Part shown: positions 1-64,000 of the stretch, in pieces
Numbering within the stretch: the stretch's first letter is position 1
Layout of the letters: every line of letters begins with the position of its first letter
Assembly: GCF_002797735.1 (NCBI RefSeq)
Contig: NZ_PGFG01000001.1
Span: 682,001 to 746,000 of the forward strand
Reading direction: 5' to 3'
Length of the DNA stretch: 64,000 bases
DNA from: Thermoflavifilum aggregans
GTDB lineage: Bacteria > Bacteroidota > Bacteroidia > Chitinophagales > Chitinophagaceae
The notes under the pieces: generated by a model
The model's database searches: none
Told to the model about the DNA's origin: nothing
Seen by the model: only the letters and a program-made list of their open reading frames with translations
Program-made: the position numbers and the translations under genes

Positions 1-2072
1 CCATATCCTCGTTTTTACAACGTACCGATACTTATGCCCTTCCTAAAAAACAGCGACATTTAACCGCTCTGATAGTACGTAAATTGCTTGCCTCGTCTCC
101 ATTAGCGGTTGCTGCTACCCTCGAAACTATGCGCGACCGCTTAATTGCTATGCGCGACCAGTTGCCTCAACCCCTCGATATAGTAGAACGTCTGATAGAA
201 GAGGTAGAAATTGAAGAAGAATTACAGGATGAGCTCATGGATACATCAACACCCGAAGAAGATGATGGAGAAACTACCATAAACCAAACTACTGAAACCG
301 ACGAAAATGAGCAGATAGAACCACCTATCGACCTTCAAAAAATCAATGCAGAAATTGAAGAACTCAATCGATATGCCCAGTGGGCAAGGAATATTGGCAT
401 TGATACGAAAACTCGTGCACTCATTACTGCGCTCGACAAAGGCTTTAGCAAAATGGCCGAGATGGGGGCAGCACAAAGGGCTGTAATTTTTACTGAATCG
501 CGGCGGACACAAAGTTTTATTAAAGATTTTCTCGAAGCAAATGGTTATGCAGGCCGTGTTATCACCTTTAATGGGACTAACAGTGAACCAGAGGCCACAG
601 CTATATACGAACGCTGGCTTGAGGCAAACAAAAATAAGGGTCGTGCTACTGGCTCCCGGACAGTGGATATCCGTACTGCTATAATTGAATATTTCCGTGA
701 CCACGGCCAAATTCTCATTGCTACCGAAGCAGGTGCTGAGGGAATCAATCTTCAGTTCTGTTCCCTTGTTATCAACTACGACCTGCCATGGAACCCTCAG
801 CGAATTGAACAGCGTATTGGCCGTTGCCACCGGTATGGCCAAAAACACGATGTGGTGGTGATAAACTTTCTCAATAAAAAGAATGAAGCCGACTGCAGGG
901 TATATGAGCTCCTGGAGGAAAAGTTTAGTCTTTTCAATGGCGTATTCGGTGCTTCCGACGAGGTGCTTGGTGCGGTGGAAGCAGGGGTGGATTTTGAAAG
1001 CAGAATCTTAGATATCTATCAGCAATGCCGTACACCCGAAGAAATTGAAGCTGCTTTTGAAAAACTTCGCGATGAACTCGACGAAAAAATAAACCGAAGA
1101 ATGGTTGAGGTGCGTCAGAAACTCCTGGAACACTTCGACGAGGAGGTTCACGCCCGCTTAAAAGTAAATCTGACTGGCGCCCGTGAACAACTCAATCGTG
1201 TGGGACAAATGTTCTGGACACTCACAAAATTTGTATTACAGGATCATGCAAATTTTGACGAAAACAATTACGCTTTCGATTTAATTCAGCCACCACAGCA
1301 TAGTATTCTGCCCGGCCATTATCGTATGGTATCCCGAGGCCGTGAAACTACCGACGATGCTTTTCTTTATCGCCTTTCACATCCCCTGGGTGAGTATGTT
1401 TTAAATACAGGTAAGCAGCAACCAGTTCCCATGGCACACGTAGTTTTTGATATTACTAACAGACCTGCAAGAATAGCTCTGGTTGAAGCATGGAAAGGAA
1501 AATCGGGGTGGCTTTGTCTTCAACGTCTCATTATTGAATCATTTGAACGCGAAGAGTACCTTCTCTTCTCGGGTATCGATGATGAGGGCCATTCACTTGA
1601 CCACGAAACAATCGAAAAAATGTTCCATTGCCAAGGTAATACCCTGTCAATAAACAGCATACCACCAGCTACTGAAAAATTGCTTGCAGCCGAAGCCCAG
1701 AGGCATAAAGAGGCTACCATTAGCCGTTCGCTCGAGACCAACAACCGGCACTTTCATGATGCCCGTGAAAAACTCGAAAAATGGGCTGAAGATCGGGTGG
1801 CTGCAGCGGAAAAAGAATTGAAAGATACTAAAGAACGTATAAAACAGCTTAACCGGCAGGCACGATTGGCTACCACAACCGACGAACAGCTTACCCTGCA
1901 AAAAAAGATTCAGGAACTGGAAAAACAGAAACGTCGCATGCGACAGCGTATTTTTGAGGTTGAGGATGAAATTGAAGCCAAACGCGACGAACTTATAGCC
2001 AAACTTGAAAAACAAATGCAACAGCGCACCTCGGTAGAACCCCTTTTTACTATCCGATGGAGCGTGATTTAA
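1..2072 (+). CDS. SNF2-like helicase, C-terminal part (5' end outside the window)
   Basis: The frame is open from base 3, so the gene begins upstream and only its C-terminal part is here. The visible part holds the second RecA-like lobe: a strand reading RAVIFTESRR near base 475, a motif V region (ATEAGAEGINLQ) near 720, and a motif VI QRIGRCHRYGQ at about 810-842, which is typical of SNF2/RapA-type superfamily 2 ATPases. After it come a long helical region and a charged coiled coil (about bases 1740-2010). The stop lies 18 bp before the methyltransferase gene, so the two are probably co-transcribed. It likely acts as the DNA-translocating ATPase of a restriction-like defence module. The helicase class is clear; the role within the module is inferred from the neighbours. 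Confidence 0.85.
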   Translation, partial: ISSFLQRTDTYALPKKQRHLTALIVRKLLASSPLAVAATLETMRDRLIAMRDQLPQPLDIVERLIEEVEIEEELQDELMDTSTPEEDDGETTINQTTETDENEQIEPPIDLQKINAEIEELNRYAQWARNIGIDTKTRALITALDKGFSKMAEMGAAQRAVIFTESRRTQSFIKDFLEANGYAGRVITFNGTNSEPEATAIYERWLEANKNKGRATGSRTVDIRTAIIEYFRDHGQILIATEAGAEGINLQFCSLVINYDLPWNPQRIEQRIGRCHRYGQKHDVVVINFLNKKNEADCRVYELLEEKFSLFNGVFGASDEVLGAVEAGVDFESRILDIYQQCRTPEEIEAAFEKLRDELDEKINRRMVEVRQKLLEHFDEEVHARLKVNLTGAREQLNRVGQMFWTLTKFVLQDHANFDENNYAFDLIQPPQHSILPGHYRMVSRGRETTDDAFLYRLSHPLGEYVLNTGKQQPVPMAHVVFDITNRPARIALVEAWKGKSGWLCLQRLIIESFEREEYLLFSGIDDEGHSLDHETIEKMFHCQGNTLSINSIPPATEKLLAAEAQRHKEATISRSLETNNRHFHDAREKLEKWAEDRVAAAEKELKDTKERIKQLNRQARLATTTDEQLTLQKKIQELEKQKRRMRQRIFEVEDEIEAKRDELIAKLEKQMQQRTSVEPLFTIRWSVI

Positions 2073-2090
2073 ATAAAATAAGAATCAACA

Positions 2091-5000
2091 ATGTCACAAC
2101 AACTTGAGAAGCTTCAAAAACTGCTTGCTGAACTCTTCCAGCTCGACCAGGCAGACCTTGATTTTGGTATTTACAGAATCATGAATGCCCGGCGGGAGGA
2201 GATTACCCGTTTCCTAGAGAAAGACCTTTTGCCACAGGTAAAACAAGTTCTTGCACTTTATGAAAAGGAATCCCGAACGCAAATTGCACAAGAACTCCAG
2301 AAGGCAAAGGAACAAGCTAAAGCACTGGGTTTCGAAGAACCGGCTCAGGCACCCGTAGTGATGGAACTGCAGGAACGATACAACAAAGCCTTTGACCCCG
2401 AAGCTGCCGAAAACGAAATTTACTCCCATTTGTATAACTTTTTCCGTCGCTATTACAACGAAGGCGATTTTATCTCCCAGCGCCGCTACAAGGAAGGGGT
2501 ATATGCCATACCCTACGAAGGCGAGGAGGTAAAACTCTACTGGGCAAATCACGACCAGTATTACATAAAAACGAGCGAGTACCTGCGCAATTACGCTTTT
2601 AAACTCCCCTCGGGCAGGCGGGTGCACTTTAAGCTGATTGATGCCGACACCGAGAAAGACAACAACCGCGCCCTAAATGGCAACGAACGCAGGTTTGTAT
2701 ATAAAGGGTTAATCACTGACAATGCTGAAAACAACGGGGATATTGTTTTTCAGTTTGAATTCCGTGCGGTAGAGGATAAAAAGAAACAGGCTGAACTCAA
2801 TGACCAGGCCATACAACGCATGCGAACCGATATTTCAATTTTACCCATTAACCTGCAGGCTGAGCTCCTACGACCCGCTCCTACCGAGAAAAACCCAAAC
2901 CGCACCCTCCTGGAAAAACACCTGAACGACTTTACAGCCCGCAATACTTTCGACTATTTTATCCACAAGGACTTAGGTGGTTTCCTGCGCCGTGAGCTCG
3001 ACTTTTACATCAAAAACGAGGTCATGTTTTTAGATGATATTGAAAACGAAACCGCTCCCCGGGTGGAACAGTATCTGGCAAAAATTAAAGCCATACGCCG
3101 CATTGCCCACAAGATTATTGATTTTCTGGCGCAGATTGAGAATTATCAGAAAAAGCTGTGGCTCAAGAAAAAGTTTGTGGTGGAAACCCACTACTGCATA
3201 ACCATTGATCGCATTTTAAAAATTGACGACGCCGACACGCGCAACTATCTGCTCCACCAAATAGCCAGTAATGATGCCCAGCGCGAGGAGTGGGTGCGGC
3301 TTTTTGCTATTGATGAAATCAAAGGTGACCTTTTAACGCCCGGTTACAGCATACCACTCACACCAGAATTTCTTAGGGCACATCCCACCCTGGTGGTGGA
3401 TACCCGCCATTTCGACGAAGCCTTTAAAGTCCGCCTGCTGGCGGCAATATCAGATATTGACGATGAAACCGATGGGCTGCTCATCCATAGCGAAAACTTT
3501 CAAGCGCTGAATTTGTTGCAAGAGCGGTATAGGGAGCAGGTGAAGTGCATATACATCGATCCGCCGTATAATACGGGGAGTGACGAGTTCATCTATCGGG
3601 ACGATTATCAGCACTCCTCTTGGCTTTCGATGCTGCGCGATCGCCTGGCCCTAAGCCGAGAGTGGATGCGGGAGGAGGGTGTAATCTTCGTAAGTGTTGA
3701 TGACAATGAGCAGTATCGGCTTGAGTATATTGGCGAGAATGTTTTTGGCCACCAGAACAAAATTGCTACAGTTATATGGCACAACAGTTCTCGTTCTAGT
3801 GGGAAGCAAATTAGCACAGTGCACGAGTACATCGTAGCTTTTGCCCGCAACTCTACGGCATTTCCTGAATGGAAGGCACCGCGAGAAGGCTTAGAAGACA
3901 TAATCAAGAGGGTCCGTTCTCTTTGGCAAGAGGGTAGCCATGAAGATGCTTATAAAGCGCTGAACGAGTTTATTGAGGGAAAGGCACGTGGGAGCGTAGA
4001 CGAGTTTCGATATTTGAGCAATTACAGAAATATCGACGAGCAAGGCCGCATTTTTTACGCTATTGATTTGAGTGGAGACGGGCCTGGAGAGCTACGATAC
4101 TTCAAAGACAAAGGAATATGGCTTGAACCTCCACCAGGGCGTCATTGGATGAGCCAAGAGTATATTGATGAACTATATAAACAGCAGAGAATAGTTTGGC
4201 GCGGTGAGAGGCCATACAGAGTAGTCTATTTGGATGAAGCATTTGAGAACCCCCAAGGGATTATACGAATCCCGACCCGTTCAGGGCGACATGAGCAGGA
4301 GCATATATTTGGTGACGAGGTTTTCGAAAAACCTAAACCCACCGCCCTTCTTATCCGTCTTCTCAAGATATCCATAACCACCAATGGCACCATCCTCGAC
4401 TTCTTCGCCGGCTCGGGCACCACAGGCCACGCAGTCATCAACCTCAACCGCGAGGATGGCGGGCAGCGTAAGTTTATACTGGTAGAGATGGGCGAATACT
4501 TCAACACCGTGCTGCTGCCGCGCATCAAAAAGGTGATTTTTACCCCCGAGTGGAAGGATGGTAAACCCAAGCGCATGGCTACGAAGGAGGAAGTAGAGCG
4601 AAGCCCGCGTATCCTTAAAATTCTCCGCCTCGAATCGTACGAGGATACCCTCAACAACCTGGAACTCAAACGCACTCAGGTGCAGCAGGGAGTGCTTGAC
4701 CTTAATAAGGACTTCTACGAGGATTACATGCTCCGCTACATGCTCGATGTGGAAAGCCGGGGCAGTGCCTCGCTGCTCAATATTGATTATTTTGTTGATC
4801 CCTTTAGCTACAAGCTCAATATTGCCACCGGGACAGTGGGCGAAACAAAGCCCGTGGTGGTTGATCTAGTCGAAACATTCAACTACCTGATTGGCTTGCG
4901 CGTCAAAACTATCGATCATATTGCAGGTGTGCGGGTGGTTACCGGGCTTAATCCGCAGGGTGAACAGGTGCTCATCCTGTGGCGCAACCTCAAGGAAATG

Positions 5001-5186
5001 AATAACGATAAGCTGGATAAGTGGTTTACAAAGCAGGGCTACAACACCCGCGATCAGGAATACGACATTATTTACGTGAATGGTGATAACAACTTGGAGA
5101 ACCTCCGCAAGGCCGATCAGACGTGGAAAGTACGAATGATAGAGGAAGAATTCAAACGGCTGATGTTTGATGTAAAGGATGTGTAA
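2091..5186 (+). CDS. Site-specific DNA adenine methyltransferase (type III Mod-like, large)
   Basis: 1031 aa, much longer than a usual type III Mod subunit. Catalytic motif IV DPPYNTG starts at residue 490 and motif I FAGSGTTG at about 772, so motif IV precedes motif I as in beta-class N6-adenine methyltransferases. The stretch between them would hold the target recognition domain. The N-terminal 480 residues are a mostly helical extension of unknown role. The enzyme should methylate a specific adenine and mark host DNA as self. It lies between a SNF2-like helicase and a Res-like helicase-nuclease on the same strand, which supports a restriction or anti-phage role. Methyltransferase chemistry is certain from the motifs; target site and exact system type cannot be read from the sequence. 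Confidence 0.9.
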
Positions 5187-5305
5187 TTAAGAATATTTAC
5201 AATGATCTTGCGACAATTTTGCGACACGGCTTGCAACATTCTTGCGCAAAAACTTGCTACATCAAAAAAAATTTCAAAAATTATAAACAAGATGTATTTC
5301 ATTTT

Positions 5306-8300
5306 ATGAGTAACCCAAAAAACAGGAAAAACAGAGCAAATCAATCCGTTGCAAAGCCTTTGCGCTTTGAACAACGATTGGTTTTACTTCAGTGGATGCT
5401 TGGGCTTTTGGGAGTAACGAGTTTTGAGCAGCTTGCAGCGAATCTGCGTGCTCCCGAACTGGAGGGTTTTGACGAAAACAACGTGAGCCGTTTTCACCAT
5501 CAACTGCGTTTGCTTTTTGATAGGCCCGACCTGCCAAACGATATGCTATTAGCCTACGATCAAAATATTGTCCGTCACTGGCGAAAAATCGTTGAGAAGC
5601 GAAACAGGGGTGGTGCTTTGCTTTACCCAAAGTATTTTCAATACCTTGCCCTGCTTTTTACCGAAATATACCTTGACCGTTATTTCAGCAACCCCGAAAA
5701 TTTACTTGCCCAGCTAAACGAGTATGTAGAAAAATTCAACGAGCAAGCGCCCGAAGCAAGTCAGATTAACCCATACCAAATTGACGATCTGAACAAGCTG
5801 GCCTTTTGGATGGCTACCGGAAGTGGCAAAACATTGCTCATGCACATTCATATTCTGCAGTATTTGCATTACAGAGAGCTTCATGGCGGAAAACCCATCA
5901 ATCGCATTATATTGCTCACTCCCAACGAGGGATTATCGTACCAGCATTTAGAAGAATTTCAGCTTTCGGGGATAGATGCCGAGCTTTTTTCAAAAGAAGG
6001 TCGTGGAGTGTTTGCAGGTAACTCAGTGGAAATTATTGACATTCACAAGCTGCGCGATGTGATGGGTGAAAAAACCGTGGCTGTCGAAGCTTTTGAAGGT
6101 AATAACCTGGTATTGGTTGATGAAGGTCACAGGGGTACAAGCAGTGCTGAAACGGGAGCCTGGATGCAAAAGCGCAACCAGCTTTGCGAGCAAGGTTTTT
6201 CCTTCGAATATTCGGCCACTTTTGGTCAGGCCATGAAAGCCAGTGGAAACCGTGAGCTGGAGCAAATCTATGCCCGCTGTATCCTCTTCGATTACTCGTA
6301 TAAATATTTTTACAACGATGGCTATGGCAAAGACTATCGTATTCTCAACCTTACCGACGATTCGGATGAAACGGTAAGACGGAGATATATTACTGCCTGT
6401 TTGCTATCGTTTTATCAGCAGCTAAAGCTCTATAGTGAGCATAAAAGTAGCTTTAAGCCTTTTTTAATCGAACGTCCCTTATGGATTTTTGTGGGGGGTA
6501 GTGTAAATGCGGTGCGTTCGGAAAACAAACGCAAAGTATCGGATGTGGTGGATATTTTACTGTTACTGGCCGAATTTGTACAGGATCGGGCTGGCAGTGA
6601 ATCGGATATAAATAAGCTTCTGTCGGGTACTTCGGGCTTGCTCGATGCACAGGGGCGGGATATTTTTGCCGGTAGCTATCAATACCTTGTTAAGACTGGA
6701 CTTTCAGCGCAGCAAGCCTACGATGATATTCTGCGGGTTATTTTTAACGCATCTTCTCCGGCAGCATTACATGTGGAAAACCTGAAAGGAACCGATGGTG
6801 AGGTGGCTCTCAGATTAGGCGAAAACGAGGCTTTTGGAGTTATTAATGTGGGCGACGCATCTTCGCTATGCAAGTTGTGTGAGGAACATAAACAATTAGT
6901 GGTTATAGAGAAGGAATTTTCGGATTCCTTATTTCGCAACCTGAACAATGATACTTCATCGATTCATATCCTTATTGGTTCCAAAAAATTTACCGAGGGT
7001 TGGTCGAGCTGGCGTGTAAGTACCATGGGGCTTATGAACATTGGTCGCAATGAAGGGCCGCAGATTATTCAGCTCTTTGGCCGAGGGGTTAGGTTAAAGG
7101 GAAAAGATTTTTCGCTCAAACGCAGCCGCAGGCTCGAAGGTCATACTGCTCCCCGGTACATCGAAACACTCGAAACGCTAAACATTTTCGGCATAAGGGC
7201 CGACTACATGCGACAGTTCAAGGAATATTTAGAAGAAGAAGGGTTACCCACTAACGAGGACCGAATTGAATTTGTGCTTCCTGTTATCAAAAACCTTGGG
7301 AATAAAAAGCTCAAAATAATAAGGTTAAAAGAAGGTGTTGATTTTAAGAAAAATGGAGAAAAAATTACGTTGGATAGGCCCTCGGAATACTTTAAAAAAT
7401 ATCCTGTGGTAGTGGACTGGTATCCGAAATTACAGGCCATGGCAAGCGGTGCGGGTCAAACTAAGGCCGTTACAGCTGAAAAGAATATGGCAACTTTCTC
7501 GGAAAAGCATGTGTCGTTCCTCAATTTTGAAGAACTGTACTTTGAGCTTCAGCAGTTTAAAAATGAGCGCAATTGGTATAACCTCTCCATTCCGCGCGAT
7601 ATCCTGCCCGCCTTGTTGTTAGAAAGTTTTTGGTATGAGCTTTATATCCCCAACGAAGTGATGGAATTTCGTTCGTTTGATCAGGTGAAGCGCTGGCAGG
7701 AAATTGCAACCGTGCTGCTTAAAAAGTATATCGACCGCTTTTATAAATTGAGGAAACAAGAATATGAGCAGAAGTTTTTAGAATATCAGGAACTTTCGGA
7801 GGACGATCCTAATTTCATAGAGGAGTACTATTTGCTCATTGAAAAATCGCGCGAGGATATTGTGCAAAAGCTTCAGGAAATTAAAGAATTGATAACAGCT
7901 GGTAAACTCAAGGAGGCAGAGTTTTCCCGGCTTGCATTTGAACAGGATTCCATCCGTACCATTGCATTTGCGGGTCATCTGTACCAGCCACTTGTGTACG
8001 TTAACAGTGACCTGATCGAAATTAAGCCTGTGGTATTGGAAAATCAGGGTGAGCGTGACTTTGTGCTGGATCTTCAGAAGTTTTGCGATTCTCCGGAAGG
8101 CAAGAATTTACTCAAAGGTAAGCAACTCTACTTGCTTCGCAACCTGAGCAGAGGCCGTGGTATCGGTTTTTTTGAAGCTGGCAATTTTTACCCTGATTTT
8201 ATTCTTTGGCTTCTTATTGACGACAAACAATACGTAAATTTTATTGATCCCAAGGGGTTAAGAAATCTGGAAGGCCTGGAGGATCCGAAAATCAGGTTTC

Positions 8301-8518
8301 ACAAAACAATTAAGGATCTGGAAAACCTGCTTAATGATCCTAATGTGATTTTGAATTCCTTCATTATCTCCGGTACACATGCGTCTGAGATTGCCTGGTG
8401 GAGTGGAGGCATGGGAAAAGAAGAGTTTGAAAAACACAATGTTCTCTTTCAGCTCGATGATAGGGAGGAATACATTAAAAAGCTTTTAATGAAGTGTTGT
8501 TCTAAAATTGGTTCATAA
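5306..8518 (+). CDS. Type III restriction enzyme Res-like DEAD/DEAH helicase-nuclease
   Basis: 1070 aa from ATG 5306; an in-frame TTG at 5219 would add 29 Cys/Lys-rich residues that look like leader, so 5306 is preferred. Walker A ATGSGKT has its GSGKT at residues 172-176 and the Walker B/motif II DEGH lies at 272-275, as in superfamily 2 restriction helicases. Near the C-terminus, PD at 963-964 followed by DPK at 981-983 fits a PD-(D/E)xK nuclease core. It should be the cleavage subunit of the module with the upstream methyltransferase and helicase. A 119-bp AT-rich gap separates it from the methyltransferase. The whole module is AT-richer than the genes after it, which suggests horizontal acquisition. 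Confidence 0.87.
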   Translation: MSNPKNRKNRANQSVAKPLRFEQRLVLLQWMLGLLGVTSFEQLAANLRAPELEGFDENNVSRFHHQLRLLFDRPDLPNDMLLAYDQNIVRHWRKIVEKRNRGGALLYPKYFQYLALLFTEIYLDRYFSNPENLLAQLNEYVEKFNEQAPEASQINPYQIDDLNKLAFWMATGSGKTLLMHIHILQYLHYRELHGGKPINRIILLTPNEGLSYQHLEEFQLSGIDAELFSKEGRGVFAGNSVEIIDIHKLRDVMGEKTVAVEAFEGNNLVLVDEGHRGTSSAETGAWMQKRNQLCEQGFSFEYSATFGQAMKASGNRELEQIYARCILFDYSYKYFYNDGYGKDYRILNLTDDSDETVRRRYITACLLSFYQQLKLYSEHKSSFKPFLIERPLWIFVGGSVNAVRSENKRKVSDVVDILLLLAEFVQDRAGSESDINKLLSGTSGLLDAQGRDIFAGSYQYLVKTGLSAQQAYDDILRVIFNASSPAALHVENLKGTDGEVALRLGENEAFGVINVGDASSLCKLCEEHKQLVVIEKEFSDSLFRNLNNDTSSIHILIGSKKFTEGWSSWRVSTMGLMNIGRNEGPQIIQLFGRGVRLKGKDFSLKRSRRLEGHTAPRYIETLETLNIFGIRADYMRQFKEYLEEEGLPTNEDRIEFVLPVIKNLGNKKLKIIRLKEGVDFKKNGEKITLDRPSEYFKKYPVVVDWYPKLQAMASGAGQTKAVTAEKNMATFSEKHVSFLNFEELYFELQQFKNERNWYNLSIPRDILPALLLESFWYELYIPNEVMEFRSFDQVKRWQEIATVLLKKYIDRFYKLRKQEYEQKFLEYQELSEDDPNFIEEYYLLIEKSREDIVQKLQEIKELITAGKLKEAEFSRLAFEQDSIRTIAFAGHLYQPLVYVNSDLIEIKPVVLENQGERDFVLDLQKFCDSPEGKNLLKGKQLYLLRNLSRGRGIGFFEAGNFYPDFILWLLIDDKQYVNFIDPKGLRNLEGLEDPKIRFHKTIKDLENLLNDPNVILNSFIISGTHASEIAWWSGGMGKEEFEKHNVLFQLDDREEYIKKLLMKCCSKIGS

Positions 8519-8626
8519 AAAACTTATAGCCTCAGTCATATTTTCGGTATTGTAACTCCACAGGTATTAATGTTCGGTCGAATCACGGCTTTCCTTACTA
8601 CCATGCTCTCCAATGATACGGAATGA

Positions 8627-8686
8627 TTCAAACAGTTCAGCGAGAATGCAAACTTCCGCCAAGGGCTGGAGCGAACTGTTTTTGAA
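8627..8686. repeat. Interrupted inverted repeat, possible weak terminator
   Basis: Arms AAACAGTTC and GAACTGTTT are separated by about 34 bases; the right arm runs into TTTTTGAA. On the plus strand this could form a long-loop hairpin followed by a short T tract. It lies more than 100 bp past the Res-like gene, so a terminator role is uncertain. Confidence 0.3.
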
Positions 8687-8793
8687 ATGACTTATTTCCG
8701 GCAGCGTCCCGGAGCCTGATTTTTTGCTTGCCCCTTCATCCGCAAAATGAGCCGCTGATCAAAAATGCACTCCCTTCGAAAGTGTGAATCCTG

Positions 8794-8801
8794 TACTTTT
8801 G
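8794..8801 (+). promoter_or_regulatory. -7 promoter box TACTTTTG before the histidine kinase
   Basis: Matches the Bacteroidota primary sigma -7 consensus TAnnTTTG. It ends 13 bases before the ATG at 8815, so transcripts would have a very short leader. No clear TTG was seen at the usual -33 spacing. Confidence 0.45.
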
Positions 8802-8814
8802 AAAGGAAAAGATC

Positions 8815-9888
8815 ATGATCGGGAGGGCGCGGACATATTACTGGTGGTGCCAGATCGGTGGCTGGATGGCTTTCTGGATGTTCAGCACCCTGGTGAGTTA
8901 CATGTACAACCAGCACGTTACCCTGCAGTCGCTGATTGACCGCACGGTATTCGTTGTCGCCGGGATAGCCGTCACCCATGCCTTCCGGCATTTCATCCTC
9001 CGCTGGCAATGGCTGCAGATCCGCCTGGATCGCCTCATCTGGCGCATGCTGCTGGGCGTGATAGTGTCCAGCCTGCTGATTACGGCCATCGTGGATGCCT
9101 ACAAATACGTCTTCCACCTGATGACGCCCCAGGAAAAATCGTTCGAATTTGGCCGTTTCTTCAGCATTTTCATCATCATCCTCATCTGGTCGCTCATTTA
9201 TATCCTGTGGCATTATGTGGAAAAAGAGCGCCGCTATCAGCTGGATCGCCTCCGCCTGGAATCCATGGTCAAGGAATTGCAGCTGAAAACCATTAAGTCG
9301 CAGCTCAATCCGCATTTTATTTTCAATGCCCTGAACAGCATCCGGGCGCTGATCGAAGAAAATCCTGGGCGGGCGCGCGAAGCCGTCACCGAACTTTCCA
9401 ACATCCTGCGCAACTCCATGCAGGCCGAAAAGGTGGAAACCGTTTCCCTGGAAAACGAGATTACCATGGTGCGCGACTACCTGGCGCTGGAATCCATCCG
9501 GTTTGAAGAACGGCTGCAGGTGCATGTGGATGTGGATCCGGCTACGTTTCCCCTGCCCGTACCTCCGCTGATGCTGCAAACCCTGGTGGAAAATGCAGTG
9601 AAACATGGCATTTCCCGGGCTGTGCAGGGCGGGCGTGTGGAAATCATTTCCCGGATTGACGGTGATTTTCATGAAATCGTGGTTCGCAACACGGGACAAT
9701 TGTCCGACTCTTTCTCGGCTCATGGCTTTGGTTTGCAGAGCACCCGGCAGCGCCTGGAAATTTTGTTCGGCCAGCGGGCAGGTTTTCAGATCGAAAATAT
9801 TGCCGACAACCAGGTGGAAGCCCGTGTGCGAATTCCTTTGATGCAGGAAACTTCTTATTCTTCGGTACATAAATCCTTTTCGATATGA
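8815..9888 (+). CDS. LytS/YehU-type sensor histidine kinase
   Basis: 357 aa. Four predicted membrane segments (about residues 13-33, 44-62, 77-95 and 115-133) are followed by a short coiled coil and a His_kinase domain whose phosphoacceptor H167 sits in QLNPHFIFNALNSI, the hallmark of this family. The HATPase domain follows, with an N box at LVENAVKHGI near residue 265. It should phosphorylate the LytTR regulator encoded next, with which it overlaps by 4 bp (ATGA). There is no recognisable extracellular ligand domain, so the signal is probably sensed in the membrane. Family assignment is firm; the regulated genes are unknown. Confidence 0.93.
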   Translation: MIGRARTYYWWCQIGGWMAFWMFSTLVSYMYNQHVTLQSLIDRTVFVVAGIAVTHAFRHFILRWQWLQIRLDRLIWRMLLGVIVSSLLITAIVDAYKYVFHLMTPQEKSFEFGRFFSIFIIILIWSLIYILWHYVEKERRYQLDRLRLESMVKELQLKTIKSQLNPHFIFNALNSIRALIEENPGRAREAVTELSNILRNSMQAEKVETVSLENEITMVRDYLALESIRFEERLQVHVDVDPATFPLPVPPLMLQTLVENAVKHGISRAVQGGRVEIISRIDGDFHEIVVRNTGQLSDSFSAHGFGLQSTRQRLEILFGQRAGFQIENIADNQVEARVRIPLMQETSYSSVHKSFSI

Positions 9889-10619
9889 TCAGCCATCTTA
9901 CCCGGGCTTTGATTATTGACGATGAACGGCTGGCGCGCAATGAGCTCAGGCGCCTGCTGAAAGAGTTTCCCGATATCCAGATCGTGGGTGAAGCATCCAA
10001 TGCCCAGGAAGGCCTGGAGCAGATTGAGAGTCTGGAGCCCGACCTGCTGTTTCTGGACATCCAGATGCCCGACAAAACCGGCTTTGAACTGCTGGAGATG
10101 CTCGATAGGGTGCCGGCTGTGATCTTCACTACAGCCTACGATGAATATGCCCTGAAAGCTTTTGAGTTCAACGCACTGGATTACCTGATGAAGCCCATTG
10201 AGCCGCGGCGCCTGGCCGATGCGCTGCATAAGCTGCGCCAGCAGGAGGAAAAGGAAAAACAGCAGCTGCTGGGGCGGGGCGTACTTTCGGAAAATGATCA
10301 GGTGTTTGTGAAAGATGGCGAACGCTGCTGGTTCGTGAAGCTGCACGACATCCGCCTGTTTGAAAGTGCAGGCAATTATGCACGGGTTTATTTCGGCACC
10401 AACAAACCGCTCATCCTCAAATCCCTCAATGCCCTGGAGGAAAGGCTCGATCCGCGGGTTTTCTTCCGCGCCAACCGCAAGCATATTGTGAACCTGCGGC
10501 ATATTGAAAAAATTGATCCTTACTTCAACGGCGGGTTGCTGCTGGAAATGCGGGGCGGGGAAAAAATTGAAGTATCGCGCCGTCAGGCGGTGAAGTTCAA
10601 GGAAATGATGAGCCTTTGA
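9885..10619 (+). CDS. LytR/AlgR-type response regulator (REC + LytTR)
   Basis: 244 aa. An N-terminal receiver domain has the acidic pair at D12-D13, phosphoacceptor D58 in FLDIQMPD, and a later K in MKPIEP. The C-terminal LytTR DNA-binding domain covers about residues 140-240 (for example NYARVYF and FFRANRKHIVNL). It is translationally coupled to the upstream kinase by a 4-bp overlap, so the two form a cognate pair. The gene ends just before the convergent GGGP synthase gene. Its targets are unknown; LytTR regulators bind pairs of short direct repeats in promoters. Confidence 0.94.
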   Translation: MISHLTRALIIDDERLARNELRRLLKEFPDIQIVGEASNAQEGLEQIESLEPDLLFLDIQMPDKTGFELLEMLDRVPAVIFTTAYDEYALKAFEFNALDYLMKPIEPRRLADALHKLRQQEEKEKQQLLGRGVLSENDQVFVKDGERCWFVKLHDIRLFESAGNYARVYFGTNKPLILKSLNALEERLDPRVFFRANRKHIVNLRHIEKIDPYFNGGLLLEMRGGEKIEVSRRQAVKFKEMMSL

Positions 10620-10638
10620 ACGGCTCATTTCACCCGGC

Positions 10639-11403
10639 TCACGACATCATGGCCGGCACGGAATGTATGGCCGTGGCCATATCGCGGATGAGCTCGGGAT
10701 CTTTCTCAATGGCATTGCCCACCACAATCACGTCGGCACCGGCGCGGGCCATGCGGTAGGCGGTTTCCGGGTCGCGGATGCCACCGCCGGCAATCAGGGG
10801 CAGCGAAATCTGCTCAGCCACCCGGCGCAGCATGCGCTCGCTGATGGGATAACGGGCACCACTGCCGGCATCCATGTAAATGATTTTTTTCCCCAGCATC
10901 TCACCTGCCAGGGCCGTGCACATGGCAATATCATCCTTATCGGCCGGGATGGGTGCTGCATTGCTGATGTAGGAAACCGTAGTGGGCACGCCGCCGTCAA
11001 TCACCATATATCCGGTGGAAATCACTTCCACGCCGCTTTGCTTCACGGCAGCTGCCGACAGCACATGCTGGCCAATCAGCAGCTCGGCATTGCGGCCGGA
11101 GATAAGCGACAGATAAAGCAGGGCATCCACATGCCGGCTCAGCTGGGCCGGACTGCCAGGAAATAGGATCAGCGGAATATGGGTATGTTGCTTGATATGT
11201 TTGCAATAGGTGTCCAGATGATCTGTGATCACCAGGCTGCCACCAATCAGCAGATAATCTACCTGAGCCTCTTCGGCAAGCTGAATCAGATGATTAAGGC
11301 GGGGGAGATCAATATTATCCGGATCAATCAGGACTGCAAAAGTTTTTTTGCCTTTTTGTTTGTTTTCACAGAATGTGGTATATACAGGCTGGGCTGTTTG
11401 CAT
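10639..11403 (-). CDS. Geranylgeranylglyceryl phosphate synthase family protein (group II)
   Basis: 254 aa from the ATG at 11403; an upstream in-frame ATG at 11463 would add 20 residues, but a TAGTTTTG -7 box (11424-11431, minus strand) lies between the two and favours the shorter form. The TIM-barrel PcrB/GGGPS family is shown by VLIDPD near the N-terminus, LLIGGSLV, GYMVIDGG, YMDAGSGA and PLIAGGGI. Bacteroidota members of this group join polyprenyl diphosphate to sn-glycerol-1-phosphate. The role in bacterial lipids is unsettled; no glycerol-1-phosphate dehydrogenase is in the window. Confidence 0.88.
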   Translation of the reverse strand: MQTAQPVYTTFCENKQKGKKTFAVLIDPDNIDLPRLNHLIQLAEEAQVDYLLIGGSLVITDHLDTYCKHIKQHTHIPLILFPGSPAQLSRHVDALLYLSLISGRNAELLIGQHVLSAAAVKQSGVEVISTGYMVIDGGVPTTVSYISNAAPIPADKDDIAMCTALAGEMLGKKIIYMDAGSGARYPISERMLRRVAEQISLPLIAGGGIRDPETAYRMARAGADVIVVGNAIEKDPELIRDMATAIHSVPAMMS

Positions 11404-11416
11404 ATCTGAAAAAGGC

Positions 11417-11517
11417 TTATACACAAAACTATGATTTTTTTTCCCATCTGCAGGTAAACTCATGCCCGATGGCTTCAGGCTGTATTTTTGTGTAAGTTAT
11501 TCACAACCTGTGCATAA
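11417..11517. promoter_or_regulatory. Cluster of three DnaA-box matches upstream of nrdJ
   Basis: Three perfect matches to TTATNCACA lie within 101 bp: TTATACACA at 11417-11425 (+), TTATTCACA at 11497-11505 (+) and TTATGCACA at 11509-11517 (minus strand, read as TGTGCATAA). The last two face each other, three bases apart. The cluster sits in the divergent region between the GGGP synthase gene and nrdJ. DnaA control of ribonucleotide reductase is known in other bacteria; function here is inferred. Confidence 0.45.
11424..11431 (-). promoter_or_regulatory. -7 promoter box TAGTTTTG for the GGGP synthase gene
   Basis: Minus-strand match to TAnnTTTG, 20 bases upstream of the preferred ATG at 11403. 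It overlaps a DnaA-box-like TTATACACA (11417-11425) by two bases. Confidence 0.4.
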
Positions 11518-11599
11518 GAAAGAAACGGTACAATAAGGGAATCTGTTATTTTCGTTTTCCCGGCCGGGACAAATTCTCACAGTAAAAAATTTTTTTATC

Positions 11600-14500
11600 A
11601 TGACAGCCAACAACCAAACCCTGAAAAAGGGGCTGCAGTTTAGTCGCTATTTTACCAAGGAAGGCATCAGCCCCTACGACATGTTTTCCTATGAACTCCG
11701 CAGTTCGGTGATCCGCAATCCGAATGGGGAAGTGATTTTCGAAATGAACAATGTGGAAGTGCCTTCCCACTGGTCGCAGATTGCTACCGATATTTTGGCG
11801 CAAAAATATTTCCGGAAGGCAGGCGTTCCCCAGCCTGATGGCAGCCTGGGACGGGAGACTTCGGTGAAACAGGTGGTGCATCGCCTGGCCAATTGCTGGC
11901 GCAACTGGGGCGAACGCTACGGCTATTTTGCTTCTGCTCAGGATGCGCAAGTGTTTTACGACGAACTGGTGTATTGCATGCTTAACCAGATGTGTGCACC
12001 CAACTCGCCCCAGTGGTTCAACACCGGGCTGTATGACAGTTATGGCATCAAGGGCAAACCCCAGGGACATTATTACGTGGATCCGGAAACCAAAGAGCTG
12101 AAGGAATCTACATCGGCCTACGAACGGCCGCAGCCGCATGCCTGCTTCATATTGAGTGTGGAAGATGATCTGGTGAATCCCGGTGGCATCATGGATCTAT
12201 GGGTACGGGAAGCCCGTATTTTCAAATACGGTTCGGGCGTGGGTACCAATTTTTCCAATATCCGGGCTGAAGGCGAGAAACTAAGCGGGGGTGGTTCATC
12301 CAGCGGACTCATGAGCTTCCTGAAGATCGGCGACCGGGCCGCCGGCGCCATCAAATCGGGAGGCACTACCCGCCGTGCAGCCAAGATGGTGTGCCTGGAT
12401 CTAGATCATCCCGAAGTGGTGGAATTCATCAACTGGAAGGTGGAGGAAGAAAAGAAAGTAGCGGCTCTCATTGCAGCCGGCTATTCGTCGGACTACGAAG
12501 GAGAGGCCTATCGCACGGTGTCGGGCCAGAATTCCAACAACTCGGTTCGTATTCCGAACGAATTTTTCCGCATCCTTGCCGAAGATGGCATCTGGGAGAT
12601 GAAAGCCCGCACTACCGGCAAAACCATGAAAACCATCAAGGCACGCGAGCTGTGGGATAAAATTGCCTATGCCGCCTGGCGTTGTGCCGATCCGGGTGTA
12701 CAGTTTGATACCACCATCAACGAATGGCATACCTGTCCGAAAGGAGGCCGCATCCGGGCATCTAACCCTTGCTCGGAATATATGTTTCTGGACAATACCG
12801 CCTGCAACCTGGCTTCCATCAACCTGAGGAAGTTCTATGATGAAACCGAAAACCGGTTTGATATTCCTGCTTTTGAATATGTGGTACGGCTGTGGACGGT
12901 GGTGCTGGAGATTTCCGTGCTCATGGCCCAGTTCCCTTCCAAAGAGGTTGCCCAGCTGAGCTATGATTATCGCACGCTGGGGCTGGGATATGCCAACCTG
13001 GGCTCCCTGCTGATGATCAACGGCATTCCCTACGACAGCGAAAAAGCCCGTGCCATAGCTGCTGCTATCACCGCTATCATGACGGGCGTAGCTTACAAGA
13101 CTTCTGCCGAGATGGCCATGCACTTGGGCCCATTCCCGCGCTTTGAAGAAAACCGGGAAGATATGCTGCGCGTGATCCGCAACCATCGTGCAGCTGCCTA
13201 CGATGCTACCGATGCCTACGAAGGCCTGCAGATCAAACCCCAGGGCATCAACGCCCGCTATTGCCCCGATGATCTGCTGAAAGCAGCTACCCGTGCCTGG
13301 GATGAAGCGCTGCAGATGGGCGAACGCTATGGTTACCGCAACGCTCAGGTTACCGTCATTGCCCCCACCGGCACCATTGGCCTGATCATGGATTGCGATA
13401 CCACCGGCATTGAACCCGACTTTGCCCTGGTTAAATTCAAGAAACTATCAGGTGGTGGCTATTTCAAAATCATCAACCAGTCCATTCCCACTGCGCTTAG
13501 GAATCTGGGCTATAGCGAAACAGAAATCAAGGCTATCGTTGATTATGCCCGGGGCACCGGCAGCTTTGAAGGCGCGCCCTATATCAATCACCAGACCCTG
13601 AGTGAGAGAGGATTCATCGCCGACGAGCTGAAAAAGCTGGATCAGGCTGTAGCTTCAGCATTTGACATCAGCTTTGTATTTAACGTCTATACCCTGGGTG
13701 AAGAATGCCTGCAGCGCCTGGGATTCAGGCCGGAACAGTATTTCAGTCCGGACTTCAACCTGCTGGAGGCTTTGGGATTCAGCGAAGCAGAGATAGAGGC
13801 TGCAAACGACTATGTATGTGGCACCATGACGGTGGAAGGAGCGCCCTATCTGAAGCCGGAACATTTGCCAGTATTTGATTGTGCCAATAAATGCGGAAAG
13901 AAAGGCCAGCGTTATATCCATCCCCACGGCCATATCCGCATGATGGCAGCCGTGCAGCCCTTCATCTCCGGAGCCATTTCCAAAACCATCAACCTGCCCA
14001 ATGAAGCTACCGTGGCCGATATTGCCGATTGCTACTACCTGAGCTGGGAACTGGGACTGAAAGCCTGCGCCCTGTACCGCGATGGTAGCAAACTGTCGCA
14101 ACCCCTGAGCAACCGGGCCGACAAGAAAAAAGAAGAACAGGCTACCGATGCAGCTGCCGCACCGGCAGGCTCCGGTAAGGTAGATTTGAACAGCCTGACG
14201 ATTGATGAAATCCTGGAAGCTGCTCGCATCAAAATGCAAAGCAGTCCCGATACTTCCTTCATGCGGGCCCTTTCGCGTGTGGTGCAACGCAAAACCTTGC
14301 CGGCCAAGCGCCGCGGCTTTACCCAGAAAGCCAAAATCAACGGGCAGACCATTTTCCTGCGCACCGGTGAATACGGCGATGGCACGCTGGGCGAGATTTT
14401 CATTGATATGCACAAGGAAGGGGCTACCCTGCGTTCCATGATGAACTGCTTTGCCATAGCGGTTTCCATTGGCCTGCAATACGGCGTGCCACTGGAAGAA

Positions 14501-14995
14501 TTTGTGGACAAGTTTGTCTTCACCCGTTTTGAACCTTCCGGCCCGGTGGAACATCCCAATATCAAATTTGCCACGTCTATTGTGGATTATATTTTCCGGG
14601 TTCTGGGCTATGAATATTTGCACCGCACGGATCTGGTGCATGTGCCTGATCCGGACCGGGCGGACGAAAATTTCATGGCAGATGAGCTTTCCGCCGGACA
14701 GACGGATTTTTCTGAAGCCCGGCAGGCCGGTAACTTGCAGGCTCCGCAGCGGGAATCAGCTCCGGAAGCTCAGCCAGGAGGAAAAAAGCAAATGGCACAG
14801 GTCGGCTCGTTGGCCAATGAAACAACATCCCTGGCTGGTAAGCAGGCTGGTGCGGGGGTACAGGCCGGCACACAGGCCTATCTGCGCCAGATGCAGAGTG
14901 ATGCACCCACCTGCCCAAGCTGCGGACATATTACCGTGCGCTCGGGCACTTGTTACAAATGCCTGAATTGCGGCGCCAGTCTGGGTTGCAGCTAA
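11600..14995 (+). CDS. nrdJ: Adenosylcobalamin-dependent ribonucleotide reductase (class II)
   Basis: 1131 aa, normal for the long class II enzymes. It reduces ribonucleotides to deoxyribonucleotides with a radical generated from coenzyme B12, so it needs no oxygen and no small subunit. NPCSE (around residue 390) is the conserved catalytic-site loop, and APTGTIGLIMD around residue 590 is the phosphate-binding loop region. The extreme C-terminus carries CPSCGH and CYKCLNCG motifs, a zinc-ribbon-like tail with redox-type Cys, after a low-complexity Gln/Ala-rich linker. No B12 riboswitch was recognised upstream; instead three DnaA-box matches lie there. It stands alone on the plus strand and is followed by a strong hairpin. 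Confidence 0.95.
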   Translation: MTANNQTLKKGLQFSRYFTKEGISPYDMFSYELRSSVIRNPNGEVIFEMNNVEVPSHWSQIATDILAQKYFRKAGVPQPDGSLGRETSVKQVVHRLANCWRNWGERYGYFASAQDAQVFYDELVYCMLNQMCAPNSPQWFNTGLYDSYGIKGKPQGHYYVDPETKELKESTSAYERPQPHACFILSVEDDLVNPGGIMDLWVREARIFKYGSGVGTNFSNIRAEGEKLSGGGSSSGLMSFLKIGDRAAGAIKSGGTTRRAAKMVCLDLDHPEVVEFINWKVEEEKKVAALIAAGYSSDYEGEAYRTVSGQNSNNSVRIPNEFFRILAEDGIWEMKARTTGKTMKTIKARELWDKIAYAAWRCADPGVQFDTTINEWHTCPKGGRIRASNPCSEYMFLDNTACNLASINLRKFYDETENRFDIPAFEYVVRLWTVVLEISVLMAQFPSKEVAQLSYDYRTLGLGYANLGSLLMINGIPYDSEKARAIAAAITAIMTGVAYKTSAEMAMHLGPFPRFEENREDMLRVIRNHRAAAYDATDAYEGLQIKPQGINARYCPDDLLKAATRAWDEALQMGERYGYRNAQVTVIAPTGTIGLIMDCDTTGIEPDFALVKFKKLSGGGYFKIINQSIPTALRNLGYSETEIKAIVDYARGTGSFEGAPYINHQTLSERGFIADELKKLDQAVASAFDISFVFNVYTLGEECLQRLGFRPEQYFSPDFNLLEALGFSEAEIEAANDYVCGTMTVEGAPYLKPEHLPVFDCANKCGKKGQRYIHPHGHIRMMAAVQPFISGAISKTINLPNEATVADIADCYYLSWELGLKACALYRDGSKLSQPLSNRADKKKEEQATDAAAAPAGSGKVDLNSLTIDEILEAARIKMQSSPDTSFMRALSRVVQRKTLPAKRRGFTQKAKINGQTIFLRTGEYGDGTLGEIFIDMHKEGATLRSMMNCFAIAVSIGLQYGVPLEEFVDKFVFTRFEPSGPVEHPNIKFATSIVDYIFRVLGYEYLHRTDLVHVPDPDRADENFMADELSAGQTDFSEARQAGNLQAPQRESAPEAQPGGKKQMAQVGSLANETTSLAGKQAGAGVQAGTQAYLRQMQSDAPTCPSCGHITVRSGTCYKCLNCGASLGCS

Positions 14996-15054
14996 GGCTG
15001 TTAAAATTTCCTAAAGCAGAAAATGAATTGGTTTTTTTTTCTTCGGAAAAAGTA

Positions 15055-15062
15055 TATATTTG
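15055..15062 (+). promoter_or_regulatory. -7 promoter box TATATTTG with no gene downstream
   Basis: Perfect TAnnTTTG match. It is preceded by a T-rich stretch and an upstream TTG at 15028-15030 (24-base spacing, longer than the usual 19-20). The next plus-strand element is the hairpin at 15099-15118, so the box may drive a short RNA of about 50-60 nt. Confidence 0.35.
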
Positions 15063-15098
15063 CGTTAAATAGGGTTTTCATAAGATAGTAACAAACGT

Positions 15099-15118
15099 CG
15101 GCGCCTTTCTAGGCGCCG
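15099..15118 (+). terminator. Intrinsic terminator (7-bp GC stem)
   Basis: CGGCGCC (15099-15105), a 6-base loop, then GGCGCCG (15112-15118), followed by TTTTCATTTT on the plus strand. It overlaps the stop codon of the minus-strand gene ending at 15109. It could end nrdJ transcription or a short RNA started at 15055. Confidence 0.7.
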
Positions 15119-15825
15119 TTTTCATTTTCAGGAATCAGGTCACAATACCAATATCGGGTATCCCATTCGGAAGAGGCATCTGTGCTGGGTGAAAAATGTT
15201 TTTCTACAACCTCTCCCTTTTGAAACAACACCGGAAACCGAAACAACGGTCCGTCAAACACAAAGCTGTGATATTCACCGTTCTCCCCACAGGGATCCAC
15301 ATCAGGCGGAAGATCTTGCAGAAATGTTTCGTCAATCAACCGGCCACAGAACGAGATATCGAGCTTTTGGGCATTTACACAAACCACAATCGCCCGAAAC
15401 CCGGCCTCCAGAAATTGTTCGATGAGCTGCCGGCTGTCCATCTGCCAGAGCGGAAAAACAGCCTGCATGCCGGCCTGAGCCAGCTGTTTTTCGCGGTACT
15501 GCCGCAGGTCCTCCAGAAAGATATCACCAAACACGGCCGTATGAATACCCTCCTCAGCCAGGCTTTTCAGGGCATGGGACATTTGCTGGTTGTATATTTC
15601 CATGGAGGCTTGTTCCGGCAGCCAGATTTTTTTCAAAGGAAGACCCAGTGCACGGACCTGCAGTTCCAGAAGCGACTCGCGGACGCCATGCATAGACACC
15701 CGTCGGTAAGCTTCATTGAAAGTGGTAAGCAGATACCGGATCTGATACCGAGCTGATTGGGAAAGCAGAAAATAAGCCATCGTGGCATCTTTTCCACCAC
15801 TCCAGTTGATGAAAGCCTTTTCCAT
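15109..15825 (-). CDS. Diphthine-ammonia ligase-like ATP pyrophosphatase
   Basis: 238 aa. The N-terminal PP-loop SGGKDA is at residues 9-14, as in the DUF71/MJ0570 family of adenine nucleotide alpha-hydrolase-fold enzymes. Further family marks are GVRESLLELQ, AVFGDIFLEDLR, and the C-terminal DPCGENGEYHSFVFDGP. Eukaryotic members amidate diphthine; bacteria lack diphthamide, so the substrate here is unknown. The enzyme probably forms an adenylated carboxylate intermediate and amidates it. The gene is divergent from the small exported protein at 15919 and has no obvious operon partner. Confidence 0.85.
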   Translation of the reverse strand: MEKAFINWSGGKDATMAYFLLSQSARYQIRYLLTTFNEAYRRVSMHGVRESLLELQVRALGLPLKKIWLPEQASMEIYNQQMSHALKSLAEEGIHTAVFGDIFLEDLRQYREKQLAQAGMQAVFPLWQMDSRQLIEQFLEAGFRAIVVCVNAQKLDISFCGRLIDETFLQDLPPDVDPCGENGEYHSFVFDGPLFRFPVLFQKGEVVEKHFSPSTDASSEWDTRYWYCDLIPENENGA

Positions 15826-15918
15826 ATCCGAACAGGTAAAACAACAAAGTAAGCCGGAATTTTTCAGGCAGGCAAAAGCTGAAAAACTGTATTTTTATGA
15901 ATTGTTTAACCGGAGCAC

Positions 15919-16308
15919 ATGATTGGATGCAGACATTTCGGATGGATGTTGCTACTGGGCATCCTGCCTGTGATAGCTCATGCAGCAAGGCAGCCAGGCC
16001 GGAAGTCCCATACCGCTCAGCCGGTCCCCTGCGAACAGATAACGCTGGAGAAACTGATGCTGATGTATCCGGGTTTTACGCCTGCCAGCCCTGCATGTGA
16101 AAAACAAGGCAATTTGCCGGCTTCTGTGTTGCGTTTTTACAGCTGGTATCTCAAACGCAGCCAGCAACAAAGCAGTTTGATCCGCCGTCAGGAAAAGGAA
16201 CAGCTCGATCTGTTACCGCCCTTTGACGTGCAATGGACCGAGATTGAGCAATATGTGGAATATTTGAAACAACGCTATCCGGAGCTGGATACGCTTCATT
16301 TTTCATAA
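15919..16308 (+). CDS. Small exported protein of unknown function
   Basis: 129 aa. The N-terminus (hydrophobic segment WMLLLGILPVIAHA ending in AxA) looks like a signal peptide cleaved near residue 22. The mature part is short, basic and helical, with two Cys (near residues 38 and 60) that could form a disulfide. No family was recognised. A TATTTTTA sequence about 30 bases upstream resembles a -7 box. Codon use matches the surrounding core genes, so it is probably real. Confidence 0.6.
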   Translation: MIGCRHFGWMLLLGILPVIAHAARQPGRKSHTAQPVPCEQITLEKLMLMYPGFTPASPACEKQGNLPASVLRFYSWYLKRSQQQSSLIRRQEKEQLDLLPPFDVQWTEIEQYVEYLKQRYPELDTLHFS

Positions 16309-16373
16309 GCCGTTCTGCGGCATATCCATTCATGTGATTAACCGGAATTATCAGGAGAAATCAGATTCGACGT

Positions 16374-16868
16374 ATGCTGGTGGAATTTACCTATGATCGT
16401 ACATCCGTTATCAATGCCCTGCGGGTGCATTTTCTTAGCAGGAGTGAGGTGAAATTTCTGAGGATTACACTCATGATCCTGTTCGGGATCACGGTGGTGG
16501 GCAATTTGCTGGGTTATGTCTCGTTCGGGGCTGTGTTTGGCATTTTTATGATGATTTTGCTGCTGCTACTTATTTTCTGGTTTTGGCTGCCGGTGCTTAC
16601 CTACAACAAGTCGGCCACCTTCAAGGACAACATCCGTCTGCAGCTGGAAGATCAGGGCATGGCTATCGGTACCCGCAGCGGGGAACACATGATCCGCTGG
16701 GAGAGTTTCCGGAATGTGGTGGAAACACGTGATTACATTTACCTGTACCGCAATACCCGTTCGTTTTTCATTATTCCTTGGAGTGCTTTCCGGGAAGAAG
16801 ACAGGCAGGCATTCCGTAACCTGCTGCACAGCAAGTTTGCCAGTTATGAGGTGAGCGGATCCCATTGA
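16374..16868 (+). CDS. YcxB-like small membrane protein
   Basis: 164 aa. Two adjacent membrane segments (about residues 28-48 and 51-73) are followed by a soluble C-terminal domain with IRWESFRNVVETRDYIYLY and FFIIPWSAF, the pattern of YcxB-like C-terminal domains (PH-like fold). The function of this family is unknown. Its last 25 bases overlap the 3' end of the convergent purine nucleoside phosphorylase gene. Confidence 0.75.
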   Translation: MLVEFTYDRTSVINALRVHFLSRSEVKFLRITLMILFGITVVGNLLGYVSFGAVFGIFMMILLLLLIFWFWLPVLTYNKSATFKDNIRLQLEDQGMAIGTRSGEHMIRWESFRNVVETRDYIYLYRNTRSFFIIPWSAFREEDRQAFRNLLHSKFASYEVSGSH

Positions 16869-17683
16869 TGAATACATTGGGCGATGAGGCGGCTGAGTTG
16901 TTTGTCGGCCTGATGAGCTACCTCCAGGATAGTTTCCACGCTTACCGGCTCAAGGTGGTCAGGATCGCATTCATCTGTAATCACGCTAATGGCAGTGCAG
17001 GGAAGCTTTACCTGATTGGCCACAATAACTTCGGGTACAGTGCTCATCCCCACCATATCGGCGCCAATGGTACGCAGGAATCGGTATTCGGCGCGTGTTT
17101 CCAGGCTCGGTCCCATCATGGCAGCATATACCCCTGATTTCAGGACAATGCCTTCCTGCTGGGCTTGCTTTTTTAGCAGCTGCTGAAAATTCAGGTCATA
17201 GGGCCGGCTCATATCCGGAAACCGTTCACCAAATGATGGGTCGTGCAGGCCTCGTAAAGGATTATCCGGAAGCAAATTGATATGGTCTTCTATCAAAACC
17301 AGATCACCTTTGCGAAGATCAGTGCGGATGCCACCGGCTGCATTGCTGATAATAAGCCAGCGAGCCCCGGTTTTTTGCATAACCCTTACGGGAAATGTGA
17401 TTTCATGGAGGCTATACCCTTCATAGTAATGAAACCGGCCCTGCATCACAAGTACGTACCGGGATCCTATCTGTCCCCAGATCAACTGCCCTTTGTGAAA
17501 ACTCACCGTAGCTTCTGGGAAATAGGGAATATCTGTGTATGGTATTTCTCGCAGTACTGATACATAACGAAGCGTTTCATCCAGTCCGGATCCTAGAATA
17601 ATAGCTGCATCCACCTGATGAATACCTTGATCGCGGAGAAAAGACAAGGTTTGCTGTATACGTGTCGGCCAGTTAATACTCAT
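16844..17683 (-). CDS. Purine nucleoside phosphorylase
   Basis: 279 aa from the ATG at 17683 (MSINWPTRIQ), the usual length of the trimeric class. Family motifs are ILGSGLDE near the N-terminus, MQGRFHYYEGY, SNAAGGI, and the substrate-loop region GPSLETRAEYRF with MSTVPE. It splits purine nucleosides with phosphate into base and ribose-1-phosphate. It is divergent from the arsenosugar-type locus, 53 bp away; phosphorylases are sometimes found beside such loci, where loss of adenine from a deoxyadenosyl-arsenical would be needed. A pure purine-salvage role is equally possible. Confidence 0.93.
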   Translation of the reverse strand: MSINWPTRIQQTLSFLRDQGIHQVDAAIILGSGLDETLRYVSVLREIPYTDIPYFPEATVSFHKGQLIWGQIGSRYVLVMQGRFHYYEGYSLHEITFPVRVMQKTGARWLIISNAAGGIRTDLRKGDLVLIEDHINLLPDNPLRGLHDPSFGERFPDMSRPYDLNFQQLLKKQAQQEGIVLKSGVYAAMMGPSLETRAEYRFLRTIGADMVGMSTVPEVIVANQVKLPCTAISVITDECDPDHLEPVSVETILEVAHQADKQLSRLIAQCIHQWDPLTS

Positions 17684-17736
17684 ATTTCTTGGAATAAGTT
17701 GAACTAATGATAGGTAAATTTCGTAATTAAGGTTGT

Positions 17737-18537
17737 ATGTTTTGGACATTTCATGGAGAATTAGCAATGGGAATCTGTCTGTCATTGGTTTCTGCGTCTG
17801 TATTCTCTTTTCCCCCGGGAAAGCCCCTGGTAACGGATTGCGTCCGTTTATCGGAAGAGCTGCTCTATGCCGTGCGCACCGGCGATTCCACACAAGCGGT
17901 AACTGATTCATTAGCACAGGCTGATGAACAAATCCTCGTCCATGAATTGCGGGATGATTCTGCCAAAAAAGCATTCTGGTTGAATCTGTACAATGCTTTT
18001 GTGCAAATCCTGCTCCAGGACGACACTACAGCTTATCGCCACCGTTCAGCATTTTTCAGCCGGAAGAGCATTACTGTTGCCGGTCATCTCCTTAGCCTCG
18101 ACGATATTGAACACGGTATGCTTAGGCATTCCAAAATCAAATGGAGCCTGGGATATCTCAACAAGCCGTTTCCTTCTGCATTTGAAAAAGCATTGCGGGT
18201 TAATAAGGTAGACTACCGGATTCATTTTGCGCTCAATTGCGGAGCGCGCAGCTGTCCGCCTATTGCCTTTTATGATCCGGTTCATATAGATCAACAGCTG
18301 GACCTGGCAACCCAAAATTATCTCTACAATGAAGTGAAATACGACAGTGTGCGGAACATCTTGTATTTACCTGCCATCATGGGCTGGTTCCGACACGATT
18401 TTGGAGGCAAACAGCATATGATAGCATTGGTTAGTCAGCTGGGTTTTTTGCCCAGGAATGCCGATCCAAAAATCCGCTTTAAAAAATATGACTGGACATT
18501 ATTTCTTCATCATTTTCAAAACAACAGCAGTTTATGA
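17737..18537 (+). CDS. DUF547 domain protein
   Basis: 266 aa. The N-terminus contains a hydrophobic segment (MGICLSLVSASVFSFPPG), probably a signal peptide; translation may start at 17737 or at the ATG at 17767. The DUF547 core is clear: AFWLNLYNAFVQ, DDIEHGMLR, HFALNCGARSCPPI and WFRHDFGG. Function of the domain is unknown, but it contains conserved His/Cys positions and often accompanies arsenosugar genes in Bacteroidota. It overlaps the next gene by 4 bp (ATGA), showing translational coupling. Confidence 0.85.
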   Translation: MFWTFHGELAMGICLSLVSASVFSFPPGKPLVTDCVRLSEELLYAVRTGDSTQAVTDSLAQADEQILVHELRDDSAKKAFWLNLYNAFVQILLQDDTTAYRHRSAFFSRKSITVAGHLLSLDDIEHGMLRHSKIKWSLGYLNKPFPSAFEKALRVNKVDYRIHFALNCGARSCPPIAFYDPVHIDQQLDLATQNYLYNEVKYDSVRNILYLPAIMGWFRHDFGGKQHMIALVSQLGFLPRNADPKIRFKKYDWTLFLHHFQNNSSL

Positions 18538-18875
18538 GCCAGACATCTCACTATTACAATGCCCAGGACCTGGCCCGGTTTGGGCAGATCGGGGAATTTC
18601 AACCCACACTTGCTGAAAAGTTTTTCGCTTATTACGGCGAAGTATTTCAGGACGGAGCCTTAACGGCCAAGGAAAAGGCGCTTATTGCACTCGCAGTAGC
18701 CCATGCGGTACAATGTCCCTATTGTATTGATGCCTATACCACTGAATCCTACAGCAAGGGTTGGAGCGAAGCGCAGATGATGGAAGCTGTACATGTGGCA
18801 GCAGCCATTCGGGGCGGGGCTTCCCTGGTACATGGAGTACAGATGATGAACCGCGTGAAAGACATAGCCATGTAA
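18534..18875 (+). CDS. AhpD-like (carboxymuconolactone decarboxylase family) arsenosugar-associated protein
   Basis: 113 aa, all-helical, with the redox CPYC pair at C61/C64 in the AHAVQCPYCIDAYT motif of AhpD-like peroxidases. Such proteins are regularly encoded beside ArsS and are annotated as arsenosugar-associated peroxidase-like proteins. It probably performs thiol redox chemistry on an intermediate or protects it. It is coupled to the DUF547 gene upstream, and arsS follows after 17 bp. Confidence 0.85.
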   Translation: MSQTSHYYNAQDLARFGQIGEFQPTLAEKFFAYYGEVFQDGALTAKEKALIALAVAHAVQCPYCIDAYTTESYSKGWSEAQMMEAVHVAAAIRGGASLVHGVQMMNRVKDIAM

Positions 18876-18892
18876 AACAAAAACTGAATAAG

Positions 18893-19936
18893 ATGAAATC
18901 GTTACAAGCCCAGCATCATGTTTTAGCCGACCCCCGGCATCAGTTAGAGGTGTTGGATGAGCTCACATCTGGGCATATCCCCTCATTTCATGATAAACTG
19001 AAACAAACCGGCCAATGGCCATTGCTGGCAGATAGAGTGGAAATTTTGCAGATCAATGTGGGCAAAATGTGCAACCAGACCTGCAAGCATTGCCATGTGG
19101 ATGCAGGTCCCGACCGCAGGGAAATCATGTCTCTTGAAACTATGCAATCTTGTGTAGATGTGGTGAAAAAATTTCGTATTCCTACGGTAGATATCACCGG
19201 AGGTGCCCCTGAAATGAATCCCCATTTTCGCTGGCTGGTGGAAACCTTATCTCCGATGGGCGTGCATCTCATGGTGCGTTGCAACCTGACCATCATTTTA
19301 GCTAACAAGAAATACCATGATTTGCCTGAATTTTACAGGAAACACCGCATGGAAGTAATTGCTTCCCTGCCTTTTTATACTTCCGATCGTACAGACAGGC
19401 AGCGGGGTACAGGGATTTTTGCCCAATCTATCGAGGCGTTGAAAATGCTAAACGAAGTAGGATATGGACATCCCGATACCGGATTGCAGCTGCATCTGGT
19501 ATATAATCCGGCTGGCGCATTCTTGCCGCCGCCGCAGGAACAGCTTCGACAGGAATACCAACAAGTGTTGTGGGAGCAGTATGGCATTCGCTTCAACCAA
19601 TTGTATGTGATCACCAATATGCCCATCAGCCGGTATCTGGATTATTTGTTGCAAACCGGAAATTTTGAACGGTACATGGAGCAGCTGGTACAGGCATTCA
19701 ATCCTCTTGCGGTGAAAGGCCTGATGTGCAGGAATACTATTTCGGTGGACTGGCAGGGCTATTTATATGATTGTGATTTTAATCAGATGTTGGGAATACC
19801 CGTAATACCGGAGGCTAGCCGGCATATTTCCCGATTTGACATCCAGACTCTGGAACATAGGCAAATTGCTGTGCGACCGCATTGTTACGGGTGTACAGCC
19901 GGGGCAGGATCAAGCTGCGGGGGACAGATTGTTTGA
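18893..19936 (+). CDS. arsS: Arsenosugar-type radical SAM protein ArsS
   Basis: 347 aa from the ATG at 18893. The [4Fe-4S]/SAM motif CNQTCKHC has its cysteines at C60, C64 and C67, followed by DITGGAPEMNPHF. The C-terminal DUF3641-type region ends with a Cys-rich segment (CYGCTAGAGSSCGG). ArsS-type enzymes attach a 5'-deoxyadenosyl group to a dimethylated arsenical, the key step to arsenosugars. It lies between an AhpD-like gene and a glycosyltransferase gene, as in known loci. Assignment is strong by motif and context; the true substrate here is less certain because no ArsM is nearby. Confidence 0.9.
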   Translation: MKSLQAQHHVLADPRHQLEVLDELTSGHIPSFHDKLKQTGQWPLLADRVEILQINVGKMCNQTCKHCHVDAGPDRREIMSLETMQSCVDVVKKFRIPTVDITGGAPEMNPHFRWLVETLSPMGVHLMVRCNLTIILANKKYHDLPEFYRKHRMEVIASLPFYTSDRTDRQRGTGIFAQSIEALKMLNEVGYGHPDTGLQLHLVYNPAGAFLPPPQEQLRQEYQQVLWEQYGIRFNQLYVITNMPISRYLDYLLQTGNFERYMEQLVQAFNPLAVKGLMCRNTISVDWQGYLYDCDFNQMLGIPVIPEASRHISRFDIQTLEHRQIAVRPHCYGCTAGAGSSCGGQIV

Positions 19937-19941
19937 ATGTT

Positions 19942-20541
19942 ATGGTGAAAAAAGCTTTAATCATTTTTGTAAAAAATCCCAAGTTGGGTCAGGTTAAAAC
20001 CCGTTTGGCAAGAACCATAGGCCCCCACGCAGCATTGCTGATTTACCGGGAACTGTTGCATCATACCTACTCTATTGCAAACCTTGTGGAGGCTGATCGG
20101 TTTGTGTTTTATGCCGATGGAATTGTGGAGCAGGATTTGTGGGATGGTCGGTATATCAAGTGTGAGCAGTTCGGTGTAGATCTTGGGCAACGGATGACAC
20201 ACGCTTTCTGCCATGTTTTTTCTCTTTCATATCAGCAGGCCGTAATTATTGGCAGCGATTGTTTTGCTCTGACGGCCGCTCACATTGAACAGGCTTTTTC
20301 CGAACTGGAAAACTCGGATGTGGTAATAGGCCCGGCTGAAGATGGCGGTTACTATTTACTCGGAATGAAAACCCATATTCCTCAACTGTTTGAATCTATC
20401 CCCTGGAGCACGCCTTCCGTGCTGAATATGACGTTGCAGAAACTTCAGGATCTGAAGTTATCCTATCGGTTGCTGGAAGAGCTTCCCGATGTAGATGAGT
20501 GGGATGATGTACCCGGACATTTGAGGTGGTTGAAAGAGTGA
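19942..20541 (+). CDS. TIGR04282-type glycosyltransferase
   Basis: 199 aa from ATG 19942, five bases after arsS. Nucleotide-diphospho-sugar transferase fold: IIFVKNPKLGQVKTRLA at the N-terminus (nucleotide-binding loop), GSDCFALTAAHIEQAF, and VIGPAEDGGYYLLG. This family is named for its association with arsenosugar synthesis and could build or transfer the sugar aglycone. Convergent with the second glycosyltransferase gene, 26 bp apart. Confidence 0.87.
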   Translation: MVKKALIIFVKNPKLGQVKTRLARTIGPHAALLIYRELLHHTYSIANLVEADRFVFYADGIVEQDLWDGRYIKCEQFGVDLGQRMTHAFCHVFSLSYQQAVIIGSDCFALTAAHIEQAFSELENSDVVIGPAEDGGYYLLGMKTHIPQLFESIPWSTPSVLNMTLQKLQDLKLSYRLLEELPDVDEWDDVPGHLRWLKE

Positions 20542-20567
20542 AGAAGCATGCCATATGTTTTACCTTT

Positions 20568-21326
20568 TCACGGATCCTCCTGTTGGGAATTCATTTTGAT
20601 GGTCTTTTGATGGCTTTGCGGCATGGGAGAGGTCCGGTAACGCAGCATGCGTTGATAAGTAGTAATCATTTCTTGCTGAGAAGCTCCTTTCGCCCACATA
20701 CGCATGACCGTGAAATTGGCGATTTGTACCCGCCACCAGCTGTTTTGCTCATACTTGCGAGCAGAGGCAGTCACATAATCCGGTAGAACATGAAACCGGG
20801 TGTGTTGTTGAATTCGCCGAACAATATCAAAATCCTCCATAATCTGCAAATTTTCATCAAATCCCTGCAGTTGTTCGAATAAGCGACGGGTGATAAACAG
20901 TGATTGATCGCCACCACGGCAAAAGGTGAAAGGAAAACGGGTAAAAAATGCATTTATTTTAAGCAGCCAAAGGGAAGATCGAAACCGCATGCGAAAGCAG
21001 CCAGCTTCTGCCCCTTGTCGGACGGCTTGCAGGATTTTGCCAGCAAAGTCGGGTGGAGGGTATACATCGGCGTGCAGAAAATAAAAAACATCAGCATGGG
21101 CCAGGCGGGCGCCGGCATTCATTTGTACAGCTCTTCCCGGAGTTGATTGTACAACGATGTCAGCACCCGCCAGTCGCGCTTCATTCGCAGTGCCATCGTC
21201 ACTACCTCCATCGGCCACAATAATCTCAACCTCTCCCGGGGTCGTTTGTTGACGGATGTGATGAACCAGCAAACTTATATTCCCTGCTTCCCTATAGGTA
21301 GGAATGATAATACTCAGGGCTGGCAT
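20568..21326 (-). CDS. TIGR04283-type family 2 glycosyltransferase
   Basis: 252 aa. GT-A fold: LSIIIPTYREAGNI at the start, IVADGGSDDGT, FLHADVYPPPDF (DxD-like acidic site), and GGDQSLFITRRLFEQLQGFDE. The family accompanies arsenosugar loci and faces the TIGR04282 gene tail to tail. It starts 14 bp after rny on the same strand, so it may be transcribed with rny and not with the arsS operon. Confidence 0.87.
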   Translation of the reverse strand: MPALSIIIPTYREAGNISLLVHHIRQQTTPGEVEIIVADGGSDDGTANEARLAGADIVVQSTPGRAVQMNAGARLAHADVFYFLHADVYPPPDFAGKILQAVRQGAEAGCFRMRFRSSLWLLKINAFFTRFPFTFCRGGDQSLFITRRLFEQLQGFDENLQIMEDFDIVRRIQQHTRFHVLPDYVTASARKYEQNSWWRVQIANFTVMRMWAKGASQQEMITTYQRMLRYRTSPMPQSHQKTIKMNSQQEDP

Positions 21327-21340
21327 GTGGATACAAGTTT

Positions 21341-22909
21341 TTACCGGGCTACGCTGATGGCGCGTTTTTCCCGGATCACGGTAACCTTGATCTGGCCGGG
21401 GAACTGCATTTCGTTCTGGATTTTCTGGGCAATTTCGAAAGACAGCCGGTCGGCATCGCTGTCGCTTACCTTGTCACTTTCCACGATCACCCGCAGTTCA
21501 CGGCCGGCCTGGATGGCATAGGCTTTTTCCACACCGGCAAAGCCCATGGCGAGGGTTTCCAGATCCTTGATGCGCTGCAGGTAGCTTTGCATGATTTCGC
21601 GGCGGGCGCCGGGGCGGGCACCGCTGATAGCATCGCAGGCTTGAACGATGGGTGCGATTACGTAGGTCATCTCGATCTCATCGTGATGAGCGCCGATGGC
21701 GTTGACCACAGCCGGATGCTCGTTGTATTTTTCGGCCAGCTTCATGCCCAGCAAGGCGTGCGACAGTTCACTTTCTTCATCGGGCACTTTGCCGATATCA
21801 TGCAGCAGCCCGGCACGTTTGGCCAGTTTGGGATTCAGGCCCAGCTCGGCGGCCATGATGGCGCACAGGTTGGCCGTTTCCTTGGAGTGCATCAGCAGGT
21901 TTTGTCCGTACGACGAGCGGAAGCGCATCTTGCCCACCATGCGGATGAGCTCGGGATGCATGCCGTGGATGCCCAGCTCGATGACGGTGCGTTCGCCGAT
22001 TTCCATCACCTGTTCCTCCAGCTGGCGTTTGGTTTTTTCCACCACTTCCTCGATACGGGCCGGGTGGATACGACCATCCTGAATCAGGCGCTGCAGGGAC
22101 AGACGAGCCACCTCACGGCGCAGCGGATCGAAGCAGGAGAGCACGATGGCTTCGGGCGTGTCGTCGACAATCAGGTCTACGCCGGTAGCGGCTTCCAGGG
22201 CGCGGATATTGCGTCCTTCCCGGCCGATGATCTGGCCTTTGATTTCGTCGCTTTCAAGGTTGAAGACGGTGATGGCGTTTTCGATGGTTTGCTCGGCGGC
22301 CGTACGCTGAATGGTCTGAATGATAATTTTTTTAGCTTCCTTGTTAGCTTTGGCCTTGGCTTCTTCCATCATCTCCTGCAGGTAAGCCATAGCCTGGGTG
22401 CGGGCTTCTTCTTTCATGCTTTCGATGAGCTGGGCTTTGGCCTCTTCAGCAGTCATGCCGGCCACCTTTTCCAGACGGCGGATATGTTCTTCCTGATGTT
22501 TTTCCAGTTCTGTGCGTTTTTGGTTGACCAGCTCCAGTTGCCGCAGCAGGTTTTCTTTTAGGGCCTCGTTTTCCTGAATCTGCCGCTGGGCATTTTCAGT
22601 TTTCTGGTTCAGCGACTGTTCTTTTTGTTTGATGCGGTTTTCGGCCTCTGCCAGTTTCTGATTGCGTTGCAGCACTTCTTTTTCATACTCAGCTTTCAGC
22701 TGCAGATATTTTTCCTTGGCTTCCAGGAGTTTTTTCTCTTTCAAGGTTTCGGCTGCGAGCTGCGCTTCGGCCAGGATTTTTTGGGCCTGTTGCTCAGCTT
22801 CCTGGATGCGGATCCGGGTATTTTTGGAAAAAATCAATTTTCCGATCAGAATGCCCACGATGCAGGCTGCCAGGCCAACCCCAATTAACAATCCGATAGT
22901 GATATTCAT
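21341..22909 (-). CDS. rny: Ribonuclease Y
   Basis: 522 aa, standard length. One N-terminal membrane helix (residues 4-27), a long charged coiled coil (about 30-205), a KH domain with [13 protein letters not shown], and an HD domain with LLHDIGKV and AHHDEIE. It is the membrane-bound endoribonuclease that initiates mRNA decay. It follows zapA at 86 bp on the same strand; a minus-strand TATCTTCG in that gap may be a promoter. Confidence 0.96.
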
Positions 22910-22995
22910 GTGAAATGATTTGATTCATGAAAAAATTGCCTGAAGGCTGAAAATAAAACAGTGTGCGAAGATACAAATTTCGTGGCTTGCAGGGC

Positions 22996-23283
22996 TCAGC
23001 GGCTGAGGGCCTGATCCAGCAGCTTTTCAATGGTCTCCAGCCGGGGACGCAGCATATCTGATGACAGCATGTGTTCGGGTTGGGTGGCGTAATAGATGAG
23101 GCACATGGCCACATAGTCCTGCATGTCTTTTCCGGCGTAAAGGGTTTTGAATTCCAGGATTTTCTGGTTCAGGTTTTTAATTACCTGACGGATATGAGCC
23201 TCTTCTTCGGGATAAATTTTCAAGCGGTACGAACGGTCGGCGATGGTAACCTGGATAGCAATGAGGTCATCGGTGGAAGGCAT
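22996..23283 (-). CDS. zapA: Cell division protein ZapA
   Basis: 95 aa from the ATG at 23283. It has the ZapA pattern: an N-terminal beta part (IQVTIADRSYRLKIYPEEE) with AHIRQVIKNLNQKI and a C-terminal helix for coiled-coil dimerisation. ZapA cross-links FtsZ filaments at midcell. It lies just after a small coiled-coil gene, as often in Bacteroidota. Confidence 0.85.
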   Translation of the reverse strand: MPSTDDLIAIQVTIADRSYRLKIYPEEEAHIRQVIKNLNQKILEFKTLYAGKDMQDYVAMCLIYYATQPEHMLSSDMLRPRLETIEKLLDQALSR

Positions 23284-23303
23284 AGGCGAGGTGGATTTAA
23301 AAT

Positions 23304-23597
23304 TTAAAGTTGAAGTTCCGCAATACACAATTCAATTTCACGGATATAGCCATTCAGCAGGTTGCGGATTTCTTTCCGCGCAGCTTCATCCAGATTCAAG
23401 GTGTTGATTTTCACCAGGCGGGCAATCTGCACCTGGGTATGCAGGCGTTCTACCTCTGCGTGGAGGTTTTGCAGTTGCTCCTGTTGTTGGGCTACCTGTG
23501 CCCTGAGTTTGTGGTTTTCTTCCACACACAGCCGGTAGCGTTCGATCAGTTCCCTGAGCTTTTGTTCAATATGATCGAGCTGTTCCTGGGCGTTCAT
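23304..23597 (-). CDS. Small coiled-coil protein (ZapB-like position)
   Basis: 97 aa, almost entirely heptad coiled coil (residues 5-60), ending in an acidic-hydrophobic tail. It is encoded between pheT and zapA, 20 bp from zapA. Sequence does not prove family membership; the position and shape suggest a ZapA partner similar to ZapB. Confidence 0.7.
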   Translation of the reverse strand: MNAQEQLDHIEQKLRELIERYRLCVEENHKLRAQVAQQQEQLQNLHAEVERLHTQVQIARLVKINTLNLDEAARKEIRNLLNGYIREIELCIAELQL

Positions 23598-23613
23598 GGT
23601 TACAAGCTAAGGA

Positions 23614-26076
23614 TTATTTCCGTAGGACGATCTGCAACTGGTCGCCAAGATGTTGAACGATCCGTTGCAAAGATTGCTCCACATCTTCATCGGTAAGCGT
23701 TCGGTCAGGATGTTGGAAAAACAGGCTGATGGTGCAGGATTTTTTCCCGGGATCCAGTTTTTCACTTTCAAACACATCCATCAGGTTCCATTCTTTCAGG
23801 TAGGGTGCCCGGGAATTTTGCAGGATTTCTTCGATACGGGCGTAAGGCGTTTGTTTGTCGATCAAGAAAGAAATATCCCTTCGCACGACCGGATAGGGGA
23901 TGATTTCCTGATAAGTAATCTGATGTTGGGTGCGTGCTTCCACCAGTTTTTCCCATTCCAGAGCCACATAATAGACGGGTGGTTGCACGTCCAGGGCTGC
24001 ACAGGTTTCTGCATCCACTGCACCGAGCATACCCAGAGATTTTTCAGGAGTACTGATTTCCATCAAAGGCCTCAGGCGGGGACGCCCGGAGGCGGGTCGG
24101 AACTGAAACCGGTGCACGCCGCTGAGCTGCAGGAGGTTTTCCGCCACCCCCTTCATGAAAAACCAGCCGCGGGGCTTTTGCCGGTTGCCAGGTTCGGCCC
24201 ACCAGATTGGGTGATGGTCACCAGCTAGCCAGATGGCCAGGAATTCCCGTTCCTGATATCCTTTGTGGCCATCGGGATGATAGGTTTTGCCGAATTCAAA
24301 GAATGCAACCGGCTCGTTGCGGTGATGCTGGTTATAGGCCACGCATTCCAGTCCGTTTTCCAGCATGGAGGGCCGCAACACGTCGAGGGCGGCATTGAGA
24401 TGGTTCAGCAGATGCACCACCTGTGTTTCCGGATAAACCGTATACAGCTGGCTACTGGAGATGGAGTTCGTATAGATTTCCCGGAACCCTTGAGCCACCA
24501 GAAAGCTGGACAGGGTATCCCTGAGATTTTCCCGGACGCGCAGGGCATGATGGGCGGGAGTAATAGTGATCTGCGCGGGGATGGGAATCTGGTCGAGTCC
24601 GTCAATCCGCATGATTTCTTCAACCAGGTCGGCAGCCTGTCTGACGTCGTGTTTGAATGGTGGTACCCGCCATATCCATTCCTGATCGTTGGAGCTGATG
24701 AGCCCGAAACCTAGATCTTGCAACAAGGGCTCAACCTGTTCGTCGGGATAGGTTTTCCCGCTCAGAGCGGTAAGATAGGTTTTCTTCAGGCGTACCTCCG
24801 GCTGATTTTGGGGAGAGGGATATACATCTACCGGTTGGTAGCGGATCTGCCCGCCGGCCAATTCCTGAATCAGCAGAGCAGCCCGTTTCAGGGCATAGGG
24901 AACCCGGGTGATGTCTACACCTTTTTCAAAGCGCAGGGCGGCTTCTGTGCGTAGGCCGTGGCGCAGGGAGGTTTGCCGGATGAAGCGGGGATGAAACACT
25001 GCGCTTTCTAGGAAAATATGCCGGGTGTCATCCTGAATGCCAGAATGGGTTCCTCCCAGCACACCGGCTATACACATGGGCTCCTTGGCATCGCAGATCA
25101 TCAGATCCTCCGGATGCAACGCACGATCTTTCCCGTCAAGGGTAAGCAGATGCTCTCCCGAGCGGGCTTTTCTGATCCGCACCTCGCGTCCGGCAATGGC
25201 ATCGGCATTAAAGGCGTGCAGTGGCTGGCCACACTCGTGAAGTACGTAATTGGTGATATCTACTACATTGTTGATGGGCTTAACGCCGATGGAGGCCAGG
25301 GCGGCTTGCAGCCAAGCTGGTGAGGGGCCGATCTGCACATGCTCAATCAGCAGGCCGGCATACCGCAGGCAGGCGTCGGGATCTTCAATCTGTATGCGAA
25401 TAGGTGAAGGCTCAAGACCTGTTTCCGGAAAAGCACCCGTATCGGGCCATTGAAGCGCTCCTCTGAGCTGGTGGTGATGGTTGATATAGGCGCAGAGATC
25501 ACGAGCTACGCCCAGATGGCTCATGGCATCCATGCGGTTGGGCGTCAGGCCGATTTCAAACACCTGATCATGAAAAACTTCTATGTATCGGGTGAGTGGC
25601 GCTCCGGGTTCGGCGGAAGGGTCGAGCACCAGAATACCCCTGTGGTCGGTTCCCAGTCCGATTTCATCGGCAGCACAAAGCATGCCTTCGCTTTCTTCCC
25701 CGCGGATTTTGGTTTTTTTGAGCTGAAAAGGTTCACCTACCACGGGATGAAGCGTAGTACCGGGCAGGGCCACCACTACCTTTTGCCCCACCGCCACATT
25801 GGGCGCCCCGCACACAATCTGCAAGGATTGCCCGTTGCCTATATGCACGCGCGTAAGCTGCAGTTTGTCGGCCTGCGGATGTTTCCATACGGCTTCCACT
25901 TCGCCTACCACCAATCCTTCCAGGCCACCAGGAATGGAACTAAAGCTGCTCAGCTGTTCGACTTCAAGCCCTACAGAAGTGAGAATCCGCGCAATTTCCT
26001 CCGCATTCAGGGTGGAGGGCCATCCTTTCAGCCCCAGAGGTAGATATCGCAACAGCCAACGGTATGCAATCTTCAT
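23614..26076 (-). CDS. pheT: Phenylalanine-tRNA ligase beta subunit
   Basis: 820 aa, full length. Domains in order: EMAP/tRNA-binding domain (about 45-155, VGEVEAVWKHPQADKLQ), B3/B4 editing domain (KPINNVVDITNYVLHE, GTHSGI), B5 domain, catalytic-like core, and the C-terminal anticodon-binding FDX-ACB domain ending at LQIVLRK. It pairs with PheS, which is not in the window. Heads a minus-strand run with the coiled-coil gene, zapA and rny. Confidence 0.97.
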   Translation of the reverse strand: MKIAYRWLLRYLPLGLKGWPSTLNAEEIARILTSVGLEVEQLSSFSSIPGGLEGLVVGEVEAVWKHPQADKLQLTRVHIGNGQSLQIVCGAPNVAVGQKVVVALPGTTLHPVVGEPFQLKKTKIRGEESEGMLCAADEIGLGTDHRGILVLDPSAEPGAPLTRYIEVFHDQVFEIGLTPNRMDAMSHLGVARDLCAYINHHHQLRGALQWPDTGAFPETGLEPSPIRIQIEDPDACLRYAGLLIEHVQIGPSPAWLQAALASIGVKPINNVVDITNYVLHECGQPLHAFNADAIAGREVRIRKARSGEHLLTLDGKDRALHPEDLMICDAKEPMCIAGVLGGTHSGIQDDTRHIFLESAVFHPRFIRQTSLRHGLRTEAALRFEKGVDITRVPYALKRAALLIQELAGGQIRYQPVDVYPSPQNQPEVRLKKTYLTALSGKTYPDEQVEPLLQDLGFGLISSNDQEWIWRVPPFKHDVRQAADLVEEIMRIDGLDQIPIPAQITITPAHHALRVRENLRDTLSSFLVAQGFREIYTNSISSSQLYTVYPETQVVHLLNHLNAALDVLRPSMLENGLECVAYNQHHRNEPVAFFEFGKTYHPDGHKGYQEREFLAIWLAGDHHPIWWAEPGNRQKPRGWFFMKGVAENLLQLSGVHRFQFRPASGRPRLRPLMEISTPEKSLGMLGAVDAETCAALDVQPPVYYVALEWEKLVEARTQHQITYQEIIPYPVVRRDISFLIDKQTPYARIEEILQNSRAPYLKEWNLMDVFESEKLDPGKKSCTISLFFQHPDRTLTDEDVEQSLQRIVQHLGDQLQIVLRK

Positions 26077-26528
26077 TGAACTACGATTGTTTTATGCTGT
26101 GTTTCCGCTCCAATAACCAGGCTTTATGCAGGCGGTTGTCCTGCAAAAAACGGATCTGAAGCATCATCATTGCATGTGCACGATGGGGCGTAAAATTAAG
26201 AAGTTATGCCGTAGAAAAACTTTTGCAAACAAGCAAGATATCGCCCAAAAATCTTTTTTCACGAGCTTTGTGAAAAACTTCATCAGCAAAGATGATTTTT
26301 TGCAGAAACGGTGGAAAACTTCGCCCAAACAATTGCATAAGTGTAGGTAACTTGTTGTATATCCTGTGCATAAGCACAGAATAAATTTTTTGCAGGAAGG
26401 CTTCTTTTTAAATCTTAAAAACCTTTTACCTTAGAACCAACAGCAGGGAAAGTTCATGATTTTTTCATGAATTTTTCATGTTGCGTTTATACGTTATCCT
26501 CAACCCCGAAACCCAAAGTATTGGATTC
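26077..26528. other. Divergent intergenic region between pheT and dnaB
   Basis: About 450 bp of AT-rich DNA with no gene I can support. It holds one DnaA-box match (TGTGCATAA, 26365-26373) and a threefold TTCATG repeat with an exact 11-bp period (26453-26480) just ahead of dnaB. The sequence CCTGCAAAAAA at 26141-26151 has its complement about 245 bp away (26387-26397). Confidence 0.55.
26453..26480. repeat. Three TTCATG units at 11-bp spacing upstream of dnaB
   Basis: TTCATG occurs at 26453, 26464 and 26475, with T-rich spacers. The spacing is one helical turn, so the units face the same side of the DNA. Possible binding site; could also be chance in AT-rich DNA. Confidence 0.35.
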
Positions 26529-28085
26529 ATGGAAATAAATATCAGAAAGGATTCCCGATCAGCAGCCAGCAGGAAGAAACCTGTAGATATGAGCGGATTG
26601 ATGTATGGCAAGGTACCGCCTCAGGCACCCGATCTGGAGGAAGCGGTACTGGGAGCTATTATGTTAGAAAAAACAGCCTACGAAACCGCTCTTGAAATTC
26701 TGAAGCCGGAATGTTTCTACGTGGAGGCTCATCAACGCATCTTTGCAGCTATCCGCCGGCTGGCCGACAAGTCGCTGCCAGTAGATATTCTCACCGTGGT
26801 GGAAGAATTGCGCAAGACAGGAGAGCTGGAGCTGGTAGGTGGGGCTTTTTATGTAACCAAACTAACCCATGCAGTTGTATCAGCAGCCAATATTGAAGCA
26901 CATGCCCGCATTATCCTGCAGAAATTTATCCAGCGGGAACTGATCCGGATTTCTGGAGAAATCATTACCGAAGCATACGAAGAGGGTACGGATATTTTTG
27001 ATCTGCTGGACGATGCAGAGACCAAATTGTTTGAGATTACCGACAACCACCTGCGGCAGAATTTTTCGCCGATTGATTCGCTGGTCGTGCGGGCTATCAA
27101 GCGGATAGAAGAATTGCGCAACCGGTCCGACAACATGACCGGTGTGCCCTCAGGTTTCAAGGCGCTGGATGCCATTACATATGGGTGGCAAAAATCTGAT
27201 CTGATTATTCTGGCGGCCAGGCCCTCGGTTGGGAAAACGGCCTTTGCCTTGAACCTAGCCCGCAATGCAGCCCTGCATCCCAGCCAGCCTGTGCCGGTAG
27301 CTGTATTTTCTATGGAAATGTCGGCCGAGCAGATTGTGCAGCGTTTTCTGGCGATGGAAACCGAAATTTCGCTGGAAAATATCTCCCGGGGCAAACTGGC
27401 TGATTATGAATTTAACCAGCTCAGCCATGGAGTATCCAAACTGGCCAAGGCGCCTATTTTCATTGACGATACACCGGCGCTGAACATTTTTGAACTGCGG
27501 GCCAAATGCCGGCGGCTCAAGGGCAAACACAATATCGGGTTGGTGGTGATTGACTATCTGCAGCTCATGAGCAGCAACCATGAAAACCGGAATGTGAACC
27601 GCGAACAGGAGATTAGCAAAATTTCGCGTGACCTGAAGTCGCTGGCCAAAGAACTGGAAATTCCCATCATTGCTCTTTCGCAGTTGAGCCGGGAGGTGGA
27701 AAAACGCAAGGATACCAACAAAATGCCGCAGCTCAGCGACCTGCGCGAATCGGGTGCCATTGAGCAGGACGCCGACGTGGTGCTTTTCCTGTATCGTCCG
27801 GAATATTATGACATTACCACCAACGAATTTGGGGAGTCCACTGAGGGTGAGACCTATGTGCGCATTGCCAAACATCGCAATGGACGGCTGGATACGATTA
27901 AACTGAAGATGTTGAAATCCATTCAGAAATTCATTGAGATGGAAGACCTGGGCTTTGCCGCTTCTTTCGGCAAATCTTCGTCCGGAGGAACTTATCAGGA
28001 AAATGATGCGGCGCGTTTATACATCGAACGGCCTTCTCGGATGAACGACTATACCGACGATTCCGACGACGATGCACCGTTTTAG
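26529..28085 (+). CDS. dnaB: Replicative DNA helicase DnaB
   Basis: 518 aa from ATG 26529; the in-frame ATG at 26478 would add 17 residues not typical for the family. The N-terminal DnaB domain (PPQAPDLEEAVLGAIM) is followed by the RecA-like ATPase with Walker A ARPSVGKTAFALN, Walker B VVIDYLQLM and arginine-finger region. Hexameric 5'-3' helicase of the replication fork. rsmE begins 2 bp after the stop. Confidence 0.97.
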   Translation: MEINIRKDSRSAASRKKPVDMSGLMYGKVPPQAPDLEEAVLGAIMLEKTAYETALEILKPECFYVEAHQRIFAAIRRLADKSLPVDILTVVEELRKTGELELVGGAFYVTKLTHAVVSAANIEAHARIILQKFIQRELIRISGEIITEAYEEGTDIFDLLDDAETKLFEITDNHLRQNFSPIDSLVVRAIKRIEELRNRSDNMTGVPSGFKALDAITYGWQKSDLIILAARPSVGKTAFALNLARNAALHPSQPVPVAVFSMEMSAEQIVQRFLAMETEISLENISRGKLADYEFNQLSHGVSKLAKAPIFIDDTPALNIFELRAKCRRLKGKHNIGLVVIDYLQLMSSNHENRNVNREQEISKISRDLKSLAKELEIPIIALSQLSREVEKRKDTNKMPQLSDLRESGAIEQDADVVLFLYRPEYYDITTNEFGESTEGETYVRIAKHRNGRLDTIKLKMLKSIQKFIEMEDLGFAASFGKSSSGGTYQENDAARLYIERPSRMNDYTDDSDDDAPF

Positions 28086-28087
28086 CC

Positions 28088-28858
28088 ATGGATCAACCCT
28101 ATCCCGTTTACCAGCGTACAGAAGGGCTGCCTTTATTTTTCGTGGAATCCCTGCCGGATGGGGGTGGGGAAGTTAGGCTCGATGCCCTCAGTTCACGGCA
28201 CTGCATTCAGGTTTTGCGCATGCAGCTAGGGGATGAGCTGCAGCTCACCAATGGGAGAGGGCTGAAAGCTAGGGCAGCACTTACAGCGGTGCACACAGGC
28301 GGCAGGAAGGCATCCGCGCCGGTAGCGATTGTACGCATATCGACCATCACCCAACAACCTCCTCCGCCCGATCACTTCCTGGCCATAGCCCTGCCGCACC
28401 ATGCAGGACGGGCAGAATGGCTCATCGAAAAAGCCACCGAGCTGGGTATCCGGCATATTGTCCCTCTGCTGACGGCCCGCTCGCCTCATGGAAGATGGAA
28501 GCCTGAACGATATCGCCAGCTGATGATTGCGGCTATGCTTCAGTCATCGCAGTATTATGTACCGGAACTCCATGCGCCGACAGCATTTGGCGAATGGGTG
28601 CATACCTGCCATGCCACATGCCGGGCTATTGCCCATTGTGAGCCCACAGCCCGGATTCCGATATGGCAGCTTCCCTGCCGGCCGGGTAGCAAATGCGTGC
28701 TTATAGGTCCGGAAGGCGATTTTACACCCGAAGAAATTGAAACAGCGCGACAGGCAGGCTGGCAGGAGGTTTCACTGGGCTATACCCGGCTTCGCACAGA
28801 AACAGCAGCTATCGTGGCCTGTGCATGGATGCAGGCTTCGGCCTTCAGTTCAACTTAA
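28088..28858 (+). CDS. rsmE: 16S rRNA (uracil-1498-N3)-methyltransferase
   Basis: 256 aa. An N-terminal PUA-like part (SSRHCIQVLRMQLGDELQL) is followed by a SPOUT methyltransferase domain with the knot motifs LIGPEGDFTPEE and LGYTRLRTETA. It methylates U1498 of 16S rRNA. It directly follows dnaB and overlaps the convergent apaG by 14 bp. Confidence 0.93.
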   Translation: MDQPYPVYQRTEGLPLFFVESLPDGGGEVRLDALSSRHCIQVLRMQLGDELQLTNGRGLKARAALTAVHTGGRKASAPVAIVRISTITQQPPPPDHFLAIALPHHAGRAEWLIEKATELGIRHIVPLLTARSPHGRWKPERYRQLMIAAMLQSSQYYVPELHAPTAFGEWVHTCHATCRAIAHCEPTARIPIWQLPCRPGSKCVLIGPEGDFTPEEIETARQAGWQEVSLGYTRLRTETAAIVACAWMQASAFSST

Positions 28859-29228
28859 GAGGAGCAATCATCTGAAATTCGGGAATCTTTACTTCAAAAA
28901 CCCGTTTGGTCATTAGGTTTTCCATGAGATAGGTGCCATACATTTTACCCATTTCCGTACGCAGGTTGCAACCCGAAACATACTGATAACGTTCACCAGC
29001 AGCAATAATGGGCTGCATGCCCACCACACCTTCACCTTCAATCTCACGTTTCATGCCATTGGCATCCACCACATACCAATGCCGGCGCAACAGTTTTATG
29101 GGAAATACATTATCATTTTCAATGGTTATACGGTAGGCAAACATAAATTCATGTCCCAGTGGATTGGAATAATCAGGTTGAAAAAAAGTTTCTACGCTGA
29201 TAGTAATGCCTTCCGTGACCTTTTTCAT
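28845..29228 (-). CDS. apaG: ApaG domain protein
   Basis: 127 aa, single ApaG (DUF525) beta-sandwich domain: EFMFAYRITIEN, LLRRHWYVVDANG, EGVVGMQPII and GTYLMEN. ApaG is linked to divalent-cation and diadenosine tetraphosphate phenotypes in enterobacteria; its biochemical role is unclear. Tail-to-tail overlap with rsmE. Confidence 0.92.
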   Translation of the reverse strand: MKKVTEGITISVETFFQPDYSNPLGHEFMFAYRITIENDNVFPIKLLRRHWYVVDANGMKREIEGEGVVGMQPIIAAGERYQYVSGCNLRTEMGKMYGTYLMENLMTKRVFEVKIPEFQMIAPLKLN

Positions 29229-29308
29229 TGTAGGTTGATTTGTGTAAAGATAAATATTTTATGATACTATCCTGTGAAATTTACAAGAACTCTGCCATGC
29301 ACAAAAAG

Positions 29309-29350
29309 GGGTTGATCCTTCCGGACAGTTGTATATCCGGCGATCAACCC
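29309..29350 (-). terminator. Intrinsic terminator of the DUF5777 gene
   Basis: GGGTTGATC (29309-29317) pairs with GATCAACCC (29342-29350), with an inner CCGGA/TCCGG pairing. On the minus strand the stem is followed by CTTTTTG. It lies 18 bp after the stop of the gene ending at 29368. Confidence 0.7.
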
Positions 29351-29367
29351 TACCTGATGCAACAACC

Positions 29368-30342
29368 CTATTGCTTCCACTCTGCTGCCGCTCCTTTAGC
29401 AAGCGTAAAGGTCCGAGTCAGATTAAAGCCCCATCGGAATTGCCCCTTCGTCCAGGATGTCGTGGTGTTTGGAATAAATTGATTTTCCAGGATAGAAGTT
29501 GCATTGGTGAATTCAATATGAAACACATGCCCACCGGTTTCCACTTCCCAGCCGATGCCGATCGGAGGATAAAAATGCTGATTGAATTGTTGTTTGTAGT
29601 AATCCTGTGATGCTGTACTGCGGAAGGGCTGCACATAATCGGCTATGATAGCCATCCGCTTGTTGATTTTTAACCGGAATCCGGCGCCCAGGGCAAACAT
29701 CTGATGCGGGTCCTGCGGAGCGGTAAGGGCCCGGTACAGATAGGTAGGAATCAATTCTGCAGAAAAACTTTCGGAAAATTTGCGAGCAAGCAACAGTTGC
29801 AGGCTTCCGCTCCAGCGGTCTCCGAAATGCTGAAAATCAATATTAGACTGAGGAATGGGCTGGCGCTGGGCAGCGCTGAAAATCCCTCTGGCAAACAAAT
29901 CCAGGGAAACCGGTATATGCCCGTCGCCGGTTTGATCCAGCAACCGGTATTTTCCGGTGAGATAAAACAATTGGGTCTGAAATTCAGAAACACCATTTGG
30001 AGCTCCTTTGTCACGGCCTATGCCGGCTGTAAATCGATCACTGAAACCATATTCAAATCCGATCAACACATCGCTGATGGCATCCATACCGAAAAAAGTT
30101 TTACCCCCGCCGTTGCTTCCTGCAAAATCACCAAAGCGATGTCCGACAATGAACAGCAAATCATGTGCATGCAAGGTTTTGGTTGTTTGCAGATTTACCA
30201 GGGTAGTGCCTTTGAACGTAGCCATTACCGGCAGATGTGAGGCTGTGCTATCGGCAAAAAGCCGGCTTAGATCCTGCTGTGCCTGGCCGGTATGCGGGAA
30301 AAGCAACAACCCCGCCACAACTGTTACATAGAGTCCTTTCAT
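29368..30342 (-). CDS. DUF5777-type outer-membrane beta-barrel protein
   Basis: 324 aa. Signal peptide of about 21 residues ending in GQAQQ. The mature protein alternates short beta strands (HDLLFIVGHRFGDF, VLIGFEYGFSDRFTAGIGR, FHIEFTNATSI) as in DUF5777 barrels. Function of the family is unknown; members often sit near respiratory or YceI genes, and yceI is the next gene upstream on this strand. Confidence 0.8.
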   Translation of the reverse strand: MKGLYVTVVAGLLLFPHTGQAQQDLSRLFADSTASHLPVMATFKGTTLVNLQTTKTLHAHDLLFIVGHRFGDFAGSNGGGKTFFGMDAISDVLIGFEYGFSDRFTAGIGRDKGAPNGVSEFQTQLFYLTGKYRLLDQTGDGHIPVSLDLFARGIFSAAQRQPIPQSNIDFQHFGDRWSGSLQLLLARKFSESFSAELIPTYLYRALTAPQDPHQMFALGAGFRLKINKRMAIIADYVQPFRSTASQDYYKQQFNQHFYPPIGIGWEVETGGHVFHIEFTNATSILENQFIPNTTTSWTKGQFRWGFNLTRTFTLAKGAAAEWKQ

Positions 30343-30443
30343 GTGTCCGTTTGTAGATAAGTATCGGATCAGGTACAGCTGAAGTTGCCAGCACGCATGA
30401 CAAAAAGCAGAAAATTATTGCCTTGTTTTTGTTTTTGACGGAC

Positions 30444-30548
30444 ATGGAAGACAAGCCACAGAAGATCGTTTTCAAACAGAATTGGGAAGATGAATACATG
30501 GGTTTATTCCAAAGCAAACATGGCTTTTTCAGAGAACCCACCCATTAG
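30444..30548 (+). CDS. Possible 34-aa small protein
   Basis: A short open frame from ATG 30444, MEDKPQKIVFKQ..., with Trp, Tyr and Phe. It lies in the gap between two minus-strand genes and ends inside the stop of yceI. A T-rich stretch ending in TTTTTG precedes it. No family recognised; could be chance. Confidence 0.3.
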   Translation: MEDKPQKIVFKQNWEDEYMGLFQSKHGFFREPTH

Positions 30549-31156
30549 GCACCCGTACCGGCTGATGAGGAGTTATCAACCTGATATACGGCATCTACAG
30601 TTACCTGTACCTGTTCGGCAATATCTTTCATCAGCAACCGGGGAATCTGAATATGATGATCGGCCAGCTTCACGTTAAAAACCGCATGGCCGCTCACTTG
30701 TTTGTTTTTTACACTGAGTGTAGCCGGTACCGTATAGTTTTTGCTTAAACCATGGATGGTCAATGTGCCCTGCACCTGCACGGTATAATTGCCATCTTTA
30801 CTCAGATCGGGCATTTGTAGCACATTGCCTTTGAATTCGGCATAGGGATATTGATCACTTTCCATGAAATCTTCATTGAAATGTTCCTGCATCAAACTCC
30901 TCCGGAAAGTAAAACTGCGAATCATGACTTTGAAGTACAGACTGCCGGTTGCACTGTTTAATGCAGAAACAGCCTGATCAGTTTCGGCCCGGATATCTTC
31001 GATGGGTGCAGGCGAGTAGAAGGAAATATGGGCATTGCGGCAGATCAGAATATCGGTGACAGGTCTGGTGGTCACAGATTCATGGGGATGCTGGGGAGAA
31101 AAACCCAGCAGCAATGCCAAACCCAGACAAAAGGCTTCATGAAACAGAAACGTCAT
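30545..31156 (-). CDS. YceI family protein
   Basis: 203 aa from ATG 31156; a longer in-frame start at 31264 lacks a signal peptide. From 31156 an N-terminal hydrophobic segment (CLGLALLLGF) leads to export. The YceI lipocalin-like barrel is shown by AHISFYSPAPIEDIRAE, MESDQYPYAEFKG and GTLTIHGLSKNYTVPATL. Such proteins bind isoprenoid-like lipids in the periplasm. A TTACTTTGC sequence just upstream resembles a -7 promoter box. Confidence 0.9.
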   Translation of the reverse strand: MTFLFHEAFCLGLALLLGFSPQHPHESVTTRPVTDILICRNAHISFYSPAPIEDIRAETDQAVSALNSATGSLYFKVMIRSFTFRRSLMQEHFNEDFMESDQYPYAEFKGNVLQMPDLSKDGNYTVQVQGTLTIHGLSKNYTVPATLSVKNKQVSGHAVFNVKLADHHIQIPRLLMKDIAEQVQVTVDAVYQVDNSSSAGTGA

Positions 31157-31229
31157 ACGAAAGGATTTTGCAAAGTAAACGGTATTGCAGCCCATCGGGT
31201 TGGCATGTGTCTCTAATTTTTTGTTAAGG

Positions 31230-32507
31230 TTAAAAATGGTAATTGATGGAAAGCCAGATCCCAAAGCTTTGCAGTTTTACCTGACCATAGCCTATACCCG
31301 ATAGGGGCAGTTTAAAATAAGGCTCAGCCTGCAGGGAAAAACGGGGGCCGATGTATTGTTCAAATCCGGCGGAAAGATTTCCTATGGCAAAAAAATGTTC
31401 ATTCACATTGGAGAGAGATACATGCCAAGGATAGCCAGGCATGTAACGCTTGTAGGTATAGCGGTAGTCTTCTTTTCGCATGAAATAGGAGGATACGCCT
31501 GCACCCACAAATACCCGTTGCCGGGCCCGCGAAAGAATATCCCACTGCACATTGAGCGGCACGTCGGTGATTTTGCAGGCTGCCTGAATAGCCTTGATAT
31601 TTTCTCTTTCATCGGGCGTGAAGGGCATGTGATAATCGTTTGCAGTGCCGTTGTAATGAGCCTGGCTCAGGATCATTCCCGTTTCCAGATGCAGGCGGGG
31701 TATAAGTTGCAGGTTAAGCATCCATCCGGCAGCAAACGAAGAATACACAGCCGGATAGTCAGGCAGTTTTGCCCAGGCGGGGCCGGTCAAGATCTCGAAT
31801 GTCCATCGGTAGGGGGATAGCCGCCTGAAGTCGGCAGGCTGCAGGTGAATAGTGTGTTGCACAGGCGTATGGATTTGCGGCGGGGCCGAGGCCGGCAACA
31901 AGGGTAAATCCAGCGTGAATGAAGCAGCAGCCTGTGCAGAATCCCTTTCGGGTAGAGGGTGAGATGACGGGATTTGATCGGTTTTTGTAGCCATGCCCTG
32001 GATTTCACTACGCTGGTTGTCAGAAAATGGGGTTTGAGATGATGCACGTGTATGGCCCGGGGCGATAGGTGCGCCGGTGGATTGGGATACGGGCAAAGAA
32101 GCGGTTTTCCCGGCACTGCTTGTAGGCTGCTGGGAAGCTGGCGTAGGCGAAGGAATATTTGGTCGGGTAACAGCGGTAGATGGAGCAGTAGCCGGCAAGC
32201 CCATCGCTGTGTCCGTAGATTGGCTGACAGAAGGATTGGTTGGCGACCATGCCTGTGGCTGAAGCCAGAGCTTCCAGGAAAGCCAGCCGGCAGCAGCGGC
32301 AGCTGCTATGCCCATCCAGAGCCAGCGCCTCCGGCCAAGCCAGGAACGTTTCCGATTCACATACTTGCCGGCCGATATGGCGGGATCGAGCCGGCGGGCA
32401 ATCTCCTGCCAGTTATCCGGGGGGACCTTTGGCTGGAAGGCAGCAGCTGCTTCCCGGAATAGCCTGTCCAGCTCATCATCGTTCATATCTGGAGTAAAGT
32501 TCTGCAT
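31230..32507 (-). CDS. Anti-sigma-like membrane protein with C-terminal barrel-like domain
   Basis: 425 aa from ATG 32507, overlapping the sigma factor gene by 32 bp (ATG 32486 is an alternative). Residues 8-45 (DDELDRLFREAAAAFQP...WQEIARRLD) look like the cytoplasmic part found next to ECF sigma factors in Bacteroidota. One membrane helix (about 65-82) is followed by a Ser/Thr/Pro/Gln-rich linker of about 150 residues and a C-terminal domain of amphipathic beta strands ending in INYHF. Probably regulates the upstream sigma factor; exact mechanism inferred. Confidence 0.65.
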   Translation of the reverse strand: MQNFTPDMNDDELDRLFREAAAAFQPKVPPDNWQEIARRLDPAISAGKYVNRKRSWLGRRRWLWMGIAAAAAAGWLSWKLWLQPQAWSPTNPSVSQSTDTAMGLPATAPSTAVTRPNIPSPTPASQQPTSSAGKTASLPVSQSTGAPIAPGHTRASSQTPFSDNQRSEIQGMATKTDQIPSSHPLPERDSAQAAASFTLDLPLLPASAPPQIHTPVQHTIHLQPADFRRLSPYRWTFEILTGPAWAKLPDYPAVYSSFAAGWMLNLQLIPRLHLETGMILSQAHYNGTANDYHMPFTPDERENIKAIQAACKITDVPLNVQWDILSRARQRVFVGAGVSSYFMRKEDYRYTYKRYMPGYPWHVSLSNVNEHFFAIGNLSAGFEQYIGPRFSLQAEPYFKLPLSGIGYGQVKLQSFGIWLSINYHF

Positions 32508-33090
32508 ATCTTGAGAGCAACATTTTGCGTAATTTTTCACGGGCTTTGGCAAGATTGGATTTGGATGTCCCAACCGAAATCCCTAGCTGGCGGGCAATTT
32601 CTTCATGCGAATAACCATCAATCACAAACATGTTAAACACCATTCTGTAAGCCGGTGAAAGCATTTGTACCATTTTCATCAGTTCTTCATGGCTCAGCTT
32701 ATCCAGCGGGGTGGCTTGCGGATCGGCCTTATACATCAGGGCATGATCTACCTCTTCATGCTGGTGTTTTCGGTTGGCGCGGAAATAATCGATGGCCGTA
32801 TAAATCATGATTTTTTTGATCCAGCTTTTGAAACTTACCACCAGGTGCTGATGCTGTTTCTCGGGCCGGAACTGATGCAAATGCGTAAAAACCTTCACAA
32901 AGCCATCGTTCATCACCTGCCGGGCTTCATCTTCCTGATGGGCATACCGCAAACAAATAGCCATTGCATATCTGCAAAATTGTTCGTACAGTTGTTGCTG
33001 ACTGGCAGATATGCCCTTTCTGCATCCTTCCAGCAGGGAAGCAAGTTGTTCATCCGTAAGCGGCACCAGGTTGTTGCTTTGCTCTTCCAC
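32476..33090 (-). CDS. ECF RNA polymerase sigma factor
   Basis: 204 aa. Region 2 (ICLRYAHQEDEARQVMNDGFVKVF, then SWIKKIMIYTAIDYFR) and region 4 helix-turn-helix (YSHEEIARQLGISVGTSKSNLAKAREKLR) are clear. It directs RNA polymerase to its own regulon, not identifiable here. It is the first gene of a two-gene unit with the overlapping membrane protein gene. Confidence 0.93.
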   Translation of the reverse strand: MEEQSNNLVPLTDEQLASLLEGCRKGISASQQQLYEQFCRYAMAICLRYAHQEDEARQVMNDGFVKVFTHLHQFRPEKQHQHLVVSFKSWIKKIMIYTAIDYFRANRKHQHEEVDHALMYKADPQATPLDKLSHEELMKMVQMLSPAYRMVFNMFVIDGYSHEEIARQLGISVGTSKSNLAKAREKLRKMLLSRYAELYSRYER

Positions 33091-33185
33091 AAGTCGAAAG
33101 AAATACTTGAAAGGTTGTGTTTACCTATCTAAATTACAAAAAGTGTGGAAGGTTGAAGAAATAGGGCCCGGTATAACCCAGTCGC

Positions 33186-33653
33186 TCAGGTATGGCCAAC
33201 AGCAGCCATTACTTCCTGTGCGTGACGGGCCGTATTGGGCTTTCGGATGATTTTTTCAATGATGCCCTCTTCGTTGATGATAAAAGTAGTGCGGGTGGTA
33301 CCTAAAAACGATTTTCCCATGAATTTTTTCTGCCCGTATACACCGTAGGCCTGCACAATTTGTTTGTCGGTATCGGCAATCAGGGTAAAGGGCAACTGGT
33401 ATTTTTCTTCAAACTTCTGATGACTTTTCACCGAATCAGTGCTTACCCCGATTACTTCCAGTCCCAGGTTTCGGAGCTGGTCATAATGATCGCGCAGACT
33501 GCAAGCCTGTGCGGTACAACCGGGCGTAAGATCCTTCGGATAAAAATACAACACCACCTTTTTGCCCCTGTAATCAGAAAGCTTCACGGTGCGGCCGTGT
33601 TGATCAATTCCGGTAAAATCCGGCGCTTTATCGCCTTCCTGCAAAGTAGCCAT
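33186..33653 (-). CDS. bcp: Thioredoxin-dependent thiol peroxidase (Bcp/PrxQ)
   Basis: 155 aa. Peroxidatic C46 in LTPGCTAQACS and resolving C51 form the PrxQ-type C-x4-C pair. It reduces hydrogen and organic peroxides using thioredoxin. Follows the M23 peptidase gene on the same strand at 17 bp. Confidence 0.95.
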   Translation of the reverse strand: MATLQEGDKAPDFTGIDQHGRTVKLSDYRGKKVVLYFYPKDLTPGCTAQACSLRDHYDQLRNLGLEVIGVSTDSVKSHQKFEEKYQLPFTLIADTDKQIVQAYGVYGQKKFMGKSFLGTTRTTFIINEEGIIEKIIRKPNTARHAQEVMAAVGHT

Positions 33654-33670
33654 GGTATGAAATTTAAAGG

Positions 33671-35398
33671 TTAACGAATAAAATGCAGCTCATAGGTGCG
33701 GGTATTGCCCACCCGATCGCTTACCGTGAGGATAAGCGTATGTTTTCCGGGCGGACAATGCTCATCAAAAGTATAATAAATCGTGTTTCTGAATTGTCCC
33801 ATCAGCAGCCATTTTCCGTCCAGTTCTGCCCGGTAGCTGCCTATTCCGCTCAGATCGTCGGTCACCCGAAAGCGGATTTCCCGCGCATCTGTAAGCCGGA
33901 TGCCCGGGTACAGCCGAGTAATGGGTTTAATCAACGGAGCCACGGTATCGGCTTTTACCTCAAATTTTCCAAATCCGCTGAAGCGACCCGCCAGCCACCC
34001 GCCGGATGTCCATTGTGCTAGACTTAGTTCCTCTTGGCGGGGCGCTGTACGAATAATAACCAATTTGTTGCGCAAAGGTTCAGGAATATCTGGCAAAGGT
34101 TTGAGATAAAGGGTGAAATCGGTTTTCAGCGGGATGGTAGCCGGGAAAAGATGATAAACGGGAGCAAGCAAATGTGGGTTTGGGGTAGCCTCCATGGTGT
34201 AACGGAAGCAAATGCGGTCGTATAAGGCCTCGGGCGGCAGGTCAAAAGAAAGATTAGGTTCATCCACAATGTTGAGTTGTCCGGGCCGCATGAGCGAAGA
34301 GCAGCTGTCAGCCGAACGGGTATGTACACCAGCGCCGGGCGCTTGTTTCAGGGTCAGACGAACGATCCGGCTGTTTCCGCTGGCATCTGTCACTTCGATG
34401 GTCAGATGATGGGGCTTTCCGTCGCTGATATCAACAGCGCCCTGAGGGGTATAAAGCTGGTAAACAGGCAGGCGATTACCCGGCAGCGGGAAGAACAGCT
34501 GATAAGCCCGGCCTTCTTCCAGCCAGGTTTGGTAGTCCATATGAGCATTCACATCCCGGGTCACGTCAAACGGAATGCTATCGAGCCGGAAAGACGCTAC
34601 TGGCCGGCCGCTGTCGTAAAGCCTGGCTTCATAAATACCGAAGGTGTTGGATGTGCCGTTTTGATGGTCCAACACTTGTATGCCCACGCCGATATGGCTG
34701 GCGTTGACCAGTACTTCTGAAGGCTGGGTCGTCCACCGTCCCTGTACCGCATGCACGGCCAGCTGAAGCGGATGCTGCAGGTAAATGCTCTGATCACGGT
34801 CATAAATGGCAACCCGATACACGGTTGGCGGAAGATGATCTTCTATGGGCAGGACGAATAATTGGGTATTGAGCGGTGTTTGTGTGGAGGTATTGCGGAT
34901 TTCAAAATGCAGGTGAGGCCCAACAGCAGCGCCTGTATTGCCACTCCAGGCAATCAGTTGCCCTTGATGTACAGGAAACTGGTCAGGATTAAGCTGCAGG
35001 TCAATAGCCCAGCTTTGTTGCCGGTACTGTTGCTGTTTCACGTAAGCTGCCAGTTCGGGCATGAATCGTTCCAGATGCCCGTACACGGTAGTGTAACCAT
35101 TGGCATGGCGGATATATATCACATGACCATATCCGCTGTTGGAAACGGCTACCCGGCTGATAAAGCCATCGGCAGCCGCATATACAGGGATGCCTGTGCG
35201 GCCTTGTGTTTTAATATCCAGTCCGGCGTGAAAATGATCGGGACGCAATTCCCCGTAATTGCCTGCCAGCAGGAGAGGAATGTGTAACGGCGGGACAAAT
35301 GCATGCGGGGATGGTGTTGTAGTGGCTGGCTGAGCTGAGACGCATATGGCAACTGCCATGAGTCCGGAAACCAAAACAGGTAGCTTCAAGATTTGCAT
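33671..35398 (-). CDS. M23 family metallopeptidase, exported
   Basis: 575 aa from ATG 35398 (MQILKLPVLVSG), giving a signal peptide ending near CVSAQ. The LytM/M23 domain is near the N-terminus: HFHAGLDIKTQG holds the first zinc ligands and GPHLHFEI the last. The remaining 400 residues are beta-rich, Ig-like modules (for example DTVAPLIKPI and DDLSGIGSYRAELDGKW). It probably cleaves peptidoglycan cross-links or is a cell-wall regulator. A TATTTTTAC sequence upstream is a possible promoter box. Confidence 0.88.
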   Translation of the reverse strand: MQILKLPVLVSGLMAVAICVSAQPATTTPSPHAFVPPLHIPLLLAGNYGELRPDHFHAGLDIKTQGRTGIPVYAAADGFISRVAVSNSGYGHVIYIRHANGYTTVYGHLERFMPELAAYVKQQQYRQQSWAIDLQLNPDQFPVHQGQLIAWSGNTGAAVGPHLHFEIRNTSTQTPLNTQLFVLPIEDHLPPTVYRVAIYDRDQSIYLQHPLQLAVHAVQGRWTTQPSEVLVNASHIGVGIQVLDHQNGTSNTFGIYEARLYDSGRPVASFRLDSIPFDVTRDVNAHMDYQTWLEEGRAYQLFFPLPGNRLPVYQLYTPQGAVDISDGKPHHLTIEVTDASGNSRIVRLTLKQAPGAGVHTRSADSCSSLMRPGQLNIVDEPNLSFDLPPEALYDRICFRYTMEATPNPHLLAPVYHLFPATIPLKTDFTLYLKPLPDIPEPLRNKLVIIRTAPRQEELSLAQWTSGGWLAGRFSGFGKFEVKADTVAPLIKPITRLYPGIRLTDAREIRFRVTDDLSGIGSYRAELDGKWLLMGQFRNTIYYTFDEHCPPGKHTLILTVSDRVGNTRTYELHFIR

Positions 35399-35518
35399 AG
35401 ACGTAAAAATACGGGAGGCACCTACATTTGTAAAAAATCCAAAGCAGCTGTAAAAAATCTTTAACATGTTATTAGCCCCCGGACGCCTGAACTCCCGTAT
35501 TTTCGTCCTACAAGCTAT

Positions 35519-36436
35519 ATGCCCATGTCAGTGAAGCTTACCCATGTAAGTCGGTACTACGGCGCCCAGCCGGCTGTAGATGATATTAGTTTTGACATTC
35601 ATCCCGGCGAAGTGGTAGGCTTTCTGGGTCCCAATGGGGCAGGAAAAACTACCACCATGCGCATGATTACCGCCTATCTGAAACCTGCTTCCGGAAAGAT
35701 TGAAGTATGCGGTCATGATGTGGTACGTGATTCTTTGGCAGTGAAACGTATCACAGGGTACCTGCCGGAGCAGAATCCCCTCTATCCGGATCTTTACGTA
35801 CGGGAATACCTGCGGTGGATGGCCGATATTCATCATCTGGGCAAACGAGCCAGGCAAAGGGTGGAAGAAGTGATTGGCCTGACAGGCCTGGGAAAAGAAA
35901 GCCATAAGAAAATCGGCATGTTGTCAAAAGGATACCGGCAGCGGGTAGGCTTGGCGCAGGCCTTGTTGCACGATCCTGAGGTATTGATTCTGGATGAACC
36001 CACTTCAGGCCTGGATCCCAATCAGATTGTAGATATCCGGCAGCTGATCCGTGAATTGGGCCGACAGAAAACCGTGATTTTATCAACCCATATCCTGCAG
36101 GAGGTAGAGGCCATGTGCCAGCGGGTTATCATCATCCATCGCGGTAAAATCGTGGCCGACGGGGATATTGAAACGCTCAGGCAACAGGCGGCAGCACAGC
36201 AGGTGCTGGAGGTGGAATGGGCCGAAACGCTGGCCGAAGACTGGTGGCGGGATGTACCGGGCATACAGCAGGCCCGCGCCCACACACCCCGCCAATGGCA
36301 GCTCATCGCAGCAGATGCCGAAGAACTCAAAAAAAATCTTTTCCGTTATGCTTTGCAGAATAATCTGAATATCATTTCTTTGCAAACCCAGATGCGATCG
36401 CTGGAAGAAGTGTTTCGCCAGCTTACACAGGTTTGA
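35519..36436 (+). CDS. gldA: Gliding-type ABC transporter ATPase GldA
   Basis: 305 aa (start 35519 or 35525). Walker A GPNGAGKT, signature LSKGYRQRVGLAQ, Walker B VLILDEPTSGLDPNQ and a C-terminal extension are typical for GldA. In gliding Bacteroidota GldA works with GldF and GldG, which are not in this window. gldJ and porV elsewhere in the window agree with a gliding or T9SS-bearing organism. eno follows after 27 bp. Confidence 0.87.
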   Translation: MPMSVKLTHVSRYYGAQPAVDDISFDIHPGEVVGFLGPNGAGKTTTMRMITAYLKPASGKIEVCGHDVVRDSLAVKRITGYLPEQNPLYPDLYVREYLRWMADIHHLGKRARQRVEEVIGLTGLGKESHKKIGMLSKGYRQRVGLAQALLHDPEVLILDEPTSGLDPNQIVDIRQLIRELGRQKTVILSTHILQEVEAMCQRVIIIHRGKIVADGDIETLRQQAAAQQVLEVEWAETLAEDWWRDVPGIQQARAHTPRQWQLIAADAEELKKNLFRYALQNNLNIISLQTQMRSLEEVFRQLTQV

Positions 36437-36457
36437 TATTATTAATCAAAATTTTAA

Positions 36458-37750
<1,293 letters not shown>

Positions 37751-37785
37751 TTTCACATGCTTCGTTATTCCATCCTATTCAGATC

Positions 37786-38082
37786 ATGAAGCGGTTGCCT
37801 GCCTGGAGCAAAAACAAATACGTATTCACCGCCCTGGCTTTTGGGTTGTGGATGCTGTGTTTTGATCACGATGATCTGATTACCCAATGGCATCTGAGCT
37901 ATCAGATCCGTGAGCTGGAGCAGAAAAAAAACTTCTATCAGCAGCAGATTGAGCAAGCCGAACAGCAGAAAGCAGCCCTGCAGCACAATGCAGTTCAGCT
38001 GCTGCAGTTTGCGCGTACCCGTTATTATTTCAAGCCTCCGCAGGCCGATTTGTACAATATCACATTTGAAAAAAGCCATTGA
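37786..38082 (+). CDS. FtsB/DivIC-type septum formation protein
   Basis: 98 aa. A short cytoplasmic N-terminus, one membrane helix (about 12-28), then a coiled coil (QIRELEQKKNFYQQQIEQAE) and a C-terminal tail with YYFKPPQADLYNI. This is the FtsB/DivIC architecture, a bitopic divisome protein. Directly after eno, as in many Bacteroidota. Confidence 0.85.
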   Translation: MKRLPAWSKNKYVFTALAFGLWMLCFDHDDLITQWHLSYQIRELEQKKNFYQQQIEQAEQQKAALQHNAVQLLQFARTRYYFKPPQADLYNITFEKSH

Positions 38083-38092
38083 TACTGACAAT

Positions 38093-38154
38093 AATTTGAG
38101 GTGACCATCGTTTAATATTCGATTAACATGGAAAAGATGGTTTCACCTCAAATT
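38093..38154. repeat. Long inverted repeat between the septum gene and a small gene
   Basis: Arms of 17 and 19 bases (38093-38109 and 38136-38154) match as a 12-bp outer stem AATTTGAGGTGA and a 5-bp inner stem CCATC, with a 2-base bulge. The 26-base loop itself contains a smaller dyad (GTTTAAT...ATTAAC). No T tract follows on either strand, so it is not a plain terminator; it may be an RNA element or operator ahead of the gene at 38163. Confidence 0.55.
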
Positions 38155-38162
38155 TCCGGTTC

Positions 38163-38402
38163 ATGGCCAATTTTACTCCTGAAGAAAAATTTTCTCCGGA
38201 TGGCGGAGAGCGACAGTCCTCTATCGAAGAAACCATTCGCAGCCTTGGACTCACAGGTGAGGAGGCAGAGGCAGCCCGCCAGATCCTGGAGCAGTTAGAT
38301 CAGTTGCAAATCCCGCCCGATCCGGCCACCATTCGTACCATCCTGCTGCATGCGGCCCTGAAGAAAAATGGTTCTCTTTCCGAACGCATCCAGGGAAAAT
38401 AA
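38163..38402 (+). CDS. Small acidic protein of unknown function
   Basis: 79 aa, soluble and helical (EETIRSLGLTGEEAEAARQILEQL), no Cys and no membrane segment. No family recognised. Lies nine bases after a strong inverted repeat. Codon use agrees with its neighbours and it fills the gap between the divisome gene and nth, so it is probably real. Confidence 0.6.
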   Translation: MANFTPEEKFSPDGGERQSSIEETIRSLGLTGEEAEAARQILEQLDQLQIPPDPATIRTILLHAALKKNGSLSERIQGK

Positions 38403-38476
38403 TTTTCATCCCCTCTGTTTGGTTGTTTCCCGAATCACATGAAATATACAGGTTCGCAACAAGTGCGGCCATGCCG

Positions 38477-38484
38477 TATTTTTG
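38477..38484 (+). promoter_or_regulatory. -7 promoter box TATTTTTG before nth
   Basis: Perfect TAnnTTTG ending 6 bases before the ATG at 38491, so the transcript would be leaderless or nearly so. Confidence 0.5.
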
Positions 38485-38490
38485 TCGGGC

Positions 38491-39198
38491 ATGAAAGCAA
38501 AAGAAAAAGCAGACTTTCTGGTCAGTTATTTTGAAAAACATCTGCCCGATGCCCAAACTGAATTGCATTATGCAAATCCCTACCAGCTCCTGGTGGCAGT
38601 GATGCTATCGGCCCAATGTACAGATAAACGGGTAAATCAGGTGACACCGGCCTTTTTTCAGGCATTTCCTGATGTATATACGCTGGCCAATGCTTCATTT
38701 GAAGATGTATTTCCGCTGATTAAAAGCATCAGCTATCCCAACAGCAAGACGCGGCATCTGATAGCTGCCGCACAGGCCATCGTACAACAATACCAGGGTG
38801 AAATTCCGCGTGATGTGGAGTCGCTGATGAAACTGCCTGGTGTGGGACGAAAGACAGCCAATGTACTGACAGCTGTATTGTATGAACAACCCAATATGCC
38901 GGTTGATACGCATGTATTCCGGGTATCGCACCGGCTGGGACTGGTGCCCGCTTCTGCCCGCACGCCTTTGAAGGTAGAGCAACGGCTGGTGAAATTATTC
39001 CCGCCCGACAAAATTCATAAAGCCCACCACTGGCTCATTTTGCACGGGCGTTATGTATGCACGGCCCGCAATCCTAAATGCGAAATCTGTGACCTGAAAG
39101 CAATCTGCAACTATTACCAGCGCATGGAACGGAAAAAAGCTGTTTCTCCGGCCCAAGCATTATCCGAAAAAAAGAAAAGACGCAATACCTCTTCTTAA
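38491..39198 (+). CDS. nth: Endonuclease III
   Basis: 235 aa from ATG 38491. Helix-hairpin-helix MKLPGVGRKTANVL carries the catalytic Lys; the catalytic Asp is in VDTHVFRVSHRL; the C-terminal CTARNPKCEICDLKAIC supplies four cysteines for a [4Fe-4S] cluster. Base-excision DNA glycosylase/AP lyase for oxidised pyrimidines. Overlaps the convergent esterase gene by 4 bp. Confidence 0.96.
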   Translation: MKAKEKADFLVSYFEKHLPDAQTELHYANPYQLLVAVMLSAQCTDKRVNQVTPAFFQAFPDVYTLANASFEDVFPLIKSISYPNSKTRHLIAAAQAIVQQYQGEIPRDVESLMKLPGVGRKTANVLTAVLYEQPNMPVDTHVFRVSHRLGLVPASARTPLKVEQRLVKLFPPDKIHKAHHWLILHGRYVCTARNPKCEICDLKAICNYYQRMERKKAVSPAQALSEKKKRRNTSS

Positions 39199-40127
39199 CG
39201 CGGGGATGCAGGCAACCAGTTGTTGCTGATCAGCCAGTTGCGCAGCCTGTCCATCCATGAATCGGGAGTGGCGGGGTTATGCATACCGAAGCCATGAGGC
39301 CCTTTTTCATACAGGTGCATTTCAACTGGTACCCCGTGCTGGTGCAGGGCAAGGTACATGGCCACGCTGTTGCCCACCTTTACTCCCGGATCGGCGCTGG
39401 ATTGCATGATGAAGGCGGGTGGAGTTTCCGCAGTCACCTCCATCTCGGCGGAGAAGGCACGAATTTGTTCCGGAGAAGGATGTTCACCCAGCAGATGCGT
39501 GCGCGAGCCCATGTGTGTCAGGCTATCAGTCATGCTGATCACCGGGTAGCATAAAATCATGAAATCGGGCCGCAGGGAAATATGAGCTGGGTTATCGATA
39601 AAGTTTTCCTCGAAACGGGTGCCCGCCATAGCTGCCAGATGCCCGCCCGCAGAAAAGCCCATAATACCAATCTGATGGGGATTAATATGCCATTCTGCTG
39701 CATGTTCGCGCACGAGCTGGATGGCGCGCTGGGCATCCTGAAGCGGGCCGATGGATTTATTTACCATGATCCGGTCGTCTGGCAACCGGTATTTCAGCAC
39801 AAAGGCTGCAATGCCCCATCCCTGCAGGGTTTGTGCCACATCGTATCCTTCGTGTTTGATCGCCAGGATGCTGTATCCGCCGCCCGGGCAGATGATGATA
39901 GCCGTGCCTGTAGCCCGCGCAGGATCCGGCAAATAGGCCGTCAGGGTAGGCCGGGTAACCCCGCTGATCCGCACTATGCCATGGGCATCAGTGGTAGAAA
40001 TCTCGTGTACAGCCGTATCGGGCTTTGCATTTGGAATATGGCCGTCATACAGCGGTATTACCTGCTGAGCCCGGATTGAAAAAGTCATACTCATGAAAAC
40101 AACAAGAGCAGGAATGGATTTTTGCAT
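39195..40127 (-). CDS. Exported alpha/beta hydrolase (esterase/lipase-like)
   Basis: 310 aa from ATG 40127 (ATG 40148 is an alternative), with a signal peptide ending at IRAQQ. Oxyanion-hole motif CPGGGYSILA, nucleophile Ser in GFSAGGHLA, Asp in SSADPGVKV and His in GPHGFGMH form the BD-FAE/CE10-like triad. Probably an esterase acting on acylated sugars or plant material. A minus-strand TATACTTG upstream may be the promoter box. Confidence 0.87.
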   Translation of the reverse strand: MQKSIPALVVFMSMTFSIRAQQVIPLYDGHIPNAKPDTAVHEISTTDAHGIVRISGVTRPTLTAYLPDPARATGTAIIICPGGGYSILAIKHEGYDVAQTLQGWGIAAFVLKYRLPDDRIMVNKSIGPLQDAQRAIQLVREHAAEWHINPHQIGIMGFSAGGHLAAMAGTRFEENFIDNPAHISLRPDFMILCYPVISMTDSLTHMGSRTHLLGEHPSPEQIRAFSAEMEVTAETPPAFIMQSSADPGVKVGNSVAMYLALHQHGVPVEMHLYEKGPHGFGMHNPATPDSWMDRLRNWLISNNWLPASPR

Positions 40128-40256
40128 GGTTTCTCTGAAAGATATCATGCCTGCAAGTATACAACAATCTGCTGGGAGTGGATAATAAAACCGGCCGGGG
40201 GATTTTTGGGATATTATCCTCCTTCCGGTCCCACCCAGAGCGGGGGGAAAATAAAA

Positions 40257-40284
40257 AACGCCTGTCTGATTGCAGACAGGCGTT
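40257..40284 (-). terminator. Intrinsic terminator (12-bp stem)
   Basis: AACGCCTGTCTG (40257-40268), loop ATTG, CAGACAGGCGTT (40273-40284). On the minus strand it runs into TTTTTTATTTT. It lies 23 bp after the stop of the Cys-rich exported protein gene. Confidence 0.85.
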
Positions 40285-40307
40285 AAAAGCAAAAACCGGA
40301 GCTCGTT

Positions 40308-40685
40308 TTACATGCTGCCACCCGAGGCCTTCACATTGTCTACCACCAGCGCCTGTACACCACCTCTGTTTTCCACGGTACCGGTAACTTCCACCTGGTC
40401 AGCACCGTATTTCCGGACTTCTTCATAGGGTGCACTCTTGTCGTGGTTTTCTACCAGCAGGTACACTTTGCCGTCGCTGGTGAGCAATCCGGCAGGGGCG
40501 CCACCTTTCAGGCACATCTTGGCACAGCTGGCATGGCCGGGGCCATGAGCACCTTTAGCCATGTAGCAACTCATGTCGAGTACTTCGCCTTTTACGGTTA
40601 CAGTTTTTTGTGCAGAGGCGGAGAGAGCCAGAAAGCTGAAGCAGGCTACAATCAATCCGCCAAGCATGTGTTTTTTCGCCATCAT
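40308..40685 (-). CDS. Small Cys/His-rich exported protein
   Basis: 125 aa from ATG 40685. A signal peptide (GLIVACFSFLALSASAQ) precedes a short domain with DMSCYMAKGAHGPGHASCAKMC, that is three Cys and two His in a loop that could bind a metal or heme, followed by small beta strands (VYLLVENHDKS, QVEVTGTVENRGG). I do not recall a functional name for the family. It has its own strong terminator, so it is probably well expressed. Confidence 0.75.
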   Translation of the reverse strand: MMAKKHMLGGLIVACFSFLALSASAQKTVTVKGEVLDMSCYMAKGAHGPGHASCAKMCLKGGAPAGLLTSDGKVYLLVENHDKSAPYEEVRKYGADQVEVTGTVENRGGVQALVVDNVKASGGSM

Positions 40686-40858
40686 GGGTCTTGTATTTAA
40701 AAGAGTGAACAAATACATGAGAAGTTGTTTAAAGTTACCGCATTTCCTTTGTTTGGTCAATCCGTGTATAAGAAAATACGAAAATCTTAACAGCCTGGTT
40801 TGCACGGAATGCATTTTGCTAAAAAATTTAGTAACTTGGCTTTGCAAATGAAACCGTC

Positions 40859-42136
40859 ATGAACCGGAATACCGTCCACGCAAGGCCTGATCAAGGATAT
40901 GTGATGTTTGTGGATATGAACAGCTTTTTTGCCAGTTGTGAGCAGCAGATGAACTATTACTTGAGAGGGCGTCCGGTAGGAGTTTGTGTGTATACGGGAG
41001 AAAACGGATGTGTTATTGCTCCTTCCATTGAAGCAAAGCAACGGGGCGTAAAAACGGGCATGCGGTTGCGGGAAGCCATGCAGCTGTGTCCTGAACTGGT
41101 GCCGCTGGAATCCCGGCCTGAGCGGTATCGCGAATTCCACATCCGCATCATGGAAGTACTCAGGCGTTATGCAGAAGAAGTGATTCCCAAAAGCATTGAT
41201 GAGGCCGTGATGGACCTGCGGACTTACAAGCTGGTGTATCCGGATCTGATAGTATTGGCCAGGCAGATCAAGAAAGATATCCGCGAGCAGGTGGGTGAAT
41301 GGCTGCGGTGTTCCATTGGCATTGCGCCCAATGCTTTTCTGGCCAAGCTGGGTACCGAATTGCAAAAACCGGATGGATTGGTGATGATTACTCCGGAAAA
41401 TATAGATCAGGTGCTTGCAGGCCTGTCGCTGACGGATCTGCCGGGTATTGGCGAGCGGATGGCCCAACGGTTGCGCAAGGGAGGTATCCATACGCCGCTG
41501 GAATTGCGCCATGCCTCTCCCTATCATTTGCGCCGGGTCTGCCAGAGCATTGTGGGCCTGCATTGGCATTACCGCCTCAATTTTGCGGAGGTGGATATCA
41601 TGGATCATCCTTACAAAACCATGCAGGCCATGCGGCAGATTTCAGCTGCCCAGCGGCAGCGGATACAATCGCTGCATGATCTGCTGGTGGCACTGTGCAT
41701 GACGCTGGAGCGCCGGATGGTGAGCCAAAAGGTCTGTTGCCGGGAAGTGGCCGTACAGTTCACCTACACCTATACACGCCAGTGGCATCAGGTTATCCGA
41801 TTGCCAAAACCCGTACAGGAAGGCATATGGCTGCTGCAGGCCATCCGTCAGCGGATGGAGCATTTTGTGCGTACCCACCACTGCGAGCCGCTCATCAACG
41901 ACCAGCTTACAGCCATGGGCGTCTCCGTATCGGATTTTGTGCCGGAAGAGCTGGTACCTCTAAGTCTGTTTGAAGAGCCACTACGCCGGCAAAACCTGCT
42001 GCGCGCCGTGTATGATATCAAAGATCGCTTTGGCCCGGACAAGCTGATAAAAGCGGTGGAACTTTCCGACGTGCAGCCTATGAAAGATGCCATCGGCTTT
42101 GGCTCGGTGAAAGATCTCCATGCCCGTAAAACCTGA
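40859..42136 (+). CDS. Y-family DNA polymerase (DinB/UmuC-like)
   Basis: 425 aa. Catalytic acidic residues lie in MFVDMNSFFASCEQ and SIDEAVMDL; the helix-hairpin-helix LPGIGERMAQRL and the little-finger domain (residues about 250-370) follow. Translesion polymerase, lesion tolerance and possibly mutagenesis. No umuD or imuA gene is next to it. The stop is 7 bp from the stop of the convergent acyltransferase gene. Confidence 0.9.
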   Translation: MNRNTVHARPDQGYVMFVDMNSFFASCEQQMNYYLRGRPVGVCVYTGENGCVIAPSIEAKQRGVKTGMRLREAMQLCPELVPLESRPERYREFHIRIMEVLRRYAEEVIPKSIDEAVMDLRTYKLVYPDLIVLARQIKKDIREQVGEWLRCSIGIAPNAFLAKLGTELQKPDGLVMITPENIDQVLAGLSLTDLPGIGERMAQRLRKGGIHTPLELRHASPYHLRRVCQSIVGLHWHYRLNFAEVDIMDHPYKTMQAMRQISAAQRQRIQSLHDLLVALCMTLERRMVSQKVCCREVAVQFTYTYTRQWHQVIRLPKPVQEGIWLLQAIRQRMEHFVRTHHCEPLINDQLTAMGVSVSDFVPEELVPLSLFEEPLRRQNLLRAVYDIKDRFGPDKLIKAVELSDVQPMKDAIGFGSVKDLHARKT

Positions 42137-42143
42137 TACATGC

Positions 42144-43295
42144 TTACACCCGGATGTATATCCGGCGGCGATCCAGCCAGAGGCCAATAAGCCAGCAAAT
42201 CAACATATAGCTCAATGAATACAGAAGTCCACCGAAAGCTCCTGTTGCTATCTTCTGAAAAATGTGATCACTTACCCACTGCGGAAGATCATTGTCACCC
42301 ACCGGAATCATCCACAAAATCGTAATCAGTAATTCGGAAACCAGATAAAGGAAAAGCGGATTTCTCCCAAAAACCAAAAAGAAATAAATCAGCCGCTGCA
42401 TGCCTGGCCGGTTCAGCACGTCGGTTCGTACTTCCAGCACATACATCAGCACACCCAGGATGAGCAGATCCAGTCCTACCGTGTAAAGCACAAACGGACT
42501 GGTCCAGAGTTTTTTGGCTATAGGAAAACTCAGGTTCCAGAATAAGGCTACAAACACCAGCAGCGATCCCCAGATCATAAGCCGGGCAATGGTTTCGTAT
42601 GATTTTCCTTTTTCCTGGATGAATTTGCCTGCCAGGTAGCCATACAGCACGTTGACGATAGCCGGTAGCGTACTGAGCACGCCTTCCGGATCGAAATGAA
42701 TGCCTTCTCCGTGATAGAGATGGTTATCGCCAAACAGAAACCTGTCGAGCCGCAATACCGCATTGCCGGTCATGCTCAACGGTGCATGAGGATCGCCGAA
42801 CAGATATAGCAGGGCCCAGTAGCCCAGCAGCATGAGGGCAGACAGGAGGATGACAGCTCTCGTGGAAAGGTAGTAGACGATGATGGAACCGAAGAAATAA
42901 CCCAGGGCTATGCGTTGCAATACCCCCATGATCCGGGTATGGCTGAAAGGCTTCCAGTAAAACTGACCACTGTCGGTAAAATCAAAAAAAGGGAACCAGT
43001 ACATGAGGTATCCTAGCAAAAAGATAATGACCGTGCGTTTGATCACCTTTTGCCAGAAAATAGCAGGCCCGCGCTCGATGTATTTGGGCATGGAAAAACT
43101 CATGGCATTGCCCACCACGAACATGAACGTGGGAAACACCAGATCCGTGGGTGTAAATCCAAACCAATGGGCATGTTCCAATGGCGGATAGGCCTGAACG
43201 CCGGGGGCACCTGTATTTACAATAATCATGAAACAAATGGTCATTCCCCGGAGCACGTCGAGCGACAGGAAGCGTTTTTGCAAGATGTCTGTCAT
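42144..43295 (-). CDS. DUF5009/heparan-N-acetyltransferase-like membrane acyltransferase
   Basis: 383 aa from ATG 43295. About ten membrane helices. Conserved start RFLSLDVLRGMTICFMIIVN, the HW pair in EHAHWFGFTPTDLVFPTFMFVVG and the GVLQRIALGY motif mark the NagX/HGSNAT-like family, which moves an acetyl group across the membrane to a sugar amine. Its 5' part lies in the left 355-bp direct repeat; a truncated second copy is at 56628-56771. In the ancestral order murF lay directly upstream on the same strand. Confidence 0.88.
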   Translation of the reverse strand: MTDILQKRFLSLDVLRGMTICFMIIVNTGAPGVQAYPPLEHAHWFGFTPTDLVFPTFMFVVGNAMSFSMPKYIERGPAIFWQKVIKRTVIIFLLGYLMYWFPFFDFTDSGQFYWKPFSHTRIMGVLQRIALGYFFGSIIVYYLSTRAVILLSALMLLGYWALLYLFGDPHAPLSMTGNAVLRLDRFLFGDNHLYHGEGIHFDPEGVLSTLPAIVNVLYGYLAGKFIQEKGKSYETIARLMIWGSLLVFVALFWNLSFPIAKKLWTSPFVLYTVGLDLLILGVLMYVLEVRTDVLNRPGMQRLIYFFLVFGRNPLFLYLVSELLITILWMIPVGDNDLPQWVSDHIFQKIATGAFGGLLYSLSYMLICWLIGLWLDRRRIYIRV

Positions 43296-43559
43296 GGGTG
43301 AAGGAGTTTTGGAAGATATCACTCAAATGCGAAAAGATAAAAGGTTTTCGTTTTTTTACCTCAGTCAAACGAATGCGCGATGGTTATCATTTGGTTAATC
43401 AGCTAATCACCTGTTCCATAGCGAGGCTTCTGGAGCCTTTTACGAGCACATGAGCGCCGGTAATATGCTGAGACTTCCACCAGTTGCGCAAGGAAACAGC
43501 ATCGGGAAAATACAGATAAGGATGGGAGATGCCGGCAAACTCTTCACCCGCCAAAGCTA
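43205..43559. repeat. Left 355-bp direct repeat bounding the inserted segment
   Basis: Matches 56681-57036 with six substitutions and one T insertion. It contains the first 91 bases of the acyltransferase coding region, the former murF-acyltransferase spacer, and the last 161 bases of a murF copy. To the left the two sequences diverge at once; to the right they diverge after AAAGCTA. Confidence 0.95.
43399..43559 (-). pseudogene. Truncated murF 3' fragment
   Basis: About 53 codons of the MurF C-terminus, from the segment reading GEEFAGISHPYLYFPD to LAMEQVIS and the TGA at 43399-43401. The rest of the gene is missing because the inserted segment starts at 43560. The intact gene is at 56876-58159, with EEVIS where this copy has EQVIS. 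Confidence 0.93.
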
Positions 43560-43643
43560 AGATGATGGCATCAGTTAGGGACGACTGGGTAAAAGCAAGC
43601 AGCAGTGAGCAGTAAGAGAAAAATCCCGATCTATCTAAAGATA

Positions 43644-44273
43644 TTATTCTAAAGAAATCAGCTTATACATGAATGCAAGCCGCACAAGATCGGCCGTGTT
43701 CTTTGCATCCAGTTTCGTCAGTAAACTTTTACGGTAGGTATCTACGGTATTGACGCTGAGATGCAATGTTGCAGCAATTTCAGTATTGGTAAATCCATTT
43801 TTTATCAGGTTTAGTACTTCCTTTTCTCTTCTGCTCAGAATTATCTTATCGTTGGTTTCCAGTTTTGCTGTATGTAGTGTTTTAGCCACTTCAAAAGCCA
43901 TATAGGTTTTGCCAATATGGGCAAGACGGATGGCTTCGGTTAATTCTTTTTGTGTAGCATTTTTTAATACATAACCAGAGGCCCCGTTGTCCATCATTTC
44001 ACTTATATAGCTGGCCTGATTAAAAGTGCTAAGTCCTAAAATATAAAGCCCCGGATATTTTTGTTTCAGTTCTTTACAAAGGTCTATTCCGTTCCCGTCG
44101 GGTAAACTAATGTCTAATAAGAGCACATCAGGTAGTTGATGAGCCAGAAATGCCTTGCAGGAAGCCACCGTGGAAGCCGAGCCGATGAGTTCAATATCAT
44201 GTTCATTCATCAGTAAAGACCTGATGCCTTCCACAACCATGTAATGATCGTCTGTGATAAATACTTTAATCAT
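43644..44273 (-). CDS. NarL/FixJ-type response regulator
   Basis: 209 aa. Receiver domain with DD at 8-9, phosphoacceptor D54 in LLLDISLPDG and K in YVLKNA; C-terminal LuxR-type helix-turn-helix (LSRREKEVLNLIKNGFTNTEIAATL, about residues 145-200). Its ATG directly abuts the stop of the kinase gene, so they are one operon. It most likely controls the divergent surface-protein operon; the paired dyads at 46273-46327 are its candidate site. Confidence 0.94.
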   Translation of the reverse strand: MIKVFITDDHYMVVEGIRSLLMNEHDIELIGSASTVASCKAFLAHQLPDVLLLDISLPDGNGIDLCKELKQKYPGLYILGLSTFNQASYISEMMDNGASGYVLKNATQKELTEAIRLAHIGKTYMAFEVAKTLHTAKLETNDKIILSRREKEVLNLIKNGFTNTEIAATLHLSVNTVDTYRKSLLTKLDAKNTADLVRLAFMYKLISLE

Positions 44274-46226
44274 TTATTCAATATTCAGTTCTAAACTTAC
44301 AAATGTTCCTTTGTCGGGCGCAGAATGTACATCTATACTTCCCTTCAGCATTTCCACCCTTGAGTAGATATTCTTCCAGCCCATACCCCCCATTTCTTTA
44401 CTTAGGGTTACATCAAAGCCTTTGCCGTTGTCTTCTACATTTATCACTAATTTACTCATTTGTCTGAACACCTGTACTAATACTTCTGTGGCCTGAGCAT
44501 GCTTTATAACATTGTTCAGCAGCTCCTGTACGATGCGAAATACCGTGATAGCAGTCGTTTGGTCCATATCTTTATCTTCCATTTCCATAGACTGGTATAT
44601 CACTTTTATTATTCCTGTTTTATTAATTTCTGTTGCATAATCTTTGAGTGCTGTATCCAGTCCGTAGCGTACCAGTACTTCGGGCATCATATTATGGGCT
44701 ATTCTTCGCATTTCTTTTATAGAATTATCCAGCATATCAATACTTCTTTCAAGGGCTTGCTGGTTTTCCGGATTCATTATAAGGTTTCCTTTTATATTTT
44801 GTAAAGTGTATTTTATGCCTGATAACATACCGCTTAGTCCATCATGCAAATCTTTGGCCAGCCGGGTTCTTTCCTGTTCCTCGCCTTTTAATACAGCTTT
44901 TATAGCGCTGAGCTCCTTTTCAGTTTCCAGTTCATTGATGCGTTGTTGCTGTATTTTTTGTTTTTGACGATAGGTTCTGTAGGAGAGCAATAAGATAGTG
45001 GCAAACAACAATGCTGTTATACCCAGCATATATATCAGTCGTTTCTGGTTTTCGAGTTGTTTTTGCTGCCACTTAATAGTAGCTTCCTTTTTTTCTGATT
45101 CATATTTCTTTTCTAAGGATGTAGCCAGATTTTTGTTTTTTAAGCTGGCAACAGAATCTGAAATTGATTTATATTTTTTATAATATTCCAGCGCTTTTTT
45201 GGTATCGCCCCGGTCTTCATACAGGTCTGCTAAATATTGGAAGGCAATATTTTTTTGTGCCAGCTCTCCGGTTTTATTAATTCCTTCGAGTGCTTCCAGT
45301 AAATATTTTTCAGCCTCATCGAATTTTTTTTCTTTTCTCCGCACATTTCCCATTTGAAGAAGCGATTGATACCTGCCAAAAGCGGATTGGTTTTGTGACA
45401 AGTCATAGGCTTTTTTAAATGACTGAAAAGAAGAATCTAACTTGTTTAACTGGAGAAAAATGGAACCTCGAATAAGATAATAATTTAACAAAGCTATTGG
45501 TTGATTTTGATGATAATTATTTATGTACAATGCTGCACTGTCTATATATACTTTTGCATCTTTAACCTTGTCTTGTTCTGATAGGGCATGCGCTACATAG
45601 GTATATGCAATAAGCAAATCATCTTTGTTTTGCGTTTTTCTTGCAATAGATAGCGCTTTTCGAGCATAGAATTCCTGCCGAGTATAATCTTGTAATTCTT
45701 TGTAAAGAACAGCGGTGTTAAGCAGAGAAGTAATCAAACCAGCCGGTCTGTTAATTTCTTCGAAAAGTTGATTGCTTTGCAGATGGTATTCGATACTTAT
45801 TTCATATTGGTTCAATTCTTTATACACAGAGGCAAGCTGGCTTACTATCTGAGCTTTTTTAAATGCTGTATTGGGATGGGAGCTCTGGTCTATAAAAAAG
45901 AGGGCAGTATCGAGACTGTGAAGTGCTTCATCATATTTTCCAGCTGCTTGAAAAAGAAAGGAGCGATTAAAATATAAATTAGCTGTTTCAAAAGGCAATT
46001 TTTTATTTCGTGCAAAACGAATAGCCTCTTCATAAATCCTGGCCGATTGGGAAGTATCCACAGTTTCATATAAAACAGCCAGTTGCATCAGCATTTTAGC
46101 CCGGGTGGTATCCGGGAGATTTTTTTTCAGTTCCCGTTTCAGGCTGTCTATGGCTAGGTTCTGAGAATACCCCCATATCTGGCAGCTACACAGCAATATA
46201 ATGAAGGTTATTCTCCTGACGGGCAT
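44274..46226 (-). CDS. TPR-containing sensor histidine kinase (HisKA_3 type)
   Basis: 650 aa. Signal sequence (residues 1-21), at least six periplasmic TPR-like helical repeats (about 30-370), a coiled coil, one membrane helix (397-417), then HisKA_3 with H461 in AKDLHDGLSG and a HATPase domain (LLNNVIKHAQA, VEDNGKGFDV, GMGWKNIYSRVEML). The TPR sensor suggests it detects a protein or peptide outside the inner membrane. The neighbouring operon also encodes TPR proteins that are exported, which could be ligands or relatives. Confidence 0.93.
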   Translation of the reverse strand: MPVRRITFIILLCSCQIWGYSQNLAIDSLKRELKKNLPDTTRAKMLMQLAVLYETVDTSQSARIYEEAIRFARNKKLPFETANLYFNRSFLFQAAGKYDEALHSLDTALFFIDQSSHPNTAFKKAQIVSQLASVYKELNQYEISIEYHLQSNQLFEEINRPAGLITSLLNTAVLYKELQDYTRQEFYARKALSIARKTQNKDDLLIAYTYVAHALSEQDKVKDAKVYIDSAALYINNYHQNQPIALLNYYLIRGSIFLQLNKLDSSFQSFKKAYDLSQNQSAFGRYQSLLQMGNVRRKEKKFDEAEKYLLEALEGINKTGELAQKNIAFQYLADLYEDRGDTKKALEYYKKYKSISDSVASLKNKNLATSLEKKYESEKKEATIKWQQKQLENQKRLIYMLGITALLFATILLLSYRTYRQKQKIQQQRINELETEKELSAIKAVLKGEEQERTRLAKDLHDGLSGMLSGIKYTLQNIKGNLIMNPENQQALERSIDMLDNSIKEMRRIAHNMMPEVLVRYGLDTALKDYATEINKTGIIKVIYQSMEMEDKDMDQTTAITVFRIVQELLNNVIKHAQATEVLVQVFRQMSKLVINVEDNGKGFDVTLSKEMGGMGWKNIYSRVEMLKGSIDVHSAPDKGTFVSLELNIE

Positions 46227-46272
46227 ATTTACTTTTATTAGGATTACAAATTTACAATTATGCGTCGGTAAT

Positions 46273-46327
46273 AATACCCATTTTTAGGGGATGGCAATAA
46301 AGACAAATACCCCCTTTTCGGGGATGG
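46273..46327. promoter_or_regulatory. Paired 22-bp dyads, candidate operator
   Basis: Two near-identical elements at 46273-46294 and 46306-46327: AATACCC, then a T-rich centre, then GGGGATGG. Each is itself a dyad (CCC...GGGG). Start-to-start distance is 33 bp, about three helical turns. They lie in the 144-bp gap between the divergent kinase and OmpA genes, the natural place for the regulator of this pair to bind. Confidence 0.6.
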
Positions 46328-46370
46328 TACGCAAATAGCTAAATTCTCAATTTTGAAGAAACTTGTAATT

Positions 46371-47657
46371 ATGATTTACCTTCTAAAAAAACTGCTAAAG
46401 CAAGCCGGTAAATTGTTTTTGATATTACCTTTTTTAGTTATTCTGATTTGTGATACAGATGCACAAATCCTGAAAAAATTAGGGGAAAAAGTGAAAAGTG
46501 AAGTAGCTAAAACCGTTAAAAATGCTGATAATAATCAACCACCACCATCGGTAAATAGTACCGACACTGAGCAAATGAGTATGGCAGCTCAGCCTTCCCA
46601 AAACAAGGCAGCCTACATCAGTAAGTTTGATTTTATTCCAGGTGAAGAAGTGATTTACTATTATGATTTTTCTGATGTTAATATAGGAGATGCACCCGAA
46701 AATTGGCAGATAGACGGGTCGGCCGAGGTGGTGGAGGTAGAGGGATATCCCGGAAAATACATCATGCTCAACGATCACTCTGCCATCATACCGGAAGCAT
46801 TTGAAGAATTACCGGATGAATTTACCGTACAGTTTGATTTGATTTGTACGAATCCTTTTGCATGGGGTTCTAACAATTTATATTTTGCTTTCGCCAATAC
46901 TAATCCCAACCAAACGCCCGACGGAACGCATGAAGATCTGGGATCAGTAAATAACACGGTATTTTGGATAGGTATTCATCCGGGAAGTCAGACTGCCGCA
47001 GCTAATAAAGGTCATGGCGAATATATTTTAAGAACGAGATCGGGTGTAAAGAAGGGTATTTTTTCGGCCGAAAGTTTTAATGATAAAGAGGAAGGCAGAT
47101 TTGCTAAAATTTCTATCTGGCGACAGAAAAAAAGAGTGCGGGTATATGTAAATGAAAATAAAGTGCTCGACCTAACGAGCATTTTGCCGCCTGATATGAT
47201 TGTGAATACACTTGCCTGGAGTGCTTACAGATATTTTAACGATGATAAATATTTCATAGGAAATATTCGAATTGCCAAAAGCCTGCCTGATAGTCGTAAT
47301 GATATGCTGCAAACGGGTAAGTACAGTACCACAGGAATTCTTTTTGATGTAAACAGTGCAGAAATCAAACCTGAATCATACGGTATATTAAAAGAGATTG
47401 CCGGGCATCTGAAATTGGCCGAAGGGGCAAAGATTACCATCATTGGGCATACCGACAGTGATGGTGATGAGACCAAAAATCTGGAGCTTTCCAAGAAAAG
47501 AGCCGAGGCTGTAAAAAAATCGCTGGTCAATGATTTTGGTATTTCTTCTTCATTGATTGAAACGGAAGGTAAAGGAGAATCAGAACCTGTGGCACCAAAT
47601 GATACACCGCAGAATAAAGCTAAAAACAGACGGGTAGAATTTGTAATTAAGAAATAA
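46371..47657 (+). CDS. OmpA-domain surface lipid-anchored or periplasmic protein
   Basis: 428 aa from ATG 46371. Signal peptide of about 32 residues. The middle (about 80-290) resembles a concanavalin/LamG-like beta domain (YYYDFSDVNIGDAPENWQ, FAKISIWRQKKRVRVYVNENKV). The C-terminal OmpA-like peptidoglycan-binding domain runs from GILFDVNSAEIKPES to RRVEFVIKK, with HTDSDGDETKNLELSKKRAEAV. It should tether the system to the cell wall. First gene of the operon; the TPR gene follows at 27 bp. Confidence 0.88.
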   Translation: MIYLLKKLLKQAGKLFLILPFLVILICDTDAQILKKLGEKVKSEVAKTVKNADNNQPPPSVNSTDTEQMSMAAQPSQNKAAYISKFDFIPGEEVIYYYDFSDVNIGDAPENWQIDGSAEVVEVEGYPGKYIMLNDHSAIIPEAFEELPDEFTVQFDLICTNPFAWGSNNLYFAFANTNPNQTPDGTHEDLGSVNNTVFWIGIHPGSQTAAANKGHGEYILRTRSGVKKGIFSAESFNDKEEGRFAKISIWRQKKRVRVYVNENKVLDLTSILPPDMIVNTLAWSAYRYFNDDKYFIGNIRIAKSLPDSRNDMLQTGKYSTTGILFDVNSAEIKPESYGILKEIAGHLKLAEGAKITIIGHTDSDGDETKNLELSKKRAEAVKKSLVNDFGISSSLIETEGKGESEPVAPNDTPQNKAKNRRVEFVIKK

Positions 47658-47684
47658 AATGCCCAATCAAAATTATTTTAGAAA

Positions 47685-49856
47685 ATGAAGCAGTATCCTT
47701 TCATTCTTTTAATAATGTGCCTGATCTGGGGAATGGGCTTTTCAAATTTGCTAAAAGCCCAGCAGCCCACTAAAAAGGAAATGGAAGACATGCAGAAAAT
47801 GATGGAGCAGATGAAGAATGACCCCGATATGCAAAAAGCCATGAAACAATTTGGGATAGACAGTAAATCCATTGATAAGTTGATGAACAATCCTTCAAAC
47901 ATCAGTTCCAATTCCTATTATGAGTTTGATGAATTTCAGGTGCCAAAAAAGAATGTATCACGAATAAATGCAATTCCTGCTCTAAAAATTAATAACAGTA
48001 ATTTACCCGAGTATCTGCGTATTGCACAAAAATGTGTAGAAGCTTCTCTTAATACAGAGCAGCTTAAAATGGTTCATCAGTTACTTTCTTATGCCTCTTC
48101 GTCTCCTGACACCTTGGCTTATATGGCCAGTGGTTTATGGATGTCGGGGCTTTACCTTCCTGCTACTTATGTAATGGCTGAGGCGAGCCGCTTAAAACCA
48201 AATGTAACCAACCTGAATAATTTTTCGGCATTTCTGGTAATGACGGGTGCAGAAGAACTGGCGCTGCCTGTTCTGCAAAAGCTAAACAGAGAAAATCCTA
48301 AAAACAGGTATATACTCAATAATATTGGACAGGCCTGGTTTGGACTGGGCGATTTGGACAACGCAATTAAATATTTAGATAGTACTATTCTCATTTTTCC
48401 GACCCATTCTCAGGCCAACCAAACCAAATGTGTGATTCAGAATGCTAAGGGCGATAAAGCCGGCGCTATTCAATCCATGAAACAATCAGTAAAAGGTGCT
48501 TACAGCTCAACAAAAGAAAACATGTTACGCAAACTGGGTTATAAGCTCGAAGCTACAGACCTCAATAATTCAGATTTGCACATGCCTGCCGACCCGCTCG
48601 GATTTGCCAAATGGATGGCTATTATTCCACCCTTTCCAAAATCATATAAAGAACAAATGCTGCTTCCTCCCAAATGGAAAGATTTTTATCAGCAAATTCT
48701 GGATGAACGCACTAAGCTCAGTGAAAAGGCATCACGGTTAAATATGGAATATGCCGATTCATTGGTAAAACGTGCAGAAAGGTTTAAAGCAAATCCGTTT
48801 AAGAACCAGTTTAAAGAACCTTATTTATATGCCAAAGCAGATATAATACTTAAATATTATACGGACGATAAAGATGGTCATAATGCAGCTAAGGCAAAAA
48901 TGATAAACGAGGAAATGAAGTTAACTTATGACAACATGGAAACGTATAAAACCAATGCTTATCAAAAGTATGAAAAACTAAAACGGAGATATTTCGACCC
49001 AATTGGAGAGGGACAGCAATTACCACCTGGCGATATGTGCAAGGAGGTTATTAATTTGTACAATTCGTGGATTAAATCTTCAAATAGCGAACTTGAAGCC
49101 TTCACTATTGATTTTTTAAAATACAAATCGAAGCGATTGGAGGCCATTGCCTATTTTACTCAATATACTACAGATTTGCAGCCACTGATTGATTTTACCG
49201 AAACATCGATGAAGCTTGCCTTTCTGGCTGACCTGGAAAATATTAAACCTCTTCTTGATTATCAATCAAACTTTGCGTGGGGATGTATTCAAAGTGAATT
49301 GGAGAAATCACATGAAGAAAACCGCAAATTGGCAGATTGGGACGATTTGCATTGCGATAAGAACATCACATTTAGTGTTCCGGGTATTGGCTCCTATCAT
49401 TTCAGTTGTAATGCCACCTCTGTGAATCTGGATCCATTAATTCTTCCCTTCAAAGCCAGTTTTGAACAAAATCTTAATACCGGTGAGTTTGTGAATGCTA
49501 CGGGCAGTGTTGGTTACGGACCTGTTGATGTGGGTGCCGAATATGATTTTGTGAAAGATAATGGTGCTGCATTTGTTGAAGCTTCTACTACTGTAATCAA
49601 TGAAAATCACGGACCCATTAAGATAAATGCCGGTGTAAAAGGAAGAGCTACCATAGAGTTTGATAAAAATGGACCATGCGGATTAGAATTAGAAGCATCC
49701 GGAAGTGTAAAAGTTGGAAACGATGCTATAACTGTAAAAGGCGATACCAATGTAAAATGGGGATGGGAAGCCGGAGGCTCGGGAGAAGCCAAGGGCAGTA
49801 TTGACAGTAAAGCGTTGAGCACAGCCATCAAGGCTATTAATTTCATTAAAAAATAA
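47685..49856 (+). CDS. Exported TPR protein, copy 1 (glycine-rich C-terminus)
   Basis: 723 aa. Signal peptide (to about residue 25, LLKAQQ), a Met-rich helical stretch (KEMEDMQKMMEQMKNDPDMQ), TPR-like repeats about 100-290 (NNIGQAWFGLGDLDNAIKYLDSTILIFP), a helical region, and a C-terminal 170 residues of repeated beta strands with many Gly (VGYGPVDVGAEYDF, KGRATIEFDKNG, VKWGWEAGGSGEAKG). Clearly paralogous to the protein at 50970. No functional family recognised. Ten bases separate it from the next gene. Confidence 0.85.
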   Translation: MKQYPFILLIMCLIWGMGFSNLLKAQQPTKKEMEDMQKMMEQMKNDPDMQKAMKQFGIDSKSIDKLMNNPSNISSNSYYEFDEFQVPKKNVSRINAIPALKINNSNLPEYLRIAQKCVEASLNTEQLKMVHQLLSYASSSPDTLAYMASGLWMSGLYLPATYVMAEASRLKPNVTNLNNFSAFLVMTGAEELALPVLQKLNRENPKNRYILNNIGQAWFGLGDLDNAIKYLDSTILIFPTHSQANQTKCVIQNAKGDKAGAIQSMKQSVKGAYSSTKENMLRKLGYKLEATDLNNSDLHMPADPLGFAKWMAIIPPFPKSYKEQMLLPPKWKDFYQQILDERTKLSEKASRLNMEYADSLVKRAERFKANPFKNQFKEPYLYAKADIILKYYTDDKDGHNAAKAKMINEEMKLTYDNMETYKTNAYQKYEKLKRRYFDPIGEGQQLPPGDMCKEVINLYNSWIKSSNSELEAFTIDFLKYKSKRLEAIAYFTQYTTDLQPLIDFTETSMKLAFLADLENIKPLLDYQSNFAWGCIQSELEKSHEENRKLADWDDLHCDKNITFSVPGIGSYHFSCNATSVNLDPLILPFKASFEQNLNTGEFVNATGSVGYGPVDVGAEYDFVKDNGAAFVEASTTVINENHGPIKINAGVKGRATIEFDKNGPCGLELEASGSVKVGNDAITVKGDTNVKWGWEAGGSGEAKGSIDSKALSTAIKAINFIKK

Positions 49857-49866
49857 AGCCTTTGAA

Positions 49867-50958
49867 ATGAAAAGTAAATGCACAAAAATTTTATTGATTT
49901 TAGTGATAGTTCTGTCAGGAATGAATAAGCTATGGGCACAGCCATGCCCTGAAAATCCTTACACAAAAAAAGGTACATGGGTCCACGAAAATGACGGCGG
50001 ATTTAACTATAACAATGCGCATCCGGAGGCATTAAAAAACAAAAAAAATATCAGTGCAGTTTTAGATTCGATTGCCGGGTTACTTATGAAACATAATCCG
50101 CAACCCGAAGGCAGTTATGCCAAATGGGTAAAAATTCTCAAAACTGATATAGACTCGGTTTCAAGCCCCGATCCTTCGTTTGCCAATTATGAAATCGAGA
50201 GTTGGTTCCTGCCGTATGTGTGCAATAAAGGTGTTGTAGAGCCATTCAATGCCACAGATACCTGGCTTTATGTGGATGTGAATGACTACTGGTGCAGCGG
50301 GCATACCCTTCAACATGAAATGAACCATGCACTGGGTGAAAGGCTTTTTACTTTGCCACCACAAAGGGGAACACTTGGCGGTTACCCTGTGTTTGAACCT
50401 GTCCCCAAGGGTGAAAAGGACGATCCCTGGCTGATTTTTTACTCGGTATTGGTACATAAACCCGGAAAACTGCCCTATGTGCCAGTTACAAAAGCTGAAT
50501 TCTTTGAGTTGAACAGAAAACTCATTGAGGTTAAAGAAAAAGAATACAAGGCAGGAATTGAACGGCAACGAAAAAATATGGGAGAAGACTGGTACACCGA
50601 ACGTGCCGACCAGATTAAGAAACAATTTCAGGGAATGCGTGATAATCTAGAGCAACTGATGAAATTGTATGAAAAAGAATTGAATCAGCCTGCCATACTC
50701 CGGGAATGGGAATGGACGATAAGAGGAATTGAAATTGCCAATCCTACACAAAAAAACCTGTTTACCACTGCAAACAGAGGGTACCAATTAGTAAGGGCAA
50801 ATCCGGATTATATGGACAAGACACAGGCAAAATGGAAACCTCAATTTATATGGGTAGAATGGTTTAAGGTCGTTGGTAAACCCAATTCGGTGGCGCTCGA
50901 TAAAGTAATGCATGAACAGTTCGATTTTAAGGAACTGGGAAAACTGCTGACACATTGA
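49867..50958 (+). CDS. Exported protein of unknown function, intact copy of the partner gene
   Basis: 363 aa. Signal peptide ends near LWAQPC. A sequence HEMNH at residues 150-154 matches the HExxH zinc-protease pattern, but the paralog at 53120 lacks it, so a protease role is doubtful. The C-terminal block LFTTANRGYQLVRANPDY...WKPQFIWVEW is well conserved in the paralog. The gene overlaps the next reading frame's possible TTG start by 4 bp. It occurs in tandem with the TPR gene twice, implying the two products work together. Confidence 0.8.
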   Translation: MKSKCTKILLILVIVLSGMNKLWAQPCPENPYTKKGTWVHENDGGFNYNNAHPEALKNKKNISAVLDSIAGLLMKHNPQPEGSYAKWVKILKTDIDSVSSPDPSFANYEIESWFLPYVCNKGVVEPFNATDTWLYVDVNDYWCSGHTLQHEMNHALGERLFTLPPQRGTLGGYPVFEPVPKGEKDDPWLIFYSVLVHKPGKLPYVPVTKAEFFELNRKLIEVKEKEYKAGIERQRKNMGEDWYTERADQIKKQFQGMRDNLEQLMKLYEKELNQPAILREWEWTIRGIEIANPTQKNLFTTANRGYQLVRANPDYMDKTQAKWKPQFIWVEWFKVVGKPNSVALDKVMHEQFDFKELGKLLTH

Positions 50959-50969
50959 TTACATACAAA

Positions 50970-53120
50970 ATGATTCAATTACAATATATGCAACGCTATA
51001 AAACATTTACAATGACTTTGAATAAATACCTTTTAGGTATTCTAATTGTCTTTTTTGTTAGCATTGTGTTTACTAATATTTCAAGGGCGCAGCAACTATC
51101 GAAAGAGGAACTTGAATTGGTCATTAAATCAATGGAACAGGCATGTGCTTCGCCTGAAGCCATCGAGCAATTCAGAAAAAGTGTAAATGCACAGGATATG
51201 GCATCAGGAAGCAATGTGTCTGGAAATATATCAAAATTACTTACAGATTTTTCAATTCCTGCCAGAAATGAACAGCGAATTAAATCAGTACCTAAACAAG
51301 TCTATAACAATACCCAATTAAAAAAACATCTCATTGTTATTGTTCAAAAGCTGGATGGATGGATGAACGAGAATGATAGAAAAATGGTTGACTTCATCCT
51401 ACAGCTGCCGGAATCGAACAATCCGGATAATCTGGCTGCTCTTGCCAATTCGTTCTGGATGTGTGCCAATTACAATACCGCTTTAATTTTAATGGGCAAA
51501 GCAGCTCTAATGAAACCCGATGTTGATAAGCTCAACAATTTTGCAGCATTCCTTGAAATGATGGGCGGAGAAGAACTGTCGCTCCCGATTTTGCAACGGT
51601 TAAATCATGATTTTCCTGGCAACAGTACAGTTCTGAATAATATTGGGCAGGCATGGTTTGGTTTGGGTGATTTGGAAAAAGCACAGAAATACCTTGACAG
51701 TGCCCTTCTTATTTTTCCTGCTCATCCTCAGGCAAATCTTACCTGTGCTGTGATTGCCGAGTCGAAAGGTGACATTAATAAGGCAGTACAATTATTAAGA
51801 AGATCAATTACCAATGCATATAGCAAAGACAAGGAAAATATGTTAAACCGGCTGGGATACGAGATCTCAGAAAAGGATTTCTCCGAAAAGATTCATGTGC
51901 CGGAAGATGCTCTTGGATTTGATAAATGGATTGCAGAAATACCTAAATGGCCGATGAATGCGATGGAAGTGCTGGAATTGAAACCGGCTTGGGATGAATT
52001 TTTCAACCAGGTTGAAACAGAAGAAGCATCATTGCGTGAAAAAATGGCTGTACTTCAAAAACAGTGGAATGAATTGTTGAATACTTCAGCCGAGAAAGGG
52101 ATACCTGTACCGCTTCAACATCGACCGGTAAACCTTGGCCCCAAAGCGAGTATCCTTTTCAGATATTATGCTCAGGATCGGGATGGCCGAAGACGCTACC
52201 AGACCGATAAGATACAATATGATGGAGAGTGGTGGACGAGCATGGCGGACAGTCTCATCCAGCAATTGAACCAAAAGATGCTGGCCATTAAATCGAAATA
52301 TGAGGGTGATCCTCAAAAAGAGAAAATAATGTGCGAAGAAATGACCAAGGCTTGCAATGAGTTTATTGGTGCAATGAACCTTGCAAGTCAGACTTATTTT
52401 AAACCCCTTTTAGACAGCAAGAAAAAAGAAATCAGCGATGATGCATACTTCGGCTCAATTACAGCAGCCCACGATCTGGAGGCAGAGATGGCAGCTATCA
52501 ATGCAAAACTTAAATTTTTGTACTTATTTTCCGGGAATTTACGCCCTACCCTTGTGCTTGATAACGGGCTACCTCCAACTATTTGTATTCCCGAACAAAC
52601 CAAAAAAGCACATTTCAGAAAATTGAGAGATTTTGATGACATCAATTGTAACAACAAAGTTGAGTTTACAATGCCCGGCATAGGTTCGTGGGGATTTTAT
52701 TGTAATAAATCAACATTCAATTTCAAACCGATATTCAGTCCCTTAGGAGTTTCTTTTATTCAAAATTTGAATACGAATGAATTTATTACTGGATCGGTAA
52801 GCATTGGTAAAGGCCCCGCAGATATTACAGCTGCGTACGATTTTGAGAATGAAAAAGGAAGTGTTAATGCGGGCATTAAAATTGGTAAAAAAAACCTGGG
52901 ACCTATTGAGTTAAGCGCCAAGGCCACTACTAAAATCGAATTTGACCGGAGTGGAATCAGTGATGTGAGTATAGGGGTAGAAACAGCCGCCTCAGCAGGT
53001 AATAAAATCGGTGGGGTTAAGGTTGGAAATGATACCCGGATTGGGTGGAATTCAGGAATATCAGGAAAAACTAAGGGAAGTATAACTGGTATAGCCGTAC
53101 AAATAATGAATATGAAATAA
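50970..53120 (+). CDS. Exported TPR protein, copy 2
   Basis: 716 aa from ATG 50970 (TTG 50955 or ATG 51012 are alternatives; 51012 gives the best signal peptide, YLLGILIVFFVSIVF). Same order as copy 1: helical N-terminus, TPR region with NNIGQAWFGLGDLEKAQKYLDSALLIFP, helical middle, and Gly-rich beta C-terminus (FTMPGIGSWGFYCNKS). Paralogous over its whole length with visible divergence, so the duplication is old. Its stop overlaps the start of the next gene by one base (TAATG). Confidence 0.85.
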   Translation: MIQLQYMQRYKTFTMTLNKYLLGILIVFFVSIVFTNISRAQQLSKEELELVIKSMEQACASPEAIEQFRKSVNAQDMASGSNVSGNISKLLTDFSIPARNEQRIKSVPKQVYNNTQLKKHLIVIVQKLDGWMNENDRKMVDFILQLPESNNPDNLAALANSFWMCANYNTALILMGKAALMKPDVDKLNNFAAFLEMMGGEELSLPILQRLNHDFPGNSTVLNNIGQAWFGLGDLEKAQKYLDSALLIFPAHPQANLTCAVIAESKGDINKAVQLLRRSITNAYSKDKENMLNRLGYEISEKDFSEKIHVPEDALGFDKWIAEIPKWPMNAMEVLELKPAWDEFFNQVETEEASLREKMAVLQKQWNELLNTSAEKGIPVPLQHRPVNLGPKASILFRYYAQDRDGRRRYQTDKIQYDGEWWTSMADSLIQQLNQKMLAIKSKYEGDPQKEKIMCEEMTKACNEFIGAMNLASQTYFKPLLDSKKKEISDDAYFGSITAAHDLEAEMAAINAKLKFLYLFSGNLRPTLVLDNGLPPTICIPEQTKKAHFRKLRDFDDINCNNKVEFTMPGIGSWGFYCNKSTFNFKPIFSPLGVSFIQNLNTNEFITGSVSIGKGPADITAAYDFENEKGSVNAGIKIGKKNLGPIELSAKATTKIEFDRSGISDVSIGVETAASAGNKIGGVKVGNDTRIGWNSGISGKTKGSITGIAVQIMNMK

Positions 53121-54250
53121 TGATTAAACTCACAAATTTTATGAAAAGGGGATTTATAATATCAGTCATCTTTTTTTTAGTCTTTTTTATGTTGAATGAA
53201 AAAGCTAAGCCCCAGAGTTGTAGAGAAAAGGCTGAGAACATGGGGCTTTGGGTAAGGAGTAAAGATGTCAGGCCCATAGGGCAGGAAAATGCAACAACAG
53301 TTAATAACCTCAAAAAAATTACTGCTGTGGTAGATAGTATCGGATCCCTATTCATAAAATCATATCCCACACCTTTCGGCAGTAAAGTTGTGTGGGGCCG
53401 TGTTTTACAACCGGTTGATAGCGTTACATTGCCAGATTATGAATTGGCCAGTTACCTCTATATGGGATACGTTTTGGCTTACCGATGTATAAATAACAAG
53501 ATTGAAGTAGACGATGAGACACCAATAACTCTTGTTGCAAGCTTTAACGATTATTACCGCAGCGGTTATGCGCCAGCTATAGATGAGAACAAGAAACTGC
53601 ATAAAAATCTCTTTTGGTTGCCCCCTCAACAGTTTTCTGTCAAAGGTTATCCAGGATTTGCATCAATCGCCAACGGTTGGGCTGAGAATATCAGAGAAAT
53701 GCGATACAGCGTTTTGGTGCATAAGGAAGGTAAGCTCCCTTATACACCTGTTTCGATAAAGGAATACTTCGACTTGTGTTTGCAATTAATTGACTTTAAC
53801 GAGAAAAAATCTATACAAGAATTGAATGAATTACGGAAAAAAGGTTACAAAATCTAACCGGATGATGAGCAAAAGGAACATGAGAAATCCGAAAAATTGC
53901 GTGAGTACGTTCGCAAACAAATGCAACGCTATGCAAGCAAGCTCGAAAAACCAGCTATTTTGAAAAGACCTGAATTTTCTATTGCTTATGAGAATATTGT
54001 TCCCAATGAAGATTTATTTACTACAGCCAACCGTGGTTATCAACTGGTTCGTCCTAATCCGGATTATGTAGAAAAAAATGCAGAAAAATGGAAACCGCAG
54101 TATATATGGATTAGCTGGACGGTAAGTATGACAGATGATTTCCCATACCCATATTATCGTAAACTTACTGCCAAGCTTGATAAAATGATGCGTGAAGTAT
54201 TCGACTTTAGAGAGGTTGAAAAAATGTTAAGTAATAATTATAAAAAATAA
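53120..54250 (+). pseudogene. Second copy of the partner gene, broken by an in-frame stop
   Basis: A 376-codon frame parallel to the protein at 49867, interrupted by TAA at 53855-53857 without any frame change. The first part (245 aa, signal peptide included) ends at KKGYKI; the second part continues in the same frame through LFTTANRGYQLVRPNPDY to the stop at 54248-54250. The HExxH of the first copy is absent. If the stop is real, only a truncated product is made. Confidence 0.8.
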
Positions 54251-54321
54251 TTATAAAAATTGCAATCAATACGAGGTGACAGTTTAGCTGTGTAGAAAGG
54301 TTCAAGTCAATATGATCTGCC

Positions 54322-54393
54322 AACTTATCTGAACTTGAGAATGTGATACACAAACAGTTCGATTTTAATTAATTGGTAAAACTAATTTACTAA
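54322..54393 (+). pseudogene. Remnant of a third copy of the partner gene (C-terminal tail)
   Basis: Reading from 54322: NLSELENVIHKQFDFN, stop, LVKLIY, stop. This lines up with the end of the intact copy, NSVALDKVMHEQFDFKELGKLL. The nucleotide stretch CAGTTCGATTTTAA is shared. Nothing of the rest of the gene remains between 54251 and 54321. Confidence 0.6.
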
Positions 54394-54423
54394 ATAATTT
54401 TTTACATCAAATTCTATGTAAAA

Positions 54424-55903
54424 ATGAAACTGAATATTCAACATTTTGTAAAAAAAATACTTATTATATCAACGCTGTCTGTCAGTTTTTTGAATGTTGA
54501 TGCACAAACTCAATTGTCAAACATATTTAGCTATACACTGCCAGCCGGATTTGTAAAATCGAGATACGATGATAAAACAGAGTTTTATTTTAAAAAAAAA
54601 TAAAAAATGGGTGATTATTGATTTATTTGATATCAGACCTTCTAACGGAAATGCAGCAGAAGATGCCCGGAACGACTGGAATGAAATAGTTGCGCCCAAT
54701 TATGTTGTAAAAAATGATATCAGTACCGAATTTCAGGAAATAGATAGCTGGCAGTTAACCGCTCAAAGTGTTACTACCAGCGGAATCCTTAAATTTAATG
54801 TTAGCCTTATAACCTTTAGCTGTTCATATGGACACGCTTCAATTTTACTTGTTAATAATGATTTTCAGAATATACTTGACGGCCCCATTACTGATTTTAT
54901 AAGCAGTTTAAAAGTAGTAAGTCCTCAGGAAGCATTAGCCTACATTAAGCCTTCAAATAATGCTAATGTACCGTTTGCAAATACTCAATTGCCCGGCTCA
55001 CAGTCACAATCGAGCATAAACCAAAATAATAACGATAACAATAACGCTTCAACAAACAATATAGTATCAGCCGTGTCCGCTAATCCATATAATCCGCCCT
55101 TCCCAACGCCAGGCGAACAGCCTGTAAAGGCATCCATTATGATGGATGTGGGTTGGTTTGTGGAAGCCACCAACGATTATATACAGTACACAAAAAAAGA
55201 TATCAAAGTGATTCAGTATTTTTTTGTTGCGCCGCAGAATCCCAATTCCAATACACCCGATGAAGATCTTTTTTGGCAAAAATATCTGAATCAGTATTTT
55301 TCGACTGACACATACAATAAGTATCCGAACGACCCTTACGATTTTCTTAATCGGATTGCATTTGCCTCCTGCAACGCAGTGTATCGGGGAGATGGAAAAA
55401 CATACTTTATTGCATGGATGGTGAGTAATTACTGTTCTTATCTGGCCATTACTTCCAGCGAGCAGGTTTATAATTCCTATTTTAAACATCCAAATGAATT
55501 GGCAGGAATGGAAAGGTTTAACAATTTCCCTGTAACCACACAGGAAATTCAAGGTAAATGGGTATCTACCAGTTTTGCTGGAGCACAGATGTACAGCAGC
55601 ATAACCGGTTATTATGCTGGGATGGCTGTAGCCACTTCAGCAACCAGTTTTGAATTTTCGGGCAATATGTTTAATAAGTCAACACAGGGAGCAACTGGAA
55701 TGGTTGGATCGATGCAAACTTTTTCTTCCGAAACAAAGGGAACATTCAAAGTGAATGACTATACTCTGGTTACCACTGAGGTAGGTTCAGAACCTGATGC
55801 AAAAGAATATTATTGTGCATTCAAGTATGCGAAAAATGCTAAAATTTTATTCTTGCAGGATAAAAAGTACTCAGGTATGACCTACTATCTTATAAAAAAA
55901 TAA
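54424..55903 (+). pseudogene. Exported protein gene frameshifted at a run of nine A
   Basis: ATG 54424 gives a signal peptide (KKILIISTLSVSFLNVDAQ) and runs to TAA 54601-54603. One base out of phase, from within the A run 54592-54600, the frame stays open to 55903 (444 aa from an internal ATG 54569). With eight A the two join as FYFKKNKKWVIIDLF. The long part has an Asn/Ser-rich linker and a beta-rich C-terminal domain (QGKWVSTSFAGAQMY to YYLIKK). Function unknown. Slippage at the A run could restore the protein, or the run may be misread. Confidence 0.75.
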
Positions 55904-56374
55904 AAAAATTATTAAAATTCCAAAACATAAGAACAATCTTGTTCATTTGGGATTTTCCAGTGGCTATAAAAACTACAGCAAAGCGCGAGAGCTCTGTATG
56001 AAAGCATCCAGGCAACCTTCTTCTACTCAATGTTATATCATTTCAAATTATTTTATAGCTAAGAATATTTCTGATATAATTGCGGCATAACAGCTGTTTA
56101 GCTAAATTCTGATTGTACATAAGAATTGGGCTATTACGGATGTATATTCTTCATTAATTTTCCTTGCCATAGTCATCAATATACGTGGGTTTATCAAATA
56201 CTCCTATATCCATGAGGCTAATCTGCAAGACAGGTGTACTCATATGAGAGAGAAAATCTTCTGAAACAACAGTGCGTCTTAAAGTATTATAAACCTTGCT
56301 TCAGATGAAATACCACTCCTTTATAAAATGAAAATATGTAGTACTCAAATAGGAACTCAAAAAAATGAAAACCT
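55904..56374. other. Degraded non-coding DNA at the right end of the inserted segment
   Basis: About 470 bp of AT-rich sequence with frequent stops in all frames. I see no gene, no tRNA and no clear repeat in it. Confidence 0.6.
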
Positions 56375-56497
56375 CTACATCTGATTTCTTAGTTGATTAG
56401 TTGCAATATCCCTGAAAATGATTCTTTTATTGTGTTGATACCGGTCAATTTGAATTGTTTGTACATCCGAGGCTGTCTCAACAACTCGTATCTTCAT
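56375..56497 (-). pseudogene. Transposase N-terminal remnant (IS4/IS1634-like)
   Basis: 40 codons from ATG 56497: MKIRVVETASDVQTIQIDRY, then HNKRIIFRDIAT. This resembles the first residues of IS1634/IS4-family transposases (MxIRxxxTASGxxAVQV...). The rest of the element is missing. It lies about 180 bp inside the right repeat and may be a trace of an insertion sequence. Confidence 0.45.
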
Positions 56498-56627
56498 AAC
56501 AATGAGGCGATGTAGGGCTGAATATCTGTTAACTCTTAACCTGAAAAATTTACGCATGGATACAAGGTTGCTGCAGTATTAGTCAACTCATGAAAACACT
56601 TGTTCAGTCTTACTCCTAATTTTTCAT

Positions 56628-56771
56628 TTAGAACGAAACTATAAAAGACGGTAGAAAGAAAGGCAGGCCGTTTGACAGATGGGCACCTGTATTTACAATA
56701 ATCATGAAGCAAATGGTCATTCCCCGGAGCACGTCGAGCGACAGGAAGCGTTTTTGCAAGATGTCTGTCAT
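56628..56771 (-). pseudogene. Truncated acyltransferase 5' fragment
   Basis: From ATG 56771 the frame matches the acyltransferase at 42144 (MTDILQKRFLSLDVLRGM) for 30 codons, up to NTGA, then reads 17 unrelated codons (HLSNGLPFF...) to a TAA at 56628-56630. The break coincides with the edge of the right repeat at 56681. Confidence 0.92.
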
Positions 56772-57036
56772 GGGTGAAGGAGTTTTGGAAGATATCACTC
56801 AAATGCGAAAAGATAAAAGGTTTTCGTTTTTTTTACCTCAGTCAAACGAATGCGCGATGGTTATCATTTGGTTAATCAGCTAATCACCTCTTCCATAGCG
56901 AGGCTTCTGGAGCCTTTTACCAGCACATGAGCGCCGGTAATATGCTGAGACTTCCACCAGTTGCACAAGGAAACGGCATCGGGAAAATACAGATAAGGAT
57001 GGGAGATACCGGCAAACTCTTCACCCGCCAAAGCTA
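56681..57036. repeat. Right 356-bp direct repeat bounding the inserted segment
   Basis: Partner of 43205-43559. Contains the start of a truncated acyltransferase copy and the last 161 bases of the intact murF. One extra T in the T run accounts for the length difference. Confidence 0.95.
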
Positions 57037-58159
57037 CTAGGTGCCATGGGTACTGGCTGATAAGCCGGATCAGCTCCCGATGTTCGCTTTCAGAAGCGGC
57101 TCCCAGCTCTTTCATGGCTCCTAGGAGTAAAATTTTTTTTTCGGCATTCAGGGCAGCGAAGTTTTCGATAGCGGCTTTCATACTCGATGGATTGGCGTTA
57201 TACGCATCGAGGATGTAGGTATTGCCATCTTTCTCAACCAGCTGTGAGCGGTTGTTTTGGGGTATATATCCCGCAATACCGGCCTGGATTTGGTGAATAG
57301 GTACACCCCAGTACAAGCCTACGGCTATGGCCGCCATGATGTTTTGAAAATTATACCTGCCGATGAGCCGAGTGTGGATGAGAATCTCTTCACCGTCCAG
57401 GCGCACCTGCACTTGCAGGAAGGGATCGGCCTGTACCACGGTGCCGCTGACGCGTGCCTCCGGGGATGCTCCGTAGGTATATCGGTAAGGAATGCCTTCG
57501 CTGAGGCTCATCATTTCCGTATCGTCCTGGCAAACGAATGCCGTCCCACGGGTAATCCTAAGGTAGTCGAACAATTCATTGTAAGCTTTCTTTACACCCT
57601 CTATGCTGCCAAATCCTTCCAGATGATCTTTCCCGATGTTGGTCACCAGCCCATGGGTGGGATTCACAATATCACAATACTGCATCATTTCACCGATGTG
57701 GTTGGCCCCCATTTCGATGATGGCAATATTGGTTTCCGGCGGCATGGCCAGCAGGGTGAGCGGAATGCCAATGTGGTTGTTCCAGTTGCCCGGAGTGGCA
57801 TAAGCCTGATAGGTAGTAGACAATACGGCACGGATCAGCTCTTTAGTAGTGGTTTTGCCGTTTGACCCGCCGATGGCCAGAAAGGGAATATTTTGCTGCA
57901 TGCGGTGGTGGCGGGCCAGCAGTTGCAGCGCGCGGAGGGTATCGGCTACCAACAGGCAGCGATCGTTGAGTACGGCTTCTGGCTGGTCTACTACCACATA
58001 GCTTGCGCCCTTTTCCAGGGCATCGGCTACAAACTGGTGCCCGTTGAAATGGGGTCCTTTCAGGGCAAAAAAAATTTCGCCGGGCTGTAGTTTGCGGCTA
58101 TCGGTCTGTACGTGCGGATGCTGGCGGTAAAACGCATATAGTTCAGGAATGGAGATCAT
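56876..58159 (-). CDS. murF: UDP-N-acetylmuramoyl-tripeptide-D-alanyl-D-alanine ligase
   Basis: 427 aa from ATG 58159. Mur ligase domains in order: N-terminal UDP-binding (FFALKGPHFNGHQFV), central ATPase with P-loop GGSNGKTTTKE and EMGANHIGEM, C-terminal (DAYNANPSSMKAAI). Adds D-Ala-D-Ala to complete the peptidoglycan precursor. Follows gldJ on the same strand, after a terminator. Its last 161 bases lie in the right direct repeat; a truncated duplicate is at 43399-43559. Confidence 0.96.
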   Translation of the reverse strand: MISIPELYAFYRQHPHVQTDSRKLQPGEIFFALKGPHFNGHQFVADALEKGASYVVVDQPEAVLNDRCLLVADTLRALQLLARHHRMQQNIPFLAIGGSNGKTTTKELIRAVLSTTYQAYATPGNWNNHIGIPLTLLAMPPETNIAIIEMGANHIGEMMQYCDIVNPTHGLVTNIGKDHLEGFGSIEGVKKAYNELFDYLRITRGTAFVCQDDTEMMSLSEGIPYRYTYGASPEARVSGTVVQADPFLQVQVRLDGEEILIHTRLIGRYNFQNIMAAIAVGLYWGVPIHQIQAGIAGYIPQNNRSQLVEKDGNTYILDAYNANPSSMKAAIENFAALNAEKKILLLGAMKELGAASESEHRELIRLISQYPWHLVALAGEEFAGISHPYLYFPDAVSLCNWWKSQHITGAHVLVKGSRSLAMEEVIS

Positions 58160-58193
58160 GGATCGGCGTTTATGGCGGGTTTGCAACAAAAAT

Positions 58194-58224
58194 AAAGGCC
58201 TTTCCCGGTTCAGGAAAGGCCTTT
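58194..58224 (-). terminator. Intrinsic terminator between gldJ and murF
   Basis: AAAGGCCTTTCC (58194-58205), 7-base loop, GGAAAGGCCTTT (58213-58224). On the minus strand the stem leads into ATTTTTGTTG. It lies after gldJ and before the murF start. Confidence 0.8.
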
Positions 58225-58246
58225 GAAAATGAAGTGAGTCAGGAGA

Positions 58247-59785
58247 TTATCTTTTTTGACGGGGTTGGCGGAAATAGTTGCCGGTGCGGAAGCCGTTGCC
58301 TTCCTGGCTACCTACCCGATCCATGGCGCAACGGAAGCCAACGGTATTGCTGGCCATATTTTGCTGCATATACCGGCGGGTGCCCGGCGAAAGCCAGTAG
58401 GGCAGATCATTCCAGGAGCCGCCTTTGATAACCCGGGTTTCATTGTTGATCAGGGAGGTGATCCCATAACCGTAGGTTACACCCGAGAGGGAGTCTCCAT
58501 CCAGATAATCGCGTACATCAGCTCGCTGGTAATTCAGTTGTTTGGCAGCGATCGAGTCGGGCTCCACAATCTTTTTCAATCTTCCCAGGCTATCTTTTTC
58601 AAATTCACCCTGGGGATTGCGGTATACGTCCATAAACACATTTCCCCGGAAATAATTGAAACCGTCGGCATCGAGCGGGGTGAGCTGGCGGTACACATCG
58701 GCCACCCATTCGCTGACGTTGCCGGCCATATTGTAAATGCCAAATGCATTCGGGTAAAACGATTTTACCGGTGCGGGGATAGATGCTCGGTCATTCAATC
58801 CGCCCGCAATACCCATGTTATCTCCGAGGCCACGCTTGAAGTTGGCCAAGAACTGACCTTCAAAATTCCCCCTGCGTTGATCCCGCAATCCGCTTGGGTT
58901 GATGGACCAGGGATAAATTTCCCGGTTCATGATCAGCTCTTCACCCCGTTTGCCCTCTTTGCGGGAGGGGTTGGGATTTTCACCGATGTAGGCCAGGGCT
59001 GCATATTCCCATTCTGCTTCCGTAGGGAGGCGATAATTGGGTAGCAGAAGGCCATCTTCAAAAGTAATATTGCGGGGAGTACCATCCGGATTCCGGTAGG
59101 GCGATTTTCTGGAATTGGCCATTTTGCCGGGAGTGCCTTCATAGAGGCCAGCCAGATAGGCGCCGGTGGTAAATACATTATCAGCCTGTTCGTTGTCAAT
59201 ATCCTGCATGGAAAGTATGCCGGCGTCGATGAGCAATTTTTCATTAACCCGATCGCTGCGCCATTTGCAGAAATCAGATGCCTGTTCCCAGGTTACACCA
59301 ACAACGGGATAATAGTTATACGCCGGATGCCGGAAATAATATTCCACCAAAGGTTCATTATAAGCCAGCTCGCTGCGCCACACCAGGGTATCGGGCAGGG
59401 CTTTCAGGTACACCTGCGGATAAGTTTGGCCGAATACTCGGTTGAGCCAGTACAGGTATTCCCGATAATGTACGTTGGCAACCTCCGTTTCATCAATATA
59501 AAACGAGGATACCGTTACACGCCGGGGAATATTGTTCCATTGATACATCACGTCCTGTTCGGTAGCGCCCATGGTAAACGTACCACCCTGTACGAACACC
59601 AGCCCAGGACCGGTTTGCTGTTCCTTGTTTTTGGCTACATAAAACCCTCCCCATTTGGGATTGTTGTAATCCCAACCGGTAACGGCTGATTTCTCATATT
59701 TCTTTTTAAACAGACTGCAGGAGCTGAACATCAGGGCTGTTGCCGCCCCTGCACACATCCATAGGAAAACTGATCTTGTACGCAT
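58247..59785 (-). CDS. gldJ: Gliding motility lipoprotein GldJ (FGE-sulfatase fold)
   Basis: 512 aa. Lipoprotein signal with lipobox FSSC (Cys about residue 23). The SUMF1/FGE-like domain spans about 60-490: FVQGGTFTMGATEQD, FYIDETEVANVHYREYL, YRLPTEAEWEYAA, NMAGNVSEWVADVY and GGSWNDLPYWLSPGTRR. Neighbours murF and porV support GldJ over GldK. In gliding Bacteroidota GldJ is an outer-membrane lipoprotein needed for motility and T9SS stability. Confidence 0.85.
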   Translation of the reverse strand: MRTRSVFLWMCAGAATALMFSSCSLFKKKYEKSAVTGWDYNNPKWGGFYVAKNKEQQTGPGLVFVQGGTFTMGATEQDVMYQWNNIPRRVTVSSFYIDETEVANVHYREYLYWLNRVFGQTYPQVYLKALPDTLVWRSELAYNEPLVEYYFRHPAYNYYPVVGVTWEQASDFCKWRSDRVNEKLLIDAGILSMQDIDNEQADNVFTTGAYLAGLYEGTPGKMANSRKSPYRNPDGTPRNITFEDGLLLPNYRLPTEAEWEYAALAYIGENPNPSRKEGKRGEELIMNREIYPWSINPSGLRDQRRGNFEGQFLANFKRGLGDNMGIAGGLNDRASIPAPVKSFYPNAFGIYNMAGNVSEWVADVYRQLTPLDADGFNYFRGNVFMDVYRNPQGEFEKDSLGRLKKIVEPDSIAAKQLNYQRADVRDYLDGDSLSGVTYGYGITSLINNETRVIKGGSWNDLPYWLSPGTRRYMQQNMASNTVGFRCAMDRVGSQEGNGFRTGNYFRQPRQKR

Positions 59786-60172
59786 GGTTTTTCACGTTGG
59801 ATTTTCGGTATAAAACGCAAAAACATTTTTTTTATTTTGCCAGTGAGCCTGTTTGTGCATAAAACTTTATGGGTTGATAACGTATCTATTTGCGGAAAAG
59901 TATGCAAAATATCTTTTTTCTGGCTCAAGTTTGATTTTTGCCAGTAAAAAATTAATCCCGGGAGGATGGCGCAAGTAGAATGGCCATATTTTTGCTCATG
60001 GAAAGGCTATTTTCGATCCGGCTGCCAGACATGTTAAAATACTAAACATATCATTCAATCGTTTACATTATCCAAGCTTTTTAAGGAAAAAGTGTTAGTT
60101 TGCGTAAAAATTACAATAACTAAAAATTTTGTTGTAAGTTTAACCTGTTTATTGCCCAAACCAGAACCATAC
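59786..60172. other. Divergent promoter region between gldJ and porV
   Basis: 387 bp, AT-rich, no gene supported. TTAGTTTG at 60095-60102 followed by CG is the likely porV -7 box. A single DnaA-box match (TGTGCATAA) lies at 59854-59862. Confidence 0.5.
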
Positions 60173-61351
60173 ATGACCCGACTGAACGCCATTGCAGCTT
60201 ATCTGAGCTTTTTTGTATCCTTATTGCCCCTGATGTCAGCAGCCCAGCAGATTGATTCCAACACTTCGATTGACGGGCGGGTGAATGTGATCAATACGGC
60301 CGTACCATTTTTGCGGATTTCGCCGGATGCCCGAAGCGGCGCCATGGGCGATGCTGGCGTGGCCATTACGCCGGATGCCAATTCCATTTACTGGAATCTT
60401 TCCAAAATTCCTTTTGCGTCCCAGCCGGGTGCGTTGTCAGTGACCTACACTCCATGGTTAACCCAGCTGGTAAATGATGTGTATCTGGCAGATTTGAGCG
60501 GATACAAACAGCTAGATGAAACCCAATCCATAGCAGCTTCCCTTCGGTATTTTTCCCTGGGCAATGTGCAGTTTTACGATTTCCGGGGAATGGACCAGGG
60601 ACAGTTTCATCCCCGCGAATTTGCCATTGATGGAGGATATGCACGGAAGTTATCCGATCATTGGGGGTTGGGCATTGCCCTGCGGTACATTTATTCCAAC
60701 CTGGCTTCCGGATATAATCCCGATAACGGAAGTACCTACAAGGCGGGTCAGGCCGTAGCCGGAGACGTGTCAACCTATTACACCAATACGGTGGAAAATG
60801 ATAACGGCGGCAGCCATACCTGGAGCTTTGGTGCAGCTATTACCAATGTAGGCAATAAAATTTCCTATACCAACGGTGCTGCACAGAAAAATTTTCTGCC
60901 AACCAATCTGGGCATTGGCGGAGCGTATACCACCCAGCCTGATGAATACAACAAAATCACTTTCACTATTGACTTGAACAAGCTGCTGGTACCTACTCCA
61001 CCAAACGATTCGGCCGGACTGGCAAATTATTATAACATTGGTGTGGTGGAAGGTATTTTCAAATCTTTTGGGGATGCTCCGGGCGGTTTGAAGGAAGAAC
61101 TGGAAGAGATCACATACAGCATTGGGGTGGAATATTGGTATAATGATCTGTTTGCTGTGCGGGGAGGCTATTTCCATGAAAGCAAATACAAGGGTGACCG
61201 GCAATATTTTACAGCAGGGCTGGGATTGAAATACAACAGTTTTGGATTGAACTTTTCTTATCTGGTGCCTTCCGGATCGGGCATTCAGCGGAATCCGCTT
61301 TCCAACACCCTGCGCTTTTCCCTGTTGTTTGATTTCGGTAAAAAACAGTAG
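60173..61351 (+). CDS. porV: Type IX secretion system outer-membrane protein PorV
   Basis: 392 aa from ATG 60173; signal peptide ends at MSAAQQ. The FadL-like barrel family is shown by VPFLRISPDARSGAMGDAGVAITPDANSIYWN, then YRYFSLG-type strands and a C-terminal strand NTLRFSLLFDF ending near the terminus. PorV is the T9SS shuttle that hands cargo from the translocon to the PorU sortase. ispF starts directly at the stop codon. Confidence 0.93.
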   Translation: MTRLNAIAAYLSFFVSLLPLMSAAQQIDSNTSIDGRVNVINTAVPFLRISPDARSGAMGDAGVAITPDANSIYWNLSKIPFASQPGALSVTYTPWLTQLVNDVYLADLSGYKQLDETQSIAASLRYFSLGNVQFYDFRGMDQGQFHPREFAIDGGYARKLSDHWGLGIALRYIYSNLASGYNPDNGSTYKAGQAVAGDVSTYYTNTVENDNGGSHTWSFGAAITNVGNKISYTNGAAQKNFLPTNLGIGGAYTTQPDEYNKITFTIDLNKLLVPTPPNDSAGLANYYNIGVVEGIFKSFGDAPGGLKEELEEITYSIGVEYWYNDLFAVRGGYFHESKYKGDRQYFTAGLGLKYNSFGLNFSYLVPSGSGIQRNPLSNTLRFSLLFDFGKKQ

Positions 61352-61840
61352 ATGCCACATTTTCGCATTGGCCAGGGAATTGATTTTCATCAGCTCTCAG
61401 CCGATATTTCAGGTGGTTTGCGGTTGGGTGGAATTACTCTTCCTTCGTCCAAAGGTGCGGTTGGACACAGCGATGCCGATGCCTTGCTTCATGCCATTTG
61501 CGATGCTTTGCTGGGTGCTGCCGCCCTGGGCGATATCGGTACGCATTTTCCGGATACGGATCCCACCTGGAAAGGTGCGGACAGCCGTAAACTGCTGCAG
61601 CAAAGCGTGCATATGGTGCTAAATCTGGGATATGAGGTTTGCAATGTGGATTGCACCGTTTGCCTGCAGGCGCCGAAAATCAAGCCTTATATTCCGGCCA
61701 TGCAACAGGAGATTGCCCGCATTGTGCAGATCCAACCAGATCAGGTTTCCATCAAAGCTACGACTACGGAACATTTGGGATTCATCGGCCGGGAAGAGGG
61801 AATAGCGGCCATGGCTGTTGTATTGCTGATGAAGGCATGA
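61352..61840 (+). CDS. ispF: 2-C-methyl-D-erythritol 2,4-cyclodiphosphate synthase
   Basis: 162 aa. Zinc-ligand motif IGQGIDFHQL (D and H), GHSDADALLHAICDALLGAAALGDIG, FPDTDPTWKGADS and KATTTEHLGFIGREEGIAA are all present. Fifth step of the MEP isoprenoid pathway. Abuts porV, suggesting co-transcription. Confidence 0.97.
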   Translation: MPHFRIGQGIDFHQLSADISGGLRLGGITLPSSKGAVGHSDADALLHAICDALLGAAALGDIGTHFPDTDPTWKGADSRKLLQQSVHMVLNLGYEVCNVDCTVCLQAPKIKPYIPAMQQEIARIVQIQPDQVSIKATTTEHLGFIGREEGIAAMAVVLLMKA

Positions 61841-61881
61841 ACCCTGGTTTTGTGTGTTTGCTGCTGCTTATCGCAAAACCT

Positions 61882-61889
61882 TACTTTTG
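61882..61889 (+). promoter_or_regulatory. -7 promoter box TACTTTTG before dut
   Basis: TAnnTTTG match ending 7 bases before the ATG at 61897, implying a leaderless or near-leaderless dut transcript. Confidence 0.5.
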
Positions 61890-61896
61890 TGTTGCT

Positions 61897-62340
61897 ATGC
61901 ATACCTTGAAAGTTCCCCTCATCAACCGTTCTCCGTTTGAGGTTCCGCAATACGCTACGGCCGGAGCAGCCGGGCTTGACCTGCGGGCGCATCTCCCTCA
62001 GGCTATCGCTGTAAAGCCGGGCGAACGCGTGCTGATACCAACTGGTTTGTTTATTGAATTACCTGCTGGCTATGAAGCCCAGATCAGACCCAGAAGCGGG
62101 TTAGCCTGGAAGCAGGGGCTTACAGTTTTGAATGCACCCGGTACGGTCGATTCGGATTACAGGGGAGAGATACAGGTGATTTTAATTAATCTTTCCGGAG
62201 AAGTCCAGTGGATTCAACCCGGCGATCGGATAGCCCAGATGATTGTAGCTCCGTATACCAGAATTGAATGGATGGAGGTGCAGCAACTCGCAGCGACAGA
62301 TCGGGGCGGAAATGGATTTGGCCACACCGGTAAAACCTGA
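61897..62340 (+). CDS. dut: dUTP diphosphatase
   Basis: 147 aa from ATG 61897. The five trimeric dUTPase motifs are visible: AGAAGLDLRA, RPRSGLAWK, LNAPGTVDSDYRGEI, PGDRIAQMIV and DRGGNGFGHTG. Removes dUTP and supplies dUMP. The TPR lipoprotein gene follows at 7 bp. Confidence 0.97.
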   Translation: MHTLKVPLINRSPFEVPQYATAGAAGLDLRAHLPQAIAVKPGERVLIPTGLFIELPAGYEAQIRPRSGLAWKQGLTVLNAPGTVDSDYRGEIQVILINLSGEVQWIQPGDRIAQMIVAPYTRIEWMEVQQLAATDRGGNGFGHTGKT

Positions 62341-62347
62341 GCTGGCC

Positions 62348-64000
62348 ATGAACAAACTGCTGCGATACGGGTGCTGTGGCATGTTGCTGGTTTTGATAAT
62401 GGTAAGCTGCCGATCTACCAGAAAGCTTTCCCAATCGTATTATCCACATTTTACCCATCTGCCTCATTTCCCGGACCAGGCTTCGCAGCAACGGTATCTG
62501 GACAGCCTGTTTTTCGCCGCTGAAATCAACAAACAGGAGGGCGATTTCACCCGGGCTTTGTTTAATTTATTTGTATTCCTGGCCTATCGCCCACAGGATG
62601 CAGCCGCTCATTTTGAGATTTCCCGCCTGTTTGTACAGCTGCAGCAACCCGAACGGGCATTGTACTATGCGGAGAAGGCCGCGCGGATAGATACAAACAA
62701 TGTGTGGTATCAGATCAGCTATGCCGATTTATTGGTGATGAACAAACGTTATGATTCGGCAGCGGCCGTATTTGCCGGACTTTATCAACACTATCCTCAA
62801 CATACGGAATATCTGTACAATCAGGCTGTATTGCTTTCCCAGTCACGTTTTCATCGGGAAGACAGTGCATTGAAAATTTTTGATACCCTCGAAAAAATCA
62901 ATGGTCTGCAGGAAGAATATGTGTATCAGAAACAACGGATTTACCTGGAGCAACACAAGATAGCAGCCGCAGCTGCCGAAGTACGCAAACTTATAGCCGA
63001 GTACCCGGATGAGCCGCGTTATTATCGTTTGCTGGCACAAATCTTTGATCAGCAGCAGATGCACGATTCGGCTATTGCCGTATGGGAGGCTCTTCTCCGG
63101 AAGTACCCGGATTACCCTCAGGGTCTGATTGCCATGGCTCTGCAGTTCCGCCGCCAGGGCGATACGGCTTCTTTTTACAGATATATGGCCAAGGCATTTG
63201 CCAACCCTGATCTCGACATTGAAGATAAGCTTGAGTTTCTGTATCCGTTTCTCCAATACGTTGAGATTGATTCAGCCCAGCTACAGGTAGCGCTTCGGCT
63301 GAGCCGGATGGTGATAGCTGCCCATCCGGACGATAGCCGGGCTTATGCCCTGTACGGTGATATCTGGTTGCATGCCGGACAATGGAATACAGCAGCCTGG
63401 CAGGATAGCGCAGATTATGCTTATCGGCAGGCCATAGCACTCGATACTTCTGAAATCAGCTGGTGGCAGCGTTTGCTGCGGTTGTATGCCATGCAGCAAC
63501 AGACGGATAGTTTGTACCGGCTGAGCCATGAAGTTTTGAGCCGTTTTCCTGGCATGCCAGATGGGTATTATTATTGCGGTATGGCTCAGGTATGGAAACA
63601 TGCCGAATCAGCCGCCGCCGATACTTTGCAACAGGCCTTGTTCCTAGCCGGTCAGGATCCGGAAATGAAAACCCAGATTTTGTCGTTATTGGGCACGGTA
63701 TATTTTGATTTGCAGCAATACAGCAGATCGGATAGCTGCTTTGAGGCTGCATTGGTCCTTGCGCCCGACAACGATCTGATCCTGAATAATTACAGCTATT
63801 ATCTTGCCGAACGAGGCGAACATTTGCAAAAAGCCCTGCAAATGATTCAAAAAGCCGTGCATCTGCAACCCGATAATTATAGCTATGAGGATACCTATGC
63901 CTGGGTGTTGTATAAGTTAAAGGCTTATCAGGCGGCGCTTCAATGGATGCAAAAGGCACTTGCCCATCCGGAAGCCCAGCAAAGTCCCGGATATTGGGTC
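62348..64000 (+). CDS. TPR lipoprotein (3' end outside the window)
   Basis: 551 codons from ATG 62348 with no stop before the window end. The N-terminus MNKLLRYGCCGMLLVLIMVSC ends in a lipobox-like MVSC. Many TPR-type helical pairs follow through the whole visible part (DFTRALFNLFVFLAYRPQDAAAHFEISRLF; LNNYSYYLAERGEHLQKALQMIQKAV). Probably an outer-membrane or periplasmic scaffold. It is directly after dut, a common order in Bacteroidota. Confidence 0.85.
   Translation, partial: MNKLLRYGCCGMLLVLIMVSCRSTRKLSQSYYPHFTHLPHFPDQASQQRYLDSLFFAAEINKQEGDFTRALFNLFVFLAYRPQDAAAHFEISRLFVQLQQPERALYYAEKAARIDTNNVWYQISYADLLVMNKRYDSAAAVFAGLYQHYPQHTEYLYNQAVLLSQSRFHREDSALKIFDTLEKINGLQEEYVYQKQRIYLEQHKIAAAAAEVRKLIAEYPDEPRYYRLLAQIFDQQQMHDSAIAVWEALLRKYPDYPQGLIAMALQFRRQGDTASFYRYMAKAFANPDLDIEDKLEFLYPFLQYVEIDSAQLQVALRLSRMVIAAHPDDSRAYALYGDIWLHAGQWNTAAWQDSADYAYRQAIALDTSEISWWQRLLRLYAMQQQTDSLYRLSHEVLSRFPGMPDGYYYCGMAQVWKHAESAAADTLQQALFLAGQDPEMKTQILSLLGTVYFDLQQYSRSDSCFEAALVLAPDNDLILNNYSYYLAERGEHLQKALQMIQKAVHLQPDNYSYEDTYAWVLYKLKAYQAALQWMQKALAHPEAQQSPGYWV

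Follow-up and report, generated by a model that had tools for sequence, protein, structure and literature searches.

FimS/FimR of Porphyromonas gingivalis has in common with the locus described here a Bacteroidota kinase with TPR repeats in the periplasmic sensor domain, as reported for FimS (PMC11053733), and its regulator FimR is described as binding the mfa1 promoter and activating mfa1 (PMC1974823). The sequence of the FimR site was not found in those parts of the FimR literature that were consulted. The kinase of the window (i.e., the whole 64-kb stretch of Thermoflavifilum aggregans DNA analysed here) scores 83.6 bits against the NCBIfam FimS model, far under the cut-off of 600 bits, and membership of FimS was rejected on this score. 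DosR/DevR and VraR belong to other phyla and have other signals and targets than the system of the window. The likeness to them is in the protein: the two-domain layout is common to these regulators and that of the window, and the best PDB sequence matches of the latter are VraR (2.6e-30) and DevR (2.6e-29). For DosR the likeness extends to a base-contact position, as residue 178 of the window regulator aligns to Lys182 of DevR/DosR, which is described as contacting bases together with Lys179 and Asn183 (PMC4082495). The dyad family presented below has a central A5 tract and ATCCC or ATCATT arms, and is set beside DosR and VraR at the level of the protein. The site of NarL is the heptamer TACYYMT, and TACCCAT is found in one half of the first dyad of the window. 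The other halves do not fit this heptamer by eye, nor do relatives keep TACCCAT, and a NarL heptamer site was rejected, as the fit is limited to a single half in a single unit.

Two dyads on an island of low GC content

The window contains two imperfect dyads of 22 bp, AATACCCATTTTTAGGGGATGG (46273-46294) and AATACCCCCTTTTCGGGGATGG (46306-46327), which are 86% identical, lie 33 bp apart from start to start and each have the layout CCC(C)-A/T-rich-GGGG. Both are located within the 126-bp gap between the ATG of the kinase gene (46226, minus strand) and the start of an OmpA-type open reading frame on the plus strand (TTG 46353 or ATG 46371). The preliminary description had claimed two matching 22-bp dyads at 46273 and 46306, 33 bp apart, each unit being itself a dyad, between the kinase and OmpA genes; positions and spacing turned out to be exact, the location agrees with the coordinates of the reading frames, and the symmetry was confirmed as that of an imperfect dyad. 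The features are collected in Table 1.

Table 1. Coordinates of genes, dyads and putative promoter boxes in the window
Feature	Position	Strand	Remarks
Response regulator, 209 aa, receiver and LuxR/GerE DNA-binding domain; Asp178 in recognition helix	43644..44273	-	
TPR sensor histidine kinase, 650 aa	44274..46226	-	TPR, HisKA_3 and HATPase_c
Putative -7 box of kinase-regulator operon, TAAATTTG	46247..46254	-	TTTG at offset 44 from proximal dyad frame
Dyad proximal to kinase promoter	46271..46294 (24-bp matrix frame; 22-bp unit 46273-46294)	-	minus-strand sequence CCATCCCCTAAAAATGGGTATTAT
Dyad proximal to OmpA-side promoter	46304..46327 (24-bp frame; 22-bp unit 46306-46327)	-	minus-strand sequence CCATCCCCGAAAAGGGGGTATTTG
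Putative, imperfect -7 box of OmpA-side operon, CAATTTTG	46348..46355	+	TTTG at offset 48 from OmpA-proximal dyad frame
Protein with C-terminal OmpA-family domain; divergent first gene, presumed target	46371..47657 (also opens at TTG 46353)	+	
Genes co-directional with and downstream of OmpA	47685..54250	+	presumably on the same transcript

Both domains of the regulator at 43644 (PF00072 and PF00196) scored above the cut-off. The genes downstream of OmpA encode two TPR proteins (at 47685 and 50955) and two unknown proteins that are related to each other (49867 and 53120/53897), the latter having no Pfam match above the cut-off. This module of a TPR-protein gene and an unknown gene appears to have been duplicated in tandem between 47685 and 54250; in the second module the relative of the unknown gene at 49867-50958 is broken into two reading frames, 53120-53857 and 53897-54250, and a further stretch related to it is found at 54334-54383. 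Homologues of the TPR proteins are present in 13 of the 48 related loci that were searched.

The dyads are rare both in the window and in the genome. With up to 2 mismatches the pattern AATACCCNNTTTTNGGGGATGG has 2 matches in the window, versus 0 in 100 dinucleotide shuffles, and with up to 3 mismatches it finds in the whole 2.84-Mb genome the two dyads, both at 0 mismatches, and a single place with 3, whereas the reversed control gave 0 matches in the same search. Copies of the motif scattered at random through coding DNA had been named in the preliminary description as evidence that would speak against an operator; the search of this genome did not refute the operator, as beyond the pair no place with fewer than 3 mismatches was found anywhere in the 2.84 Mb. 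The shorter pattern TACCCNNTTTTNGGGGATG matches 28 places with up to 3 mismatches, versus 22 for its control, with only the two dyads at 0 mismatches and two other places at 2. A related stretch of 17 bp at 46166, within the kinase gene, looks like a product of chance.

The kinase, regulator, OmpA and TPR genes are carried on a segment of 13.1 kb with a GC content of 38%, between flanks of 49-51%. This island is bounded by direct repeats of 356 bp that are 98% identical (43205-43559 and 56681-57036) and cover the 5' end of one neighbouring gene along with the 3' end of a gene that is murF-like from the reading of its translation. In 4 of 4 other genomes of the genus that were compared the junction is uninterrupted and present as a single copy, and no regulator match at 1e-60 was found in those four. 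No tRNA was found within 40000-60000, and a Pfam search of island proteins, covering a subset of the reading frames, revealed no integrase. The long duplication looks like the outcome of a circle integrated by homology. The operator, the regulator and its presumed targets probably arrived together, and such a joint arrival fits a self-contained switch that has no other good site in the genome.

The site family in related genomes

A regulator match at 1e-60 was found in 106 of 394 genomes of the family to which the window belongs, taken to be Chitinophagaceae since it includes genomes with loci almost identical to ones from Pseudobacter and Flavihumibacter. Of the 80 named loci that were kept, 38 (L052-L089) match the regulator at 49-79% identity; about 22 of these are from Chitinophagaceae or its genera, and the remainder from other or unplaced Bacteroidota. 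A 24-bp matrix was seeded with the two sites of the window and two strings typed after reading the relatives, and was iterated on 37 regions upstream of kinases with cores at least 53% identical. Its consensus is roughly A-A-T-C-C-C-N-T-A5-N-G-G-G-A-T. Among these training regions a site was present in 32 of 37 and a pair in 18 of 37, versus at most 1 site and no pair in shuffles, and in the far group (kinase cores below 53% identity) a site was found in 1 of 15 regions. In the window the kinase-proximal dyad scores 20.5 bits with the 37-region matrix and 17.9 bits with the family matrix, and the OmpA-proximal dyad 22.0 and 21.3 bits, respectively; these scores are in-sample, as both matrices were built including the region of the window. 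With the family matrix, which likewise includes that region, the next best place in the 64 kb reaches 14.8 bits.

For the held-out test three of 40 test loci yielded no kinase-upstream region, and from 40 test regions six were dropped as near-duplicates of training loci (at least 90% over 300 bp), one as it had no adjacent regulator and one as its kinase core was below 50%, which left 32. Of these 32 regions, 24 had a site of at least 15 bits and 13 had two sites 26-42 bp apart; the set retains the near-duplicate pair L195/L199 and comes from genomes that may hold other training loci. Ten rounds of dinucleotide shuffles of the same 32 regions gave no site and no pair.

The place at which such dyads occur is specific. 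AATCATGGAAAAAGGGGA, the commonest proximal dyad of the relatives, was found with 1 mismatch at 36 places in 32 of 294 genomes, versus 3 places for the reversed control. In 28 of 30 fetched loci the site was followed, on its own strand, by a homologous kinase, and two loci were without a kinase match. The kinase alignment begins 35-290 nt from the site (952 nt in one locus), and a second dyad is located 27-39 bp upstream in 21 of the 30. The pattern itself came from these sites, and there is overlap between the genomes searched and those of the matrix, so that this search measures the specificity of the place and not conservation. In both kinase-less loci an open reading frame crosses the site (371 and 364 codons), but the same holds for 8 of the 28 kinase loci (482-529 codons), whose kinase frame stays open upstream; this measure therefore does not separate the two groups. 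Among 65 loci the density of sites at 17 bits is 3.7 per kb upstream of kinases versus 0.06 per kb elsewhere, about 60 times higher than in the rest of the same loci, an in-sample figure from matrices that were trained on these upstream regions. Of the 41 sites elsewhere in the 65 loci, some are located upstream of further kinase copies and several belong to the local regulator's class, and these may be further targets.

Pairs of dyads were also found in a Chryseosolibacter, a Cytophagales, a Mariniphaga and a Mariniflexile locus. The close relative L059 has no scored site upstream of its kinase; instead two sites 47 bp apart are located in the flank. In L053 (7903-8001), which encodes a regulator orthologue (78%) in a locus without a kinase match, a dyad precedes the regulator gene by about 98 bp.

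The window's own pattern occurs at 46 places in 43 of the 294 genomes, versus 13 for the reversed control, and only 3 of 30 fetched loci adjoin homologues of the kinase, the regulator or OmpA, so that the pattern alone is a poor probe. These matches at unrelated places, and the fact that each unit is a dyad with G+C arms, could be taken to mean that the likeness is accidental, or that the units form a hairpin or terminator in a transcript in place of an operator. The probability of this is negligible. Chance was rejected on the genome-wide search and the shuffles of the window, in none of which a match occurred, and is also contradicted by the recurrence in held-out regions; a hairpin or terminator was rejected from the position of the dyads upstream of start codons and the absence of a T run after the arms, and would not readily account for conserved bases outside the arms.

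Correspondence between regulator class and site class

The site differs between relatives along with the regulator. Classes were taken from 101 regions with regulators of at least 50% identity, having Asp (62), Asn (28), Glu (10) or His (1) at residue 178; the single His178 region was left unclassed. Judged by the best-scoring site in leave-one-out scoring, a dyad ATCATT-A5-GATGAT is found in all 28 regions with Asn178, while with the same scoring the 62 Asp178 regions comprise 53 with a C-type site (ATCCC arms), 0 with an N-type site and 9 with none, and the 10 Glu178 regions 7 with a C-type site and 3 with none. Conversely, ATCATT-A5-GATGAT is the best match in 0 of the 72 Asp and Glu regions, and iteration from either seed converged on the same matrix consensus. 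Four Asn-type regions (L173, L196, L197, and L251) are mixed and have one dyad with a GAGGAT or CAGGAT arm, which resembles the C-type class more closely.

When residue 178 was masked, a tree of the 101 regulators placed the Asn group in one clade with one change (support 96/95, with a bootstrap not fully settled). The match of regulator and site is one co-change and not 28 independent cases, and because the Asn class is one clade the Fisher value of 2e-22 was not used as a probability. Other residues of the regulator changed along with residue 178 in this clade. Five hand-listed genomes contain both classes. In four of them (G091, G195, G226, and G357) the site at each promoter matches the class of its own regulator, and in the fifth (G123) the Asp-side region is without a scored site and C-type sites are found nearby in the locus (L182). 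More Asn-class dyads were observed in the flanks of L161, L170, L179, and L198, all with a regulator of the Asn class, and it is possible that these are additional local targets.

In principle the motif could belong to a different protein, perhaps a global regulator, with the neighbouring regulator acting elsewhere. This is very unlikely, as the motif is without a further close copy in this genome and is concentrated in relatives at the promoter of this very kinase, and as the half-site tracks the class of the adjacent regulator even between paralogues of one genome. The earlier proposal that the dyads are the operator of the regulator at 43644 is supported by the comparison, i.e., by recurrence in held-out regions, by the scarcity of copies elsewhere, and by a half-site that differs together with the recognition helix.

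Promoter geometry and a proposed two-way switch

The -7 box of Bacteroidota sigma-A promoters has the reported consensus TAnnTTTG and is located at -12 to -5 (PMC9723704). The putative kinase-side box of the window fits this consensus and the OmpA-side box is off at one fixed base. Among 56 paired regions from the same set of regulators (at least 50% identity), with offsets counted from the start of the frame of the nearer dyad, the kinase side has TTTG at offset 46 in 40 (26 of 38 Asp-type and 14 of 18 Asn-type), and the divergent side has it at offset 48 in 18 (9 of 38 and 9 of 18, respectively). Given a -7 box at -12 to -5, the dyad centres of the relatives lie near -43 on the kinase side and -44 on the divergent side, and those of the window at about -41 and, on the OmpA side, -44. 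The spacing between dyads ranges from 27 to 41 bp, with 30 of the 56 regions at 36-38 bp, in a search restricted to 25-42 bp; two loci with spacings of 46 and 50 bp fall outside. The preliminary description had read the 33-bp spacing of the window as three helical turns; a three-turn spacing is not conserved in the family, where 10 of 56 paired regions have dyads 33-34 bp apart. As the distance between dyads is not fixed, phasing on one face of the helix is not the conserved feature, and a phased 33-bp operator was ruled out as such. Recurrent distances from dyad to TTTG, together with a variable spacing between dyads, rather suggest a two-way activator platform than one phased operator. This suits an activator with a dyad for each of the divergent promoters; support for such an arrangement is good on the kinase side and partial on the other.

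The same regulator could also bind the dyads as a repressor and cover -33 of both promoters until a signal releases it. Autorepression is common among regulators, and -33 falls within the 24-bp dyad frame, which extends from about -54 to -31. Repression nevertheless appears improbable, as dyads at a regular distance from TTTG, with centres near -43 and the -7 box left free, have the usual place of an activator, and NarL/LuxR-type regulators are often activators. Against repression is also that FimR, the regulator of a related TPR kinase, is reported to activate mfa1 (PMC1974823).

We have considerable confidence in the activator reading, in which dimers of the LuxR/NarL-type regulator from 43644 bind the two dyads, and these serve as a platform for activation in both directions. 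Positive autoregulation would be exerted through the dyad at 46271-46294, centred near -41 of the kinase-regulator promoter, and that at 46304-46327 would serve the divergent OmpA/TPR promoter from near -44; for the opposite promoter each would double as a distal site, at about -74 to -78. Stimulation of the TPR kinase would bring the regulator, presumably in its phosphorylated form, onto both dyads and thereby recruit RNA polymerase in both directions, to transcription starts that are predicted from the -7 boxes. Both divergent transcripts, that of its own operon among them, are thus probably under positive control by the regulator.

As a kind this is an ordinary regulator-operator pair, yet the site family to which it belongs is widely conserved, probably has a two-way layout and shows a recognition switch. 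A limited literature search (of titles, and of text for C-type dyad strings only) found no description of this site family or of such an operator. We are inclined to believe, with some reserve, that it represents a widespread Bacteroidota family of self-regulating switches of a TPR kinase and a LuxR-type regulator, which use paired A-tract dyads as a two-way activator platform with one dyad per divergent promoter, and comprise at least two insulated recognition classes, one with ATCCC and one with ATCATT arms, that are linked to residue 178 and coexist within a single cell. Chitinophagaceae frequently have TPR sensor kinases with LuxR-type regulators, and no published site was found for these. 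With a recognizable site next to the regulator, targets become predictable from sequence, and the switch of class at a base-contact residue makes a recognition code testable by the exchange of one residue. The divergent promoter could in turn serve as a reporter in a search for the signals to which these kinases respond.
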